Of a DNA stretch of 64,000 nt, positions 1 through 64,000 are shown piece after piece. The DNA is taken from contig NZ_JAKSYD010000114.1 in the NCBI RefSeq assembly GCF_022829605.1, forward strand, positions 310,001 through 374,000. Direction: 5' to 3'. Within the stretch, counting starts at the first letter, position 1, and every line of letters begins with the position of its first letter. The notes under the pieces are model-generated. The model did not search any database. It had not been told where the DNA came from and saw only the letters and a program-made list of their open reading frames with translations. A program made the position numbers and the translations under genes. This DNA is from Methylobacterium sp. E-065 (GTDB lineage Bacteria; Pseudomonadota; Alphaproteobacteria; Rhizobiales; Beijerinckiaceae).

Positions 1-695
1 TCGCCCCAGCCGGCGAATTCCCAATCCAGCACGGCCGTGAGACCCTCGGCGTCGACCATGTAGTTGCCGGTGCGGAAATCCCGATGCACGAGGGTCAACG
101 CCGGGCATGCGGGAGCGCGAAGCTCGCCCCAGCGCAGACCCCACTCGATCGCCGGGCGGCGGGCACCGATCCCGTCGAGGCTGGCGCGCAGCCGCGCGAT
201 CTCGGCCCGCGCCGGGTCTGGGTCCGGCGCGCCCAGGAAGGCCAGCGATGCGGGCAGCGCCCCGGGATCAACGGCGGCATGGATCCGCGCGAGTTCGCGG
301 CCTAGGGATTCGGTCAGACGCTCACGGTCGCCGCCCAGCGTCAGGTCCTTTGCGATGCGCGGCCCGAGCCCGACGCCCTCGACGAGCCCCATCAGCGCGA
401 ACGGCGCACCGATCACCGCGGGGTCGTCGCAGAAGCCGACCGGCTCGGGCACGCGCACGCCGGCGGCCCAGACCGTCTCCAGAATGCGGAACTCCTCGGC
501 GCGGGATCGGCTCGACGCGATCGTGGCGGCGGCATCCATGCGCAGCACGAAGGCCCGCTTCTCCCCGGAAAGACGACAGCAGACGAGACGATTCTCCTGG
601 ATCGAGCCGCCGCCGAGGGGCCGTGTCTCCTCGATGACGAGATCCGGGCAGCCGAGATGCCCGGCGATCCAGGCGCGCAGTCGGTCGTGATCCAT
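1..695 (-). CDS. Aminoglycoside-phosphotransferase-like kinase (APH/choline kinase fold), 3' end outside window
   Basis: The visible N-terminal ~231 residues carry the hallmarks of the APH fold: an N-lobe with a Gly-rich stretch (LGGGS, residues 27-31), the Brenner catalytic motif HRDFRTGN (204-211) and the metal-binding DWEFA (from 224). The start is the ATG at 695, just downstream (minus strand) of the SDR stop with a 3-nt gap, so the two are probably co-transcribed. Genuine antibiotic kinases are rarely found beside an SDR, a thiolase and an acyl-CoA dehydrogenase. This company instead matches the kinase half of ACAD10/ACAD11-type proteins and LvaA-like kinases, which phosphorylate 4-hydroxyacyl-CoA. 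The family assignment is firm; the substrate is inferred from neighbours. The C-terminus is cut by the window edge. Confidence 0.88.
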   Translation of the reverse strand, partial: MDHDRLRAWIAGHLGCPDLVIEETRPLGGGSIQENRLVCCRLSGEKRAFVLRMDAAATIASSRSRAEEFRILETVWAAGVRVPEPVGFCDDPAVIGAPFALMGLVEGVGLGPRIAKDLTLGGDRERLTESLGRELARIHAAVDPGALPASLAFLGAPDPDPARAEIARLRASLDGIGARRPAIEWGLRWGELRAPACPALTLVHRDFRTGNYMVDAEGLTAVLDWEFAGWG

Positions 696-698
696 CCG

Positions 699-1466
699 CT
701 ACAGGCCCGAGACAAGATGGCCACCATCGACCGCGAGGACGCTGCCGGTCATGTAGGCGCCGGCCCCGGAGGCCAGCAGCAGGAGCGGCCCGTCGAGCTC
801 GGCCGGCGCGCCGAGCCGGCGCTGCGGCACACGCTTGATCAAGGCCTTACCGGGCTCGGATTCGAAGAACGCATCGTTGAGTTCGGTCTTGATGTAGCCG
901 GGCGCCAGAGCGTTGACCCGGATCCCGTGGCGCGCCCATTCGAGGGCTAGGCTTTTGGTGAGCTGGACGACACCGGCTTTCGAGGCGGCATAGGGTGCGA
1001 GCCCGCCGGTCACGCGTAACCCCAAGATCGACGCGATATTGACGATGCTGCCGCCATCGCCGTGCCGGACCATGCGCTTTCCCGTGGCCTGAGCGACAAG
1101 CCAAACGCCCTTCAGGTTGGTGTCGAGCACCGCGTCCCACTCCGCCTCGTCGAGGTCGAGGGCGGGCTTGGTCGCGGTGACGCCGGCATTGTTGATCAGG
1201 ACCCAGATCGGCCCGAACCGATCCTCGGCCTCGTCCAGCGCCCGCTCGACGCTACCAAGATCGGTCACGTCCATGACGACGGCATGGGCCTGGCCGCCCG
1301 CCCGCGTCACGGCGGCGACCGTGTCCGCCAGGGCGTCGGCCCGGCGCGCGCACAGCGTCAGCCGCGCGCCCGCACGCGCCAGCGTCCCGGCGAAGTGGCG
1401 GCCGAGCCCGCTGGAGGCCCCGGTCACCAGCACGTGCTGACCGGTCAGGTCGAACAGATCCGTCAT
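699..1466 (-). CDS. Short-chain dehydrogenase/reductase (SDR)
   Basis: This 255-residue classical SDR has the NAD(P)-binding TGASSGLG motif at residues 15-22, NNAG at 92-95 and the catalytic triad Ser146, Tyr159, Lys163 (YAASK). The ATG at 1466 was chosen over an in-frame upstream Met at 1511 because that extension would run into the thiolase gene and precede the normal beta-strand start. It lies 1 nt after the thiolase stop and 3 nt before the kinase, so it is in one operon. In this setting it could oxidise a 3-hydroxyacyl intermediate or a similar secondary alcohol. The exact substrate cannot be read from the sequence. Confidence 0.92.
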   Translation of the reverse strand: MTDLFDLTGQHVLVTGASSGLGRHFAGTLARAGARLTLCARRADALADTVAAVTRAGGQAHAVVMDVTDLGSVERALDEAEDRFGPIWVLINNAGVTATKPALDLDEAEWDAVLDTNLKGVWLVAQATGKRMVRHGDGGSIVNIASILGLRVTGGLAPYAASKAGVVQLTKSLALEWARHGIRVNALAPGYIKTELNDAFFESEPGKALIKRVPQRRLGAPAELDGPLLLLASGAGAYMTGSVLAVDGGHLVSGL

Positions 1467-1467
1467 G

Positions 1468-2646
1468 TCAGTGCAGCCGCTCGAACGCCACCGCGATCCC
1501 CTGCCCGCCACCGATGCACATGGTCGCCAGCCCGTAGCGTCCGCCGGTGCGTGTCAGCTCGTAAAGGGTCTTCACGGCGTTGATCGCACCGGAAGCGCCG
1601 ATCGGGTGACCGAGTGCGATGGCGCCGCCATTCGGGTTCACCCGGGCGGGGTCGAGGTCGAGGGCCCGTGAGACCGCACAGGCCTGGGCCGCGAACGCCT
1701 CGTTCGACTCGATCACGTCGAAATCCGCAGGCCGCAGGCCCGTCCGGTCGAGCAGCCGGCGCACCGCGGGGACCGGCCCCATGCCCATCTCGGACGGGTC
1801 GACGCCCGCATGGGCGTAGCCGACGATCCGGGCCAGGGGCTTGGCGCCCGAGCGCTCGGCCTCCGCCGCACTCGACAGGACGAGGGCGGCGGCGCCGTCG
1901 TTCAGGCCTGAAGCGTTGCCGGCGGTGACGCTGCCGGTCTTGGAGAAGGCCGGGCGCAACTTGGCGAGATCCTCGACGCTGGTCGCCTTGGGATGCTCGT
2001 CCGTGTCGAACGCCATCGTCTCGCGCTTGCGCTGGACCGCGACGGGCAGGATCTGATCGCGGAACCGACCTTCCTGGATCGCCCGGGCGGCCCGGGCCTG
2101 GCTCTCGGCCGCGAACGCATCCTGCTGGCCACGGGAGATGCCGTAGCGTTCCGCGATGTTCTCCGCGGTCACGCCCATATGGCCGGCGCCGAAGGGGTCG
2201 GTCAGCACGCCGATCATGTAATCGACCAGGGTGGCATCGCCCATCCGCTGGCCGGTGCGGCCGCTCGTCAGAATATGCGGCGAACGGCTCATGTTCTCGG
2301 CGCCACCGGCGACCGCGATCTCGGCATCGCCGAGCAGGATCGATTGCGCCGCCGAGACGATCGCCTGAAGGCCGCTGCCGCAGAGCCGGTTGACGGTGAG
2401 CGCCGGCACCTCCTGCGGGACACCGCCTTCGATGGCGGCGACGCGGGCGATGTAGGCGTCCCGCGGCTCGGTCGGGATCACGTGGCCGAACACCACGTGG
2501 CCGACCCGCTCCGGCGCCGTGCCGGACCGCCTAAGCGCCTCCGCCACGCACAGCGCCCCGAGCGCGGAGGGCGGCGTGCCCGCGAGCGCGCCGCCGAAGG
2601 TGCCGATCGCGGTCCGCACCGCGCCTGTGATCACGACATCGGTCAT
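1468..2646 (-). CDS. Acetyl-CoA acetyltransferase / thiolase
   Basis: This 392-residue protein has the complete thiolase signature: nucleophilic Cys89 in NRLCGSGLQ, His347 in GHPIGASG, and the second catalytic Cys377 in MCIGGGQG. It condenses two acyl-CoA molecules, or thiolytically cleaves a 3-ketoacyl-CoA, with acetyl-CoA as product or substrate. The start was placed at MTDVVITG (2646), the normal thiolase N-terminus, leaving 16 nt to the upstream acyl-CoA dehydrogenase stop. As third gene of an acyl-CoA dehydrogenase-thiolase-SDR-kinase series it fits the last step of a beta-oxidation cycle. An anabolic (phaA-like) role cannot be excluded, but no PHB genes are nearby. Confidence 0.93.
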
Positions 2647-2662
2647 CGTCACGCTCTCCACC

Positions 2663-3868
2663 TCAAGCGCCCACCGGCCAGGACCAGAACGCATCGCCCT
2701 CGGCCTCCAGGTTGCGGTTGAGCACCATCTTGTGGACCTCGTCCGCCCCGTCCACCAGCCGCGCCTGCCGGGCGTAGCGGTAGATCCACTCCAGCGGCGT
2801 ATCGGTGGAATAGCCCCGGGCGCCGTTGATCTGGATCGCGACGTCGGCGGCGGCGTGGATCAGATTGGCCACGTGCACCTTGGCCATCGAGACTTCCTTG
2901 CGGGCGAAGCTCCCCTGGTCGAGCGCCCAAGCGGCCTTCATCACCAGCAGGCGGCCGATCTCGATCCGCATGGCAAGGTCTCCCAGCATCAGCTGGATGC
3001 TCTCGCGGTCGGCCAGCCGGATGCCGAAGCCGTGGCGCTCGCCCGCATAGGCCCGGGCGATCTCGACGCAGCGCTTCGACAGGCCGAGCCAGCGCATGCA
3101 ATGGGTCAGACGCGCCGGGCCGAGGCGGATCTGCGTCAGCTTCAGGCCGTCGCCCTCGTTCATCAGGACGTTCTCGGCCGGGATCTCGAGCCCGTCGAAC
3201 TGAAGCTCGCAATGCCCGCCATGCTCCTCCGGCCCCATGATCGGGATGCGCCGCAGGATCTCCCAGCCGGGCTGGTCCCGGTGGAACAGGAAGGCGGTCA
3301 GGCCTTTTCGCGCGTCGTCGGAGGTGCGGGCCATCAGGATGAAGTGGGCAGCCTCCTCGGCACCGGTGATGTACCATTTACGACCGGTGACCACGTAGGT
3401 GTCGCCGCGCCGCTCGGCCCGGGTCTGGATCATGCCGGGATCGGAGCCGCCGCCAGGGTGGGGCTCGGTCATGGCGAAGGCCGAGCGTACGTCGCCCGCC
3501 ACGATCGGTGCCAGCCAGCGCGCTTTCTGCTCCGGGGTGGCGACCTTCTCCAGCACCATCATGTTGCCATCGTCCGGCGCCGCCGAATTGAACACGACCG
3601 GACCGAAGATCGAGCGGTTCATCGCCTCGTAGCAGACCGCCATGCCGACCTTGTCGAGGCCGGCGCCCCCGGTCTCCGGCTTCAGCTGAAGGCACCAGAG
3701 CCCCTGCTCCCGCGCCAGACCGCGCAGCCGGGCGAGTTCCGATAGCGCGATGTTGCCGTGGCCGTCATAGGCGGACGGCTCGGATTCGAGCGGCAGGATA
3801 TGGGCATCCACGAAGGCCGCGATCCGCGCGCGGTATTCCTCCACGCGGGGCGAGATGGTGAAATCCAT
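2663..3868 (-). CDS. Acyl-CoA dehydrogenase
   Basis: This 401-residue FAD enzyme has the acyl-CoA dehydrogenase signatures FAMTEP (131-136) followed by GGGSDPG, and the C-terminal segment ending DGADEVHKM that closes the active site and contacts FAD. It oxidises an acyl-CoA to the 2-enoyl-CoA, passing electrons to ETF. The start [13 protein letters not shown] at 3868 matches the usual N-terminal helix; the longer reading frame upstream is Arg/Pro-rich shadow. It is first in the minus-strand cassette with thiolase, SDR and an APH-like kinase. Its long-acid, ACAD10/11-like character is suggested by this neighbourhood and by the family's 400-residue form, not by any single residue. Confidence 0.92.
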
Positions 3869-4031
3869 GGGTCGCGGCCTCTGGCGAATGCCTGTGCGCG
3901 GTCTTGAAGAGCGCCTGCCACTCGGCCTGGCACCCTCGGCTGTTCTCTCTACGATCTGGACTTGTCCAGGCAACCGCGAGGTGAGACGAAGTACGGTAGC
4001 TGTTCGGCGCCCTACAGCCGAGAGTGACAGG

Positions 4032-5981
4032 TCACCGCCGGCCGAACAGCCGCTCGATGTCCGACAACTTCAGCTCGATCGAGGTCGGGCGGCCGTGGTT
4101 GCACTGGCCGGAATTCGGCGTCGCCTCCATCTCGCGCAGGAGCGCGTTCATCTCTTCCGGCCTCAGGCGCCGGCCGGCGCGGACGGAGCCGTGGCAGCTC
4201 ATGCGCGAGAGTACCGCGTCGAGCCGCCGGCCCAGCGCACCGCCCTCCGCGGCGGCTGCGCCGCCCTCCTCGTCGCCGCTCGCTTCGAGGGCGTCGAGGA
4301 TGTCGGTGACGAGATCGCGCACCGACGCCCGGATCAGCGCGGCCGGCACCTCCCGGACCAGAACGGCCCCGGGGCCGAACGCCTCGATGGTCAGCCCGAG
4401 CCGGTCGAGGTCCGGCGCGGCGGCGACGAGACGGTCGGCCTCTTCGGGGCTCAACTCCACCACGTCGGGGATCAGCAGTCCCTGCCGGGCGATGCCACCC
4501 GCGGCCCGCTCGGCCTTCATCCGCTCGTAGACGAGGCGCTCATGGGCCGCGTGCTGATCGACGATCACGAGGCCATCGCGGGTCTGGGCGAGGATGTAGG
4601 TCTCGTGGATCTGCGCGCGGGCCGCCCCAAGGGGATGATCGATCGCCTCCGGCGCCTCGTCGAGCGGCCGGACATCCGCCTGCGGCGGGGCCGCCAGCTC
4701 GGGCCCTGCGAAGGCGGCTTGGGGCGCCTCCGCGAAACCACCCGCCTCGGACAAGGCATAGGCCGACTCCGCGGAGCGTGGCGCCGGTCGCCACGTCTGT
4801 GAGCCGCTGTAGCCCGCGGGCGCCGCCACTGAGGGCGCTCCGGCCGCGAACGGGCCCGGCCGCGTGGGCTGGAACAGGCTCGGCGCGGCCTGTCCGGTAT
4901 GGATCGCGAGCGCCGGCCCGGCGGGACGCAGGGCGTCGAGGGTCCGCGCTGCACCCGTGGTGGCCGAGCGGACGCCGCCCCGGCGCAGGGCGTCGTGGAT
5001 GGCGCTGACAATCAGCGCCCGCACCAGTCCCGGCTCGCGGAAGCGCACCTCGGTCTTGGCCGGATGGACGTTCACATCGACCCGTTCGGGATCGCACGTG
5101 ATCACGAGACCGAGCACCGGGTGACGGTCCGAGGCCAGGGTGTCGGCGTAGGCGCCGCGCACGGCCCCGAGCAGCAGCCGGTCGCGCACCGGCCGGCCGT
5201 TGACCGCGAGATGGATGTGGGTCCCCGCGCCCCGGTGGTAGGTCGGCAAGCCGACCTGGCCGGTGACCGCGAAGCCCTCGCGGGCCAGCGAGACCGGCAG
5301 GGCGTTGGCGGCGAAGTCCGGTCCCAGCACCGCGGTGAGCCGGCGCAGATCCGCCTCGGGCCCGGTCTCGGCTGGCAGGACCAGGGGCTGGGCAGCATCG
5401 GCCCGCAGGGTGAAGCGGATCCCGGGCTGCGTGACGGCGAGCCGCCGCAGGGTTTCGGCAATCGCGGCGTTCTCGGCCCGGTCGGACTTGAGGAACTTCA
5501 GCCGAGCGGGGGTCGCGGCGAACAGCTCGGTCACCTCGATCCGGGTGCCGCGCTGCGCCGGCGCGGGGCGGACCGGGCCCTTCAGGCCCGCTTCGACGAT
5601 CAGGCTCGCCCCCGCTTCGGCCTCCGGCGTTCGGCTTACGATGGCCAGCCGCGAGACCGCGCCGATCGAGGGCAGCGCCTCGCCGCGGAAGCCCAGCGTG
5701 TCGATCGCCGTCAGATCGCCCCCGGGGAGCTTCGAGGTGGCGTGGCGCTCGACCGCGAGGTCGAGGTCGTCCGGATTCATGCCGCGCCCGTCGTCGACCA
5801 CGCGGATCAGCCGGCGGCCGCCCGCTTCGACGGTCACCTCGATCGACCGGGCGCCGGCATCGATGGCGTTCTCGACCAGTTCCTTCACGGCCGAAGCCGG
5901 GCGCTCCACCACCTCGCCCGCGGCGATGCGATCGACGAGCACGGGGTCGAGGCGGCGGACGGAGTGTACTTGGGTGGACAT
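4032..5981 (-). CDS. mutL: DNA mismatch repair protein MutL
   Basis: This 649-residue protein has an N-terminal GHKL ATPase with ELVENAIDAG, DDGRGM and the GFRGEALPSI lid, then a poorly conserved Pro/Ala-rich linker and a C-terminal dimerisation domain. The C-terminal domain carries the endonuclease motif DQHA(x2)E(x4)E starting at Asp475 and the partner motif CNHGRP starting at Cys627. It is therefore the nicking type found in bacteria without MutH/Dam strand discrimination. MSTQVHSVRRL at 5981 is the canonical start; the ORF upstream is shadow. It acts with MutS on replication errors. No other repair gene adjoins it, and it appears to be transcribed alone or after the small gene at 6385. 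Confidence 0.97.
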   Translation of the reverse strand: MSTQVHSVRRLDPVLVDRIAAGEVVERPASAVKELVENAIDAGARSIEVTVEAGGRRLIRVVDDGRGMNPDDLDLAVERHATSKLPGGDLTAIDTLGFRGEALPSIGAVSRLAIVSRTPEAEAGASLIVEAGLKGPVRPAPAQRGTRIEVTELFAATPARLKFLKSDRAENAAIAETLRRLAVTQPGIRFTLRADAAQPLVLPAETGPEADLRRLTAVLGPDFAANALPVSLAREGFAVTGQVGLPTYHRGAGTHIHLAVNGRPVRDRLLLGAVRGAYADTLASDRHPVLGLVITCDPERVDVNVHPAKTEVRFREPGLVRALIVSAIHDALRRGGVRSATTGAARTLDALRPAGPALAIHTGQAAPSLFQPTRPGPFAAGAPSVAAPAGYSGSQTWRPAPRSAESAYALSEAGGFAEAPQAAFAGPELAAPPQADVRPLDEAPEAIDHPLGAARAQIHETYILAQTRDGLVIVDQHAAHERLVYERMKAERAAGGIARQGLLIPDVVELSPEEADRLVAAAPDLDRLGLTIEAFGPGAVLVREVPAALIRASVRDLVTDILDALEASGDEEGGAAAAEGGALGRRLDAVLSRMSCHGSVRAGRRLRPEEMNALLREMEATPNSGQCNHGRPTSIELKLSDIERLFGRR

Positions 5982-6031
5982 TGCCGGCGACGATAGACCC
6001 TCGCCGGCCTCGATCCAATCGGCGGCGTCGC

Positions 6032-6385
6032 TCAGGCGCGGTGCCGCGTCCCGCCGAGGGAGATCCGGCTGGCGCCGGCGCGCGTGCCGTGGCTCGGTGC
6101 CGCGTAGGGGCGGCGGGACAGGTCGTACAGGGCGTTGCCGACGACCCCGGCCGCCCGGCGCAGGGTTGCACCCTCGCATGTCGCGGCCACCCGGACACCG
6201 ACCTCGTGCGTGTGGCTACGGCCGTAGAGCCACACGGCGAGCCGGGCGCGGGTCGCCTCCGGGATCCCGTCGAGCAGGAAGGCGGTGTCTTCGTGGTCGG
6301 CTTTGATCAGGCGTCCGACGGTCTCCGGTGGTACCGGGCAGTCGTGCGCAGGATCGTCGATGCTGAGGGGACGGACCTTCGTCAT
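6032..6385 (-). CDS. Hypothetical protein, 117 residues
   Basis: I do not recognise this family. The reading frame starts at an ATG at 6385 and ends 50 nt before mutL on the same strand. The N-terminal two thirds look like a globular domain (PVPPETVGRLIKADHEDTA, then a hydrophobic RLAVWLYGRSH stretch), and the last 25 residues are Ser/Gly/Arg-rich and probably disordered. No signal peptide or clear membrane helix is seen. Amino-acid composition and third-position GC are consistent with a real gene; antisense frames here are Pro/Arg-rich shadows. A role alongside mutL is possible but not supported by any motif. Confidence 0.6.
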   Translation of the reverse strand: MTKVRPLSIDDPAHDCPVPPETVGRLIKADHEDTAFLLDGIPEATRARLAVWLYGRSHTHEVGVRVAATCEGATLRRAAGVVGNALYDLSRRPYAAPSHGTRAGASRISLGGTRHRA

Positions 6386-6479
6386 GGCGGACCTGACTGC
6401 TTTGATGCGTCAGGTTCACCGGTCTTGGTTAACGAAGACTGACCAGAATCAGAAACCGGCGGGCGGGCGCCGGCCCAAT

Positions 6480-7466
6480 TTACAACGGCCGTCGCACCAC
6501 GCGGGCGATCAGACCCACGATCCCCTCCCGGAACAGCAGCACGCACAGCACGAAGACGCAGCCCTGAATGATCGTCACCCAGGCGCCGAACTGGGCGAGG
6601 TAGGTCTCCATGGTGACGATCACCAAAGCGCCGACGATCGGCCCGAACACGGTGCCCATGCCGCCGACCAGGGTCATCAGCACCACCTCGCCCGACATCG
6701 ACCAGTGGACGTCGGTGAGCGAGGCGAGCTGGAACACGATTGCCTTGGTGGAGCCAGCGAGCCCTGCCAGCGTCGCCGAGAGCACGAACACCGCAAGCTT
6801 GTACTGGCTCGCCCGGTAGCCCAGCGAGATCGCCCGGGGCTCGTTGTCGCGGATCGCCTTCAACACCTGCCCGAACGGCGAATGGATGATGCGGTAGATC
6901 AGCAGCATCCCGGCCATGAAGATCACGCAGACGAGGCCGTACATCGCCCGGTCGTCCGCGAGGCTGATCACGCCGAACAGATTGCCGCGGGGCACCGCCT
7001 GGATACCGTCCTCGCCGCCGGTGAACTTCGCCTGCAGGGAGAAGAAGAACGCCATCTGGGCGAGCGCGAGCGTGATCATCGAGAAGTAGATGCCCTGGCG
7101 ACGAATCGCCAACGCGCCGAAGACGAGCCCGAACAGGGCCGCCGTGGCGGTTCCGCTGAGGATCGCGAGTTCGGGCGTGAAGCCGAGCTGCTTGGCCGTG
7201 TAGGCGCACAGGTAGCTCGCCATGCCGAAATAGGCGGCGTGTCCGAAGGAGAGCAGGCCGCCGTAGCCAAGCAGCAGGTTGAAGGCGAGCGCGAACAGCG
7301 CGAAGCACAGCACCTTCATCAGGTAGACGGGGTAGAGCACCAGCGGCGCCACGATCAGCAGCACGGCGATGCCGATGAAGATCAGGCGGTGAAGCGCCTT
7401 GTCGTCCCGGGTCGTCGGCAAGGCTGCGGCGATCGGGGCGGCGTCGATGGCGGCGGTGTCGGCCAT
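6480..7466 (-). CDS. livM: Branched-chain amino-acid type ABC transporter permease (LivM)
   Basis: This 328-residue polytopic inner-membrane protein has about ten hydrophobic segments, with the LivM family pattern FGHAAYFGMASYL near residue 75 and the cytoplasmic EAA-like loop NEPRAISLGY. It forms the heterodimeric channel with LivH. It lies 22 nt downstream of livH and is the last gene of the livG-livF-binding protein-livH-livM series. The family transports branched-chain amino acids, but many HAAT-family systems carry urea, amides or aromatic acids, so the substrate is left open. Confidence 0.92.
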   Translation of the reverse strand: MADTAAIDAAPIAAALPTTRDDKALHRLIFIGIAVLLIVAPLVLYPVYLMKVLCFALFALAFNLLLGYGGLLSFGHAAYFGMASYLCAYTAKQLGFTPELAILSGTATAALFGLVFGALAIRRQGIYFSMITLALAQMAFFFSLQAKFTGGEDGIQAVPRGNLFGVISLADDRAMYGLVCVIFMAGMLLIYRIIHSPFGQVLKAIRDNEPRAISLGYRASQYKLAVFVLSATLAGLAGSTKAIVFQLASLTDVHWSMSGEVVLMTLVGGMGTVFGPIVGALVIVTMETYLAQFGAWVTIIQGCVFVLCVLLFREGIVGLIARVVRRPL

Positions 7467-7488
7467 GGGTGTCGAGCCTCTTCGCGGG

Positions 7489-8376
7489 TCAGGCCGTGCG
7501 CCCGAACAGGCCGGCGGGTTTGACGAGCAGCACCAGCACCATGATCACGAAGATCACGGTGGCCGACGCCTCCGGGTAGAACACCTTGGTCAGCCCCTCA
7601 ACGAGGCCGAGGGCGAAGCCCGTGATCACCGAACCGATGATCGAGCCCATGCCGCCGATCACCACCACGGCGAACACCACGATGATGATGTCGGCGCCCA
7701 TGTTGGGGTTCACCGAGTAGATCGGCGCGGCGAGCACGCCCGCGAAGCCCGCCAGCGCGACGCCGAACCCGTAGGTCAGCGTCAGGAACAGCGGCACGTT
7801 CACGCCGAAGGCCTGGACCAGGGTCGGGTTCTCGGTGGCGGCGCGTAGATAGGCGCCGAGCTTCGTCTTCTCGATCACGAGCCAGGTGGCGATGCAGACG
7901 GTGAGCGACGCCACGACCACCCAGGCCCGGTAGTTCGGCAGGAACATGAACGGCAGGCGCTGGCCGCCCGACAGCTCGGGCGGGATCGCGTAGGGCAGGC
8001 CCGAGACGCCGTACTGGTTGCGGAACAGGCCCTGGATGATCAGCGCCAGCCCGAAGGTCAGGAGCAGGCCGTAGAGGTGGTCGAGCTTGTAGAGCCGGGC
8101 GATCAGCAGCCGCTCCAGCACGATCCCGAAGGCGCCGACCACGAGCGGTGCCAGCCCCAGCGCCCACCAATAGCCGAGCCCGACATAGGTGAGCAGCATC
8201 CAGGCCACGAACGCGCCCATCATGTAGAGCGCGCCGTGGGCGAAGTTGATGATGTTCAGAAGCCCGAAGATGATCGCGAGCCCGAGCGACAGGATCGCGT
8301 AGAACGAGCCGTTGATCAGGCCGAGCAGCAACTGCCCGAACAGGGCCTGCATCGGCACACCGAAGATCGTTGTCAT
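7489..8376 (-). CDS. livH: Branched-chain amino-acid type ABC transporter permease (LivH)
   Basis: This 295-residue hydrophobic protein has the LivH signature at its N-terminus: GLINGSFYAILSLGLAIIFG, followed by NFAHGALYMMGAF. The C-terminal region GGMGSIIGSVITGFALG is also typical. It pairs with LivM to form the transmembrane pore of a HAAT-family importer. The ATG at 8376 follows the substrate-binding-protein stop by 28 nt. The tight gene spacing (22 nt to livM) implies co-transcription. Confidence 0.93.
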   Translation of the reverse strand: MTTIFGVPMQALFGQLLLGLINGSFYAILSLGLAIIFGLLNIINFAHGALYMMGAFVAWMLLTYVGLGYWWALGLAPLVVGAFGIVLERLLIARLYKLDHLYGLLLTFGLALIIQGLFRNQYGVSGLPYAIPPELSGGQRLPFMFLPNYRAWVVVASLTVCIATWLVIEKTKLGAYLRAATENPTLVQAFGVNVPLFLTLTYGFGVALAGFAGVLAAPIYSVNPNMGADIIIVVFAVVVIGGMGSIIGSVITGFALGLVEGLTKVFYPEASATVIFVIMVLVLLVKPAGLFGRTA

Positions 8377-8404
8377 GGCCGGTCCCCGCGCTCCGATACC
8401 ATGC

Positions 8405-9634
8405 TCAGCCCTTAACGAGGGGGCAGTTGCCCTCGTTGAGCGGGCGGAAGACCTGATCGCCCGGGATGGTCTCGAGCTTCTTGTACAGGTCCCACTCGCT
8501 CTTCGACTCGGCGGGCTTCTTGACCTCGAACAGGTACATGTCGTGGATCTTGCGCCCGTCGGCGCGGATCACGCCCTTGCCGAACAGCGGATCGTCCGTC
8601 GGCATCGCCTTCATCTTGGCGACCGTGGCCGCACCGTCGGCGGTCGATTTCGTCTCCGCCACCGCCTTCAGGTAGTGCAGCACGTCGGAATACACGCCGG
8701 CATGGTTGGCGGTCGGCTTCGAGCCGCCCTTCATCTGCTTGGCGAAGCGGTCCGAGAAGGCGCGGGTCTGGTCGTTCAGGTCCCAGTAGAACGGCTCGGT
8801 CAGCACCAGCCCCTGGGCGACCTTGGTGCCGAGCGAATGCACGTCAGAGGAGAAGACGAGTAGTCCGGCCAGCGCCTGCCCGCCTTCGGTGATGCCGAAC
8901 TCGCCCGCCTGCTTGATCGAGTTGATCGTGTCGGTGCCGGCATTGGCGAGCCCGATCACCTTCGCGCCCGACCCTTGCGCCTGGAGCAGGAAGGACGAGA
9001 AGTCCGAGGTCGGGAACGGGGTCTTCACCGAGCCCAGGACCTTGCCGCCGTTCTTGGTGATCACCGCGCTGGTGTCGCGCTGGAGCGTCTGGCCGAACAC
9101 GTAATCGGCGGTGAGGAAGAACCACGTGGTGCCGCCGCGCTTCACCATGGCGCCGCCCGTGCCGTTGGCGAGCGCCACGGTGTCGTAGACCCAGTGGATC
9201 GTGTTCGGCGTGCATTGCGGGCCGGTGAGGTCGGCGGTGCCGGCGCCGGTGTCAATGAAGACCTTGTTCTTCTCCTTGGTGACCTGGCTGATCGCCAAAG
9301 CCACCGAGGAGGTCACACCGTCCGTGATCATGTCGACGGCGTCGCGGTCGTACCATTGCCGGGCGATGGCCGCCCCGACATCCGGCTTGTTCTGGTGGTC
9401 GGCCGAGACGATCTCGACCTTCAGCCCGTGCTGCTCCGGCTTGAAATCCTCGACCGCGAGCTTGGCGGCCACGACCGAGCCCTCGCCGCTGATGTCCGAA
9501 TAGGCGCCCGAGCGGTCACCGAGGATGCCGATCTTCACGGTGGTCTGCGCCGCTGCGGTGCCCATCATCAGGGCGCCCGCGAGGGCCGCGAGGGTGACGG
9601 GCCGGGCGATACGTCCGAACATACGCGTTTCCAT
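8405..9634 (-). CDS. Periplasmic substrate-binding protein of the HAAT ABC importer
   Basis: This protein is 409 residues from the first ATG; a second ATG four codons later (MFGRIARPVT) is the better signal-peptide start. The N-terminus has basic residues, a hydrophobic core (LAALAGALMMG) and an AQ cleavage site near residue 29. The mature part begins VKIGILGDRSGAYSD, typical of Leu/Ile/Val-type periplasmic-binding-protein folds. The central VFSSDVHSLG and EGNCPLVKG at the C-terminus are characteristic of a subgroup often found in Hyphomicrobiales with unknown ligand. It feeds LivH/LivM from the periplasm. The gene sits between livF (81-nt gap) and livH (28 nt), so expression is probably as one operon with a possible internal promoter in the 81-nt gap. 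Confidence 0.9.
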   Translation of the reverse strand: METRMFGRIARPVTLAALAGALMMGTAAAQTTVKIGILGDRSGAYSDISGEGSVVAAKLAVEDFKPEQHGLKVEIVSADHQNKPDVGAAIARQWYDRDAVDMITDGVTSSVALAISQVTKEKNKVFIDTGAGTADLTGPQCTPNTIHWVYDTVALANGTGGAMVKRGGTTWFFLTADYVFGQTLQRDTSAVITKNGGKVLGSVKTPFPTSDFSSFLLQAQGSGAKVIGLANAGTDTINSIKQAGEFGITEGGQALAGLLVFSSDVHSLGTKVAQGLVLTEPFYWDLNDQTRAFSDRFAKQMKGGSKPTANHAGVYSDVLHYLKAVAETKSTADGAATVAKMKAMPTDDPLFGKGVIRADGRKIHDMYLFEVKKPAESKSEWDLYKKLETIPGDQVFRPLNEGNCPLVKG

Positions 9635-9715
9635 CCACTATCGGCTTGACGATTGTCCGCCGGCCTGAATTCGGGACGCCGATCTCGGCGCTTCGACAGT
9701 ATTCTTGGACAGCCT

Positions 9716-10451
<736 letters not shown>

Positions 10452-10459
<8 letters not shown>

Positions 10460-11210
10460 GTCCGGCCCCGATATAAGCCTCGATCACGCGGGAATCCTTG
10501 GAGACGGTGGCGTAATCGCCCTCGGCGAGCACCTGCCCGCGGGCCAGCACGGTGATACGATCCGACAGGGACGCCACCACCGACAGGTTGTGCTCCACCA
10601 TCAGGATGGTTCGGCTTTTGGAGACCCGGCGGATGAGCTGCGCCGTGCGCTCGACGTCCTCGTGGCCCATGCCGGCCATCGGCTCGTCAAGCAGCAGCAT
10701 CTCGGGATCAAGGGCCAGCGTCGTGGCAATCTCCAGCGCGCGCTTGCGGCCATAGGACAGTTCCACAGCGGGCACGTCAGCAAATTCGGACAGGCCGACA
10801 TCCTCGACCAGCGCCAACGCCTCGCCGTTCAGCGCCCGGAGCACCCGCTCGGGCCGCCAGAAATCGAAGGAATCGCCGCGCCGCCGCCGCTGCAGGGCGA
10901 TGCGGACGTTTTCCATCACGGTCAAATGGGGGAAGACGGCCGAGATCTGAAACGACCGCACGAGGCCCAGCCGGGCCACGTCGGCGGCCCTCAGGCCGGT
11001 GATGTCGCGATCCTTGTAGCGGATCGTGCCAGCAGTCGGGATCAGGAACTTGGTCAGCAGGTTGAAGCAGGTGGTCTTACCGGCCCCGTTCGGCCCGATG
11101 AGCGCGTGGATCGTCCCGCGCTCCACCTGCAGCGCCACGCCGTTCACGGCGCGGAAGCCGCGGAATTCCATCGTCAGGCCGTCGGTCGCCAGGATCACGT
11201 CCCGTGCCAA
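10452..11210 (-). CDS. livG: ABC transporter ATP-binding protein LivG (TTG start)
   Basis: This 252-residue ATPase has Walker A GPNGAGKT at residues 39-46, signature LSYGRKRAL and Walker B MLLLDEPMAGM. No ATG lies at the expected N-terminus. A TTG at 11210 gives the normal LivG beginning (ARDVILATDGLTMEF), and an excellent GGAGG Shine-Dalgarno sits 7 nt upstream, which decides the start. The longer frame to 11495 is shadow. It is the first gene of the importer operon and is divergent from dgoK across a 215-bp region. The TTG start and strong ribosome-binding site may tune the level of the cytoplasmic ATPase. Confidence 0.92.
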
Positions 11211-11425
11211 GCACGTTCCTCCCAAGGTGTGATTCTTGTTTTGAATCTTGCCGCCATATCGCCGAAGCGCAGCGGGTCCGTCCATCGCAAACGCGCGGCA
11301 CGGCGCGACAATCCCCGGCTGGTATATCGGTGTCGCGTGTCGGGGACAGAACCAGCCGAAGCTTGACCACGCCGGGGAGGCTTTATAACTCAGACAAATT
11401 CGCCGCTTTAGCGGGAGGAAAACGC

Positions 11426-12304
11426 ATGGCCCGTCACGCGGCCTATATCGCGGTCGACTGGGGCACCACCAACCGGCGCGCCTACGCGATGGCACCGGAT
11501 GGGACGGTGCTGGAATCCCTGCGGGACGATCGCGGCGTGCTGAGCCTCGCGCGGGACGCGTACCCGGCCGAGATCGCGGCGTTGCGGGCGCGCCTGGGCG
11601 CGGAGCCGGTCATCGCGGTGGGCATGGTGGGATCGAGCCGCGGCTGGTGCGAGGCGCCCTACGTCGATGCGCCCGCCACGCTGGACCGGCTGGCCGCATC
11701 CTGCCGGGAAGCCGCGCCCGGCGTGCGCATCGTTCCCGGTGTCGCCCTGCGGGACGGCCGACGCCCCGACGTGATGCGGGGCGAGGAGATCCAGGTGCTC
11801 GGCGCGATCCACGCGGGCGCCGCACCGGCGACCGCGCTGTTCTGTCAGCCCGGCACACACAACAAGTGGATCGAGACGATCGACGGCGCCATCACGACTT
11901 TCACCACTGTGATGACCGGCGAACTCTTCGCACTGCTGCGCAGTCACGGAATCTTGGCCAGCATGCTTGATGGCGTTGTTTCGGACGGAGCCCCGTTCCG
12001 TCGCGGGCTTCACCGGGGGATCGCGTCCGGCAATCTCGCCGCGACCCTGTTCGAGGTCCGGGCCGGGCTGCTGCTCGACCGGCTCGAAGCGTCCGAGGCG
12101 GCGGCCTATGCCAGCGGCGTGCTGATCGGCGCGGATGTCGCGACCCGGGACGACCTGAGCCGCCGGCCGGTCCATCTGCTGGGCGGTGGCGCCCTGGCCG
12201 AGCTCTATGGTTTCGCGATCGCGGAGTTGGGTGGGACGTCCGTCATCGTGCCGGGCGGATCGACCACGGCCGGTATCCATGCCCTCTGGAGCCTGAACGC
12301 ATGA
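11426..12304 (+). CDS. dgoK: 2-dehydro-3-deoxygalactonokinase
   Basis: This 292-residue protein begins with the sugar-kinase ATP-binding element AAYIAVDWGTTNRRAY and contains CQPGTHNKWIE and FTTVMTGELFALLR, both typical of DgoK. It phosphorylates 2-keto-3-deoxygalactonate in the De Ley-Doudoroff galactose/galactonate route. The ATG at 11426 follows a GGGAGGA Shine-Dalgarno. Its stop overlaps dgoA by 4 nt (ATGA), so kinase and aldolase are coupled. The dehydratase, dehydrogenase and transporter of the pathway are not in this stretch. The divergent ABC importer belongs to an amino-acid-type family and is not an obvious partner. Confidence 0.93.
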   Translation: MARHAAYIAVDWGTTNRRAYAMAPDGTVLESLRDDRGVLSLARDAYPAEIAALRARLGAEPVIAVGMVGSSRGWCEAPYVDAPATLDRLAASCREAAPGVRIVPGVALRDGRRPDVMRGEEIQVLGAIHAGAAPATALFCQPGTHNKWIETIDGAITTFTTVMTGELFALLRSHGILASMLDGVVSDGAPFRRGLHRGIASGNLAATLFEVRAGLLLDRLEASEAAAYASGVLIGADVATRDDLSRRPVHLLGGGALAELYGFAIAELGGTSVIVPGGSTTAGIHALWSLNA

Positions 12305-12936
12305 CGGTCCCCGAACGATTCGAAGCGGCCTTCGCCGCCTGTCCGCTGGTCGCGATCCTGCGGGGTTTGACGCCGGAGGAGGCGCCCGCGGTGGGCGATG
12401 CCCTCGTGGATGCGGGCTTCACGCTGATCGAGGTGCCGCTCAACTCGCCCGATCCGCTGCGCAGCATCGCACTCCTCGCCGAGCGCCTGGCCGGGCGCGC
12501 CCTTGTCGGGGCCGGAACGGTCCTTCAGCCCGCGCAGGTCGAGGCGGTCGGTGCGGCGGGTGGACGCCTGATCGTCTCGCCCAACGTGGACCCGGCGGTG
12601 ATCCGCGCGACCCGCGCGCTCAGCCTGGTCTCCCTGCCCGGCTACCAGACGCCGACCGAGGCCTTCACGGCGCTCGCGGCCGGCGCAACTGCGCTAAAGC
12701 TGTTCCCGGCGGATGTCGCCTCGACGGCAGCGTTGCGGGCCCACCGGGCCGTGCTGCCCTCCGGAACCCGTGTCCTCGCCGTGGGCGGCGTGACGCCGGA
12801 GGGCATCGCCGCTTGGCGCGCGGCGAGCGCGGATGGCTTCGGCCTCGGCTCGAGCCTCTACCGTCCCGGCAAGGCGGCGGCCGATGTCGCGCGCGACGCG
12901 GCGGCTTTCGTGGCGGCGGTGCGAACATCCGCCTGA
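12301..12936 (+). CDS. dgoA: 2-dehydro-3-deoxy-6-phosphogalactonate aldolase
   Basis: This 211-residue KDPG/KDPGal-type class I aldolase has Glu44 in LIEVPLNSP and Schiff-base Lys133 in ALKLFPAD, with LVGAGTVL and the glycine-rich phosphate site AVGGVTPEG. It splits 2-dehydro-3-deoxy-6-phosphogalactonate into pyruvate and glyceraldehyde-3-phosphate. LNSP after the glutamate is typical of DgoA rather than Eda, and coupling to dgoK by ATGA overlap supports the galactonate assignment. Confidence 0.93.
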   Translation: MTVPERFEAAFAACPLVAILRGLTPEEAPAVGDALVDAGFTLIEVPLNSPDPLRSIALLAERLAGRALVGAGTVLQPAQVEAVGAAGGRLIVSPNVDPAVIRATRALSLVSLPGYQTPTEAFTALAAGATALKLFPADVASTAALRAHRAVLPSGTRVLAVGGVTPEGIAAWRAASADGFGLGSSLYRPGKAAADVARDAAAFVAAVRTSA

Positions 12937-13035
12937 GGCGTTCTGCCCGGTGCGAGGTCCACGGCCAGCCCATCTTGGACCCGCGCCGGCAAACGCCTAT
13001 CAGACAGCCGTCCCTGGACAATCGGGAGCGGCGTG

Positions 13036-14202
13036 ATGGCGGACGAGATCGCGGTATCGGCCGAGGATGACGGGCTCGACCTCATCGAGACGCCCTGCCT
13101 CCTGCTCGACGCCGATCGGCTGGAAGCCAACGTCGCCACTCTGCGTGCGCGGCTCGACGGGCTCGGCGTGGCCCTGCGGCCGCATCTCAAGACCGCCAAG
13201 TCCCGCGACGTCGCCCGGATCGCCATGGCGAGCGAGGCGGGTCCCGCGACCGTCTCCACGCTTCGCGAGGCCGAGTACTTCGCCGAAGGCGGCGTCCGCG
13301 ACATGATCTACGCCGTCGGGATCGCGCCGCAGAAACTCGAACGTGTCGGCTGGATCCGGCGGCATTGGCAGACCGATCTGGCGATCATCCTCGACTCGCT
13401 CGAGCAGGCGGAGGCCGTGGCGGCCTGGAACCGCCGCACCGGCGACCGCCTCCCGGTGCTGATCGAGGTCGACGCGGATGGCCACCGCTCCGGTGTGAAG
13501 CCGCAGGATTCGGAAACGCTCGTGGCGATCGGTCGCGTCCTTGCTGGGGAGGCCAGCCTGCGCGGCGTTCTGCTGCACGCCGGCGACAGCTATGGGCTGA
13601 GCGAGCCGGACGCGCTCCGGGCTGCCGCCGAGGCCGAGCGCGTGGCCGCGGTAATGGCGGCGGGATCGCTCCGGGACGCCGGCCTGCCCTGTCCGGTAGT
13701 CAGCGTCGGCTCCACCCCGACGGCGCGTTACGCCGAGACTCTGGACGGCATCACCGAGGTCCGCGCCGGCGTCTTCATGATCGGAGACCTGTTCCAGGCC
13801 GGCGTCGGCTCCTGCGCGGTGGCGGACATCGCACTCACCGTCCTGGCCACGGTGATCGGCCACCAGCGGGAGAAGGGCTGGATCATCACCGATGCCGGCT
13901 GGATGGCGTTGTCGCGCGACCGGGGCACGGCCCGGCAGGCGGTCGACCAGGGCTACGGCCTTGCGTGCGACCGCACCGGCCAGCCCTATCCAGACCTGAT
14001 CGTCGCCGACGCCAATCAGGAGCACGGAATCCTGGCCCTGCGGAAAGGCTCGACGGCCGTCCTGCCCGATCTTCCGATCGGCGCGCGCCTGCGCATCCTG
14101 CCCAATCACGCCTGCGCCACGGGGGCGCAGCATGACCGCTACCATGCCATGGCGAGCGGCCGTCTCACCGGCGCGATCTGGCCGCGGATCAACGGCTGGT
14201 AG
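13036..14202 (+). CDS. DSD1-family PLP enzyme (D-threonine aldolase / D-serine dehydratase-like)
   Basis: This 388-residue fold-type III PLP enzyme has ETPCLLLDADRLEANV at the start, the PLP lysine in RPHLKTAK (48-55, probably Lys52), and the C-terminal metal-binding pair His358 and Cys360 in LPNHACATG. The family includes D-threonine aldolases and zinc-dependent D-serine dehydratases that cleave or dehydrate D-beta-hydroxy amino acids. A GTG directly precedes the ATG at 13036 and could also serve as the start. It lies 99 nt after dgoA on the same strand; whether it shares a promoter with it is unclear. Substrate is not determinable from motifs. Confidence 0.88.
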   Translation: MADEIAVSAEDDGLDLIETPCLLLDADRLEANVATLRARLDGLGVALRPHLKTAKSRDVARIAMASEAGPATVSTLREAEYFAEGGVRDMIYAVGIAPQKLERVGWIRRHWQTDLAIILDSLEQAEAVAAWNRRTGDRLPVLIEVDADGHRSGVKPQDSETLVAIGRVLAGEASLRGVLLHAGDSYGLSEPDALRAAAEAERVAAVMAAGSLRDAGLPCPVVSVGSTPTARYAETLDGITEVRAGVFMIGDLFQAGVGSCAVADIALTVLATVIGHQREKGWIITDAGWMALSRDRGTARQAVDQGYGLACDRTGQPYPDLIVADANQEHGILALRKGSTAVLPDLPIGARLRILPNHACATGAQHDRYHAMASGRLTGAIWPRINGW

Positions 14203-14236
14203 GGCTGATCGCCCCTCAAACCAACGTGACTGTCGT

Positions 14237-14410
14237 TCAGGGGTGCGCGCCGGGCGCGATGGCGCCCGTGATCACCGGTTCGCCGGCCACGACGGCGATC
14301 GCCGGTTGCGCCCGCTGCCGGTCGAGCTTGTCGGCCGATACGAGGGCGGCGGCGATCAGGGCCGCCACCGCCAGTGTCGCCTTCAGCACGTCCCAGACCC
14401 GCGCAAGCAT
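14237..14410 (-). CDS. Small single-pass membrane protein, 57 residues
   Basis: The ATG at 14410 starts a short frame with one N-terminal hydrophobic helix (VLKATLAVAALIAAALV, about residues 7-23) followed by a polar tail rich in Ala, Pro and Gly. A longer in-frame extension to 14503 exists, but its residues look like non-coding translation. I know no family name. The gene is convergent with the PLP enzyme upstream and separated by 34 nt. Single-helix small proteins of this type are common in the group; function unknown. Confidence 0.5.
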   Translation of the reverse strand: MLARVWDVLKATLAVAALIAAALVSADKLDRQRAQPAIAVVAGEPVITGAIAPGAHP

Positions 14411-14576
14411 GGACCCAACCTCAACGGCAACCGATTGCAGGGTGCGGATGCGTGGCGCAGGCCATCCGCAGTTCTGGCAGCCTGTGCTGCGAGGCTTGCG
14501 CAAACCTTACCAAGTCATCGGATCACCCCGGTTCATCCAACACTGATGCGGCGGCGCATCATTCTGGTGGAAGAAC

Positions 14577-15503
14577 TCAGCGCCCTGCACCGGCCGAGGC
14601 GCTTGCGGCCTCGGCGGCCAGCGCTTCGAAGACCAGAGTGTGGCGCCGCGCCAGGGCCTCGACATCCGTCGCGTAGCCGCCGCCGATCACCGCCACGAGG
14701 GGGATTCCGCGGGCTCGGGCCTGAGCCACGACGAACCGGTCCCGGGCCAGCAGGCCCTCGTCGCTGAGGCAGAGTCGGCCCAACCGGTCATCCCGGTGCG
14801 GGTCGACGCCAGCGTTGTAGAAGACGAGATCCGGTCTTAACGCGTCGAGCAGCTGCGGCAGGCGGGCGCGCAGCACGGCGAGGTACGCGTCGTCACCGAG
14901 CCTGTCCGGCAGGCCGATATCCAGATCGCCGGCAATCTTCTGGGACGGGTAGTTGTTCTCGCAGTGAATGGAGAGCGTGAACAGGTCGGGGCACAGGGCC
15001 AGGCAATCGGCCGTGCCGTCGCCCTGATGGACGTCGAGGTCGACCACCAAAGCGCGCCGCACCAGCCCCTCGGCCTGAAGCGTCCGAGCCGCGACCGCCA
15101 CATCGTTGAGCACGCAGAAGCCGGCTCCCTGCTGCCGGCGGGCGTGGTGGCTGCCGCCCGCGGCGCTGCCCGCGAGCCCCTCCGCAAGCGCCAGTCGGGC
15201 GGCCAGCAAGGTCCCGCCCACGGAGCTGCGCGAGCGCCGGACGACCGCAGCGTCGACCGGCAGCCCGATCGCCTTCTCGATGTCCCGGGACACGGTGCAG
15301 GTGATGACCGCCTCCACGTAAGCCGGATCGTGGGCGCGCAGCAGGATCTCCGCAGTGGCCGGCTCGGGCGTCACGAAGCCCAGTGGCGCGAGCCCCCTGG
15401 CGATCAGCGTCTCGGCCAGCAATCCGTATTTCCGCATCGGGAAGCGGTGACCCGCGGGCAGGCTGGCCTCGTAGGCAGGGTGGAAGGCAATCGGCGGAAT
15501 CAT
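14577..15503 (-). CDS. Histone deacetylase-like amidohydrolase
   Basis: This 308-residue arginase/deacetylase-fold protein has the paired histidines GGSHHAR (119-120), zinc ligands Asp157 and His159 in VVDLDVHQGDG, and the later zinc-site loop FYNAGVDPHRDDRLG. Its length and the SIHCENNYPSQK segment resemble class IV (HDAC11-like) bacterial enzymes. Bacterial members hydrolyse acetylated polyamines or other small amides or acyl-lysines. The ATG overlaps the stop of the upstream FAD enzyme by 4 nt, so the two are translationally coupled. The substrate is unknown. Confidence 0.92.
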   Translation of the reverse strand: MIPPIAFHPAYEASLPAGHRFPMRKYGLLAETLIARGLAPLGFVTPEPATAEILLRAHDPAYVEAVITCTVSRDIEKAIGLPVDAAVVRRSRSSVGGTLLAARLALAEGLAGSAAGGSHHARRQQGAGFCVLNDVAVAARTLQAEGLVRRALVVDLDVHQGDGTADCLALCPDLFTLSIHCENNYPSQKIAGDLDIGLPDRLGDDAYLAVLRARLPQLLDALRPDLVFYNAGVDPHRDDRLGRLCLSDEGLLARDRFVVAQARARGIPLVAVIGGGYATDVEALARRHTLVFEALAAEAASASAGAGR

Positions 15504-16441
15504 GCCCCGGCGCCGAGATCGGCCAGGATGGCCCCGGCCAGCGCCGATCCGCTGTCATAGGCGGCCTCGATCCGCGCCCCGAGGCACCAGTCGCCGGCCG
15601 CGCCGAGCCGCAGGGCCGGATCGTAAAGGTTGCGCACCCCCAGGGGGCGCTCGACCTGGGCGTAGCGCCAGCGGTGGGCCTCCGCGTAAACCGGACGCAA
15701 GGCCGTGCCGAGATGACGTTCGGCCGCTTGGAGCAGCGCGGCGATGATTGCTTCCTTCGGCTCCTCGAGATGGTCGCGTGACCAATCGGCCGTCGCATGG
15801 ATCGTCAGCCGTTCGCCCCCGGAGCGGCCCGGCTTCGACCCGTCGGCCGCGATCAGCCCGATCGGATCCGCCCGCGGTTCGATCAGGGCCTCCGTCACGG
15901 CGCCTTTCGCGGCGATCATCAGCGACCAGCACGGGGCGTAGGCCGCGCGCTCGGCGCCCGGAAGGGCGTATCCGGATGCGTCCAGCAGGGCTTCCACCTG
16001 CGGCGCGGGAAAGGTGATCGCCACGGCGTCGAAGGGACCATGGATCGCCTCCGCGGCAGCCTCGACCTGCCACGTCGTTCCGCTTCGGCAGATCCGGGTG
16101 ATCGTCGTCTCGCTCGCGACGGGAAGCCCGGCCAGGAGATCCCTCACCGGCGCCGTCATAGCGGGCACGCCGACGTAACGCCCGGCGCCCACCCAGGGCG
16201 CCGCGATGCCGCGTCGCTCCCACTCGTTCAGCTGAGCCTCGAAGGCGGGCCCGTGCGCCCGCATGAACTGAGCGCCATGGTCGAACTGCATCGACCCGTG
16301 CCGGCGGGTCGCCATTCGTCCGCCGATGGCGCGTCCCTTGTCGAACACCTGCACGGTCAGTCCGGCTTGCGACAGCCTGCGGGCCGCCGCGGCTCCGGCC
16401 ATGCCGGCCCCCAGGATCGCCACACTTCGACGGTCGCTCAC
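15500..16441 (-). CDS. Renalase-like FAD-dependent oxidoreductase (GTG start)
   Basis: This 313-residue flavoprotein has the Rossmann FAD motif GAGMAG (11-16) near the N-terminus, FDKGRAIGGRMATRR typical of the amine-oxidase/renalase clan, and a C-terminal LGAAGDWCLGARIEAAYDSG that closes the FAD site. A GTG at 16441 places the Rossmann strand at residue 6 as usual; the extension to 16555 is Arg/Pro-rich shadow. It may oxidise an amine or a dihydro-nicotinamide by-product. It is coupled by a 4-nt overlap to the deacetylase-like gene. Confidence 0.88.
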   Translation of the reverse strand: MSDRRSVAILGAGMAGAAAARRLSQAGLTVQVFDKGRAIGGRMATRRHGSMQFDHGAQFMRAHGPAFEAQLNEWERRGIAAPWVGAGRYVGVPAMTAPVRDLLAGLPVASETTITRICRSGTTWQVEAAAEAIHGPFDAVAITFPAPQVEALLDASGYALPGAERAAYAPCWSLMIAAKGAVTEALIEPRADPIGLIAADGSKPGRSGGERLTIHATADWSRDHLEEPKEAIIAALLQAAERHLGTALRPVYAEAHRWRYAQVERPLGVRNLYDPALRLGAAGDWCLGARIEAAYDSGSALAGAILADLGAGA

Positions 16442-16628
16442 GGCCCTGCCCTGGCTGCGGGGCGGCCTGGCTGGCCGCGTCTCGGTCCAGATAGGGCGGC
16501 CCCGATCGGGGACAGCGCGACGCTGCGTCCCGGAGCGACAGACGAGTCCGAACACCCGGTAGGTGGTGCATCACTCAGGACGCGCCGGCTTGGCTGGATC
16601 CGTGTTGGGAAGCGCACGTTCGGTCGGC

Positions 16629-16713
16629 TGGTGCGGGTAGAGGGAATCGAACCCCCACGCCTTGCGGCTGGCGATTTTGAGTCGCCCGCGTCTACCAATT
16701 CCGCCATACCCGC
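16629..16713 (-). tRNA. tRNA-Leu (anticodon CAA)
   Basis: The minus strand folds as a class II tRNA. The acceptor stem is GCGGGTA paired with TACCCGC, with discriminator A and an encoded CCA (16629-16631). The anticodon stem GGCGA/TCGCC encloses the 7-nt loop CTCAAAA, giving anticodon CAA for UUG. A long variable arm and the T-loop GTTCGATTC follow. Length without CCA is 82 nt. It stands alone between the FAD-enzyme gene and the plus-strand yqaA-like gene. Confidence 0.97.
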
Positions 16714-16839
16714 ATGCACGGCGCTCATCGCACAGGTCCCATGCGCCGGCCAAGCGTATTTTTCGCGCGCGCCGGCGATCTGGCCAAGGCGTGGCACCTA
16801 TGCTCAAAGGGCATCCGCTTCTTCAGTTCGGGAGATCGA

Positions 16840-17421
16840 ATGCTCCGCCGGCTCTATGCGTGGATCCTGGCCCTCAGCGTCAGGCCCTCCGCGCCCTACG
16901 CGCTCGGCGCCGTGGCCTTCGCCGAAAGTTCGTTCTTCCCCGTACCGCCGGACGCGATGCTGGTACCGATGGCGGTCAGCCGACCCGATCGGGTCTGGCT
17001 CTACGCCACCATCGCGACCGTGGCGTCGGTCCTCGGCGGCCTCGTCGGCTACGCGATCGGCGCCCTGCTGTTCGATTCCGTCGGGGAATGGCTGATCCGC
17101 CTCTACGGGCTGCAGAATTCGGCCGCGACCTTCCAGGATTCCTACGCCCGATACGGGCATTGGGTGATCCTGCTGAAGGGGCTCACGCCGATCCCCTACA
17201 AGCTCGTCACGATCACGTCGGGCTTCGCCCATTACTCTCTGTTCTGGTTTTTCGTCCTGTCGGTCATCACCCGTGGCGCCCGATTCTTCATCCTGGCCGG
17301 TCTGCTCGGTCGCTACGGTGTCCAGATCCGCGGCGTCCTCGATCGGCATCTCAACGCGGTGGTGGCGATCTCCGTCGCTCTGATCGTCCTCGGGTTCCTG
17401 CTGTTCAAGGTGATCCTGTAG
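16840..17421 (+). CDS. YqaA/DedA-family inner-membrane protein
   Basis: This 193-residue protein has four or five hydrophobic segments and the SNARE-associated/DedA-like pattern: FAESSFFPVPPDAML near residue 30, and GHWVILLKGLTPIPYKLVTITSGF in the middle. These glycine- and proline-bearing re-entrant loops are typical of DedA/YqaA proteins, which help with lipid scrambling or membrane homeostasis. The ATG at 16840 was chosen because upstream codons overlap the tRNA promoter region and lack a hydrophobic start. It is followed by dsbB after 2 nt, so the two are an operon. Confidence 0.85.
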   Translation: MLRRLYAWILALSVRPSAPYALGAVAFAESSFFPVPPDAMLVPMAVSRPDRVWLYATIATVASVLGGLVGYAIGALLFDSVGEWLIRLYGLQNSAATFQDSYARYGHWVILLKGLTPIPYKLVTITSGFAHYSLFWFFVLSVITRGARFFILAGLLGRYGVQIRGVLDRHLNAVVAISVALIVLGFLLFKVIL

Positions 17422-17423
17422 CC

Positions 17424-17912
17424 ATGAATACGGCGGCCGCGCTTCGTCTCAAAACCGCCAGCCTATGGCTGGTGATTATTTCCGCCGCGACCCTCGGGGC
17501 CGTGTTGGTGATGCAGTACGGATACGGTTATTCGCCCTGCAAGCTGTGCCTGACCGAACGCCTGCCGTATTACGCGGCCGTACCGCTCGGTCTCATCGCG
17601 CTGTTTGCCCCGGAGCGCATCGCCCGGATGGCCCTCGGGCTCGCCGCCCTGGGCCTGCTCTACGGTGCCGGCATCGGCGTCTATCACGCGGGCGCCGAAT
17701 GGGGCTTCTGGCCGGGGCCAACCGATTGCGGCGGGGGAACGGGTGCCAACCCCGGCCAGGTCGGCGACTTCCTGAACACCCTGCAGACCACCAAGGTGGT
17801 GGATTGCTCGGTGGCGGCCCTTCGGGTGCTTGGGGTCTCACTGGCCGGCTGGAACGCGCTTCTGGCGTTCCTGCTGGCCTCCCTGGCGGGAACCGCCGCG
17901 GTGCGGCGCTGA
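17424..17912 (+). CDS. dsbB: Disulfide bond formation protein B (DsbB)
   Basis: This 162-residue four-helix membrane protein has the quinone-side CxxC pair Cys39 and Cys42 (SPCKLC) and the periplasmic pair Cys102 and Cys128 for exchange with DsbA. It reoxidises DsbA using ubiquinone. It is shorter than E. coli DsbB and lies in the DsbB/DsbI range. Coupled to the yqaA-like gene by a 2-nt gap. No dsbA is in the window. Confidence 0.92.
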   Translation: MNTAAALRLKTASLWLVIISAATLGAVLVMQYGYGYSPCKLCLTERLPYYAAVPLGLIALFAPERIARMALGLAALGLLYGAGIGVYHAGAEWGFWPGPTDCGGGTGANPGQVGDFLNTLQTTKVVDCSVAALRVLGVSLAGWNALLAFLLASLAGTAAVRR

Positions 17913-17944
17913 ACGAATCGAAGTCGCGGTCGCCGATCCGGTTC

Positions 17945-17959
17945 TTGCCCGTCGGGCAA
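17945..17959. terminator. Small perfect hairpin between convergent genes
   Basis: A 6-bp perfect stem, TTGCCC/GGGCAA, with a 3-nt loop lies 33 nt after the dsbB stop and just before the DUF1178 gene's stop on the other strand. It is flanked by a TTGC run but has no T-tract, so it is at best a weak bidirectional terminator. Confidence 0.3.
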
Positions 17960-17964
17960 AGGTC

Positions 17965-18414
17965 CTAGTTGCGATCGTCCGGCAGGATCGGGATCGCGGC
18001 GACTTCGATTCCCTCATCGATCAGGGCACGCGCCTCGGCGGGGCTGGCCTCCCCGTAGATCGAGCGGCCTTCCGCCTCGCCGTAATGGATCTTACGCGCC
18101 TCCTCGGGGAAGCGTGGGCCGACATGCTCGGAATTCGACACGACGTGCTCGCGCAGGGCCTTCAACATCGCCCGGACCTGCCGCTCGGGCTCGGCGATCA
18201 GGGCCACGGGAGCCTCGGCCTGCGCCGGACGCGCGACCGGTCCCCGGTCGGTACGCGCGATGCTCGGCACCATCAGGGCCTTGCCGACCGCGGTGCTGTC
18301 GCAGACTGGGCAGGCCACGAGGCCGCGCGCCACTTGGGTGTCGAAGGAATCGGAGGACGGGAACCAGCTCTCGAAGCCGTGTCCGGCCTCGCAGACGAGA
18401 CTGTACCGGATCAT
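17965..18414 (-). CDS. DUF1178 family protein
   Basis: This 149-residue protein starts IRYSLVCEAGHGFESWFPSS, the DUF1178 signature, with a zinc-ribbon-like set of Cys8, Cys35 and Cys38 (ACPVC). The centre is linker-like, and the C-terminus KIHYGEAEGRSIYGEAS is conserved in the family. The function is unknown. In alphaproteobacteria it is commonly found, as here, directly downstream of a carbon-nitrogen hydrolase and glutaredoxin (17-nt gap). Confidence 0.92.
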   Translation of the reverse strand: MIRYSLVCEAGHGFESWFPSSDSFDTQVARGLVACPVCDSTAVGKALMVPSIARTDRGPVARPAQAEAPVALIAEPERQVRAMLKALREHVVSNSEHVGPRFPEEARKIHYGEAEGRSIYGEASPAEARALIDEGIEVAAIPILPDDRN

Positions 18415-18431
18415 TCTTTTTCTTCGGGTGT

Positions 18432-19289
18432 CTACTGTGCGGCTTCGACCGGCCGGCCGACCCGCTCGACGGTGAATGCGCGCCCGTGCTTCAGCGACGG
18501 AATCCGCGCGCGCGCATCTGCGACCTGCGCCAAGTCGATCTCCGCCAGGATGAGGCCGGGCTCGTCCCCGCCCGCATCGGCGAGGATACGTCCCCAGGGA
18601 TCGACGATGAGCGAGTGTCCGAAGGTCTCGCGCCCATCCTCGTGGACACCGCCCTGCGCCGCCGAGATCACGAAGGCGCCGGTTTCGATCGCCCGTGCCC
18701 GCTGCAAGACGTGCCAGTGCGCCGCCCCCGTCTGACGGGTGAAACAGGCCGGCGCGGTCAACACCTCGGCCCCCGCCTCCGCGAGGGCGCGGTACAGGCC
18801 AGGGAAGCGGATGTCGTAGCAGATCGTCAGGCCGATCGTGGCCAGCGACGTTTCGGCGGCCACCGCGCAGGCGCCGGCCGTATACGTCGCTGATTCGCGC
18901 CAGCGTTCACCGCTGGGTAGATCGACATCGAACAGATGCAGCTTGTCATAAGCCGCGACGATCGCGCCCTCGGCATCGATTAGGTAGGCGCGGTTGGCAA
19001 TCTTATCGCCAGACCGCACCGCGATGGAGCCGACCTGCACCACCGTACTGGTCTCCCGCGCGGCCTCGCGCAAAGCTGCCAGCGTCGGATCCCGATCCTC
19101 GGTGGTGACGTTCGCGAACAGACGCTCGCGGCTGCGCTCCACCAGGGACGTCATTTCGGGCGTCTGCACGTAGGCCGCGCCCCGGGCGGCCGCATCGCGC
19201 ACGCCCGCGACAGCCGCGTCACGGTTGGCGCCCGGGTCGCGGCCCGAGCGCATCTGGATGCAGGCGGCCGTGAACCGGGCCTCACGCAT
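18432..19289 (-). CDS. Carbon-nitrogen hydrolase (nitrilase superfamily)
   Basis: This 285-residue enzyme has the catalytic triad of the family: Glu45 in TPEMTS, Lys116 in YDKLHLFD and Cys157 in ICYDIRFP. The substrate-loop pattern LHLFDVDLPSG is that of the Nit2/deaminated-glutathione or omega-amidase-like branch. Its start overlaps the grxC stop by 8 nt. Next to a glutaredoxin, a role in repairing deaminated glutathione is plausible. This is inference from family branch and context. Confidence 0.92.
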   Translation of the reverse strand: MREARFTAACIQMRSGRDPGANRDAAVAGVRDAAARGAAYVQTPEMTSLVERSRERLFANVTTEDRDPTLAALREAARETSTVVQVGSIAVRSGDKIANRAYLIDAEGAIVAAYDKLHLFDVDLPSGERWRESATYTAGACAVAAETSLATIGLTICYDIRFPGLYRALAEAGAEVLTAPACFTRQTGAAHWHVLQRARAIETGAFVISAAQGGVHEDGRETFGHSLIVDPWGRILADAGGDEPGLILAEIDLAQVADARARIPSLKHGRAFTVERVGRPVEAAQ

Positions 19290-19551
19290 CGGCTGTGTCT
19301 TTCAGGAGGGGATCGAGCTTGCCGGCCCGGTCGAGGGCATAGAGGTCATCGCAACCGCCGACATGCGTGGCGCCCACGAAGATCTGAGGCACGCTGGTCC
19401 GGCCACCGGCCTTGCCGACCATCGTGGCGCGGGCGCCCTGAACGCGCTCGACATCGATCTCCTGGAAGGAGACGTCCTTCTGCTTCAGCAGGCTCTTGGC
19501 CGCCGAACAATAGGGACACCACGCCGTGGTGTAGATGGTGACCGGCTGCAT
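19282..19551 (-). CDS. grxC: Glutaredoxin 3
   Basis: This 89-residue thioredoxin-fold protein has the dithiol active site Cys12-Pro-Tyr-Cys15 and the cis-proline segment RTSVPQIFVG followed by HVGGCDDL. It reduces disulfides with glutathione. The ATG at 19551 (MQPVTIYTTA) is the usual start; a nine-codon upstream extension is unlikely. Coupled to the nitrilase gene by an 8-nt overlap. Confidence 0.95.
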   Translation of the reverse strand: MQPVTIYTTAWCPYCSAAKSLLKQKDVSFQEIDVERVQGARATMVGKAGGRTSVPQIFVGATHVGGCDDLYALDRAGKLDPLLKDTADA

Positions 19552-19673
19552 GGCGTTCGAAGTCCCGCGCGTGACCACCCGACATATAGGTGAGCGCAGG
19601 CCGAATTGCCTATGTCCGCTTGGTCACAGGCTTAATCCGTCTCGACCGGACATCCGGCCGATCCGGGTATCCG

Positions 19674-20030
19674 TCAGGCCGCGAGAAGCTTCTCGACCTC
19701 GTTGACGAGGTCGCGCAGATGGAACGGCTTCGACAGGACCTTCGCGTCCTTCGGCGCCTTGGAATCGGGGTTCAGCGCCACGGCCGCGAAACCGGTGATG
19801 AACATGACCTTGATGTCGGGATCGAGCTCGGTGGCGCGCCGCGCCAACTCGATGCCGTCCATCTCGGGCATCACGATATCGGTCAGCAGCAGCTCGAACG
19901 GCTCCTCACGCAGCCGGTTGTAGGCCGAGAGGCCGTTGTCGAAGGACAGGACGTCGTAGCCCGCATTCTGCAACGCCTTCGCCAGAAACCGGCGCATGTC
20001 GTTGTCGTCTTCCGCCAGCAGGATTTTCAT
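19674..20030 (-). CDS. cpdR: Single-domain response regulator CpdR
   Basis: This 118-residue stand-alone receiver domain has the acidic pair in AEDDND, phospho-acceptor Asp51 in LLTDIVMPEMDG and Lys100 in LSKPFHL. The sequence closely follows the CpdR consensus of alphaproteobacteria. In Caulobacter and Rhizobiales, unphosphorylated CpdR delivers ClpXP to the pole for degradation of cell-cycle substrates, and phosphorylation comes through CckA-ChpT. It lies alone, divergent from the N-formylglutamate amidohydrolase across ~200 bp. Confidence 0.93.
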   Translation of the reverse strand: MKILLAEDDNDMRRFLAKALQNAGYDVLSFDNGLSAYNRLREEPFELLLTDIVMPEMDGIELARRATELDPDIKVMFITGFAAVALNPDSKAPKDAKVLSKPFHLRDLVNEVEKLLAA

Positions 20031-20236
20031 CGGCCGGATCCGAGCCTTCGTATCGTGGTGTTGATCCCATAAAGGGACGGGATGGTAAACAAGGTGTTAG
20101 GATTGTCGGCGAACCGCACGCTGCCTGTGTCGCCGATGGCAAGACAGACCGACGGCGCGGAGTGGACAGGCGAGCGAACGCGCACCACAGTGCGGATCTG
20201 CTGTGCTCCTTCCACCGCCGGGTTGTCCACGCATCG

Positions 20237-21139
20237 ATGAGCGCTCCCGAATCGGTCAAGCCAGACGCCTTCGGATTCGCGCCACCCTTTGCAGTGGACG
20301 AACCCGCGACGCATATCCTGCCCTTCGTCTTCAATACCGGCCATTCCGGGGCCGTCTACCCCCCGCATTTCATCGCCGCGTCGCGCCTCGATGCCCTGGC
20401 CCTGCGCCGGTCGGAGGACGCGCATGTCGAGCGCCTGTTCGCACACGTGGTCGAACTCGGTGCGCCGCTGCTGCGGGCCAATTTCCCGCGCGCCTTCCTG
20501 GATGTGAATCGCGAGCCGTTCGAGCTCGACCCGCGGATGTTCGACGGGCGGCTGCCGCCCTTCGCCAACACCCGCTCGATGCGGGTTGCCGGCGGCCTGG
20601 GGACGGTTCCGCGCGTCGTCGCCGACGGTCAGGAGATCTATGCCCGGCGGCTCCCGGTCGAGGAGGCGACGGCGCGGATCGAGGGACTGTACAAGCCGTA
20701 TCACCGGCTGCTGCGCAGCCTGCTCCAGCGCACCGCCAAGCACCACGGTCATTGCGTGCTGATCGACTGCCATTCCATGCCGTCATCGAGCCTGGGGCGC
20801 GACGCGGAGATGAAGGCCGACGTCGTGCTCGGGGACCGTTTCGGCACCGCCTGCGCGCCCGCGCTCATCGACGGGTTCGAAGCCGCCTTCCGCGCACGGG
20901 GCTTCCGCGTGGTGCGCAACAAGCCCTACGCGGGCGGCTTCATCACCGAGCATTACGGCGAGCCGAACCTCGGGCGTCATGCGCTGCAGATCGAGCTCAA
21001 TCGCGCGCTCTACATGAATGAGAACAGCCTCGCGACGCATGCCGGGTTTCAGGGGCTGGTGGAGTCGCTGCGGGCCATCATCATGGACGTCGCATCCGAT
21101 CTCGGTGATCTGACACCCCGCCGGATGGCAGCCGAATAA
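20237..21139 (+). CDS. N-formylglutamate amidohydrolase family protein
   Basis: This 300-residue protein has family landmarks: FNTGHSGAVYPP near the start, SEDAHVERLF, LIDCHSMPS in the middle, and GGFITEHYGEP toward the C-terminus, whose His and Glu residues form the metal site. It hydrolyses N-formyl-glutamate or related N-acyl amides to the free amino acid. MSAPESVKPDAF at 20237 is the best start. A hutG role in histidine breakdown is known for the family, but no hut genes are near. Confidence 0.9.
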   Translation: MSAPESVKPDAFGFAPPFAVDEPATHILPFVFNTGHSGAVYPPHFIAASRLDALALRRSEDAHVERLFAHVVELGAPLLRANFPRAFLDVNREPFELDPRMFDGRLPPFANTRSMRVAGGLGTVPRVVADGQEIYARRLPVEEATARIEGLYKPYHRLLRSLLQRTAKHHGHCVLIDCHSMPSSSLGRDAEMKADVVLGDRFGTACAPALIDGFEAAFRARGFRVVRNKPYAGGFITEHYGEPNLGRHALQIELNRALYMNENSLATHAGFQGLVESLRAIIMDVASDLGDLTPRRMAAE

Positions 21140-21189
21140 CGCGCGCTCCCTCGGCAGCGCGACGATCCGTCAGCACGAAAGCCTGGGTA

Positions 21190-21290
21190 AAACAAAAAAG
21201 GCCACTCCCGAAGGAGCGGCCCGAAGTCTAGGGAGGAAACGCCCAAGAAGGGCTGCGGGACCGCGACGCCATCGCGATCTCGCAATGCAC
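21190..21290 (-). ncRNA. Candidate small RNA with anti-Shine-Dalgarno CCUCCC motif
   Basis: The intergenic stretch read on the minus strand ends in a strong Rho-independent terminator (21191-21222). Ten nucleotides before the stem is the single-stranded motif CCUCCC (21231-21236), perfectly complementary to Shine-Dalgarno sequences. A-T rich sequence near 21290-21300 could hold a -10 element. It also contains a tiny frame of 14 codons (ATG at 21276) ending in the CCTCCCTAG. CCUCC-bearing small RNAs that sequester ribosome-binding sites are known in alphaproteobacteria (for example CcsR-type in Rhodobacter). An alternative is that it is simply the 3' end of the galU transcript, about 190 nt downstream of its stop. 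Confidence 0.45.
21191..21222 (-). terminator. Rho-independent terminator
   Basis: On the minus strand a GGCCGCTCC/GGAGTGGCC stem (21200-21221, one internal mismatch) with a TTCG tetraloop is followed by TTTTTTG. It would end transcripts coming from the right, either galU or the candidate small RNA between them. Confidence 0.85.
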
Positions 21291-21411
21291 AAAATAAAGT
21301 GCGGCGCACAAGACGCAAGGATAAAATCGCGGACCGGGCCGCATCCGACGCATACCTGCCTCCCGCGACAGGCCGGGAACCGGATCGCGGTAGAGCCGAT
21401 GCGGCACTCGG

Positions 21412-22281
21412 TCAGCCATGTTCCTTCAGCAGCTTGGCGATCTCGGCCTTGAGCGGATTAACCAAATCCTTGCGCTCCAGGGCATAGGCGAGGTTCGCAA
21501 CCAGGAAGCCGAGTTTGGATCCGGTGTCGTAGGTCCGGCCCTCGTAACGCATGCCGTAGAAGTCCTGCGTTCCCATCAGGTCGATCATGGCATCCGTGAG
21601 CTGAATTTCGCCGCCCGCGCCCTTCTTGCCGTGCTCGAGAATGCCGAAGATCTCAGGCTGCAGGATGTAGCGCCCGGAGATGATGTAGTTCGATGGCGCG
21701 GTGCCCTGCTTGGGCTTCTCGACCATGCCGGTAATTTGGAAGGACTGGCCGAAGGTCTCGCCGACGCTGACGATCCCGTACTGATGCGTCTCCTCCGGGG
21801 CGACTTCCTCAACCGCGATGACGTTGCCGCCGTGGCGCTCGTAGGTCGCCAGCATCTGCTGCATGCAGCCGCGGCTGAGCATGTCCGGCAGCAGCACCGC
21901 GAAGGGTTCGTCACCGATGATCTCGCGGGCGCACCACACCGCGTGGCCCAACCCGAGTGGGGCCTGCTGGCGGGTGAAGCTCGTCTGCCCCGCCTTCGGC
22001 AAATCCTTCTTGAGGTCCTCGTAGGCGGCGGTCTTTCCGCGCTCCTGGAGGGTGTGGTCGAGCTCGTAGGCGATGTCGAAATGATCTTCGATGACCGCCT
22101 TGCCGCGTCCCGTCACGAAGACGAAATGCTCGATGCCGGCCTCCCGGGCCTCATCGACGACGTGCTGAACGACCGGCCGGTCGACGACCGTAAGCATTTC
22201 CTTCGGGACCGCCTTGGTCGCTGGCAGGAAGCGCGTGCCCAGGCCCGCGACGGGCAGGACGGCCTTGCGGATCGGTTTCAT
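21412..22281 (-). CDS. galU: UTP-glucose-1-phosphate uridylyltransferase
   Basis: This 289-residue nucleotidyltransferase has the N-terminal [19 protein letters not shown] motif for UTP and magnesium binding, [16 protein letters not shown] and the C-terminal [14 protein letters not shown]. It makes UDP-glucose for exopolysaccharide, glycolipid and, with the neighbouring GalE, UDP-galactose. [10 protein letters not shown] at 22281 is the usual start; the upstream frame to 22536 is shadow. It diverges from galE across a 331-bp region. Confidence 0.96.
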
Positions 22282-22612
22282 CGATCGGTAACCCCAAGGA
22301 CTGAATGAAACGACGTGAACAACGATAAAGAACGACTGGCTGGACGCGCCCCATGCCGGAGCGGGCCCACATTTCCGGCGGGCGCCGCAGTGAGACAGGC
22401 TAATGCGGCGCGTCGCAAGACCCCAATGTGGATAGTATGGGGCAGTGTGCCGTAAATATAGCGTCTGCAACCACGTAAGCAGGCTTAAAGGGCTCTCCGC
22501 CAAAGTGGACGCCGGTTGGGCGCAAGAGCGCGTCAAAACAGAGGTTAAGAGCCGCGCGTGATTGCAATGCGATCGAGTACGGCCCTAATGGCGGCGGCAT
22601 CGAGGGGGTGAC
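22282..22612. other. Divergent intergenic region galU-galE, no gene seen
   Basis: The 331 bp between the two divergent starts must hold both promoters. It is noticeably less GC-rich than the coding sequence, especially around 22430-22460 (AATGTGGATAGTATGGGG) and near 22455 (GTAAATATAG). No tRNA, operator palindrome or riboswitch fold was recognised, and no ORF with coding character. Confidence 0.6.
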
Positions 22613-23605
22613 ATGGCGGTCCTAGTAACGGGCGGTGCCGGATATATCGGCAGCCATATGGTTTTGGCGCTGCTCGACGCCGGCCACGAGGAGGTCGTGG
22701 TTCTCGACGATCTCTCGACCGGCTTCGACTGGGCCGTGCCGGAAGGCGTCAAGCTCGTGGTGGGCGACGTGGCGGACCAAGCCCTCGTCACCCAGACCAT
22801 CCTGCAGCATCGCATCGACGCGCTGGCCCATTTCGCCGCCAAGATCGTGGTCCCCGAATCCGTGTCGGACCCGCTCGGCTACTACCTCGCCAACACCGTA
22901 AAGACCCGCTCGCTGATCGAGGCCGCGGTCCGCGCCGGCGTGCGCCACGTGATCTTCTCCTCGACGGCGGCGGTCTACGGCGAGCCGGAGGTCGTGCCGG
23001 TCCCCGAGGATCTGCCGCTGAAGCCGATCAACCCCTATGGCCGCTCGAAGCTGATGAGCGAGTGGATGATCGCCGACGCGGCAGCGGCCCACGACTTCAC
23101 CTATGTGATCCTGCGCTATTTCAACGTCGCGGGCGCCGACCCCCAGGGCCGGTCCGGGCAGTCGACGCCGAACGCGACCCATCTGATCAAGGTCGCCACG
23201 CAGGCGGCGCTCGGCCAGCGCGAGCGGCTCGACGTCTACGGCACCGACTACCCGACGCCCGACGGCTCGTGCCTGCGCGACTACATCCAGGTCTCGGACC
23301 TCGCCGAGGCGCACCGGGTCGCGCTCGATCATCTGCGCTCGGGCGGCGACAGCCTGACGCTGAATTGCGGTTACGGGCGCGGCTACTCGGTGCTCGACGT
23401 CATCGAGGTGGTGAAGCGGATTTCCGGTCGCGACTTCGCGGTGCGGCTGTGTCCGCGGCGGCCCGGCGATCCGGCCCAGATCGTGGCCGAGGCGGGGTTG
23501 ATCCGGGACCGTCTGGGCTGGCGTCCGCAACACGACGATCTCGACGCGATCGTGGGTCAGGCGCTCGCCTGGGAGGACCGCCTCGCCAAGCGCAACCGGA
23601 TCTGA
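22613..23605 (+). CDS. galE: UDP-glucose 4-epimerase
   Basis: This 330-residue extended SDR has the NAD-binding VTGGAGYIGSH at residues 5-15, STAAVYGEPEVV for the catalytic Ser/Thr, and the YxxxK pair in PYGRSK. RYFNVAGADP and the C-terminal RRPGDPA complete the GalE pattern. It interconverts UDP-glucose and UDP-galactose. A lytic transglycosylase gene follows after 4 nt, indicating co-transcription. Confidence 0.95.
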   Translation: MAVLVTGGAGYIGSHMVLALLDAGHEEVVVLDDLSTGFDWAVPEGVKLVVGDVADQALVTQTILQHRIDALAHFAAKIVVPESVSDPLGYYLANTVKTRSLIEAAVRAGVRHVIFSSTAAVYGEPEVVPVPEDLPLKPINPYGRSKLMSEWMIADAAAAHDFTYVILRYFNVAGADPQGRSGQSTPNATHLIKVATQAALGQRERLDVYGTDYPTPDGSCLRDYIQVSDLAEAHRVALDHLRSGGDSLTLNCGYGRGYSVLDVIEVVKRISGRDFAVRLCPRRPGDPAQIVAEAGLIRDRLGWRPQHDDLDAIVGQALAWEDRLAKRNRI

Positions 23606-23609
23606 CCGG

Positions 23610-24797
23610 GTGCTGTCGCGGAGGGCGTTGCTCGCGGCCAGCCTGTGCCTTCCGGGGGTTGCGCGGGCGAAGGACGGTGCGGGCGCCGACAGTGCCTTCC
23701 GGGCCTTCGTCACCGCCCTGCGCCCCGATGCGGCAGCTCGCGGCGTGACACCTCAGACCTTCGATGCAGCCTTTCGCGGGATCGTGGCTCCAGATGCTGC
23801 GATCCTGGCGCGGACGCGTCGGCAGAGCGAGTTCGTCCGGCCAGTCTGGGATTATCTGGTCAATGCGGCCTCGGCCGGCCGGATTGCTCGGGGCCGTGCG
23901 CGTGCCGCCGCGCTGGGCTCGACGCTCCGGGGGATCGAGACGCGGTACGGCCTGCCTGGCCCGGTGGTGCTGGCGATCTGGGGCATTGAATCCGATTTCG
24001 GCGCCAGTGCGGGCGATGTCCCGACGATCCGCGCCCTCGCGACGCTGGCGCAAGCGGGCCACCGGGGTACCCTGTTCCGCGACGAGCTGCTGGCGGCTCT
24101 CACCATCCTGCAGCGGGGCGACATCACACCGGCGCGGATGAGCGGAAGCTGGGCGGGGGCCATGGGTCAGGTCCAGTTCCTGCCCTCCACCTATCTCGCG
24201 CACGCGGTCGATTTCGATGGCGACGGCCATCGCGACATCTGGACCAGCGCCCCCGACTCGCTCGCCTCCATCGCAGCCTATCTCAAGGATCTCGGCTGGA
24301 ATCCGGCCCTGTCCTGGGGATACGAGGTGCGCCTGCCGGAGGGCTTCGATCTGGCGCGCTACACCGACGACCTTTCGGCCTTCGCCGACCGGGGCGTTCG
24401 ACGCACGGATGGCAGTCCGCTGCCGGCACGGGGGCGTGCCAGCCTGTTTCTGCCGGGCGGGCTCGGGGCGCCGGTCTTTCTGATCACCGACAATTTCGAG
24501 GTGATCCGGGGCTACAACACCTCGGATTCCTACGCACTGGCCGTAGGCCATCTCGCCGACCGCCTCGGGGGCGGCCCGGCGCTGGCCGCGTCCTGGCCTG
24601 CGGGGCCGAGCCTCGACGGGTCGGGATTGCGCGCGCTTCAGGCCGGCCTCGCCGCGGGAGGCTTCTATGATGGTCCGGCGGATGGCCGTGCCGGGCCCAA
24701 GCTCCGCGAGGCGGTGCGGCGCTATCAGATCAGCGTGGGCCTGCCCGCGGACGGCTACGCGACCGCTGCCCTTCTCGCCCGCGTCGCCGGTCGATGA
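23610..24797 (+). CDS. Lytic murein transglycosylase (MltB family, GTG start)
   Basis: This 395-residue protein has a short N-terminal signal (LSRRALLAASLCLPGVARA). The catalytic domain has the glutamate in AIWGIESDFG (MltB/RlpA-class Glu), MGQVQFLPSTYL and VDFDGDGHRDIW. The C-terminal ~60 residues form a peptidoglycan-binding domain (DGPADGRAGPKLREAVRRYQ). It cleaves the MurNAc-GlcNAc bond with formation of 1,6-anhydro-MurNAc in the periplasm. GTG at 23610, 4 nt after the galE stop, is the only sensible start. The paired RR in the signal allows either Sec or Tat export. Confidence 0.92.
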   Translation: MLSRRALLAASLCLPGVARAKDGAGADSAFRAFVTALRPDAAARGVTPQTFDAAFRGIVAPDAAILARTRRQSEFVRPVWDYLVNAASAGRIARGRARAAALGSTLRGIETRYGLPGPVVLAIWGIESDFGASAGDVPTIRALATLAQAGHRGTLFRDELLAALTILQRGDITPARMSGSWAGAMGQVQFLPSTYLAHAVDFDGDGHRDIWTSAPDSLASIAAYLKDLGWNPALSWGYEVRLPEGFDLARYTDDLSAFADRGVRRTDGSPLPARGRASLFLPGGLGAPVFLITDNFEVIRGYNTSDSYALAVGHLADRLGGGPALAASWPAGPSLDGSGLRALQAGLAAGGFYDGPADGRAGPKLREAVRRYQISVGLPADGYATAALLARVAGR

Positions 24798-24902
24798 ACG
24801 CGCCGGCTCCGCCCGCGAGCACATTTAGACCCGGCAACCACTTCGCCCTATAGTGCAGCGGTTTCGGACGGCTCCGTTCGTTGTGAAGAGTGCGGGATAC
24901 GC

Positions 24903-26327
24903 ATGAACGTCGCTGGTCGCTGCGGCTCAAGACGGCCGGTGCATCTGGGTCTCGCCACTGCGCTCTGGCTCTGTGCCCTTCCGCTGCTCGGCGGCGCCCC
25001 CGCCTTCGCGCAATGGGGCGACGGCTATCAGCAGCCCGGCAATGGCACCTACTATGAGGCGCCCCCACGCCGTCGCCCCCGGGACGCCTATTACCGGGAT
25101 GACGGAAGCTATGGGCGCCAGCCCCGCGCCGCGCCGCCGCAGGAGGCGCCGCGCCAGTTCTACTGGCCCTGGGAGGACCGGCCGCAACCCGTCGCGCCCC
25201 CGCCCGAGCGGACCTACCGGGCCCCGCGTCCCCGCAACAGCTACAGTCCCGCCGAGGCCCAGCGGCCAATACCCGCGATCAAACGCCGGGTGCGCCCCGC
25301 CCGGGCTCCGACGCCACCGAAGCCCGCCATCGCCAAGACCGAGCCTCATGTGCAGATCGCCGTGTTCGGCGATTCCCTGGCGGATCATCTGGCGAAGGGC
25401 CTCGACGACGTCTTCGAGGACAACGCCGATGTCGCTGTGATCGACCGCGCCAAGGGCGACAGCGGGCTCGTCCGCCAGGACGTGATCGACTGGCCGAAGG
25501 TGGCCCAGGATTACCTCCAGACGAACCCAAAGGTTCGCTACGCCCTTGTGATGCTGGGCGCCAACGACCGGCAGCCGATCCGAGACGGCGAAGAGACCGT
25601 CGATCCTCTAACCGATCGCTGGCGCACCCTGTACCGGGCGCGGGTCGATGCGCTCATCAAGGTGTTCACCGACCGCAAGCTGCCGCTGGTCTGGGTCGGG
25701 CTGCCGCCCGTGCAGAGCGAGTCGCTGAGCCGCGATTTGGCTGCGATCAACGACATCGTGCGCGACAGCGTGACCAAGGCGGGCGCGACCTATGTCGATA
25801 TCTGGCCGGGCTTCGTCGACGATCGGGACCGTTACGCGGCCTCCGGGCCCGACCCCGAAGGCCAGATCGCCAAGCTCCGCACCGCCGACGGCGTTCATTT
25901 CACGAAGGCCGGCGGCCGGAAGCTCGCGCATTTCGCCGATGTCGAGCTCAAGCGCCTGATGGGCACCGCGCCGGCGCCGGCCGATCAACCGTCCGCCACC
26001 GTGGCCCCGAGCGGGCTACCCGCGGTCGTCGCCCCGAGCCTCGACGGGACCGGGCAGTCCACCGACACGGCGGCAATTGATCGGCAGATCACCGCGATGC
26101 TGCCGAGCCTGCCGGAACCCCCCGGTGTCCCGGCGCTGCCGGTCAAGCCCGCGGCCGGGCCCGTCATTCCGCTGAGCCGGACGGAAGTCTCGCCCGGCGG
26201 CTCCCTGCTGACCGGGCGCCCGCGGGATGCGGACAATCTCGGGACGGTCGAGCGAACGCTGCTGCGCGGGAACGCGCCGATGCCGCAGCCCGGGCGGGCC
26301 GACGATTTTCGCTGGCCCCCAGGCTGA
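24903..26327 (+). CDS. DUF459 family periplasmic SGNH-hydrolase-like protein
   Basis: This 474-residue protein has an N-terminal signal peptide (LGLATALWLCALPLLGGAPAFA, cleaved about residue 36) and a Pro/Arg/Tyr-rich disordered region to ~140. The DUF459/SGNH domain follows, with block I VFGDSLADHL, block III LGANDRQP and the C-terminal DGVHFTKAGGRKLA (Asp/His pair). The last ~120 residues are Pro/Ala-rich linker. Members are thought to be surface-polysaccharide or peptidoglycan-linked acyl-ester enzymes, but the reaction is not established. Divergence from the previous gene is only 105 nt, and the promoter lies there. Confidence 0.88.
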   Translation: MNVAGRCGSRRPVHLGLATALWLCALPLLGGAPAFAQWGDGYQQPGNGTYYEAPPRRRPRDAYYRDDGSYGRQPRAAPPQEAPRQFYWPWEDRPQPVAPPPERTYRAPRPRNSYSPAEAQRPIPAIKRRVRPARAPTPPKPAIAKTEPHVQIAVFGDSLADHLAKGLDDVFEDNADVAVIDRAKGDSGLVRQDVIDWPKVAQDYLQTNPKVRYALVMLGANDRQPIRDGEETVDPLTDRWRTLYRARVDALIKVFTDRKLPLVWVGLPPVQSESLSRDLAAINDIVRDSVTKAGATYVDIWPGFVDDRDRYAASGPDPEGQIAKLRTADGVHFTKAGGRKLAHFADVELKRLMGTAPAPADQPSATVAPSGLPAVVAPSLDGTGQSTDTAAIDRQITAMLPSLPEPPGVPALPVKPAAGPVIPLSRTEVSPGGSLLTGRPRDADNLGTVERTLLRGNAPMPQPGRADDFRWPPG

Positions 26328-26383
26328 AGCCGTTACCGGCCTGAGATTCTTCGCTCTCACACCAGTAGCCTCAGCGAACAACG

Positions 26384-26407
26384 CTCCCCCCTCACGACAA
26401 GGGGGAG
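26384..26407. terminator. Possible bidirectional hairpin between convergent genes
   Basis: CTCCCCC (26384-26390) and GGGGGAG (26401-26407) form a 7-bp perfect stem with a 10-nt loop, in the 93-bp gap between the DUF459 gene and gltD, which converge. There is no T-tract, so termination would depend on the stem or on Rho. Confidence 0.4.
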
Positions 26408-26420
26408 GAGCGGCGCAGTC

Positions 26421-27854
26421 CTACCGTGGCAGAACGCTCGAACCCATCAGCATCTCGTCAATGGCGCGGGCCGCCTGTCGACCCTCACGGATCGCCCAGA
26501 CCACCAGCGACTGACCCCGGCGCATGTCGCCGGCCGCCCAGATCTTCGCGTCGGAGGTGCGATAATCCTCCTCGTTCGCCTCGACGTTGCCGCGCTTGTC
26601 GACGCCGATCCCGGACTGCTCCAGCAGCCCCTTCTGGACCGACCCGGCAAAGCCAATCGCCATGAAGACGAGGTCGGCCGGTAGGACGAATTCCGAACCC
26701 TCGATCGGCTGGCGCTTGGCATCGACCCGGGCGCAGACGACGCCCGTAAGCCGTCCCTTCTTGTTGCCTTCGAGCCGGAGCGTTGCCGCCTGGAACTCGC
26801 GCTCCGCGCCCTCGGCCTGGCTGGAGGAGGTGCGCATCTTGGTCGGCCAGTAGGGCCACACGGTCAGCTTGTCCTCGCGCTCCGGCGGCCGCGGGCGGAT
26901 GTCGAGCTGCGTCACCGACAGGGCCCCCTGGCGGAACGCCGTGCCGACGCAATCGGAGGCGGTGTCGCCGCCACCGATCACCACCACGTTCTTGCCGCTG
27001 GCCAGAATCGGCTGCTCGCCGTTGCCGCGCATCGGTTCGTTGTTCACCCGCCGGTTGGACTGGACGAGGAAGGGCATCGCGTAGTGCACGCCCTCCAGCT
27101 CCTGGCCGGGCAGCTGCGGATTGCGCGGATCCTCGGCGCCACCGCAGAACATCACGGCGTCGAACTCGGCCTTCAACTCGTCCACCGGTTTCGTCACGCC
27201 GATATTCTGGTTGTAGTGGAAGACGACGCCTTCGGCCTCCATCTGGCGCACGCGCCGGTCGATGTGGCGCTTCTCCATCTTGAAGTCCGGGATGCCGTAG
27301 CGGAGCAAACCGCCGGCCTTCGGCTCACGTTCGAAGACGTGGACGTCGTGCCCGACCCGGGCGAGCTGCTGCGCCGCCGCCATGCCGGCCGGGCCCGAGC
27401 CCACCACCGCCACCCGCTTGCCGGTGCGGATCTGCGCCGGCTCCGGTTTCACCCAGCCCATGTTCCACGCCCGGTCGGCGATCGCCTGCTCGATCGTCTT
27501 GATAGCGACCGGCTGGTTCTCGAGGTTCAGCGTGCAGGCTTCCTCGCAGGGCGCGGGGCAGACGCGGCCAGTGAATTCCGGAAAGTTGTTGGTCGAGTGG
27601 AGGTTGCGCGAGGCCTCCTCCCAATCCGACTGGAACACGAGGTCGTTCCAGTCCGGGATCTGGTTGTGGACCGGGCAGCCGGTCGGGCCGTGACAGAACG
27701 GGATGCCGCAATCCATGCAGCGCGCCGCCTGTTTGGTCAGGTCATGCTCGTCGAGCGGGAGCGTGAACTCGCGAAAATGCCGGACCCGGTCGGCGGCGAG
27801 CTGATACTTCTGCTCCTGCCGGTCGAATTCGAGGAAGCCTGTGATCTTGCCCAT
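26421..27854 (-). CDS. gltD: Glutamate synthase (NADPH) small subunit
   Basis: This 477-residue flavoprotein has the N-terminal 4Fe-4S cysteine set [16 protein letters not shown] near residue 47, FAD-binding [15 protein letters not shown] and NADPH-binding [14 protein letters not shown], plus the C-terminal [15 protein letters not shown]. It supplies electrons from NADPH to Glt[11 protein letters not shown] at 27854 is the start; the upstream frame is shadow. It is 101 nt downstream of gltB on the same strand, so the two form the GOGAT operon gltBD. Confidence 0.96.
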
Positions 27855-27955
27855 TGATCCGCCCCTGGGCCGGCCAGTCTCTGACTGCGCTGCCCGCGTC
27901 GTCGCGTCTTTTGTGTGCGGGACCGGGTGGCGAACCACCCGGTCTAAAGCGGCGG

Positions 27956-32671
<4,716 letters not shown>

Positions 32672-33257
32672 GCTTCGATTCGTCCTTCCCTCGACACCGT
32701 CCGCCCATGAGCGCCCGCTCATGAACCTGCGAGCATGTTTCGTGCCCGCGTGCCGTTGGCGCCAGCCACTCCGACCACATGCCGCAGGCCGTCCGGCCGG
32801 TCCGCAGGGACACGTCCTTCGGCTTGCGTTCATCGAGGACCCGGACCGCTCGGGGAGCGGTGCGCTGGCGCGCCCGTATCCGTCTGCCGGAATGTCTCGC
32901 CCGCACGCGAGACGGCGACGGCCGGTGCACGGCCAATGGGACAGTTGTGCTGTCCTATGTCGCGAAATTGCCAGATTGAAATGCTTTCAGCAAGTGACTG
33001 ACGCCGAGCCCTCCAACGGGCATTCGGTCGCCTGGCGAAGAGTCGCGTCCAGCTTCCGCAATCTCGCCCGAATCGGGTTGTCTACCCCAGGTGCCGAGCA
33101 CAAGCGGCATGCGGGGCAACGACCCTGCCGGCATGGTCGAGGTCCGGGTCCTACCGGCCCGGACCATGCCGGAACCGGATACTCTGCCGGGTCTCCAGCA
33201 CGGGAACGCACCAGAGTGACAATAACGAACAGGACGTCCGCGCGCCTTCGGACCACG
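32672..33257. other. Divergent intergenic region upstream of gltB with two inverted repeats
   Basis: This 586-bp region separates divergent gltB and the secreted-protein gene and shows no gene. It holds two perfect inverted repeats: GTCTCGC/GCGAGAC at 32894-32913 (6-nt spacer) and GGACAG/CTGTCC at 32939-32955 (5-nt spacer), only 25 bp apart and about 220-280 bp upstream of gltB. Either could be operators (for example for a nitrogen-responsive regulator) or hairpins in a leader RNA. No sigma-54 element was recognised with confidence. Confidence 0.5.
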
Positions 33258-34079
33258 ATGAGCCGGGCGCTCTGCGCCACACTCCTGTGCGGCGGCGCGC
33301 TGCTGGGCCTCTGCGACGGGGCCAGCGCCCAGTTCGCCTTCGAGGAAGAGGTCGTGCCCCCGCGGGTGGTGGCGTGGCGCCTCGCCGACCAGGGTTTCAC
33401 CGGCCTGAGCCGTCCGCGCTTCAATGGGCGCGTCTATGTGGTCGAGGCCGTGAGCCCGGCGGGCATGCCGATACGGCTGTTCGTGGATCCGGGATCGGGC
33501 GGGATCGTCGGGCGCCAGCGCCTCGGTGCACCCGACGCGTATGCGCGGCTGGAGCGGCCCGCCCCCGGTTTCGGCTGGACCGAGGAGGATGCCGGACCCC
33601 GGCGAGCGCTACGTGCCGTGCCGGGAGCGGATGCTCCGGCCCTGCGCCTCGATCGACGCACGACGGCGCGGCCCGAAGGCAACCCCGACGGCCTCAATCC
33701 CGACAGCGCCGGCCAAAGCCCGACGCGGCGCAAGCTTGCGCGCACCGCACCGGCACGGAATCCCGAGCTGCGTGCCACGAATCGGACCTCGCCCGAGGCG
33801 CCGGCCCCCAAGATCGCTCCGGCCGAGGCGTCCAAGGCCGAACCGAAGGTCGAACCGGCACCCGAGACCAAGTCGGCGGCGATCGACCGGGCACCGTCCG
33901 CCACTCCTGCACCGCGGCCGGACGACGCGGCCAAGCCCGCCGCCCCCACCGTGGCGGAGGCGGCCAAGCCGGTCGCCAAGGACTGGAAGGATCCGCCGAC
34001 CGAGAAGAAGCCCGTCCGGGTGATCGGTGGCGCAACCATCGTTCCCGGCCCATCCGAGAAGGAGCCGGCGGCTCAGTAA
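33258..34079 (+). CDS. Secreted hypothetical protein with Pro/Ala/Lys-rich C-terminus
   Basis: This 273-residue frame has a signal peptide (MSRALCATLLCGGALLGLCDGASA), then a ~90-residue folded segment (VAWRLADQGFTGLSRPRFNGRVYVVEAVSPAGMPI in part) resembling PepSY-like or peptidase-propeptide strands, and a long low-complexity tail of Pro, Ala, Lys and Glu. An in-frame GTG at 33216 would add 14 residues. No enzyme motif is seen. It is probably periplasmic and may be cell-envelope associated. It is convergent with fdhD, separated by only 4 nt. Confidence 0.7.
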   Translation: MSRALCATLLCGGALLGLCDGASAQFAFEEEVVPPRVVAWRLADQGFTGLSRPRFNGRVYVVEAVSPAGMPIRLFVDPGSGGIVGRQRLGAPDAYARLERPAPGFGWTEEDAGPRRALRAVPGADAPALRLDRRTTARPEGNPDGLNPDSAGQSPTRRKLARTAPARNPELRATNRTSPEAPAPKIAPAEASKAEPKVEPAPETKSAAIDRAPSATPAPRPDDAAKPAAPTVAEAAKPVAKDWKDPPTEKKPVRVIGGATIVPGPSEKEPAAQ

Positions 34080-34083
34080 CGTC

Positions 34084-34941
34084 CTATGCCGTTACGAGCC
34101 GTTCCGCCCCGGTGAACACCGTCACCGTGTCGGCGCGCGCGATGGCGCAGAGCGTGATCCCGTGTACCCGGGCCCGTTCGAGCGCCAGGGACGTCGGCGC
34201 CGAGATCGCCACGATCACGGCCGCACCGAGACGCGCGGCCTTCTCGACCATCTCGAACGAGCAGCGGCTGGTGATCACCAGAAAACCTTGATCCGCCCGA
34301 GTTCCGGCCCGCATCAGGGCGCCGATCAGTTTGTCCAGCGCGTTGTGGCGCCCGACATCCTCCCGCACGGCCAGCAGCTCACCGTCGAGACCCGCCCAGG
34401 CGGCTGCATGGACCGCCCGGGTCTCCGCCCCGAGACGCTGTGCAGCGTCGAGGCCCGCAAGCGCCCGGGCGATCGCCGGGAGCCGGATCTGCAGAGATGG
34501 AACGGCCCGCATCTCCGCCCGCGGCAACTCCGCCAGATCCTCGATGCCGCAAACGCCGCATCCGGTGCGTCCACTGATCGCGCGCTTGCGGGCGAGATGC
34601 TCGCGCAACCGCCCCGGGGCCAGATCGATGTGGAGCCGCACGCCGTCCGACCCGGCCTCGACCCGCGTTCCGCGGATCTCTTCGGCACTCTCCACGATCC
34701 CTTCGGTGAGACTGAAGCCGTAGGCGAAATCGTCGAGATCGGACGGTGTCGCCATCATGACCGCGTGCGGCACGCTGCCGTACACCAAGTTGACTGGTGT
34801 CTCGACAGCGAGCGCCCGATTGCCGGACAAAGCCCGGTCGCCGGACCGCGTCGCATCGCCTGTGTAAGCAACGACCAGCATCGGGACGTTCACCGAGCAG
34901 GGCGGCAGGCTGGTGAGTTGAGTCCCGGTGTCGGTCGACAT
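34084..34941 (-). CDS. fdhD: Formate dehydrogenase accessory sulfurtransferase FdhD
   Basis: This 285-residue protein has the characteristic pair of reactive cysteines in RTGCGVCGIEDLAEL, YGFSLTEGIV toward the N-terminus and VVREDVGRHNALDKLIG-like ending (AVREDVGRHNALDKLIG). It transfers sulfur from IscS to the molybdenum cofactor for formate dehydrogenase. The ATG at 34941 gives the normal N-terminus. No formate dehydrogenase structural gene is in the window, so the target enzyme lies elsewhere. Divergent from the cox cluster across 279 bp. Confidence 0.93.
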   Translation of the reverse strand: MSTDTGTQLTSLPPCSVNVPMLVVAYTGDATRSGDRALSGNRALAVETPVNLVYGSVPHAVMMATPSDLDDFAYGFSLTEGIVESAEEIRGTRVEAGSDGVRLHIDLAPGRLREHLARKRAISGRTGCGVCGIEDLAELPRAEMRAVPSLQIRLPAIARALAGLDAAQRLGAETRAVHAAAWAGLDGELLAVREDVGRHNALDKLIGALMRAGTRADQGFLVITSRCSFEMVEKAARLGAAVIVAISAPTSLALERARVHGITLCAIARADTVTVFTGAERLVTA

Positions 34942-35220
34942 ACAGCGCTCCAATAGCGAGTCTCCTACGTATCGATCACCGTTCGCGACACAATGGTGCG
35001 GCGGCAAACCTGCGCGCGACCGAGGTGGGACCCTCGCAAACCGCTGGAAAGCGCGCGATGCGACGCTTGTGCGGTTGCGCCATGGCGGCCCTTGTGGTCT
35101 GAAGCCCCGGTCGGATAATGCCGGGTGACACAACCGGCACTCCGTCACGTTGGCACAATCTCACTCTCAGTCGAGTGGGGGCCGGCGGGACCCAGCAGCC
35201 AGGGGAGCCACGAGAGGCAG

Positions 35221-36060
35221 ATGCGGACGGTGCGGACGATCAACCGGTCACTCTGGAGCCTCGCCACGTTCGGCGCCCTGCTCTTCCCGACAGCGCATGC
35301 TCAGGCCGGCGGCTTCGGCCAGCCGATCCCGTGGGAGATGAGCCGGCAGATCCCGGTCACTGAGAACGCCCGGGACATCCTGAACTTCGAGATCGGCCTC
35401 CACTGGTTGTCGATTGCAATCTCGGTCTTCGTCCTGGGCTTGATCCTGTGGTGCGTGTTCCGCTTCGGCGAGAAGCGCAACCCGACACCCTCGCGTACGA
35501 CCCACAACACCGCCATCGAGGTCGCCTGGACGATCGTTCCGGTGCTGATCCTAGTCGCTGTGGCGATCCCGTCCTTCCGCCTGCTGCGCACGCAGCTCTC
35601 CGATCCGAAAGCCGACATGATCGTGAAGGTCATCGGCCACGCATGGTACTGGTCCTACGAGTACCCGCAGACCGAGGCTGGCGGCGGCTTCACCTTCGAT
35701 GCCAACATCGACGAGGACAAGCAGCCACGCCTGCTGCAGACCGACAACGAGATGGTGGTCCCGGTCGGCAAGATCGTGAAGATCCAGGTCACCGCCGCGG
35801 ACGTCCTGCATTCCTGGGCGATGCCGTCCTTCGGCTTCAAGATCGACGCCGTGCCCGGCCGCCTGAACCAGATGTGGTTCAAGGCCGACAAGGAAGGCAC
35901 CTTCCACGGCCAGTGCTCGGAGCTCTGCGGCCAGCGCCACGCCTATATGCCGATCGTCGTCCGCGTGGTCAGCGAGCAGGCCTATGCCGAATGGCTGACG
36001 GAGGCGAAGACCAAATACGCCCGCATCGATAACGGCACGAGCCTCGCCGAGGCGCGCTGA
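35221..36060 (+). CDS. coxB: Cytochrome c oxidase subunit II
   Basis: This 279-residue aa3-oxidase subunit has an N-terminal signal and two transmembrane helices (about residues 60-80 and 105-125). The cupredoxin domain carries CuA: His197 in HSWAMPSF, Cys232 and Cys236 in CSELCGQRH, then His240 and Met243. It receives electrons from cytochrome c and passes them to subunit I. The ATG at 35221 was chosen because the residues before it do not form a signal. coxA follows after 45 nt in the same operon. Confidence 0.96.
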   Translation: MRTVRTINRSLWSLATFGALLFPTAHAQAGGFGQPIPWEMSRQIPVTENARDILNFEIGLHWLSIAISVFVLGLILWCVFRFGEKRNPTPSRTTHNTAIEVAWTIVPVLILVAVAIPSFRLLRTQLSDPKADMIVKVIGHAWYWSYEYPQTEAGGGFTFDANIDEDKQPRLLQTDNEMVVPVGKIVKIQVTAADVLHSWAMPSFGFKIDAVPGRLNQMWFKADKEGTFHGQCSELCGQRHAYMPIVVRVVSEQAYAEWLTEAKTKYARIDNGTSLAEAR

Positions 36061-37734
<1,674 letters not shown>

Positions 37735-37743
37735 TAGAAACAA

Positions 37744-37769
37744 GCGAGGGCCGCGTATGCGGCCCTCGC
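37744..37769 (+). terminator. Strong perfect hairpin after coxA
   Basis: GCGAGGGCCGC and GCGGCCCTCGC form an 11-bp perfect stem with a 4-nt loop (GTAT), starting 9 nt after the coxA stop. The downstream sequence is CCTTCCCC with no T-tract. It could act as an attenuator or 3'-end stabiliser, giving more subunit I/II mRNA than assembly factor mRNA from one operon. Confidence 0.55.
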
Positions 37770-37948
37770 CCTTCCCCGGAGGCCGGTTCACCGACCTCCC
37801 GGCAAGGGTGAGCGTTGAGGGCGATCCGCATGGGCCGTGGGACAAATCCCGGGCCCCGCTCACGTAACCCCTTGGAATACGTCGAATTCGAAACTCGACT
37901 CGGCCGTGACGCGCGTGGCCGGGCGCCGGCACAGCAGCGGCAGACGCG

Positions 37949-38899
37949 ATGACGAGCCTGACGAACACCATTGGACGGGACGGCCCGGCCCCAGCCCTTT
38001 CGACGGCTGGCGGAGATGTCCCGGACTATTTCGCGCTTCTGAAGCCGCGGGTGATGGTCCTCGTGATCTTCACAGCCCTCGTCGGCATGGTCGTGTCGCA
38101 GGGTCACGTGCAACCGGCGATCGGTGCGATCTCGCTGCTCGCCATTGCAGTCGGTGCCGGCGCCTCCGGCTGTCTCAACATGTGGTGGGATGCGGACATC
38201 GACGCCGTGATGAGCCGCACCGCCACGCGGCCGATTCCGGCCGGTCGCATTACGTCCGAGGAGGCCCTCGGCTTCGGGCTGTTTCTGTCGGTCGCCTCGG
38301 TGCTGGTGCTGGGCCTCGCCGCCAACCTTCTGGCTGCGGCCCTGCTCGCCTTCACGATCGTGTTCTACGCGGTGGTCTATTCGATGTGGCTGAAGCGGGC
38401 GACCGCGCAGAACATCGTGATCGGCGGCGCCGCGGGCGCCCTGCCCCCGGTCATCGGCCAAGCCGTGGTGTCCGGTTCGGTCGGGATCGAGTCGCTGGTC
38501 CTGTTCGCCATCATCTTTATCTGGACGCCGCCGCATTTCTGGGCGCTGGCCCTGATCAAGGCGGACGAGTACGCCAAGGCCGGCATTCCGATGATGCCGA
38601 ACGTGGCCGGTCCCGCGTCCACCCGCCGCCAGATCGTCGGGTATTCCTTGTTGCTGGCGCCCCTCAGTCTCGCACCCGTCGCCCTGGGCTTCGGCGGCCT
38701 GCTCTACGCCGTGATCGGTCTCGTGGGCGGTCTCGGCATGGTCGCCTTCAGCGTCCGCGTGCTGCGCAATCGCGAGGGTGAGGCGGAGCGGCGTGCGGCC
38801 CTCGGCATGTTCGGCTTCTCGATCCTCTATCTCTTCGCGTTGTTCTCCGCGTTGCTGGCCGAGCAGAGCTTCGGCCTGTTCCGGCCGGTCCTGGGCTGA
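37949..38899 (+). CDS. ctaB: Protoheme IX farnesyltransferase (heme O synthase)
   Basis: This 316-residue UbiA-superfamily prenyltransferase has about nine membrane helices. The first aspartate-rich site is [19 protein letters not shown], and the second conserved loop is [18 protein letters not shown], typical of heme O synthases. It adds farnesyl to protoheme to make heme O, the precursor of heme A for the aa3 oxidase. It sits inside the oxidase cluster, with the small membrane-protein gene 5 nt downstream. Confidence 0.95.
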
Positions 38900-38904
38900 G
38901 CGCG

Positions 38905-39069
38905 ATGCTAGAGCCGAAGGGCCAGTACCGTCCGCTCACCCCCGAGGAGGAAGCCCGCCGCCGGAAGCGCTCGGTGGCGATCGCCCTGGCGCTCGGAGCC
39001 TGGGTCCTGCTGTTCTTCGTGCTGACGATCGTCAAGCTCGGGCCGCAGATCCTCAGCCGGCCGCTCTGA
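38905..39069 (+). CDS. Small cytochrome oxidase-associated membrane protein (CoxF-like), 54 residues
   Basis: A short gene of 54 codons (ATG at 38905, TGA ending 39069) sits between ctaB and ctaG: 5 nt after the ctaB stop and 11 nt before the ctaG start. The N-terminal half is charged (LTPEEEARRRKRS), followed by one hydrophobic helix (VAIALALGAWVLLFFVLTIV, about 23-43) and a short tail LGPQILSRPL. Similar single-helix proteins (called CoxF) occupy this position in other Hyphomicrobiales oxidase clusters. I infer the same assembly or stability role. Its position in the operon argues strongly that it is real. Confidence 0.85.
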   Translation: MLEPKGQYRPLTPEEEARRRKRSVAIALALGAWVLLFFVLTIVKLGPQILSRPL

Positions 39070-39080
39070 GAGGACTCGTC

Positions 39081-39692
39081 ATGGCCGCACCGCATCAGAA
39101 CCCGAGCCGCGGCGCCAACCGCACGGCGCTGGCCTGCGCGGGCCTCGCGGTTGGCATGATCGGCCTCGCCTTCGCGTCCGTCCCGCTCTACGACGCCTTC
39201 TGCAAGGCCACCGGCTATGACGGGACGCCCCGTCAGGGTCCGGCGCTCGCGGCATCCGCGGCCCGGGCCGACGACAGCATGGTGGTCCATTTCGACACCA
39301 ACGTCGCGCCGGGTCTGCCCTGGAAGTTTGCTGCCGAGACGAACAGCGTCGAGGCCAAGCTCGGCGAAACCAAAACGGTGTTCTTTCGCGTGCAGAACAC
39401 CGGGACGAAGCCTTCGACCGGGGTCGCGACCTTCAACGTCCAGCCCGGCCTGATGGGCGGCTACTTCGTGAAGATCGCCTGCTTCTGCTTCAACGCCCAG
39501 ACACTGCAGCCGGGCGAGACCCTCGACGTGCCGGTGGTCTTCTACGTCGATCCGGCGGTGCGCGACGACTCGAACACTGCGCATCTCAGCGAGATGACGC
39601 TGTCCTACACCTACTTCGCCAGCAAGAATGGTGAGCCGGTGACCGCCGCGGCGGCCATCGCGGCCCCATCCGGGACGAAGCGGGAATTCTGA
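39081..39692 (+). CDS. ctaG: Cytochrome c oxidase copper-delivery protein CtaG (Cox11)
   Basis: This 203-residue protein has one N-terminal membrane helix (LACAGLAVGMIGLAFASVPLYDAFC) and a periplasmic Cox11-type beta-domain with the copper-binding KIACFCFNAQTLQPGE (CxC pair). It inserts CuB into subunit I. The ATG at 39081 starts MAAPHQNPS, typical of the family. It lies in the oxidase cluster between the CoxF-like gene and coxC. Confidence 0.95.
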   Translation: MAAPHQNPSRGANRTALACAGLAVGMIGLAFASVPLYDAFCKATGYDGTPRQGPALAASAARADDSMVVHFDTNVAPGLPWKFAAETNSVEAKLGETKTVFFRVQNTGTKPSTGVATFNVQPGLMGGYFVKIACFCFNAQTLQPGETLDVPVVFYVDPAVRDDSNTAHLSEMTLSYTYFASKNGEPVTAAAAIAAPSGTKREF

Positions 39693-39845
39693 TCGCGGAC
39701 GCGTGACAACACTGGTCCGCACCGACTAAACGTGCAGACAAGCTTGGGTGTGGTTTGTGCCGCGTCCGGCCAAGAGCAAACAGCAAGCAGCGTCAGGCCG
39801 GATGCCGAAAACGGCGCAGGGCGGCGGGTGAGGAGCGACGGGATA

Positions 39846-40706
39846 ATGGCCGAGGCGCACGCCAAGAATCACGACTTTCACATCCTGAGCCCGAGTCCGT
39901 GGCCGCTGATCGGCGCCTTCTCGGGCTTCCTGATGGCGTTCGGCGCCGTCTTCTGGATGAAGAGCCTGCAGATCGGCACCCTGACGCCGGGCCCCTACAT
40001 CTTCGGTGCCGGCACGATCGGCGTCCTCTACACCATGTACTCGTGGTGGAAGGACGTGGCCCACGAGGCGAATTCCGGCGACCACACCCGGGTCGTCCAG
40101 CTTCACCACCGCTACGGCATGATGATGTTCATCGCCTCCGAGGTGATGTTCTTCGTGGCTTGGTTCTGGGCCTACTTCGAAGCGGCGCTCTACACCGCCG
40201 ACCCGATCCAGGTGTCGCGCGTGGAGTTCACCGGCGGTGTCTGGCCGCCGAAGGGGATCGAGGCGTTCGACCCCTGGCACCTACCGCTGCTCAACACCCT
40301 GATCCTGCTGACTTCGGGCACCACCGTGACCTGGGCCCACCACGCGCTGCTCGAGGGTGATCGCAAGGGCCTGAAGTACGGCCTGTGGTTGACCATCATC
40401 CTGGGCGTGCTGTTCACCGCATGTCAGGCCTACGAGTACAGCCACGCCGAGTTCGCCTTCTCGGGCAGCATCTACTCGTCGACCTTCTTCATGGCGACGG
40501 GTTTCCACGGCGCCCACGTGATCATCGGCACGATCTTCCTCGCCGTCTGCCTGTTCCGTGCCTATGCGGGCCAGTTCACGACGCGCCAGCATCTCGGTTT
40601 CGAGTTCGCCGCCTGGTACTGGCACTTCGTCGACGTGGTGTGGCTGTTCCTCTTCGCCGCGATCTACGTGTGGGGCTCGGGCGTCTTCCACGGCGCCGCT
40701 CACTGA
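39846..40706 (+). CDS. coxC: Cytochrome c oxidase subunit III
   Basis: This 286-residue seven-helix subunit has [14 protein letters not shown] at the start, [31 protein letters not shown] and [17 protein letters not shown], all diagnostic. It stabilises proton uptake at the subunit I site. It is preceded by 153 bp and followed by a Rho-independent terminator, so it is the last gene of the first oxidase unit. Confidence 0.96.
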
Positions 40707-40740
40707 GATCCATCCCGCCACCGCATGGCGGACCTGTGAA

Positions 40741-40763
40741 GGGCGGCTTTGGCCGCCCTTTTT
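40741..40763 (+). terminator. Rho-independent terminator after coxC
   Basis: A 7-bp perfect stem GGGCGGC/GCCGCCC with loop TTTG is directly followed by TTTTT, 35 nt after the coxC stop. Confidence 0.9.
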
Positions 40764-40852
40764 CGTGTCCGGACCCCGCGAATCCCCATATCGTTGCGGA
40801 CACCTCGGATGCGGCATGGTCGTCGACATACGGGTGAGTCTGGAGTCTGCCC

Positions 40853-41227
40853 GTGGATCACCGCATTTACGCGCCGTTGCCGCCGGTCCCCACGGGTTTA
40901 CGCGGCCGGTGTCCGCGCTGCGGCGAGGGTCACCTGTTCAAGGGTTACTTGGCCCTGCGGCCCGCCTGCGAGTCTTGCGGGCTCGATTATTCGCATTTCG
41001 ACTCGGCCGACGGCCCAGCCTTCTTCGTCATGTCGATCGTCGGCTTGATCGTGGTCGGTCTCGCCCTGTGGCTTGAGATTACCTACGAGCCGCCGATCTG
41101 GGTCCACGCGCTGGTCGCCGTCACGATGTCGGTCGGCCTCAGCCTGATCCTCGTCCGGCCGCTCAAGGGCATGCTGATCGCCCTCCAGTACAGCAACAAG
41201 GCCGAGCAAGGGCGTTTCGAACCGTGA
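40853..41227 (+). CDS. DUF983 family membrane protein
   Basis: This 124-residue protein starts at a GTG (40853). It has a zinc-ribbon-like N-terminus with Cys pairs in RCPRCGEGHLF and ACESCGLDY, followed by two membrane helices (about 55-75 and 82-102). DUF983 proteins are regularly found next to SURF1 and coxC in alphaproteobacteria, as here, and are suspected oxidase assembly factors; the biochemical role is not established. Its stop overlaps the SURF1 start by 4 nt. Confidence 0.9.
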   Translation: MDHRIYAPLPPVPTGLRGRCPRCGEGHLFKGYLALRPACESCGLDYSHFDSADGPAFFVMSIVGLIVVGLALWLEITYEPPIWVHALVAVTMSVGLSLILVRPLKGMLIALQYSNKAEQGRFEP

Positions 41228-41985
41228 CGGCCGTTGTCGCCAGAGGCGCCTGGCGCGATCTCGTCGCGCCCGGCATCGCCGCCCTGATTGCGCTGGCGAT
41301 CCTCATCGGCCTCGGGACGTGGCAGATCGAACGCAAGTCCTGGAAAGAGGAGCTGATCAACCGCATCGTCCGGCAGACCCAGGCGGCGCCGGTGGCACCA
41401 CCGTTGGCCGCGGATTGGGATCCGGCCCGGGACGAATTCCGCCACGTGCGCGTCAGCGGCCGCTTCCTCAACGACAAGGAGACGCTGGTGCACGGGCTCG
41501 CCGCCGGCGAGACGCCGGGCCGGGCTCTGCAGGGCTATTATGTGCTGACGCCTTTCGTGCGCGACGACGGCGGCATGGTGCTGATCAATCGCGGCTTCGT
41601 CCCGACCGAGCTCAAGGCCCAATCGGATCGGCGGGACGGTCTGATCGACGGGTCCACCACGGTGACCGGCATCCTGCGCGCCAGCGAGCCGCGCGGCCTG
41701 TTCGTGCCGGAGCCGGACCCGGCACGAGGTGAATGGTTCAACCGGGACATCGCTGGTATCGCGTCCGCCCGCGGTCTCTCGGACGTCGCGCCCTATCTGA
41801 TCGAGGCCGATGCGGCCCCCGGCCCGACCACTTGGCCCCGCGGTGGCCAGCTCCGGGTGGATCTGCCCAACAACCACCTGCAATACGCGTTCACGTGGTT
41901 CAGCCTCGCGGCCTGCCTGATTGCGGTCTTTTCCGTGTTCGCTTGGCGCCGCCTTCACGAGCCGGACACGCGGCAAGAGGCCTAG
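41224..41985 (+). CDS. SURF1-family cytochrome oxidase assembly protein
   Basis: This 253-residue protein has an N-terminal helix (ALIALAILIGLGTWQIERK) and a C-terminal helix (YAFTWFSLAACLIAVFSVFAW) bracketing a periplasmic domain, the SURF1 architecture. RHVRVSGRF, GYYVLTPF and LINRGFVP are family motifs, and the ending LPNNHLQYAFTWF is conserved. It helps insert heme A into subunit I. The GTG start at 41224 overlaps the DUF983 stop by 4 nt. Confidence 0.93.
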   Translation: MTAVVARGAWRDLVAPGIAALIALAILIGLGTWQIERKSWKEELINRIVRQTQAAPVAPPLAADWDPARDEFRHVRVSGRFLNDKETLVHGLAAGETPGRALQGYYVLTPFVRDDGGMVLINRGFVPTELKAQSDRRDGLIDGSTTVTGILRASEPRGLFVPEPDPARGEWFNRDIAGIASARGLSDVAPYLIEADAAPGPTTWPRGGQLRVDLPNNHLQYAFTWFSLAACLIAVFSVFAWRRLHEPDTRQEA

Positions 41986-42196
41986 CACAAACCCGCTCCG
42001 CTGAGCCACTTTCGAAGAAGAGCCTCATCTAGGCAGCGTTCAAAAGGGCAACCCGTTCCTTTGACCTGCGGCCGTTCCGCCGGAATACTTCCGCTCGACT
42101 TGATCGATCGGCCGCTCTCTGGATCTTGTATTCAGTTTGCGGCGATCCCTCGAAATGGACACGGCGCAGGGCGCCGCTCGGTCCAGGGAGCGCCGA

Positions 42197-43312
42197 ATGA
42201 CCAGCCTTCACATTGCGGAAGCGGAGCCTGCGCCGATCCGTTTCGCCTACTGGGTGCCCAACGTCTCGGGCGGCCTCGTGATCAGCAAGATCCCGCAACG
42301 AACAAGCTGGGACGCTGACTACAACCGGAAGCTGGCACAGATCGCCGAGGAAGCCGGCTTCGACTATGCGCTGACGCAGATCCGGTTCACCGCCGGCTAT
42401 GGCGCCGAATACCAGCACGAGTCGGTGGCGTTCAGCCATGCGCTGCTGGCAGCCACCACGAAGCTCAAGGTGATCGCCGCGATCCTACCCGGCCCCTGGA
42501 ACCCGACGCTCGCCGCGAAGCAGATCGCCACGATCGCACAGCTCACCGACAATCGCGTTGCGGTGAACATCGTGTCGGGCTGGTTCTCGGGCGAGTTCCG
42601 GGCGATCGGCGAGCCGTGGCTCGACCATGACGAGCGCTACCGCCGCTCGGAGGAATTCATTCGCAGCCTGCGCGGGATCTGGACCCAGGACAACTTCACC
42701 TTCCGCGGGGATTTCTATCGGTACAGCGACTACACGTTGAAGCCGAAGCCGGGTCAGCCGCTGCCGGAGATCTTCCAGGGCGGCTCCTCGCGGGCAGCGC
42801 GCGACATGGCGGCCCGGGTGTCCGATTGGTACTTCACCAACGGCAACACGCCCGACAACATCCGCGCCCAGGTCGACGATATTCGCGCCAAGGCGGCGCA
42901 GAGCGGCAACAACCCGCGGATCGGCGTCAACGCCTTCGTGATCGCCCGCGAGACCGAGAAAGAGGCCCGCGCCGTTCTTCAGGAGATCATCGACCACGCC
43001 GACGCCGATGCCGTAAAGGCCTTCGGCCACGAGGCGAAGAATGCCGGCAAGGCCTCGCCGGAGGGCGAGGGCAACTGGGCAAAATCCAGCTTCGAGGATC
43101 TGGTCCAGTACAACGACGGTTTTCGGACCAACCTGATCGGTACACCCGATCAGATCGCCGAGCGGATCCTCGCTCTCAAGGATGCCGGTGCGGATCTCGC
43201 GCTTCTGGCCTTCCTGCATTTCCAGGAGGAGGTCGCGTATTTCGGTACGCACGTGATCCCGCGGGTGCGCGCCCTGGAGGCCGCCCGCGCCCAGCGCGCC
43301 GAAGCGGCCTGA
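42197..43312 (+). CDS. sfnG: FMNH2-dependent dimethylsulfone monooxygenase SfnG
   Basis: This 371-residue luciferase-like (LLM) flavin monooxygenase has the SfnG N-terminus FAYWVPNVSGGLVIS followed by RTSWDADYN, TRIRFTAGYGAEYQHES-like substrate loop, and VSGWFSGEFRAIGEPWLDHDERYRR. SfnG oxidises dimethylsulfone to methanesulfinate with reduced FMN from a partner reductase, giving sulfur under sulfate limitation. MTSLHIAEAE at 42197 is the best start. sfnB follows after 40 nt. No flavin reductase gene is adjacent. Confidence 0.9.
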   Translation: MTSLHIAEAEPAPIRFAYWVPNVSGGLVISKIPQRTSWDADYNRKLAQIAEEAGFDYALTQIRFTAGYGAEYQHESVAFSHALLAATTKLKVIAAILPGPWNPTLAAKQIATIAQLTDNRVAVNIVSGWFSGEFRAIGEPWLDHDERYRRSEEFIRSLRGIWTQDNFTFRGDFYRYSDYTLKPKPGQPLPEIFQGGSSRAARDMAARVSDWYFTNGNTPDNIRAQVDDIRAKAAQSGNNPRIGVNAFVIARETEKEARAVLQEIIDHADADAVKAFGHEAKNAGKASPEGEGNWAKSSFEDLVQYNDGFRTNLIGTPDQIAERILALKDAGADLALLAFLHFQEEVAYFGTHVIPRVRALEAARAQRAEAA

Positions 43313-43352
43313 CCGTCCAGCGTTTCCCTTCGCCATCCATCAGGAGCGTGCC

Positions 43353-44609
43353 ATGAACATCGCTGTCGATGCACGGACCCTCGAACCACAGGGCGCGCGG
43401 GGCGCATCCGGTCCGGAACGCCCCCCGACCCAGGCCCACGTCATCGGCGGCGACTCGGAGGCGCTCGACATCGCCCGCCGGCTGGCAGCCGATTTCCGCA
43501 CCGGCGCCTCGGAGCGGGATCGCGCCGCCGTGCGTCCGCTCGCCGAGCTCGACGCCTTCTCGCAGAGCGGCCTGTGGTCGATCAACGTGCCGCGGGCCTA
43601 TGGCGGGCCTGAGGTGTCCTACCGGACCCTGGCGCAGGTGATCGCCATCATCGCGGCAGCCGATCCCGCGATCGCGCAGATCGCGCAGAACCATCTCGGC
43701 ATCATCGCGGCGATCCGGACCGTGTCGGACGACGCGCAGAAACGGCTGCTGTTCGGGGAGGTGCTGCGCGGCACGCGGTTCGGCAACGCCTTCTCGGAGC
43801 GGGGCACCAAGCGGGCGGCCGAGTTCGACACGCGCGTCATCGATAACGGCGACCATGTCGTGGTGCGCGGCCAGAAGTTCTACGCGACCGGCGCGCTGCT
43901 CGCACATCTCGTTCCGATCGTCGCCCTCGATGACGAGGGCCGGGCTTGGTACGCCATCGCCGAGCGCGATGCGCCGGGCCTGACGATCATCGACGATTGG
44001 TCGAGCTTCGGCCAGCGCGGCACCGCGAGCGGAACCGTGCTGATCGAGGATGTCCGGGTACCCAAAACGCATCTGGTCCCGGCCTGGAAGGGTTACGAGG
44101 CGCCAACCGCGGACGGCGCCGTATTCCAGATCATCCAGGCGGCAATCGATGCCGGGATCGGCCGGGAGGCGCTGGACGACACGATCCGGTTTGTCCGCGA
44201 GAAGGCCAGGCCGTGGATCGACAGCGGGCTGGAGCGCGCAAGTGACGATCCCTACACGATCCAGGCGATCGGTGACCTGACGATTCGCCAGCACGCCGCG
44301 GAAGCCCTGCTCGATCGGGCGGGGCTCCTCCTCGACGAGGCCGTGGCCAAGCCGGATGCGCAGCGCGTGGCGGCCGCGCAACTGGCGGTGGCCGAGGCGA
44401 AGGTGCTGACCACCGAGGTCGCCCTGGCCGCCTCCAACAAGCTGTTCGAGCTGTCGGGTACCCGCTCGACCCTGGCGGCGGAGAACCTCGACCGCCACTG
44501 GCGGAACGCGCGGACCCACACGCTCCACGACCCGGTTCGGTGGAAATACGCCATCATCGGCAACCACGCGCTGAACGGCGTCGCCCCGCCGCTCCACGCC
44601 TGGAGCTGA
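43353..44609 (+). CDS. sfnB: SfnB-family sulfur acquisition oxidoreductase
   Basis: This 418-residue acyl-CoA-dehydrogenase-fold flavoprotein has a SfnB-type N-terminus (AHVIGGDSEALDIARRLAADF), SERGTKRAAEFDT and FYATGALLAHLVPIVALDD, and C-terminal DRHWRNARTHTLHDPVRWKYAI. The family is close to DszC/flavin-dependent monooxygenases and is induced under sulfur starvation. It sits 40 nt after sfnG, forming a sulfone/sulfonate sulfur-scavenging pair. The actual substrate and partner reductase are inferred. Confidence 0.9.
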   Translation: MNIAVDARTLEPQGARGASGPERPPTQAHVIGGDSEALDIARRLAADFRTGASERDRAAVRPLAELDAFSQSGLWSINVPRAYGGPEVSYRTLAQVIAIIAAADPAIAQIAQNHLGIIAAIRTVSDDAQKRLLFGEVLRGTRFGNAFSERGTKRAAEFDTRVIDNGDHVVVRGQKFYATGALLAHLVPIVALDDEGRAWYAIAERDAPGLTIIDDWSSFGQRGTASGTVLIEDVRVPKTHLVPAWKGYEAPTADGAVFQIIQAAIDAGIGREALDDTIRFVREKARPWIDSGLERASDDPYTIQAIGDLTIRQHAAEALLDRAGLLLDEAVAKPDAQRVAAAQLAVAEAKVLTTEVALAASNKLFELSGTRSTLAAENLDRHWRNARTHTLHDPVRWKYAIIGNHALNGVAPPLHAWS

Positions 44610-44617
44610 TTGCCGGA

Positions 44618-45505
44618 TCAGAGCACCGGCACGCCGCGGGCCTTGGCCAGCTCGCCGGGCTCGACATGGATCGTCACCACCGCCCCAGGGATGGTCGTCT
44701 CCAGGGCGTTCTCCAGCCGGTCGCAGATCGCGTGCGAGGCCTCGACGCTCATGGCGCCGGGGACCACGAGGTGGAAATCGATGAACGTGGCCTGCCCGGC
44801 CGCGCGCGTGCGCACGTCGTGCGCCTCCAGCGCGCCTTCGCCGTGCTCCGAGATCAGCGTCCGGATCTGGTTCACCATCTCGTGCGGGGCCGCGCGATCC
44901 ATCAGACCGTCGACCGATTCGCGCACCATGCGGAAGCCAGACCAGAGGATGTTCAGCGCCACCAGCCCGGCCACGATCGGATCGAGGATGGGATATCCGG
45001 TGACCAGCACGGCTCCGACACCGATCAGGACGCCGCAGGACGTGACGACATCAGCGAAGATGTGGCGCGCGTCGGCGATCAGGGCCGGCGAGCGCCACCG
45101 CTGACCCCAGCGCATCAGCGCCATGGCCCAGACCGCGTTGATGATGCCGGCCCCGACATTGATCGCTACGCCGAGGGCCGGGGCGTCGAGGGGCTTGGGC
45201 GCGAGCACGCCGTAATACGATTCGCGCAGGATCAGGAGCGCCGCCACGATGATGAGCGCGCCCTCGATCACCGCCGAGAAGAACTCGGCCTTGTGGTGCC
45301 CGTAGGGATGATCCTCGTCGGCCGGACGCGCCGCAACCCGCAACGCCACGAAGGCGCCGATCGCGGCCACCACGTTGATGATGCTCTCGAGGGCATCCGA
45401 ATACAGCGCAAGGCTGCCGGTGAGCCAAGCGGCGTAGAACTTCAGGGCCGTGACGGCGAGGCCGATGCCCGCGCTGAAGAGAGCGGCTTTCTGGGTACGA
45501 TCCAT
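44618..45505 (-). CDS. Cation diffusion facilitator family transporter
   Basis: This 295-residue protein has six membrane helices; YSDALES and DARHIFADVVTS carry the zinc-site Asp/His residues of CDF transporters. The C-terminal cytoplasmic domain has HDVRTRAAGQATFIDFHLVVPG. It exports divalent metals (zinc, iron, manganese or cobalt) in exchange for protons. MDRTQKAALFSAGIG at 45505 is the normal start. Convergent with sfnB (8 nt apart). Metal specificity is not resolved by the sequence alone. Confidence 0.93.
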   Translation of the reverse strand: MDRTQKAALFSAGIGLAVTALKFYAAWLTGSLALYSDALESIINVVAAIGAFVALRVAARPADEDHPYGHHKAEFFSAVIEGALIIVAALLILRESYYGVLAPKPLDAPALGVAINVGAGIINAVWAMALMRWGQRWRSPALIADARHIFADVVTSCGVLIGVGAVLVTGYPILDPIVAGLVALNILWSGFRMVRESVDGLMDRAAPHEMVNQIRTLISEHGEGALEAHDVRTRAAGQATFIDFHLVVPGAMSVEASHAICDRLENALETTIPGAVVTIHVEPGELAKARGVPVL

Positions 45506-45603
45506 GGGTCGGCGCCGAGTTGGGGTGGCCGCGCCCATACGGCATGAACCTTGTCCCAGGCCACGGCAAAGGTTCGACGCTTCCGAAAAGGTCTTAGCCT
45601 TGG

Positions 45604-45819
45604 CTAAGTCTCGATCGATCCGGGCGCGTTCCCGCGGGCGGCCTCGCGCTCGCGACTCGTCGCTGCCTTCGCACGGGCAGTCTCCGCTTTCCGCGCCAAT
45701 CGGCGGCGCTGCCATGCGAAGCGTGCGGCAGCGGCCAGGGAGTCGAGGCGGGCCGCTTCACGCTCCCAATAGCCGAGCAGCTGACCGTCCAGGGTCACGC
45801 GCCGGTTCCGGCTGGGCAT
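45604..45819 (-). CDS. Hypothetical protein, Arg/Ala-rich, 71 residues
   Basis: The frame starts at ATG 45819 (a GTG two codons earlier is also possible). It begins PSRNRRVTLDGQLLGYWER followed by a long amphipathic Ala/Arg/Glu-rich helix that is probably a coiled coil, ending NAPGSIET. No family known. It precedes the CDF transporter and follows the small hypothetical gene at 45831 on the same strand, 11 nt away, so the two small genes look like a pair. Function unknown. Confidence 0.55.
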   Translation of the reverse strand: MPSRNRRVTLDGQLLGYWEREAARLDSLAAAARFAWQRRRLARKAETARAKAATSREREAARGNAPGSIET

Positions 45820-45830
45820 CGCCACGGCGC

Positions 45831-46079
45831 CTAACCGCGCTGGGCGGGCGGCTCGCCCGTCTCGGTCACGACCAGCGCGTCCGGTTCCCCGCGGAAACTG
45901 CCCAGGCCGGCATCCGGCACGGGCACCGTCGGGCTTCCGAAGGGCTGGCTCGGATAGGCATCCTCGAATTTCGACCGTGCCTCGTCGGGGCTCTGGGCCT
46001 TCAGCACGATCTCGGGCTTACCCGGCACCGGCCATCGCGGGTCGGCTTCGTCACGGGGGCGAACGGCGTACCAGGGCAT
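45831..46079 (-). CDS. Hypothetical protein, 82 residues
   Basis: Starts MPWYAVRPRDEADPRWPVPG and continues with KPEIVLKAQSPDEARSKFEDAYP, a compact fold with a WY pair near the N-terminus, then a Pro/Gly/Glu-rich tail. Short proteins beginning WYAV with a similar KAxSxxEA helix occur widely in alphaproteobacteria and are uncharacterised. It is divergent from queA across 97 nt. No function is suggested by motifs. Confidence 0.65.
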   Translation of the reverse strand: MPWYAVRPRDEADPRWPVPGKPEIVLKAQSPDEARSKFEDAYPSQPFGSPTVPVPDAGLGSFRGEPDALVVTETGEPPAQRG

Positions 46080-46176
46080 CGATGGTCATCTCGCGTCTCG
46101 GTGACGCGGAAAACGGGCGCGATCCCCAGGGGTTCCGCGGTTGAAACCGCCTGCGGTTCGGTGCACGCAGCCCGCG

Positions 46177-47241
46177 ATGCGCGTGGACCTGTTCGATTTC
46201 GACCTGCCGGAGACCAGCATCGCCCTGCGCCCGGCCGAGCCGCGGGATGCCGGGCGGCTGCTCGTCGTGCGGCCGAAGACGGCTTTGGCCGACCGGACCG
46301 TGCGCGATCTGCCCGGTGCCCTGCGGACCGGCGATGCTTTGGTGTTCAACGACACCCGGGTGATCCCCGCCCGCCTCCACGGCGTACGCACGCGGCCAGG
46401 CGCGCCCGGTCAGCGTACGGAGGCAATGCTGCACCTGCGCGAGGGACCCGCGCGCTGGCGTGCCTTCGGCCGTCCGGCCAAGCGGCTCGCCCCCGGCGAC
46501 ATGCTCCGCTTCGGCGATCTGACCGCCACCGTGGCTGAGAAGGGCGAGGCCGGCGAGATCGTGCTCGATTTTGACAGGTCGGGGCCTGAGCTCGACATGG
46601 CTATCGCGGCAGAGGGTGTCCTGCCGCTGCCCCCCTACATCGCCGGCAAGCGCGCCGCCGACGCGCGGGACACCACCGACTACCAGACGATCTACGCCCG
46701 GAACCCCGGCGCCGTCGCGGCCCCAACGGCGGGCCTGCATTTCTCGGAAGGCCTGCTCGCGGATCTCGACGCGGCCGGTCTTCGGCGCCACCACGTCACG
46801 CTGCATGTCGGAGCGGGCACGTTCCTGCCGGTGAAGGCCGAGGATACCGAGGCCCATCGGATGCATGCGGAAATCGGTATCCTCGACGCGGACACCGCCG
46901 CGGCGCTCAACGCGACCCGAGCCGCGGGGGGCCGGATCGTCGCGATTGGGACTACCGCCCTACGCCTGCTGGAAAGCGCAGCGCGCCCGGACGGGACCCT
47001 CGCACCCTTCTCGGGGCCGACCGACATCTTCATCACGCCGGGTTACCGCTTCCGGGCGGTGGACGCGCTCGTGACGAACTTCCATCTGCCGCGCTCGACA
47101 CTGTTCATGCTGGTCTCGGCCTTCTCGGGCCTCGACACGATGCGCGCCGCCTACGCGCACGCGATCCAGGCCGGCTACCGGTTCTACTCCTACGGCGACG
47201 CCAGCCTGCTCTTCCCGGGCCCGCGCGCGGACCAACCATGA
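46177..47241 (+). CDS. queA: S-adenosylmethionine:tRNA ribosyltransferase-isomerase
   Basis: This 354-residue protein begins [19 protein letters not shown], and contains [36 protein letters not shown] and [14 protein letters not shown], the QueA signature. It transfers a ribosyl unit from S-adenosylmethionine to preQ1-modified tRNA, giving epoxyqueuosine. The start at 46177 fits the family. It overlaps tgt by 4 nt (ATGA), so both are in one queuosine operon. Confidence 0.96.
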
Positions 47242-48374
47242 CCGATCCCCTCCCCTTCGGCTTCAGCCTGCACGCGCAGGACGGCACCGCCCGCACCGGC
47301 GCGATCACGACGCATCGCGGCGCGATCCGGACGCCGGCCTTCATGCCGGTCGGCACGGCCGCCACCGTCAAGGCGATGTATCCCGGACAGGTCCGCGACC
47401 TCGGGGCGGACGTCGTGCTCGGCAACACCTACCACCTGATGCTGCGCCCCGGCCCCGAGCGGATGGCGCGCCTCGGCGGGCTGCACCGCTTCATGAACTG
47501 GGACCGGCCGATCCTGACCGATTCCGGCGGCTTCCAGGTGATGTCGCTTTCCGCCCTGCGGAAGATCGACGAGCAGGGTGTGACCTTCCGCTCGCATATC
47601 GACGGCACGGCGCACCACATGAGCCCGGAGCGCTCCATCGAGATCCAGGGGCTGCTCGGCTCCGACATCCAGATGCAGCTCGACGAATGCGTGCGCCTGC
47701 CGGCCGACCATGCGGCGATCGAGAAGGCGATGCACCTGTCCCTGCGCTGGGCCGAGCGCTGCCGAATCGCCTTCGGCGACCAGCCCGAGCGGGCCCTGTT
47801 CGGCATCGTGCAAGGGGGCGACATCCCGGCCCTCCGGATCGAGAGCGCCCGCGAACTGAGCGGCCTCGACCTGAAGGGCTACGCGGTCGGCGGCCTCGCG
47901 GTCGGCGAGCCGCAGGCGGTGATGTTTTCGATGATCGAGACCGTGGAGCCGCACCTGCCGACCACCAAGCCCCGCTACCTGATGGGTGTCGGCACGCCCG
48001 ACGACATCCTCGGCGCAGTGGCCCGCGGCATCGACATGTTCGACTGCGTGATGCCGACCCGCGCCGGCCGCCACGGCCTCGCCTATACGCGCCATGGCCG
48101 GGTCAACCTGCGCAACGCCCGCCACGCCGAGGACACGGCCCCCCTGGACGAGGCCTCGACCTGCCCGGCGACGCGGGACTATTCGCGCGCCTATCTGCAT
48201 CATCTGGTCCGGTCGAACGAGATCCTGGGGATGATGCTGCTGACCTGGAACAACCTCGCCTACTATCAGGACCTGATGGCCGGCGCCCGGGACGCGATCC
48301 GGGATGGTCGATACGCCGAATATTGCAGCGAGACTCGCGCGGGCTGGGCGCGGTCCGAGCGCGCCGCCGCGTGA
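47238..48374 (+). CDS. tgt: Queuine tRNA-ribosyltransferase with altered zinc site
   Basis: This 378-residue TIM-barrel enzyme has base-recognition Asp95 in [10 protein letters not shown] and nucleophile Asp269 in [14 protein letters not shown], with VQGGD and the preQ1-binding GLAVGEP. It swaps the anticodon guanine for preQ1 in tRNA with GUN anticodons. Bacterial Tgt normally has a structural zinc held by three cysteines and one histidine. Aligned by eye with the E. coli pattern (CDCYTC...H), here the positions are Ser307, Cys309, Thr312 and Asn338, so only one of four ligands remains. The reading frame is otherwise full length and coupled to queA by a 4-nt overlap, so it is not an obvious pseudogene. 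Confidence 0.93.
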
Positions 48375-48381
48375 GGCCGGA

Positions 48382-49446
48382 TCAGGGGTGGGCCAGCACC
48401 CGGTAGGTGCCAGCGGGGTCGTCGGCGCCGGTCGCCACCGCATCCTTCAGATCGGCGACGATCCGCGCCGCCACCGGCAAGCGGTAATGCAGCGCGTCCC
48501 AGTAATTCGCGTCCTGGCTGGTGAGCGGCGACGGGAAACGGAAATCCACCACCGTGGCGCCGTGGCCGGCGCCGATCGCGGCGACCTGGCGCTTGCAAGC
48601 CGCCTCGCGCCGACCCGCCGCCGTCCCGGGCGCGCCCTGTGCGGCGGCGTGGACCGGCATGAAGACGAGGAGCTTGACCGCATCGGCGGCCACGCGGTCC
48701 AGGAGATGATCGAGGCGGCCGAGCGCCGGCATGGGCGCATCGACTGGATCGACAATGGCACTCGGATCGGCAGCACCCGCGCGGATATGGGCGCGCGCGC
48801 GCTCCGGATCGTAGCGATCCTCCGGCGGTGTGAAGACGGCGTAACCGTCCTGCCGGATCCGCGGACGGGCCAAATCGGTACGCGCGAGCCCGACCTGCGC
48901 CGCCACGGTGACCGCACGCAGGTTCACCTGGCGCAGCACGCCCCACGGCGTGCCCTCCGCATAGAGCCAGTCCGGGAAGGCGTTGGCCGTACGGGCGGGG
49001 GGATCGGCCGAACACCACGTCCCATCGAGCCCGAACAGGACCGCACGCACCGCATGGTGCGCGATGAAAAGTTCGGCGAGGCGGATCTGCTCGTCCGGCG
49101 TCGCGGCGTTCACGGCAAGATTCGCGAATTGGGCGCCGAAGGCTTCGTCGAGGGCGTTCGGATCGAGCAGGCGGGACGTCGAGGTGCCGAAGACCGCGGC
49201 GTCGAACCGGCCGCCGCGGGCGATCTGCGGGTATGAGAGCCGCTGGTTGGTGTCCATGATCGGACCCGGCGGATGCCCGGGCGCTGCGCGCAGGCCGTAG
49301 GGATCCATCGCAGCGACGAAAACCAGCGCCGCCGCGCCGACCAGGATCGTGCCGGCAAGGAAGTCCCGCGTGAACGCCATCCAGGCGACAGGCGCTGGAC
49401 TGGGACAGTCGGGCGCTGAGGGTGTCGAGGCCATGGCAGCGAACAT
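48382..49446 (-). CDS. Hypothetical membrane-anchored SGNH-like protein, 354 residues
   Basis: There is one N-terminal helix (FTRDFLAGTILVGAAALVFVAAM, about residues 25-47), then a long periplasmic region. The pieces FGTSTSRLLDP near residue 85 and NYWDALHYRLP near the C-terminus resemble block I (Ser) and the terminal Asp-x-x-His of AlgX/DltD-like SGNH hydrolases. The first ATG is at 49446; the next, MASTPSAP (49434), is also plausible. These enzymes often act on surface polysaccharide O-acetyl groups. Assignment to the superfamily is by motif only. It is convergent with tgt (7 nt apart). Confidence 0.7.
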   Translation of the reverse strand: MFAAMASTPSAPDCPSPAPVAWMAFTRDFLAGTILVGAAALVFVAAMDPYGLRAAPGHPPGPIMDTNQRLSYPQIARGGRFDAAVFGTSTSRLLDPNALDEAFGAQFANLAVNAATPDEQIRLAELFIAHHAVRAVLFGLDGTWCSADPPARTANAFPDWLYAEGTPWGVLRQVNLRAVTVAAQVGLARTDLARPRIRQDGYAVFTPPEDRYDPERARAHIRAGAADPSAIVDPVDAPMPALGRLDHLLDRVAADAVKLLVFMPVHAAAQGAPGTAAGRREAACKRQVAAIGAGHGATVVDFRFPSPLTSQDANYWDALHYRLPVAARIVADLKDAVATGADDPAGTYRVLAHP

Positions 49447-49962
49447 ATCCGCTTCGCGCCGCGCTGTCGCAGACCGTTAGCCGAGATCCGAGCAATTCGC
49501 CGGCGTGCCTTCAGCGTTCCTCGACTTCAGCTCTTCCCGGCTTCGAAGGTGGCCGACATCGTCGCCGCAGTAATGCACATCATCCCGCGTTGGAGTGCCG
49601 ACGGCTCCATCCTTCGGGGAACAAGGCTTTTGTCGCGATGTGCTTCGCGGCCTTCGTGACGCTCTCCATCGTAACGCTCGCGGCACGCTCAAACCCGCCG
49701 CCGCTGATCGACATGATGCCGGCGTGGACCCACGATGAGTTCCGTGTTGGCGCGCTCCGTGCTGCCGAGGGGCCGACCGATTGATGCTCGGGACCCACTC
49801 AGGAGAGGCGATGACCCTGATCGGGATCGGCAACTTCACTGGCCCTACTTCGGCAGAGGGGTGGCGGCCGCCATAGCGAGCCCGCCGCTTGCGAGAGCCC
49901 ATTTCCCTCCCTCAGCCTCCACTGCTCAGCCGCGCAGCGTATTTTATATAACCTAAGCGATA
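49447..49962. other. Intergenic region, possible tiny secreted or membrane ORF
   Basis: In this 516-bp region the only coding candidate is a 48-codon plus-strand frame (49638-49784) beginning MCFAAFVTLSIVTLAARS, one hydrophobic helix then a polar tail ending EGPTD. No ribosome-binding site is convincing. The right half (49880-49960) becomes A/T-richer than the chromosome average, marking a transition into the pocket that ends at the tRNA fragment. Nothing else was recognised. Confidence 0.35.
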
Positions 49963-50235
49963 CTAACCGCCCGGCATGCTCTGGATTGGCCATCGGATCC
50001 TGGCGCCCATAACTTCAACCTGATCTCGACAGATAAGTTTATATTCTGGTCCATCGCTGAGCCAACCACCCGAAGATAGAGTAACACCAGTCTCGTCCGC
50101 GATGAAATCTTGAACTGACTTTCCAGAATTATAATCGTCGAACTCTATGAAAAATCGGTCGCTCAGCCCGTTCGATCGAAAAATTTCCTTCAGGGATTTG
50201 ATAGCCTCGATTATTGCTTTCGCGCCGTTGGTCAT
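49963..50235 (-). CDS. Hypothetical protein, 90 residues, atypical low-GC gene
   Basis: Starts at ATG 50235 with a strong GGGAGG Shine-Dalgarno about 7 nt upstream. The sequence is MTNGAKAIIEAIKSLKEIF followed by RSNGLSDRFFIEFDDYN, then a beta-rich end with YKLICRDQVEV. No family was recognised. Codons such as ATA, AAA, TTA and AAT are common here but rare in neighbours, and GC is clearly lower, so the gene was probably acquired by transfer. It lies between the chromosome and the tRNA-Pro fragment. Confidence 0.65.
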   Translation of the reverse strand: MTNGAKAIIEAIKSLKEIFRSNGLSDRFFIEFDDYNSGKSVQDFIADETGVTLSSGGWLSDGPEYKLICRDQVEVMGARIRWPIQSMPGG

Positions 50236-50745
50236 ATCTACCTCCCAGCAACAGGTAACACAACCTATGGTGGGCGTCTGTGGCTCGGCCGCTACAGTCA
50301 GGCCACGTCTCCCCGACCAACCGCTGGCATCCGCACGGCAGCGTTTTCGCTTCAGTTCTATGCTGGCGGCTTTCCGGTCCACGAGTTCCACGCCTCCGCG
50401 CAACTCGACGCAGCGGCTGGAGCTTTGATCACTTCATCTCGGATCGCAGCGTCATCGTTGAGGCAGGCGCACGCCCTGGGCCTGTTGGCCACGCTGCCAT
50501 CCGGTGCGGGCCTAGGACCGGATCCGATCCGACGCGGGCTGACGTCGCTGTGCCGGGTACGGCCAAGGTATTGGCCAGCCTCCACGGTCACGAAACCAGG
50601 GTGATTGGTGGGGAAAGTCAGCACTATATAGAGGTCACCGATCCAGCTTGCGCAGCGCAAAGATGGTAAGGTCGGCCGCTAAAATCAGAGACAATTTCTT
50701 GTCGGAATAACTGTCGGGTCAGCTATACCAGTCTCTGCTAAGTAT
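50236..50745. other. Gene-free low-GC to mixed-GC stretch before tRNA-Pro fragment
   Basis: No reading frame in this 510-bp stretch has coding character; the frames present are Pro/Arg/Ser-rich shadows. It lies outside the tRNA-fragment boundary on the chromosome side. It could be the remains of earlier integrations at the same tRNA target, but no transposase or integrase similarity was seen. Confidence 0.5.
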
Positions 50746-50795
50746 TGGTCGGAGTGGCAGGATTTGAACCTGCGACCCCCACGTCCCGAACGGGG
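50746..50795 (-). repeat. tRNA-Pro(CGG) 3' fragment, likely att site
   Basis: On the minus strand this reads as anticodon loop TTCGGGA (anticodon CGG), 3' anticodon stem, variable loop, T-arm with loop TTCAAAT, acceptor strand CACTCCG, discriminator A and encoded CCA (50746-50748). The 5' half (acceptor CGGAGTG and D-arm) is absent. The first anticodon-stem strand CCCCG already has a mismatch to CGTGG, marking where identity ends. It is not a functional gene. Confidence 0.85.
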
Positions 50796-50908
50796 GAACG
50801 CACGGTGTCGCCGCGCTCTCGTATGTCCATTTCCCCTGCGGAGCAACATCGTCGGCCGTAGTCCCCGGTGGTCCGCCGTCGTCAGCAATCCGTGGCCCAC
50901 AGACCCCA

Positions 50909-50930
50909 ACCTGTGGCCGACCTGTGGCCG
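50909..50930. repeat. Tandem 11-bp repeat near att fragment
   Basis: ACCTGTGGCCG occurs twice back to back (50909-50919 and 50920-50930), and a third related CGTGGCCC is at 50891. They lie just over 100 bp inside the putative element from the tRNA fragment, a position typical of integrase arm-type or excisionase sites. This is inference; no integrase gene is present nearby. Confidence 0.45.
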
Positions 50931-51060
50931 GGGAACGTGTCCGGAACGCCGTCACGCGTTCCAGGCCACGGCCTTCGCATTTACCACGGACCCTCTCGGC
51001 CATGGACTCTCGGCGTCCGAAGGCGAACCTCGTGTGCGACGCAGCAACGAGGACCGACAC

Positions 51061-51807
51061 ATGCCCACCCCACCCCATGACATCGGCGGCGCCGTATATG
51101 CGGCGCTCACGGCCGACGAGCGGGCCGAGCTCTCCCGGTCCATCCGGATAGCCAGGGCCTCCTACGACAGCGAGCAGTCGGACGACTGGCTGTGCTGCCT
51201 CCTCCAGAACCGGGTCGACCTGCCCGGCCTCGGAGAGCGGGACGAGGAGGTCACGGACGACGACCTGCGCGAGACGTGCAGGGCCCTTGTCCCCCTGATG
51301 TATCACCCCGACTGTGGGCGTGCGCTGATGGCGTTCGGATCATTCCACCGCGAACGCGTGTCGGGCCTCTACCTCGACGCCGTCGACGCGCTGTTCGGGC
51401 CGTCCGACTACGAGGCCATCGGCCGGTGGGTCTACGGGCACCTGACGAGCGAGGATCGCACGTACATGAGGAAGGCCCTGGCGATCGTTAGGACCCAGCG
51501 CGACGATCCCATTGACCCCATGCGCCCCACCTGGCACCGGGAGCTGGCGAGATTCGGCCATGGCGAGCCGATCGAACAGGGCGTGCGCATCACGAACGCG
51601 CACGTGCTGGCGATGTGTACGCTGCTGGCCCGGCTGCATGACGCCAGCCGCCGTTCCCTCAGCTATCCCCACTACATCATGTGGCACGAGCTCGTCGCCG
51701 GCGCGGTCGGCTACAGGCACGCCGAGCGCGTCCAGTGCCTGTTCACCGAGGCGAGGAAGCCTCTGATCCAGACCCGCACGAAGAAACGCCCGATCCATGT
51801 GGCCTGA
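51061..51807 (+). CDS. Hypothetical protein, 248 residues (island)
   Basis: This frame begins MPTPPHDIGGAVYAALTADE with a GAGGA Shine-Dalgarno about 10 nt upstream and is predicted all-helical: DLRETCRALVPLMYHPDCGRA, then a segment centred on HLTSEDRTYMRKALAIV. It has no recognised family, signal peptide or membrane helix. A possible repeated helical unit (AxxYxxxSxxDR/YxxxxxxDA) might indicate a duplicated domain of about 80 residues. It is the first gene of the element after the tRNA fragment and overlaps the next gene by 11 nt. Confidence 0.75.
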   Translation: MPTPPHDIGGAVYAALTADERAELSRSIRIARASYDSEQSDDWLCCLLQNRVDLPGLGERDEEVTDDDLRETCRALVPLMYHPDCGRALMAFGSFHRERVSGLYLDAVDALFGPSDYEAIGRWVYGHLTSEDRTYMRKALAIVRTQRDDPIDPMRPTWHRELARFGHGEPIEQGVRITNAHVLAMCTLLARLHDASRRSLSYPHYIMWHELVAGAVGYRHAERVQCLFTEARKPLIQTRTKKRPIHVA

Positions 51808-52063
51808 CACCTACCTGGAACTCCGCGCCGTCTACGGAGAGGCGGAGCGCCTGTCCGGCGAGATCCGCTGCGCCCTCGGGCTCCGGTCCGAGCGTGCCGT
51901 CGCGTTGGCCGCCGAGGAGGCCGAGCTGGCCGGGCGCTACCGCCGCGTCGTTCCGCACGAATCCCGAGGCGTCACCGATCTCACCGCCGACTGCAAGGCG
52001 CGGATCGCCCGGCTCCAGGCCAACCCGGACCTTCCGCCGGAGATGCGCCCGGGCGGGAGGTGA
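51797..52063 (+). CDS. Hypothetical coiled-coil protein, 88 residues (island)
   Basis: The ATG at 51797 overlaps the end of the preceding gene by 11 nt in another frame. MWPDTYLELRAVYGEAERLSG is followed by a long Ala/Glu/Arg-rich helix. The C-terminus has DLTADCKARIARLQANPDLPP, where a cysteine sits in an otherwise helical region. Unknown family. The overlap indicates it is co-translated with the 248-residue protein. Confidence 0.65.
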   Translation: MWPDTYLELRAVYGEAERLSGEIRCALGLRSERAVALAAEEAELAGRYRRVVPHESRGVTDLTADCKARIARLQANPDLPPEMRPGGR

Positions 52064-52077
52064 GCCGACGGCGGCCG

Positions 52078-52380
52078 TCAGCCCGGCCGCTTGTTTACGT
52101 GAGCCTGGAGGCGGTCGATTCCCGTGCCGATCCAACGGCCGAGATCGAGGAAGGTGAGCGCAACGGCGGCCCCCATCGCCGCCCCCTGCTGCGCCGCGCG
52201 CTCGGCCGGGATGTCCGCCCCGGGCGGGCCCGACCGGCGGCCGACGAAGGCCTGCAGCGAGGCGAGGGTTGCGTCGACCTCGGCCTGGGCGGCCAGGCGC
52301 CGGGCCGTCCGGCGGCAGGCGTGGATCGGTATGCCCGACCGCCGGAGCTCCCGGCGGATGGTGCGCTCGTTACCGGTCAT
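52078..52380 (-). CDS. Hypothetical protein with membrane-like segment, 100 residues (island)
   Basis: Begins MTGNERTIRRELRRSGIPIHACRRTAR, a basic helical N-terminus, with AAMGAAVALTFLDLGRWIG (about 67-85) as a possible membrane or hydrophobic helix near the C-terminus. No family is recognised. It is last of the six-gene minus-strand operon, 11 nt after the 139-residue gene, and faces the plus-strand gene pair. Confidence 0.65.
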   Translation of the reverse strand: MTGNERTIRRELRRSGIPIHACRRTARRLAAQAEVDATLASLQAFVGRRSGPPGADIPAERAAQQGAAMGAAVALTFLDLGRWIGTGIDRLQAHVNKRPG

Positions 52381-52391
52381 CGCCCTCTCCC

Positions 52392-52811
52392 TCAGCTACC
52401 AAACTCGACGCGGCACCCGAGCTCGATCCGATCGACGTCGGAGTTGCCGATGGCCGTCTTCGAGCCGATTGGACTGAACGTCATGCCCGCCACGATCCCG
52501 TCTGCCGTGACGTTCTCCGGCGGGATCCAGAGGCCATCGTCGATGGCGGCCTGTACGTACTGCCTGAGGCACTCGCCGAACCACGAAGTCGGCTCGACCT
52601 TCAGGACGGGAGCGGCCGCGAGCTTCACGTCGGCGAGCGTGACGGACCAGGACCCGTCCTCAGCATCCTCGTATCCGGCCACCGTCGCCTGCTGGGTTCG
52701 GCAGGTCATCGCCACGCTCAGCGCAGGGAGGGACACCCGGTTAAGGTGCAGCTTGCCGGTGGACAGGGCGAACGTGCCGTCCCCGTTCGGTATCAGTGTG
52801 CCCTTGGCCAT
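52392..52811 (-). CDS. Hypothetical protein, 139 residues, beta-rich (island)
   Basis: The start MAKGTLIPNGDGTFALSTGK at 52811 has a GAGGG-type Shine-Dalgarno (the frame above it, to 52862, overlaps the preceding gene and is shadow). The rest alternates strand-like segments (WSVTLADVKLAAAPVLKV) with a helix and ends GSKTAIGNSDVDRIELGCRVEF. The composition and small size resemble a virion or assembly protein, but no family is identified, so no function is given. Within the minus-strand operon, 11 nt from both neighbours. Confidence 0.7.
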   Translation of the reverse strand: MAKGTLIPNGDGTFALSTGKLHLNRVSLPALSVAMTCRTQQATVAGYEDAEDGSWSVTLADVKLAAAPVLKVEPTSWFGECLRQYVQAAIDDGLWIPPENVTADGIVAGMTFSPIGSKTAIGNSDVDRIELGCRVEFGS

Positions 52812-52822
52812 AGTGCCCTCCC

Positions 52823-53089
52823 TCAGCTGTAGGCCGACCAGACGGCGGGCAGCCCGCCGCACCGGATCCGGGCGTCCTGTTCGGTGAAGCGCTCCAGGAC
52901 GAGCTCGGTGTGCCCACCCCGCGGGGGCGCCGGATCCGCGTCAGGGTTCTCCAGCACGTAACGCGTTACGTGCTCGGGATCGGCCGGGCTTGCCGCGACC
53001 CGGGCGCGCCAGGCGGCATGCCCTGGGGCGTCCCCGAACCGCCGGGCGAGCCGATGGAGTAGGGCGGCCGAGGGGGCGGGGCGGGTCAT
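52823..53089 (-). CDS. Hypothetical protein, 88 residues (island)
   Basis: Starts MTRPAPSAALLHRLARRFGDA and has an internal acidic helix region (ASPADPEHVTRYVLENPDA) and HTELVLERFTEQDARI. No membrane segment or known motif. ATG at 53089 is 2 nt after the stop of the small membrane protein upstream. Third from the end of the operon. Function unknown. Confidence 0.65.
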   Translation of the reverse strand: MTRPAPSAALLHRLARRFGDAPGHAAWRARVAASPADPEHVTRYVLENPDADPAPPRGGHTELVLERFTEQDARIRCGGLPAVWSAYS

Positions 53090-53091
53090 GA

Positions 53092-53244
53092 TCAGGCTTT
53101 CCTGCGGGGGGAGAGCGCCTCGCGCAGCCGGGCGACGTCGCTGGTATCCGTGCGCTCGATCGTCGTGACGATCGCCACGATGAGCACCATGAGTATCAGG
53201 ACGGCTGACATGAGCGAGCAGACGAGGACGGTGAGCTCGCCCAT
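53092..53244 (-). CDS. Small single-pass membrane protein, 50 residues (island)
   Basis: A short frame with ATG at 53244, two nt after the 79-residue gene stop, and its own stop two nt before the next gene. It has one transmembrane helix (LVCSLMSAVLILMVLIVAIV, about residues 7-26) and a basic C-terminal tail (RLREALSPRRKA). Spacing of two nucleotides on both sides argues for real coupled translation. No family known. A small hydrophobic protein in a phage-like operon could be a holin or membrane anchor, but nothing here proves it. Confidence 0.7.
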   Translation of the reverse strand: MGELTVLVCSLMSAVLILMVLIVAIVTTIERTDTSDVARLREALSPRRKA

Positions 53245-53246
53245 CG

Positions 53247-53486
53247 TCAGACCTCCTCGCGCGGCAGGAAGCCGTGGCTCTGCAGGACGACCTGGATCCC
53301 GCCGGCGAGCTGCCTGTCGTTGAGGCCGTCAGCGCGCCCGCGGGCGAGGACCTCCCCGACCAGCGACGAGGTCGTGGGCCGAGCCGGCTCGGGCGCGCTC
53401 GGTGTTGGGTTGCCCCAGCCGATGATGCGGCCGATCTCCATGCCCGCCAGCACGGACAGCAGTAGCCAGATCCCGAGCCAGATCAT
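53247..53486 (-). CDS. Small membrane protein, 79 residues (island)
   Basis: Starts MIWLGIWLLLSVLAGMEIGRIIGWG, so the N-terminus is a membrane helix or uncleaved signal, then a Pro/Ser/Thr linker and a soluble tail with DGLNDRQLAGGIQVVLQSHGFL. ATG at 53486 overlaps the stop of the upstream gene by 4 nt (ATGA). The longer frame to 53855 is shadow. Unknown family. Confidence 0.65.
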   Translation of the reverse strand: MIWLGIWLLLSVLAGMEIGRIIGWGNPTPSAPEPARPTTSSLVGEVLARGRADGLNDRQLAGGIQVVLQSHGFLPREEV

Positions 53487-53782
53487 GCGCAGGCCCCCTT
53501 CGTCGCGACGGCGGCCTCGGTCGGGAGGACCTGCCCGCACAGGGCGAGCCCGGCTGCGGCGCGATCTTCCTCGTCGAGGGAGGCGAGCCCGGCCGCTGCG
53601 AGGTCGAACATGTCGAGCGTGTGCCGGAGCAGATCGGTGATCCCCACCGCCGCAAATGCGGCGAGGGGTTCCTTGCGCCCCCACCGCGCGCTGGCGACGG
53701 TTCGCCGGAACGTGCTCCTCGCCTCGTTCGGCAGCGCGTAGAACGCCCGCCCGTCCCGTGTCGCCTCGATCCCGTTCGCCAT
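53483..53782 (-). CDS. Hypothetical protein, 99 residues, first gene of minus-strand operon (island)
   Basis: MANGIEATRDGRAFYALPNEA at 53782 is the more natural start; a GTG at 53812 would add 10 Gly-rich residues. The protein is predicted helical (RSTFRRTVASARWGRK, then GITDLLRHTLDMFDLAAAGLA). No known family. It lies next to the divergent region with repeated operator-like sequences, opposite the AAA ATPase operon. Confidence 0.6.
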   Translation of the reverse strand: MANGIEATRDGRAFYALPNEARSTFRRTVASARWGRKEPLAAFAAVGITDLLRHTLDMFDLAAAGLASLDEEDRAAAGLALCGQVLPTEAAVATKGACA

Positions 53783-53812
53783 CGCCCGCACCCCGCCGCC
53801 GCCGTTGTCCAC

Positions 53813-54125
53813 AGCATATCACTGGCAACGATTCGCGACTGGCCGATGCCGCCAAGGACCGGGATGACGCATATAGAAGTCATTCGGCCCACCGAGGGCC
53901 GTGATGCATCATATACGAGGCATCCGGTCTACGATCCGGCCAGGGATTGCGTAACCAATCTGGGAACGCCCCAGTAGACGCCGCCCCCCGTCCAGGCTTT
54001 TATGGAGACTTGTCCCCGGAGATCTCCCCGTGACCCTCGCTCTCTCGTTGAAACGGACCGCCGCCACCGCCTGAGCCCTGCTCGGCGCCCGCCTGCGCGT
54101 CCCCGTTTCTAGAGTGAGCCCCCCG
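53813..54125. promoter_or_regulatory. Divergent control region with repeated operator-like sites
   Basis: This 313-bp region separates the two operons. GATGACGCATATA at 53863-53875 and GATGCATCATATA at 53903-53915 are related 13-mers 40 bp apart, and the second contains a perfect palindrome TGATGCATCA (53902-53911). Both have an A/T-rich end that could be a promoter element. They are candidate operators for a repressor such as the KilAC- or HTH-type protein of the island. A second ordinary region toward 54100 probably holds the ATPase promoter. Inference from arrangement only. Confidence 0.45.
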
Positions 54126-55703
54126 ATGTCCGACGACCACCAGCGCCGCGCCCGGCGCCTCGCCAGAATTGCGACCTACGCGGAATCGGAGGACCGCCAC
54201 CGGAAGGCGATCACGCTCCCGCCGGGAGAAATCCCCACTATCGAGCAGCTGCTGGCCGGTGCCGCACTGGCCGGGGGCAGCGTCGCCGTCGACGCGACGC
54301 GGTGGGCCGGGCGGCTGCTCGGATCCCCAGAGGGCGGCCGTCTTGCCGAGGACGTGCGGGCAGCCCTCGATCGACTGCTCTCGGACGTGTCGCCCAACTC
54401 GTGCGAGGACGCCGAGATCCACGCGCTCGGGGCGATCCGGCGGTTCGAGCCCGACATCACGATCGAGGACCTCTACGGGGACATTGCCGATCGCTGCGCG
54501 GTGTACGGCGCCCTGCTCGGCTGCCAGGACGCCGCCGGCCGGGCCGTCGCGATCGCGCACGATGCCATCGGCTCGTACCTCCACGTCGCCGGCGGGGATC
54601 CCGTGCCGCTGCGCGAGGTCGTCGTCTCGCTGCTCGCGTTCGCAGGGCTCTGCCGCCGGGACATGCCGTCGGATGCCGCGGACCCGGCGCTGGTGGCGTC
54701 GTGGCCGGTCGTGCGCGGCAATGCCCGTGCCCTGATGGGCACGATCGCCCAGGTCGCGCAGCCGCCGGAGGAACTGCCGGTGGGGACCGGTCGGGCCGTG
54801 CCGGCGGGGCGGATCGACGAGCCAGCGGACGTCGCGGCGCTGGCCGGCGCGGTCGCGCCCGGCCTTGTCGTTATCCCGGCGCCGCCGGCAGGCAAGAAGG
54901 TCCCCGGGCAGGCCGGCACGCTCGTCGGCCGCCGGCTGCCGCTGCGCCCGCTCCCGGATCTGGAGGCCCTAGGCCGGGAACTGACGGCCCGACGGCCTTG
55001 GGCGGCTCCGGCGATCGCAAGGATCGTCGGCCTGCTTCTTGGTCGGTCCCACACGGCGATCCCCAACATCGTGCTGGTCGGCCCGCCCGGTACCGGCAAG
55101 AGCGAGCTGGCCAGGGACCTCGCCACCGCGCTCGGCGTGCCGTCCCTCGTCTACGCCTGTGCCGGCGCACATGACGGTTCGATCGGCGGGACGTCGAAGC
55201 AGTGGAGCAGCGCGCGGCCGGCCGTTTGGACGCAGATCTGCATTGAGAACGAGACCGCCAGCGGAATGCTCATCCTCGACGAGCTCGACAAGGCGGCCGG
55301 GCCCGGCGGCCAAAATGGATCCGTCCGGGAAGCCCTCCTCGGGATCGCGGAGCCGAGCCAACGCCGAGATTTCTGGGACGTCGGGCTGGAGACGCGATGT
55401 GATCTGAGCGGGATCTCACTCGTCGCGACCGCGAACTCGACGGAGCCTCTCCGCGGCCCGCTCCTCGACCGGTTCGTGACGATCCCCGTCGGCGCCCCCC
55501 GCCGGGAGGACCTGCCGGTGATCGTGCAGTCCGTCCTGCAAGGGCTCCGGGCCGAGCATGCGGATCCGCGGTGGATCCAGGATCTCGACGGGACCGAATA
55601 CGAAGCCCTCCGCAAGGCATGGCGGGGCGGCTCGCTGCGACCCGTCAAGCGGGCGGTCGAACACATCGTCGGGCTCCGGTCCAGCAACCGTTTCGCGCAC
55701 TGA
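54126..55703 (+). CDS. AAA+ family ATPase (island)
   Basis: This 525-residue protein has an unknown N-terminal region (1-300, helical, with an Ala/Gly/Pro-rich linker about 230-265) and a C-terminal AAA+ domain. Walker A is GPPGTGKS at 319-326, Walker B is MLILDELDK with Asp385 and Glu386, and SLVATANSTEPL is the sensor 1 region, followed by arginine-finger and sensor 2 candidates. The ring pore loop is not obvious. It resembles the ATPase domain of Lon or MoxR-type chaperones rather than a packaging terminase or helicase. An alternative GTG start lies at 54114. First gene of a six-gene coupled operon. Confidence 0.9.
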   Translation: MSDDHQRRARRLARIATYAESEDRHRKAITLPPGEIPTIEQLLAGAALAGGSVAVDATRWAGRLLGSPEGGRLAEDVRAALDRLLSDVSPNSCEDAEIHALGAIRRFEPDITIEDLYGDIADRCAVYGALLGCQDAAGRAVAIAHDAIGSYLHVAGGDPVPLREVVVSLLAFAGLCRRDMPSDAADPALVASWPVVRGNARALMGTIAQVAQPPEELPVGTGRAVPAGRIDEPADVAALAGAVAPGLVVIPAPPAGKKVPGQAGTLVGRRLPLRPLPDLEALGRELTARRPWAAPAIARIVGLLLGRSHTAIPNIVLVGPPGTGKSELARDLATALGVPSLVYACAGAHDGSIGGTSKQWSSARPAVWTQICIENETASGMLILDELDKAAGPGGQNGSVREALLGIAEPSQRRDFWDVGLETRCDLSGISLVATANSTEPLRGPLLDRFVTIPVGAPRREDLPVIVQSVLQGLRAEHADPRWIQDLDGTEYEALRKAWRGGSLRPVKRAVEHIVGLRSSNRFAH

Positions 55704-55714
55704 GGGGGGGCGCC

Positions 55715-55954
55715 ATGTCCGTGTCAGCCCTCCGCTCCATGCGGGACGACATCGAGGCCGCGGTCCTCGACCAACGCGTCGAGCCGTCCCTCGCCGGCGG
55801 CGTCTACAGCTACATCGCCGCCCTCCTTCGGCTTGCCGAGGACGGCGATCGCGACCCCGATCTGGCCGCCGGAGAAGGCCGCGCGGCGGTCGGATTCCTG
55901 CGCGCCGTCCCCCGCCTCCCGCCCGCCCGCGCCCGCACATGGAGCCCGTCGTGA
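55715..55954 (+). CDS. Hypothetical protein, 79 residues (island)
   Basis: ATG at 55715 has a GGGGGG Shine-Dalgarno-like stretch and follows the ATPase stop by 11 nt. It is mostly one helix pair (SVSALRSMRDDIEAAVLDQRV, then GGVYSYIAALLRLAED) with a disordered Arg/Pro end. It may be an adaptor for the ATPase. No family known. Confidence 0.6.
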   Translation: MSVSALRSMRDDIEAAVLDQRVEPSLAGGVYSYIAALLRLAEDGDRDPDLAAGEGRAAVGFLRAVPRLPPARARTWSPS

Positions 55955-56634
55955 GCATTCGCAGCCGCCGCGCACACCGGGAGCTCCACGGGTATCTGGA
56001 GGGGCTTTACGGCCCGCAGCCCACCCTCATCATCAGGGAGATCCCGCACGAGGGCGCCGTGCGGATCTCGCTGACCGTGTCGGGCACGACGGCGATCCGG
56101 CCCGATCCGGAGGACGGCCAGACCTATTCGTCCGCCTCGATCGACCGGTATGCTCCGGAGTTCGTCTCCCTGGTCGAGCAGATCGCCGCCCGCCTCGTCG
56201 CGATCCGGTCGGAGCGGTACACGCCCGGGGGCGGGCTGGAGCCGCAGGATCAGAGCGACGCCGAGTACGACCTCCACGCCGACTACTACCACCTGATCCC
56301 CCTCGCGAGCCTGGAGATCGGCGTCCCATGGATTGAGGTCGTACGCGCGGTCGCGGAAGTCCTGCGCCGGGAAGATCTCCTGGACGGCGTGGTCTCATCT
56401 CAGATCAAGCAAAAGTTCGCGAGCCTAAGATGGTATTTCGACAGCAAGCCCAGGGATTTTCGGGATCAGATTAACGTCATCATCAGCGCTGCGGAGCATC
56501 TTTCTACTGTCGTCTGCGAGACCTGCGGCGCCCCGGGAAGGCATCGGCGCGGCGGCTGGCACGTGATCGCATGCGATCCCTGCGACGAGGCGCGAGGCCG
56601 CAAGAGGACGAAGCGGGTCGGTGGCGATGGCTGA
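55939..56634 (+). CDS. Hypothetical protein with C-terminal zinc-ribbon-like CxxC pairs, 231 residues (island)
   Basis: The ATG at 55939 overlaps the previous gene by 16 nt; an in-frame GTG at 55951 would give a 4-nt GTGA overlap instead. The main part (HRELHGYLEGLYGPQPTLIIRE and a later segment around VPWIEVVRAVAEVLRREDLLD) is mixed alpha/beta. The end has CETCGAPGRHRRGG followed by CDPC, four cysteines spaced for a zinc knuckle, then a basic tail RGRKRTKR suited to nucleic acid. A DNA- or RNA-binding partner of the ATPase is conceivable. Family unknown. Confidence 0.75.
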   Translation: MEPVVSIRSRRAHRELHGYLEGLYGPQPTLIIREIPHEGAVRISLTVSGTTAIRPDPEDGQTYSSASIDRYAPEFVSLVEQIAARLVAIRSERYTPGGGLEPQDQSDAEYDLHADYYHLIPLASLEIGVPWIEVVRAVAEVLRREDLLDGVVSSQIKQKFASLRWYFDSKPRDFRDQINVIISAAEHLSTVVCETCGAPGRHRRGGWHVIACDPCDEARGRKRTKRVGGDG

Positions 56635-56962
56635 TGTCTATCGGCACCGCGGCCGCCGGCTCTGGAGCGTGCGCGAGGGCGGCCGGGTCGTCGCGCACGT
56701 GCCGGCGATCGCGCTGCGCGACGTGGTCTTCCGGGCCTCGGAGGCGGCCCGGCTACGGTGCCTGCGGACCGGCGCCCGGGACGTCCATGCATGGGCGGCG
56801 GGCACCATCGTCAAGGCGCCCCGGCCGGCGGGTGCGATCCGGCTCCGGTACCGGGTCGCCGCGGAAGGTTTCAGGGCAGACGGGGCGGTCGTCATCAGCG
56901 CGGCCGCGGCCTGGTTCGAGGTGGATGGGACGGCTTGGGTCGAGGGATGGAGGGTGCGGTGA
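56627..56962 (+). CDS. Hypothetical protein, 111 residues (island)
   Basis: Overlaps the previous gene by 8 nt. It starts MADVYRHRGRRLWSVREGGR, with many Arg and Val residues, a likely beta-barrel fold with WFEVDGTAWVEGWRV at the end. No known motif. Its stop overlaps the start of the metallophosphoesterase gene by 4 nt (GTGA), supporting coupled expression. Confidence 0.65.
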   Translation: MADVYRHRGRRLWSVREGGRVVAHVPAIALRDVVFRASEAARLRCLRTGARDVHAWAAGTIVKAPRPAGAIRLRYRVAAEGFRADGAVVISAAAAWFEVDGTAWVEGWRVR

Positions 56963-57792
56963 CGAGTGTGTGGGTGCTGTCCGATCTCCACGTCGACGCG
57001 TCCGCCTGGACGCCGCCGCCGGGACCGCGCGTCGACCTCGCCATCGTCGCCGGCGACATCGCCGACGGGCTCTGCAGGCGGTCGATTCCTTGGCTCGCCG
57101 AACACGTCGTGCCCCGGGCGCGGCAAACGATCGACGTCGCCGGCAACCACGACTATTACGGCACCCGCATCCCCGATGAGATCGAGGCTGCACGGGCTGC
57201 CGCGGCCGCGGCCGGGATCACGCTGCTCGACGGCGGTCAGACGACGCACGTCGACCGCGTCCGCATTTGCGGAGCGACACTGTGGACGGACTACGCGCTC
57301 GGCGAGCCGAGGTGGCCCCGGGCATGGGCGCTGCGGGACTGCGGCGATCGCGAGCGGGGGATGAGAGACCACAACAGAATCCAAACGCGCGACAGGCTCG
57401 GGTCCCCGGCGCCCTTCAGGACGCTGGCCGCGCTGGAACTGCACAACGACCACCGTGCCCGGATCGAGCGCGTCCTCGCCGAGCCGCACGCGGGCCCGAC
57501 GATCGTCGTCACGCATCATGCCCCGCACCCGCGCAGCCTGTCGTGGGAAGGCCCCGTCGAGCCGACATGCGCGGCGTACGCCAGCGACCTGTCGGCGATC
57601 ATGGAAGGCCCGACGGCGCCGGCGCTCTGGATCCACGGGCACGTCCACGTGAGCCGGGACTACCGCCACGGCGGCACGCGGGTGCTGGCCAATCCGCGTG
57701 GCCACGACATGAGCTACGTCCGCCGGGACGGCACCCCGGTCGACGGCCGTGAGAACCCGCGGTTCGATCCTTCCCTCATCCTGGAGATCTGA
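56959..57792 (+). CDS. Metallophosphoesterase (calcineurin-like, GTG start; island)
   Basis: This 277-residue enzyme has the complete metallophosphoesterase set: Asp9 and His11 in LSDLHVD, Asp33 in AGDIAD, Asn63-His64 in GNHDYYG, and then HH in VVTHHAPHP and the final GHVHVS. It probably hydrolyses a phosphodiester such as cyclic nucleotide, nucleic-acid end or nucleotide derivative. GTG at 56959 is fixed by the 4-nt overlap. It follows the 111-residue gene and precedes a secreted protein by 2 nt in the AAA ATPase operon, an association I have not seen named. Confidence 0.92.
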   Translation: MTSVWVLSDLHVDASAWTPPPGPRVDLAIVAGDIADGLCRRSIPWLAEHVVPRARQTIDVAGNHDYYGTRIPDEIEAARAAAAAAGITLLDGGQTTHVDRVRICGATLWTDYALGEPRWPRAWALRDCGDRERGMRDHNRIQTRDRLGSPAPFRTLAALELHNDHRARIERVLAEPHAGPTIVVTHHAPHPRSLSWEGPVEPTCAAYASDLSAIMEGPTAPALWIHGHVHVSRDYRHGGTRVLANPRGHDMSYVRRDGTPVDGRENPRFDPSLILEI

Positions 57793-57794
57793 CG

Positions 57795-58136
57795 ATGCGC
57801 ACCCTCAATCTCGCGGCGGCCCTGGCCGTCCTCGCCGCGCCGGCCGCCGCGGAGGACACGACGTGGATGCTGCCCCCGGCCGGCCTGTACTGCCCGGTCG
57901 GGGCGGACGTCCTCCCCATCAGCATCCGCGAAGGCGGGCGCATGGGCATCGACGCGCTCGACTGCGCGGCCGTGAGGCTGGAGGGCGGCCGGGTGTGGTC
58001 GACGGCCTGCTACGCCAACGGGGGATCCACGGTGTCCTACGACACCGACTTTGAGGTCACGCCCTCCGGCGCACTGATGCATGACGGCGTCCGATTCCAG
58101 CGCCGCGTCGGGCCTGCCCCCTGCCCGGCGGGCTAG
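57795..58136 (+). CDS. Secreted hypothetical protein, 113 residues (island)
   Basis: A clear signal peptide MRTLNLAAALAVLAAPAAAED with cleavage near residue 19-20 is followed by a 90-residue mature part with three or four cysteines (GLYCPVG, ALDCAAV, TACYANG, PAPCPAG), which could form disulfides. It is the last gene of the ATPase operon. It overlaps by 80 nt the far end of the opposing HTH-like gene. No family recognised. Confidence 0.7.
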   Translation: MRTLNLAAALAVLAAPAAAEDTTWMLPPAGLYCPVGADVLPISIREGGRMGIDALDCAAVRLEGGRVWSTACYANGGSTVSYDTDFEVTPSGALMHDGVRFQRRVGPAPCPAG

Positions 58137-58656
58137 CCCCTCCCGGCCCGGGGCGCGGCCATGACAGCCTAGAGCGGGCTCTGATCTCGGCTGGATCCCG
58201 CTTGGGCTTGACCGGCTCGTCGAGGCGGTCGCCGACCAGGCGCACGATGTCCTCGGCGCGCTTCCGGGCGATCCAGCGGAGGTGCGCGACGTCGCCGGGG
58301 CTGACCTGCGCCTCGCCGGATTTCCACCGCCGCACGGTCCGCCCGTCCCCATGGCCGAGATCTCGCACGACGTCTGTCGTCCAGCGCGACCCGTAGAGCA
58401 GCTCGGCGATCGCGGAGAGCTTCTGGAGTGGCGTCAGGTCGGCTGGCGCGCCATTGCCGCCGGTGCCGGCCAGCGCGACGGCGAGGGGCGCGCCCTCGGC
58501 CTCGGCGCGGCCCTTGGCGATGCGGCGATCCCGCTCGGCGGCACGCCTGGTGGCGCCATCGGCGGGCCGGTCATTGGCACTGAAAGCCCTTTGAGTTTCA
58601 TTTCCGTACGCTGCGATTTTGGGGGCGGGATCCGACCCGCCCCCGCGACGGTTCAG
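58057..58656 (-). CDS. Helix-turn-helix-like hypothetical protein, apparent CTG start (island)
   Basis: This frame is open and well composed, with no in-frame ATG, GTG or TTG before the conserved part. The only plausible start is CTG at 58656, which overlaps the stop of the KilAC-domain gene by 4 nt (CTGA), like the ATGA/GTGA joins elsewhere here. The core LTPLQKLSAIAELLYGSRWTT, then a GDGRTVRRWKSGEAQVSPGD stretch, resembles an HTH or YdaS-like DNA-binding domain with conserved TVRRW. The C-terminus is Arg-rich and overlaps the secreted-protein gene by 80 nt, which may be excessive: an earlier stop or frameshift is possible. Confidence 0.45.
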   Translation of the reverse strand: MNRRGGGSDPAPKIAAYGNETQRAFSANDRPADGATRRAAERDRRIAKGRAEAEGAPLAVALAGTGGNGAPADLTPLQKLSAIAELLYGSRWTTDVVRDLGHGDGRTVRRWKSGEAQVSPGDVAHLRWIARKRAEDIVRLVGDRLDEPVKPKRDPAEIRARSRLSWPRPGPGGASPPGRGQARRGAGIGRRHASVRRRA

Positions 58657-59078
58657 GCCTTCCTCGGGCCGTTGAGGGGCAGCTTGCCCTGCGCCAACAG
58701 GTTCTCGATCACCCGCTGCCCCTTGGCGGTGATCATGACCTGCCTCGCCTCGACGACCCTCACGCCGTTGTCGACAATATCGGTGTCGTGCTCGACGTAG
58801 CCAAGCTTCAGGCCTCGGTACCCTCCGACCCAGGGGCCCTTCCGCACCTTCATCTCGCGGGAGGTGCGCTGGAAGATCCAATCCCAGCGGTCGAGCATTG
58901 CGAACAGGCGCCGCTGAGGGACCCCGATGTCCTTGGCGTAGAGGCTGATCAGCTTCGGTTCCTTCGCCGCCGAGAGGATATCGTACGCGACCGCCCTGGG
59001 CTGCAGAACCTCGACGCGCTGGCGGTTCTCGGCGAGCTCAGCCGCCGTCGCCTCGGCGCGGTGCGTGACGACGGTCAG
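58653..59078 (-). CDS. KilAC-domain phage antirepressor-like protein, apparent CTG start (island)
   Basis: The end of this frame is a KilAC domain: ISLYAKDIGVPQRRLFAMLDR, followed by a lysine/glycine-rich strand region (WVGGYRGLKLGYVEHDT) and TAKGQRVIENLL, as in the C-terminal domain of phage antirepressors. The frame is open back to 59189 but has no ATG, GTG or TTG upstream of the domain. CTG at 59078 gives MTVVTHRAEATAAELAEN, a reasonable helical beginning, and a 141-residue protein. An ATG at 58898 would cut the domain in half. There may be a true CTG start, a frameshift from an ATG-led frame at 59182, or an N-terminal truncation of the Ant/Bro domain. It is coupled to the HTH-like gene. 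Confidence 0.6.
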   Translation of the reverse strand: MTVVTHRAEATAAELAENRQRVEVLQPRAVAYDILSAAKEPKLISLYAKDIGVPQRRLFAMLDRWDWIFQRTSREMKVRKGPWVGGYRGLKLGYVEHDTDIVDNGVRVVEARQVMITAKGQRVIENLLAQGKLPLNGPRKA

Positions 59079-59201
59079 CGCGCGCGCCGTCTGCAGCCAC
59101 GCGGGGCCGGACGTGACAACGCCCGCCCCGGCGGACCGGAACGGGCGTGTCGGATGTGCAGCATCCGCCTCGCTGAAGGCATGCCGATTCTAGCGCACGC
59201 C

Positions 59202-61307
59202 CTAGGCAGCCACAAGCGCCAGACGATGCCGGGCACTGCCCCAACCGCCGGATGCCTCAAGGTAGAGCTCGACCTCCCGGGCGCGGTCGGCAGTGGCGTC
59301 TAGGGGTGCCATCGGAGCCCGCTGGACAGCCGCAGGGCGACCCTGGGACGGACGGCGCCGATCAGTGCGGGGCACCGACCGGGCAGGCTTGGCCGCGGTC
59401 CTGGCGAGGTCCTCGAAGGCCGTGGCGGCGAGGGCGGCGTCGGCGGGAGAGACGGCGGCCGGATCAGTCAGCAGGGTGGTCTCGACGTGGTTGACGCCCC
59501 GGCCCCAGACGCCCTCGACCTGGAGCCATTCCCACGTTCCGGAGGCGGTCTGGACCGTGGCGTAAACCCTCGTGAACCGGTTGACCCGGACGGCGCCGGG
59601 GCGCGGCAGGGCAGGGTCCGAGGCGGAGCGGGCGTCTCGCGAGGCAGAGCCCACAATATAGCGTGACGCAAACCCGACAGGCTCTGCCTCGACGGATCCC
59701 AGGTCTGGGGCGTCAGCCAGGTCCTCGGATACCGTCTGCGCGTATCGAGAGGCGACGTCGGCGACGGCGGCGACGGCGGCGACGGCGGCAGCGCGGGCCG
59801 CCTGGAGCGTCTCGACGTCGATCGCGCCATCCAGCCCGTACTCGTCCGCGGCGATGCGCATGGCCGCCAGGACCGCGTCCTTGCCAATCTCCTGGTCGGC
59901 GCAGATCTCGGCGAGGCTCATGCCGTCGGTGCGCTGTCCAAGGGCGTACAGGCCGATCCAGAGCCGGCGGTCGGCGGAATCGGACGCGCTCTCGATCCCG
60001 AGGCGGCGACGGCGGGCCTGCTGACGCTCGGCCGGGGTCAGGGCCTTGCCGCCGCCGGGGAACAGGGAGCGGAGGCCGAAAGCCTCGGCCTGCTCTACCT
60101 GGATGTCCAGGAGGTCAACGATCGTCTCGGCCTTGTGGTTGTAGAGGGCGCTCTGCTCGACGCCCTTGTGCTCGTCGGTCTCACCAGCCTCGTGGCGGCG
60201 CTGGCGCCTGTCGAGGGACCCGAGGGCGGAGCGCGCCTCCTTCTCGGACAGTCCGGCCAAGGGCGCGAGCTCGGAGGCCCAGTCCTCGCGCGTGCCGCCC
60301 CGGACGTGGGCGGTGGCGTTGGCGGTCAGGAACAGCCAGAGCTCGCGCCGTCCCTTGGGCGGGCCACCCATGCCGTCGCGCCACGCGTGCAGGTCGCGCA
60401 AGATCCGGACCCACCGACCCGCGGGGCCGGCATGGCGGCGAGGCTTGGCCACGGTCGGGTTGTCGTCGGCGGCGGAATTCGCCTCGGTGCGGGCCAGCCG
60501 GCGGTCCTGGAGGGCGCGGCGCGCGGTCGGCAGGATCGCGTCGGCCAGCGCATGGAAGGTGTGGCGCGTGGCGTCCGCAAATGCGGCGGGGTGGATCAGC
60601 CGCGCCACGGCGCCGGTCTCGGCGTGGACCGCGCCGACGAGGCGCAGGACGCGGGCGCCGTCCCGGCATTTACGGTCCAGGCCGGCGTCGCGGAACAGGC
60701 GCCACACCGGGAGCATGCGGGTCTCGAACGCCTGCATCTCCGCCTCGGCCTGCGGGTCGGCGTGCGCGCGCCGCTTGGCCTTGGGCGTGCCGTTCGTGGC
60801 CAAGTCCGGCCCGTGCAGGGCATCGTAGACCGCGCGCACGCGCTCCCATGCGGACGCCTTGGCGCCGTCGCATGCGTACTGAGCCTGGAGGTTGCGGCCC
60901 GAGGCGACCCAGATCGAGGGCAGCGGGAGTCCGGCGGCGTCCATCGCCTCGACGAGGACGTCGCGCACGGCCTCGGGCGCCCAGCCGTCGAAGGGCAGCC
61001 CAGGCTTGTTGTAGTCGTAGTCGAGGCCGAGGTTGCCCACCGACTTCAGGCATTCGCCGGAGCGTCGGCGACCCCAGAACCGGTTGAGGCTGACGTACTG
61101 GGCATCGACCAGCGCGGGGCTCGTCAGAAGCTCGGCCAGATCGACGGTCGCGCCCACGAAGTTTTCGTCGCCGTCGGCATCGATCACCTTGCGGCCGATC
61201 CAGCCGCGGCCGACGGACCCCTTGGAGTGCAGCCACGCGAAATGCTCGGCGCTCTGATACGCACGGGTTGCCTGGCACGGGATGGACGGGAGGGGTGAGG
61301 CGGGCAT
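59202..61307 (-). CDS. Primase-like replication protein, 701 residues (island)
   Basis: The N-terminal third has LGLDYDYN with Asp96 and Asp98 and IWVASGRNLQAQY (134-146). This pattern (acidic pair, then S-G-R followed by hydrophobics) resembles archaeo-eukaryotic-primase-like Rep proteins of plasmids and satellites, although the match is by eye. The middle is helical, with a likely HTH-type segment GMSLAEICADQEIGKDAVLAAM (about 470-490). After it comes a low-complexity Ala/Val run encoded by a 9-bp tandem repeat, and a variable tail. It likely starts replication of the element. ATG at 61307 gives MPASPLPSIPCQ; the beginning ahead of residue 20 is weakly defined. Confidence 0.7.
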   Translation of the reverse strand: MPASPLPSIPCQATRAYQSAEHFAWLHSKGSVGRGWIGRKVIDADGDENFVGATVDLAELLTSPALVDAQYVSLNRFWGRRRSGECLKSVGNLGLDYDYNKPGLPFDGWAPEAVRDVLVEAMDAAGLPLPSIWVASGRNLQAQYACDGAKASAWERVRAVYDALHGPDLATNGTPKAKRRAHADPQAEAEMQAFETRMLPVWRLFRDAGLDRKCRDGARVLRLVGAVHAETGAVARLIHPAAFADATRHTFHALADAILPTARRALQDRRLARTEANSAADDNPTVAKPRRHAGPAGRWVRILRDLHAWRDGMGGPPKGRRELWLFLTANATAHVRGGTREDWASELAPLAGLSEKEARSALGSLDRRQRRHEAGETDEHKGVEQSALYNHKAETIVDLLDIQVEQAEAFGLRSLFPGGGKALTPAERQQARRRRLGIESASDSADRRLWIGLYALGQRTDGMSLAEICADQEIGKDAVLAAMRIAADEYGLDGAIDVETLQAARAAAVAAVAAVADVASRYAQTVSEDLADAPDLGSVEAEPVGFASRYIVGSASRDARSASDPALPRPGAVRVNRFTRVYATVQTASGTWEWLQVEGVWGRGVNHVETTLLTDPAAVSPADAALAATAFEDLARTAAKPARSVPRTDRRRPSQGRPAAVQRAPMAPLDATADRAREVELYLEASGGWGSARHRLALVAA
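59752..59787. repeat. 9-bp tandem repeat inside the primase-like gene
   Basis: Four copies of a GCGACGGCG unit (the first with one substitution) run from 59752 to 59787. In the gene they encode a run of Ala-Val-Ala repeats in a linker. Length changes by slippage would stay in frame, so the tract may be variable between isolates. Confidence 0.8.
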
Positions 61308-61709
61308 CGACAGCGAGGTTCTCTTGTCCGTGGGGCTGCACTCCCACCGACGCGACGAAGCCTAGCCGCTTCGCTGGAAAGCTCCAAACGGGGCAACATG
61401 CGGCAGAGTGCGCAGGCCGCCCCGCCGAGGTGAGGGCCCGTCAGCCCCCGGGACGTCCAACCCCGATCGGGGGCGCCGCATGCCGATCGGGCTGTCCTGC
61501 ACGCGAATCGGTGGACGTGCGCGCAGGTCGCGCCTCCTGATCGAGGCGGATGTCCTGACGGCGTGGCGGTCGACGTCACTCACCGTTCCGCAATGCCGAG
61601 GCGGCGACAAGGGTGGCTGCCATCATGATGCCGCCATGCAAGCCGGCGCGGAAGTCGAACGGCGTGCCAAGCGCGTCGGTGACGTGGTGGCGGCTCGGCC
61701 CGTCTCAAC
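61308..61709. other. Control region upstream of the primase-like gene with iteron-like repeats
   Basis: No coding frame here has convincing composition (a GTG-led minus frame of about 74 codons at 61583 to 61362 is Arg/Pro-rich). Near the middle, CCGATCGG recurs at 61463 and 61483 and a related CGAATCGG at 61504, spaced 20 and 21 bp, with a perfect CCCCGATCGGGG palindrome at 61461-61472. Repeats of this helical spacing about 155-200 bp upstream of a replication gene suggest iterons or a self-regulating operator. The sequence to the right, to 61709, is ordinary and gives no clear element boundary. Confidence 0.45.
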
Positions 61710-63668
61710 TCAAGCCGCACAATCGACTTCGCCGGATACTTTCATGGCCGCTGCGAGGCATGCCTCGACGGCTTGCCGAAGCGAGGACACGTAGACGTCG
61801 GCTCCGACTTGGCGACCAATGGAGGCGTCGGTCAACACCTTCTCGCCTTCCGGCCATAGACCGACCAGCAGCTGCACGGCGGGCGCCTTCTTCCGGATGC
61901 GTTCGAGGAGGTAGCGCAGGTGCGCCGGGTTGCCGGTGATGTCGAGGTAGGAGACGCAGACCATCGCTACGCCCATGAGATCGAGGTCGCGGATGCGCTC
62001 TCGCGAGACCTCGCCGTGCGGGACGACCCGGGCGCCGAGGCCGTGCTTGCGGAGCAACTGCGCCAGCATTGCCGAGGAGGCTTCGTCCAGGGGACCGCGG
62101 CCGGCCACGCACAGCACCGGGGCATCGCCGCTCCACGCTGCGGGAAGCGCGTCGCGGGATGGGGCCTGCCCAGGCACGGCCTCGTTCTTCGGGTGGGCGC
62201 GCTCGGCCAGGGTTGGCGTCGCGTTCGGGTTGACAGCCTTGTCGTCGCCCGCCGGCTCGACGTCCTCGTGATCCTCGAAGTCCTCGACCAGGGACCGGGC
62301 CGAAGCGCGGATGTTCTCCAGCTGGGCCGGGGTGACGACGCCACGGGCGTAGTCGTTGGCCGCGAGCTGCAATCCCTTGAGCGCCACCTCGTCGTAGTAC
62401 GACGACAGGGAGCGCTCCTTCAGCATGGTCTCGCCGAGGTCGCGGGCCTCGTCCGGGTCGCCCGCCAGCATGCGTTGATAGAAGTTCTCGACCGGGGTCA
62501 GGGGCGGCCGGTCGCCCAGCATGATGTCCAGGAACTCCAGGCTGTCGACGTGGCGGCCGAGCACGACCAGGCAGACCGTGAACGGGGTCGCCAGGATCAG
62601 TCCGATGGGACCCCACAGGAAGCCCCAGAACAGGGTCGAGACGATGACCGCGAAAGGCGAGAGGCCGGTCGAGTGTCCGTAGAGCAGGGGCTCGACCACC
62701 TGACCGAACAGGGGCTCGGCCACGAGGAACAGCGCGGCCGCGGCGATGACCATCGACCAACCTGGATCGACGGCGGCGGCCAGCGCCACCGGGAAGATCC
62801 CGGAGATGAAGGCGCCGATGTAAGGGACGAACCGCATCAGGGCCGAGAACACGCCCCACAAGAGGGGATTGGGCACCCCTATGAGCCAGAGGCCGACGCC
62901 GACGATGACCCCGAAGGTGGCGTTCATTCCGAGCTGGGCCAGGAAGTAAGTACCGAGCCGGCTTGCGGCGTCGTCCATTGCGACCGTGGTGCGATGGAGA
63001 TCGCTCGACCCGAACAGGCGGATCATTCGGTTGCGCAGGTCCTCGCGCTGCAGGAGCAGGAACACGACCACGACGAGCACGATGCCGACCGTGGTCAGCG
63101 GCTCGAAGATCGGGCCCAGCACCTTCTCGGCCAAGGCCAGGGGCGAGACCTCGGGCTCCTGGACGCGCACGAGCTGCGCCTTCGGGGTATCGCCGGCCGG
63201 TCCGGTCGCCGCGGACGTGCCAGCGGCGTCTGTCTTCTGCGTGGCGTCGTGGACTTGGTGGCTGAACTTCTGGATGACCCTATTGGCCTCGCCCAGCCAG
63301 CCCTGCTGCAGCCCGGCGAACTTCTTCTGCACGGTGGCCTGGTACTGCGGCAGGTTGCCGGCGAGACCTGCGACCTGCGTTCCGATGATCGCGCCGAAGC
63401 CTCCGATGACGGCCAGCGCCAGGAGGACGGCGACGATGACGGAGGGGACCCGTCCGAGCCTGATCCGCCGCAGGAGGTTGACGACCGGTCCCAGCACGAA
63501 GCTCAGCGGGACGGCCAGGACGAGGGGGATGAACACCTCGCGGCCGAAGTAAAGGGCGGCCACCAGCACGACGCCGACCGCGAGGGTGAGCAGCCCGCGC
63601 ACGCCGGGTACGAGCGGGGGCGGCACCTGGGCGGGCGGACGGGGAACGGTGGCTTCGTCGGTCGGCAT
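61710..63668 (-). CDS. AI-2E family transporter with C-terminal soluble extension
   Basis: This 652-residue protein has an AI-2E (PerM/UPF0118) membrane core of about 370 residues with seven or eight helices, including the conserved SALMRFVPYIGAFISGIFP. An unusually long C-terminal half follows, with a helical segment (residues 400-470), a charged linker and a Rossmann-like end: VLCVAGRGPLDEASSAMLA, then VAMVCVSYLDITGNPAHLRYL. That end resembles the B12-binding/receiver-like sensing domains in kinases. Family members export or exchange metabolites or Na+. MPTDEATVPRPP is the start. It may be chromosomal rather than part of the island. It is divergent from the PAS gene. Confidence 0.85.
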   Translation of the reverse strand: MPTDEATVPRPPAQVPPPLVPGVRGLLTLAVGVVLVAALYFGREVFIPLVLAVPLSFVLGPVVNLLRRIRLGRVPSVIVAVLLALAVIGGFGAIIGTQVAGLAGNLPQYQATVQKKFAGLQQGWLGEANRVIQKFSHQVHDATQKTDAAGTSAATGPAGDTPKAQLVRVQEPEVSPLALAEKVLGPIFEPLTTVGIVLVVVVFLLLQREDLRNRMIRLFGSSDLHRTTVAMDDAASRLGTYFLAQLGMNATFGVIVGVGLWLIGVPNPLLWGVFSALMRFVPYIGAFISGIFPVALAAAVDPGWSMVIAAAALFLVAEPLFGQVVEPLLYGHSTGLSPFAVIVSTLFWGFLWGPIGLILATPFTVCLVVLGRHVDSLEFLDIMLGDRPPLTPVENFYQRMLAGDPDEARDLGETMLKERSLSSYYDEVALKGLQLAANDYARGVVTPAQLENIRASARSLVEDFEDHEDVEPAGDDKAVNPNATPTLAERAHPKNEAVPGQAPSRDALPAAWSGDAPVLCVAGRGPLDEASSAMLAQLLRKHGLGARVVPHGEVSRERIRDLDLMGVAMVCVSYLDITGNPAHLRYLLERIRKKAPAVQLLVGLWPEGEKVLTDASIGRQVGADVYVSSLRQAVEACLAAAMKVSGEVDCAA

Positions 63669-63836
63669 GCGGCGTGATCTCCTCGACGCTGCGCCGACGC
63701 ACGCGGCACGCTGGCTTCAACGCTCCCGCCGACGTTTCGCCCCATGTCCCATGTCCCGCGCCCAGCCCGGCTTCAGCTGCCGTCGCGACCTTCGTGCGCA
63801 TGCCAGCGTTGTCCGTCCAGGCAGCGGAGGCTCTCG

Positions 63837-64000
63837 ATGGCGGAGATGGATGGGCGGATGCAGCAGGTGGTGGCCGGCCTGAGCGAGGGCGTGATCCTGG
63901 TCGAGCCGGACCAGACTATTTCCTACGCCAACGAGGCCGCGCTCGCGATGCACGGCGTGGCGGCACTCGGCGATCTCGGCGAGACCGTGGCCGAGTACCG
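63837..64000 (+). CDS. PAS-domain protein, N-terminal part only
   Basis: The frame beginning ATG at 63837 reads MAEMDGRMQQVVAGLSEGVIL, then VEPDQTISYANEAALAMHG, a typical PAS-domain start as found in sensor kinases and in PAS/GGDEF proteins. It continues off the window, so the output domain is unknown. It lies divergent from the AI-2E transporter across 168 bp. Confidence 0.8.
   Translation, partial: MAEMDGRMQQVVAGLSEGVILVEPDQTISYANEAALAMHGVAALGDLGETVAEY

What the first reader, a model, noticed from the sequence alone, without database searches (positions are those of the whole stretch)
54126..58136. Six-gene coupled operon: AAA+ ATPase, zinc-knuckle protein, metallophosphoesterase and secreted protein
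Most joins are overlaps or gaps of a few nucleotides, so the six proteins are probably made together. A MoxR/Lon-like ATPase with a nucleic-acid-binding-looking partner and a phosphoesterase is the shape of a nucleotide- or nucleic-acid-directed system. The final secreted cysteine-rich protein is odd for a purely intracellular role. This is the strongest candidate for an undescribed functional unit.
Basis: inference. Interest (0 to 1): 0.6.

Follow-up and report, generated by a model that had tools for sequence, protein, structure and literature searches.

The report
Phage-borne Lon-type ATPase–phosphoesterase operon
A tightly packed six-gene operon inside a mobile, phage-derived DNA island of a Methylobacterium-like bacterium encodes a Lon-type protein-threading motor without its protease, a phosphoesterase and a small exported protein; related sets recur in phages, islands and plasmids, but what they do is still unknown.

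Summary
In detail: six open, coupled genes at 54126-58136 (joins +11, -16, -8, -4, +2 nt). It is not a host operon. It lies in an island inserted in tRNA-Pro(CGG): a 47-nt tRNA remnant at 50746, the intact tRNA and an integrase on contig C183, an empty site in three relatives. Gene 1 is a Lon-type AAA+ with a helical N-terminal domain and no protease. Gene 3 has a Zn-ligand pattern, gene 4 is an L5 gp82 relative, gene 5 has intact metallophosphoesterase (MPE) motifs, gene 6 looks exported with four invariant Cys. The order AAA > ~75 aa > [Zn] > [gp82-like] > [MPE] > small exported protein recurs, middle genes optional. MPE lies within 5 kb of the AAA in 15 of 34 Methylobacterium and 10 of 15 other Rhizobiales clusters; 397 kb of control flanks have none. 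Two phage records with the AAA hold terminase. AAA-MPE pairs also occur on plasmids. dN/dS is 0.18-0.60 in 18 of 19 comparisons. Best reading: an element-borne module for conflict with other elements or the host (exclusion or counter-defence), using a protein-threading ring and a phosphodiesterase. Function is inferred. I found no description of the pair.

The parts
50746..50792 (-). attachment-site remnant: the 3' end of a tRNA-Pro(CGG) gene, left edge of the inserted island
   Evidence: 47 of 47 nt identical to the intact tRNA-Pro on contig C183:7418-7464; no complete tRNA here; empty site in three relatives
53247..53486 (-). small divergently transcribed gene (79 aa) often found beside the operon in other elements
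   Evidence: tblastn match in 14 of the 40 other Methylobacterium loci L072-L111
53483..53782 (-). small divergently transcribed gene (99 aa)
   Evidence: tblastn match in 8 of the 40 loci L072-L111
54126..55703 (+). g1: Lon-type AAA+ ATPase, protease domain absent, helical N-terminal domain (residues 5-210)
   Evidence: TIGR00763 3e-19, far below that model's cut-off; PDB Lon chains 6e-38; model pLDDT 84, pTM 0.56; Lon chains Z 22.2, rmsd 3.3, 266 aligned; W360 aligns with the tyrosine of RTYVG in human LONP1
55715..55954 (+). g2: small protein (79 aa); a protein of 110 aa or less follows g1 in 42 of 67 rows, but the g2 profile itself matches in only 8 of 42 loci
   Evidence: no family
55939..56634 (+). 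g3: protein with C-terminal Zn-ligand pattern CxxC...Cxx[C/H]
   Evidence: C193, C196, C212 invariant and fourth ligand C or H in 20 sequences; no clear fold match
56627..56962 (+). g4: relative of mycobacteriophage L5 gp82
   Evidence: PF25735 1.3e-12, above cut-off; phrog_586 9.1e-13; 434 phage records at E 1e-3, 391 of them Mycobacterium phages, none covering 80% of the query
56959..57792 (+). g5: calcineurin-like metallophosphoesterase
   Evidence: PF00149 7.9e-8, above cut-off; phrog_1649 4.6e-35; metal-site motifs invariant in 17 sequences
57795..58136 (+). g6: small protein with a signal-peptide-like start (by reading, no dedicated predictor) and four invariant cysteines
   Evidence: C33, C57, C72, C110 invariant in 15 sequences
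58653..58898 (-). convergent gene with phage antirepressor (KilAC) similarity
   Evidence: phrog_63 1.2e-4; PF03374 below cut-off
59202..61307 (-). phage-type replication protein (701 aa)
   Evidence: phrog_9432 1.9e-5; profile matches in 8 of 42 loci, window included

Best explanation
The operon is an accessory module of phage-derived integrated elements (shown). Gene 1 very likely forms a Lon-type ring that threads and unfolds proteins but cannot degrade them (inferred from fold and motifs). Its helical N-terminal domain and the ~75 aa partner probably choose the substrate (inferred). The phosphoesterase hydrolyses a phosphodiester, either a nucleotide signal or nucleic acid (inferred from the intact motifs). 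The exported Cys protein acts in the periplasm (inferred). I take the purpose to be conflict between genetic elements or with the host: the resident element uses the module to exclude or disarm an incoming rival, or to blunt host defence while it establishes. The common AAA-MPE core does the intracellular step, and the swapped genes, including the exported protein, tune specificity. Sub-confidences: mobile-element module 0.95; protein-threading ring without protease 0.8; conflict function rather than replication or metabolism 0.5.
For: Island in tRNA-Pro with empty site in three relatives. Same order in other elements; a tRNA gene lies within about 10 kb in 15 of the 21 operon loci scanned. 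One element of 29.2 kb is bounded by tRNA-Val and a 40-nt repeat, with an integrase and a Rha/KilAC antirepressor. Five IMG/VR records hold g1; terminase was found in both of the two tested and portal in the one tested. MPE within 5 kb of g1, either strand: 15 of 34 Methylobacterium and 10 of 15 other clusters; 0 hits in 397 kb of Methylobacterium control flanks. Pairs on plasmids of Microvirga, Bradyrhizobium, Polaromonas and Sphaerotilus, where a lytic cycle is not expected, so a resident-element function is more natural than virion production. The pore-loop aromatic and the invariant G322, G324, K325, D385, E386, N437, R449 and R505 fit an active Lon-type ATPase (roles of the residues partly recalled). 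Variable exported last gene. dN/dS below 1. Precedent: a phage metallophosphoesterase used early in infection against host defence (PMC12287305).
Against: No activity or phenotype is known. PADLOC gives generic P-loop matches for g1 and one candidate family (PDC-S10) for g5. MPE is not obligatory: it is missing from 21 of 42 Methylobacterium loci and 7 of 18 other Rhizobiales loci, and only 4 of 14 annotated plasmid regions show one nearby, in an incomplete gene table. In L079 and L081 the MPE is on the opposite strand. The control flanks come from Methylobacterium only. The precedent phosphoesterase (gp48) was not compared with g5, and the element's second MPE may be its closer relative. Relatives of g3 (weak), g4 and g5 in other phages, some of them large phages that I take to be virulent, fit an infection-stage role as well as an exclusion role.
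Confidence: 0.42

Rival explanations
1. Infection-stage takeover or replication module: g1 remodels a host or phage replication protein, as ClpX does for other phages (recalled), g5 processes nucleic acid, and g3 and g4 are early phage proteins; the operon serves lytic growth.
For: g4 relatives in 434 phage records, g5 relatives in 141 records including large phages, weak matches of the g3 C-terminal part in 12 records, 10 of them Lak phages; a replication protein lies beside the operon and lysis genes lie near it in 12 of 67 loci.
Against: In the window the operon is a separate unit convergent to the replication gene. AAA-MPE pairs sit on plasmids and on islands where no structural gene was found. 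An exported last protein is odd for replication.
Confidence: 0.27
2. Host-beneficial lysogenic conversion unrelated to phages: for example stress or protein-quality control, carried as island cargo beside metal-resistance genes.
For: Related islands carry what read as arsenic and copper genes (labels by my reading), and the window's island holds stress-type genes (by reading). A Lon-type AAA+ suits protein quality control.
Against: Related operons sit in phage records with terminase; composition varies and genes are swapped.
Confidence: 0.15
3. Co-located but functionally separate genes kept together by the position next to the attachment end of the element.
For: Middle genes are optional and exchangeable, and alleles of g4-g5 differ much more than g1 between near-identical elements.
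Against: Close or overlapping joins and constant order; AAA-MPE pairing recurs in other Rhizobiales and on betaproteobacterial plasmids.
Confidence: 0.13

Closest known systems
Lon protease (LonA, LONP1)
   Same: AAA+ module: sequence (PDB 6e-38), fold (Z 22.2), pore-loop aromatic position
   Different: no protease domain, no Lon N-terminal domain found, a different helical N-terminal domain
Phage metallophosphoesterases phrog_1649; CpdA-type nucleotide phosphodiesterases
   Same: metal-site motifs and full-length similarity to phrog_1649 (4.6e-35); weak match to CpdA (3.4e-6)
   Different: far below the CpdA model cut-off; here in an operon with the AAA+; substrate unknown
Mycobacteriophage A10ZJ24 gp48 (PMC12287305)
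   Same: a phage metallophosphoesterase; there shown to degrade DNA and to blunt host defence
   Different: no AAA+ partner mentioned in the parts read; sequence relation to g5 not tested; it may instead resemble the element's second MPE (phrog_547)
IetAS and other AAA+ defence systems
   Same: P-loop-region similarity of g1 to IetA (1.6e-5; also NF042959 2.4e-4)
   Different: residues 313-373 only; no subtilase partner in the operon
Mycobacteriophage L5 gp82 family (PF25735)
   Same: g4 is above the Pfam cut-off
   Different: function not learned: the one search gave two papers, seen as a listing only

Membership tests
Lon protease family | Lon-type AAA+ module | tested here: met
Lon protease family | C-terminal S16 protease domain | tested here: not met
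   g1 ends at residue 525 right after the AAA+ small domain; no protease family hit
Lon protease family | Lon N-terminal substrate domain | tested here: not met
   no Pfam hit for residues 1-300 at E up to 1; the model is helical there; its fold was barely tested
MoxR AAA+ | MoxR family match | tested here: inconclusive
   bpMoxR below its cut-off; AAA_5 above its cut-off but weaker than AAA; Lon is far the best in PDB
calcineurin-like metallophosphoesterase | metal-site motifs DxH, GD, GNHD, H, GHxH | tested here: met
   D9, H11, G32-D33, G62-D65, H186, H226-H228 invariant in 17 sequences, the last H at 230 in 90% or more
calcineurin-like metallophosphoesterase | phosphodiesterase or nuclease activity | not testable with these tools
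   needs a bench assay
IetAS defence system | AAA+ with subtilase partner | tested here: not met
   no subtilase among the six products
tRNA-integrated element | attachment repeat, integrase, empty site in relatives | tested here: met
   the two ends lie on different contigs, so that they belong to one island is inferred
complete prophage | terminase, portal and tail genes in the same element | tested here: inconclusive
   no match on the fetched parts of C133 and C183 to nine putative structural proteins of related phages; other structural families not tested; the middle of the island may be missing
phage satellite | depends on a helper phage | not testable with these tools
   absence of structural matches fits but does not show dependence

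The most novel reading that the evidence does not exclude
A new type of element-versus-element conflict system: a protease-less Lon-type threading ring coupled to a phosphodiesterase, with a swappable exported effector, carried by temperate phages, satellite-like islands and plasmids of alpha- and betaproteobacteria.
Probability: 0.35. Interest if true: 0.8.

Novelty: new variant of a known kind. Interest (0 to 1): 0.58.

Why it matters
Lon is one of the best studied AAA+ machines, and here its motor half has been taken over by mobile elements and is often paired with a phosphoesterase. If the pair is an exclusion or counter-defence system, it is a class that the defence library used here does not recognise as such, found across Rhizobiales elements and on plasmids. 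The wide set of natural variants makes partner specificity directly testable.

Tried and rejected
Host operon: rejected, because the locus is inside an inserted island. MoxR: not favoured. Known defence system: PADLOC gave generic P-loop matches for g1 and one candidate family, PDC-S10, for g5 (8.3e-7; 5.2e-11 for the C200 copy). Close relatives of g1 in named phages: only 9 records, each a partial Lon-like match under 60% identity. Fold of g3: best PDB Z 6.1, rmsd 4.2, 80 aligned, no clear match; five viral models at E below 0.001, four uncharacterised or unnamed and one labelled thymidine kinase. g6 against PDB: one match at E 0.063. Terminase_6N: none in the five virus records and none in the elements; 6 of 6 bacterial genomes searched have at least one match elsewhere. 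Literature on the pair: no paper, two that hold the three words (listing only), four for the Lon query (listing; passages of one), one for an anti-CBASS query (listing). A study of Hyphomicrobiales prophages does not use the word metallophosphoesterase in its main text (passages). Searches were seen as listings, apart from PMC11080155 and PMC12994072 (passages). Whether the stress-gene block from 61.7 kb on is island cargo is unresolved: relatives of these genes lie right of an element in genome G103, and the empty site puts the block inside the insertion unless the genome was rearranged.

Choices and dropped rows. The 40 Methylobacterium loci were picked by me from the list (20 near its top, 20 further down), not at random. 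Hits covering under 75% of a profile were left out; of those kept I aligned 27 of 30 (g1), 20 of 22 (g3), 24 of 30 (g4), 17 of 21 (g5) and 15 of 17 (g6). L172 and L173 are Methylobacterium and were left out of the 18 other-Rhizobiales loci; two of the 20 other-genus genomes with a strong match were not fetched. Of 20 loci read, 16 relatives have the tRNA-Pro and 3 of these show the window's left-flank gene within the roughly 1.3 kb held; 13 do not. In one search the broken g1 of L075 was not used. The signal-peptide count there comes from a crude rule (29 of 67 rows); by reading the N-termini I accept 26 of 67. That script also skipped g4 and took a longer start for g5 in the window row.
Full report
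Observation. The six genes are present, open and coupled at 54126-58136. The start of g5 is GTG at 56959, giving a 4-nt GTGA overlap with g4.

Where it lies. The window is G000:C133:310001-374000. At 50746-50792 there is the 3' end of a tRNA-Pro(CGG) gene but no complete tRNA. An intact tRNA-Pro(CGG) is on contig C183 at 7418-7494, near a phage-type integrase at 4882-6000 (phrog_1 2.5e-20; Pfam PF00589 below its cut-off) and a second metallophosphoesterase at 3512-4093 (phrog_547 2.6e-42). I searched 41 genomes for the gene next to that tRNA and examined the 20 loci returned. Of 16 relatives with the tRNA-Pro, three (L235, L236, L238) carry on its other side the gene that lies left of the island in the window (48382-49380); in the other 13 that gene is not within the short flank held. 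The three show the empty site, so the window's DNA right of 50748 is inserted. That C133 and C183 hold the two ends of one island is the simplest reading, not a proof.

Conservation of the set. g1 relatives were sought in 111 genomes of the genus; all 111 match at E 1e-3, but many of the weaker matches, in frames of over 800 aa, look like Lon itself. I fetched 12-20 kb around 40 of the matches, chosen by me. With the window and the second element of the same genome this makes 42 loci. Profiles find g2 in 8, g3 in 23, g4 in 29, g5 in 21 and g6 in 18 of the 42. Collapsing g1 at 80% identity gives 34 clusters: g2 5, g3 17, g4 22, g5 15, g6 12 (within 5 kb, either strand). g6 itself occurs in 28 of 110 genomes of the genus. 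As a control, 20 further stretches, 397 kb in all, from around 10 of these loci have no hit to any of the six. I scanned 21 of the operon loci for tRNA genes: 15 have one (Met, Gly, Val; one also Tyr) within about 10 kb.

Beyond the genus. Of 397 genomes of the order (three candidates scored per genome, so a lower bound), 20 genomes of other genera have a g1 match at E of 1e-59 or better; the weaker ones listed mostly lie in frames of Lon size. I fetched 18 such loci. MPE lies beside g1 in 11 of 18, 10 of 15 clusters, and in 4 of the 11 there are two MPEs in a row (L154, L156, L163, L165). g3 occurs in 2 of 18. Of 22 plasmid records with a g1-like ATPase I opened 15; one has no annotation, and 4 of the other 14 have an annotated metallophosphoesterase close by: Microvirga, Bradyrhizobium USDA 123, Polaromonas, Sphaerotilus (the plasmid gene table is incomplete). 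A scan of named genomes also found g1 relatives in Alsobacter, Pelomonas and Acidithiobacillus among others (49 loci; neighbourhoods not examined).

Kind of element. In genome G063 the element is bounded by tRNA-Val and an exact 40-nt repeat 29.2 kb away. It holds the operon (without g4), a Rha/KilAC antirepressor, a replication gene, a P-loop protein of 1131 aa, the second MPE and an integrase. Reading its genes I saw no structural ones. Nine putative structural proteins of related phages find two matches in 91 loci: a terminase (25% identity, 8.7e-20) in L129, about 13 kb from g1 of G059, and part of a portal (7e-8) in L109. There is none in the window's island, in C183, in C200 or in the G063 element. 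So a few of these loci may be fuller prophages. Phage lysozyme or Rz1-type genes lie near the operon in 12 of 67 loci, the two query loci included. Five IMG/VR records hold g1. In two I tested and found terminase large subunit (phrog_15 3.6e-78 and 3.5e-133), and in the first also portal (3.4e-39). So the module occurs in tailed phages and in elements where no capsid gene was found; that the phages are temperate is inferred from antirepressor and integrase genes.

Gene by gene. g1: best families are Lon (TIGR00763 3e-19; PDB Lon chains 6e-38). The model (mean pLDDT 84, pTM 0.56) has a helical domain at 5-210, a low-confidence linker at 212-242 and the AAA+ module; VIA-align gives Lon chains at Z 22.2, rmsd 3.3, 266 aligned. 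The chain ends after the AAA+ small domain, so the protease is absent. W360, invariant in 11 diverse members and nearly so in 27, aligns with the tyrosine of RTYVG in human LONP1. PMC12994072 names Y565 as the pore-loop residue that grips substrate (passages); I matched it to this tyrosine from memory of the motif. That supports a protein-threading ring. The helical domain was barely tested in the fold search. g2: 79 aa; a protein of 110 aa or less follows g1 in 42 of 67 rows, mostly without a g2 profile match. g3: C193, C196, C212 invariant with C or H as fourth ligand. g4: L5 gp82 family. g5: intact motifs. g6: signal-peptide-like start, four invariant Cys. In elements without g6 the last gene is often another small protein with a similar signal peptide (26 of 67 rows carry such a gene by my reading).

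Evolution. dN/dS is 0.18-0.60 in 18 of the 19 comparisons made and 0.77 for a nearly identical g1 pair; g3 and g5 tend to the lowest values (no significance test). Between two near-identical elements (L006, L082) g1 differs by dS 0.011 but g5 by 0.40 and g4 by 0.23, which suggests that g4-g5 alleles were exchanged. In two near-identical loci (L073, L074) g5 is absent and g4 and g6 form one frame.

Mechanism. Shown: mobile location, co-occurrence, Lon-type AAA+ without protease (sequence and predicted fold), intact phosphoesterase motifs, constrained evolution. Inferred: ring-shaped threading motor, adaptor role of the N-terminal domain and g2, phosphodiesterase activity, periplasmic action of g6, and a role in conflict between elements or with the host. 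For the conflict role speak the spread over phages, islands and plasmids, the swapping of genes, and the precedent of A10ZJ24 gp48, a phage metallophosphoesterase expressed early that degrades DNA and silences defence genes (PMC12287305: abstract, passages and sections 10 and 11 read). Against it speak the lack of a clear match to a known defence family, the optional nature of g5, and relatives of g3, g4 and g5 in other phages, which fit a takeover role.

Known or new. Parts are known families; the coupled pair of a protease-less Lon-type ATPase and a metallophosphoesterase was not found described in the searches made (subscription papers and preprints are not held). I rate it a new variant of a known kind, an element-borne accessory operon, with a fair chance of being a new conflict system.

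Noticed in passing
L012:3512-4093 (C183) and L114:13422-13982 (G063 element): A second, different metallophosphoesterase (phrog_547 type, tested for the C183 copy) sits next to the tyrosine integrase in both elements. Bxb1 gp47, of the mycobacteriophage MPE family, is a recombination directionality factor (PMC12287305, passage), so a role in excision is worth testing.
   Followed up: partly
window 61710-64000 and L005: A block of AI-2E transporter, PAS-kinase and stress-type genes (labels by reading) follows the element; relatives of the same genes follow an element in genome G103 too. Island cargo or neighbourhood is unresolved.
   Followed up: partly
L006 (C200:76000-95999): A second element with the same operon in this genome lies near tRNA-Gly and beside what read as ars genes; copies 97% and 93% identical over 12 kb sit near tRNA-Gly in L082 and tRNA-Met in L084.
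   Followed up: partly
L075 (G062:C1): The closest relative of the window's operon has a broken g1 and a split g3, while g4, g5 and g6 are open: a decaying copy.
   Followed up: no
L073:8795-9481 and L074:7134-7820: g4 and the exported g6 form one open frame where g5 is missing.
   Followed up: no
L114:1841-5236: A 1131-aa P-loop protein with weak nSTAND1 similarity (5e-4, below cut-off) in the G063 element, possibly a defence gene.
   Followed up: no
L163 (G186:C3): An AAA-MPE-MPE module in another Rhizobiales family lies about 4 kb from what read as arsenic-type resistance genes, as in Methylobacterium islands.
   Followed up: no
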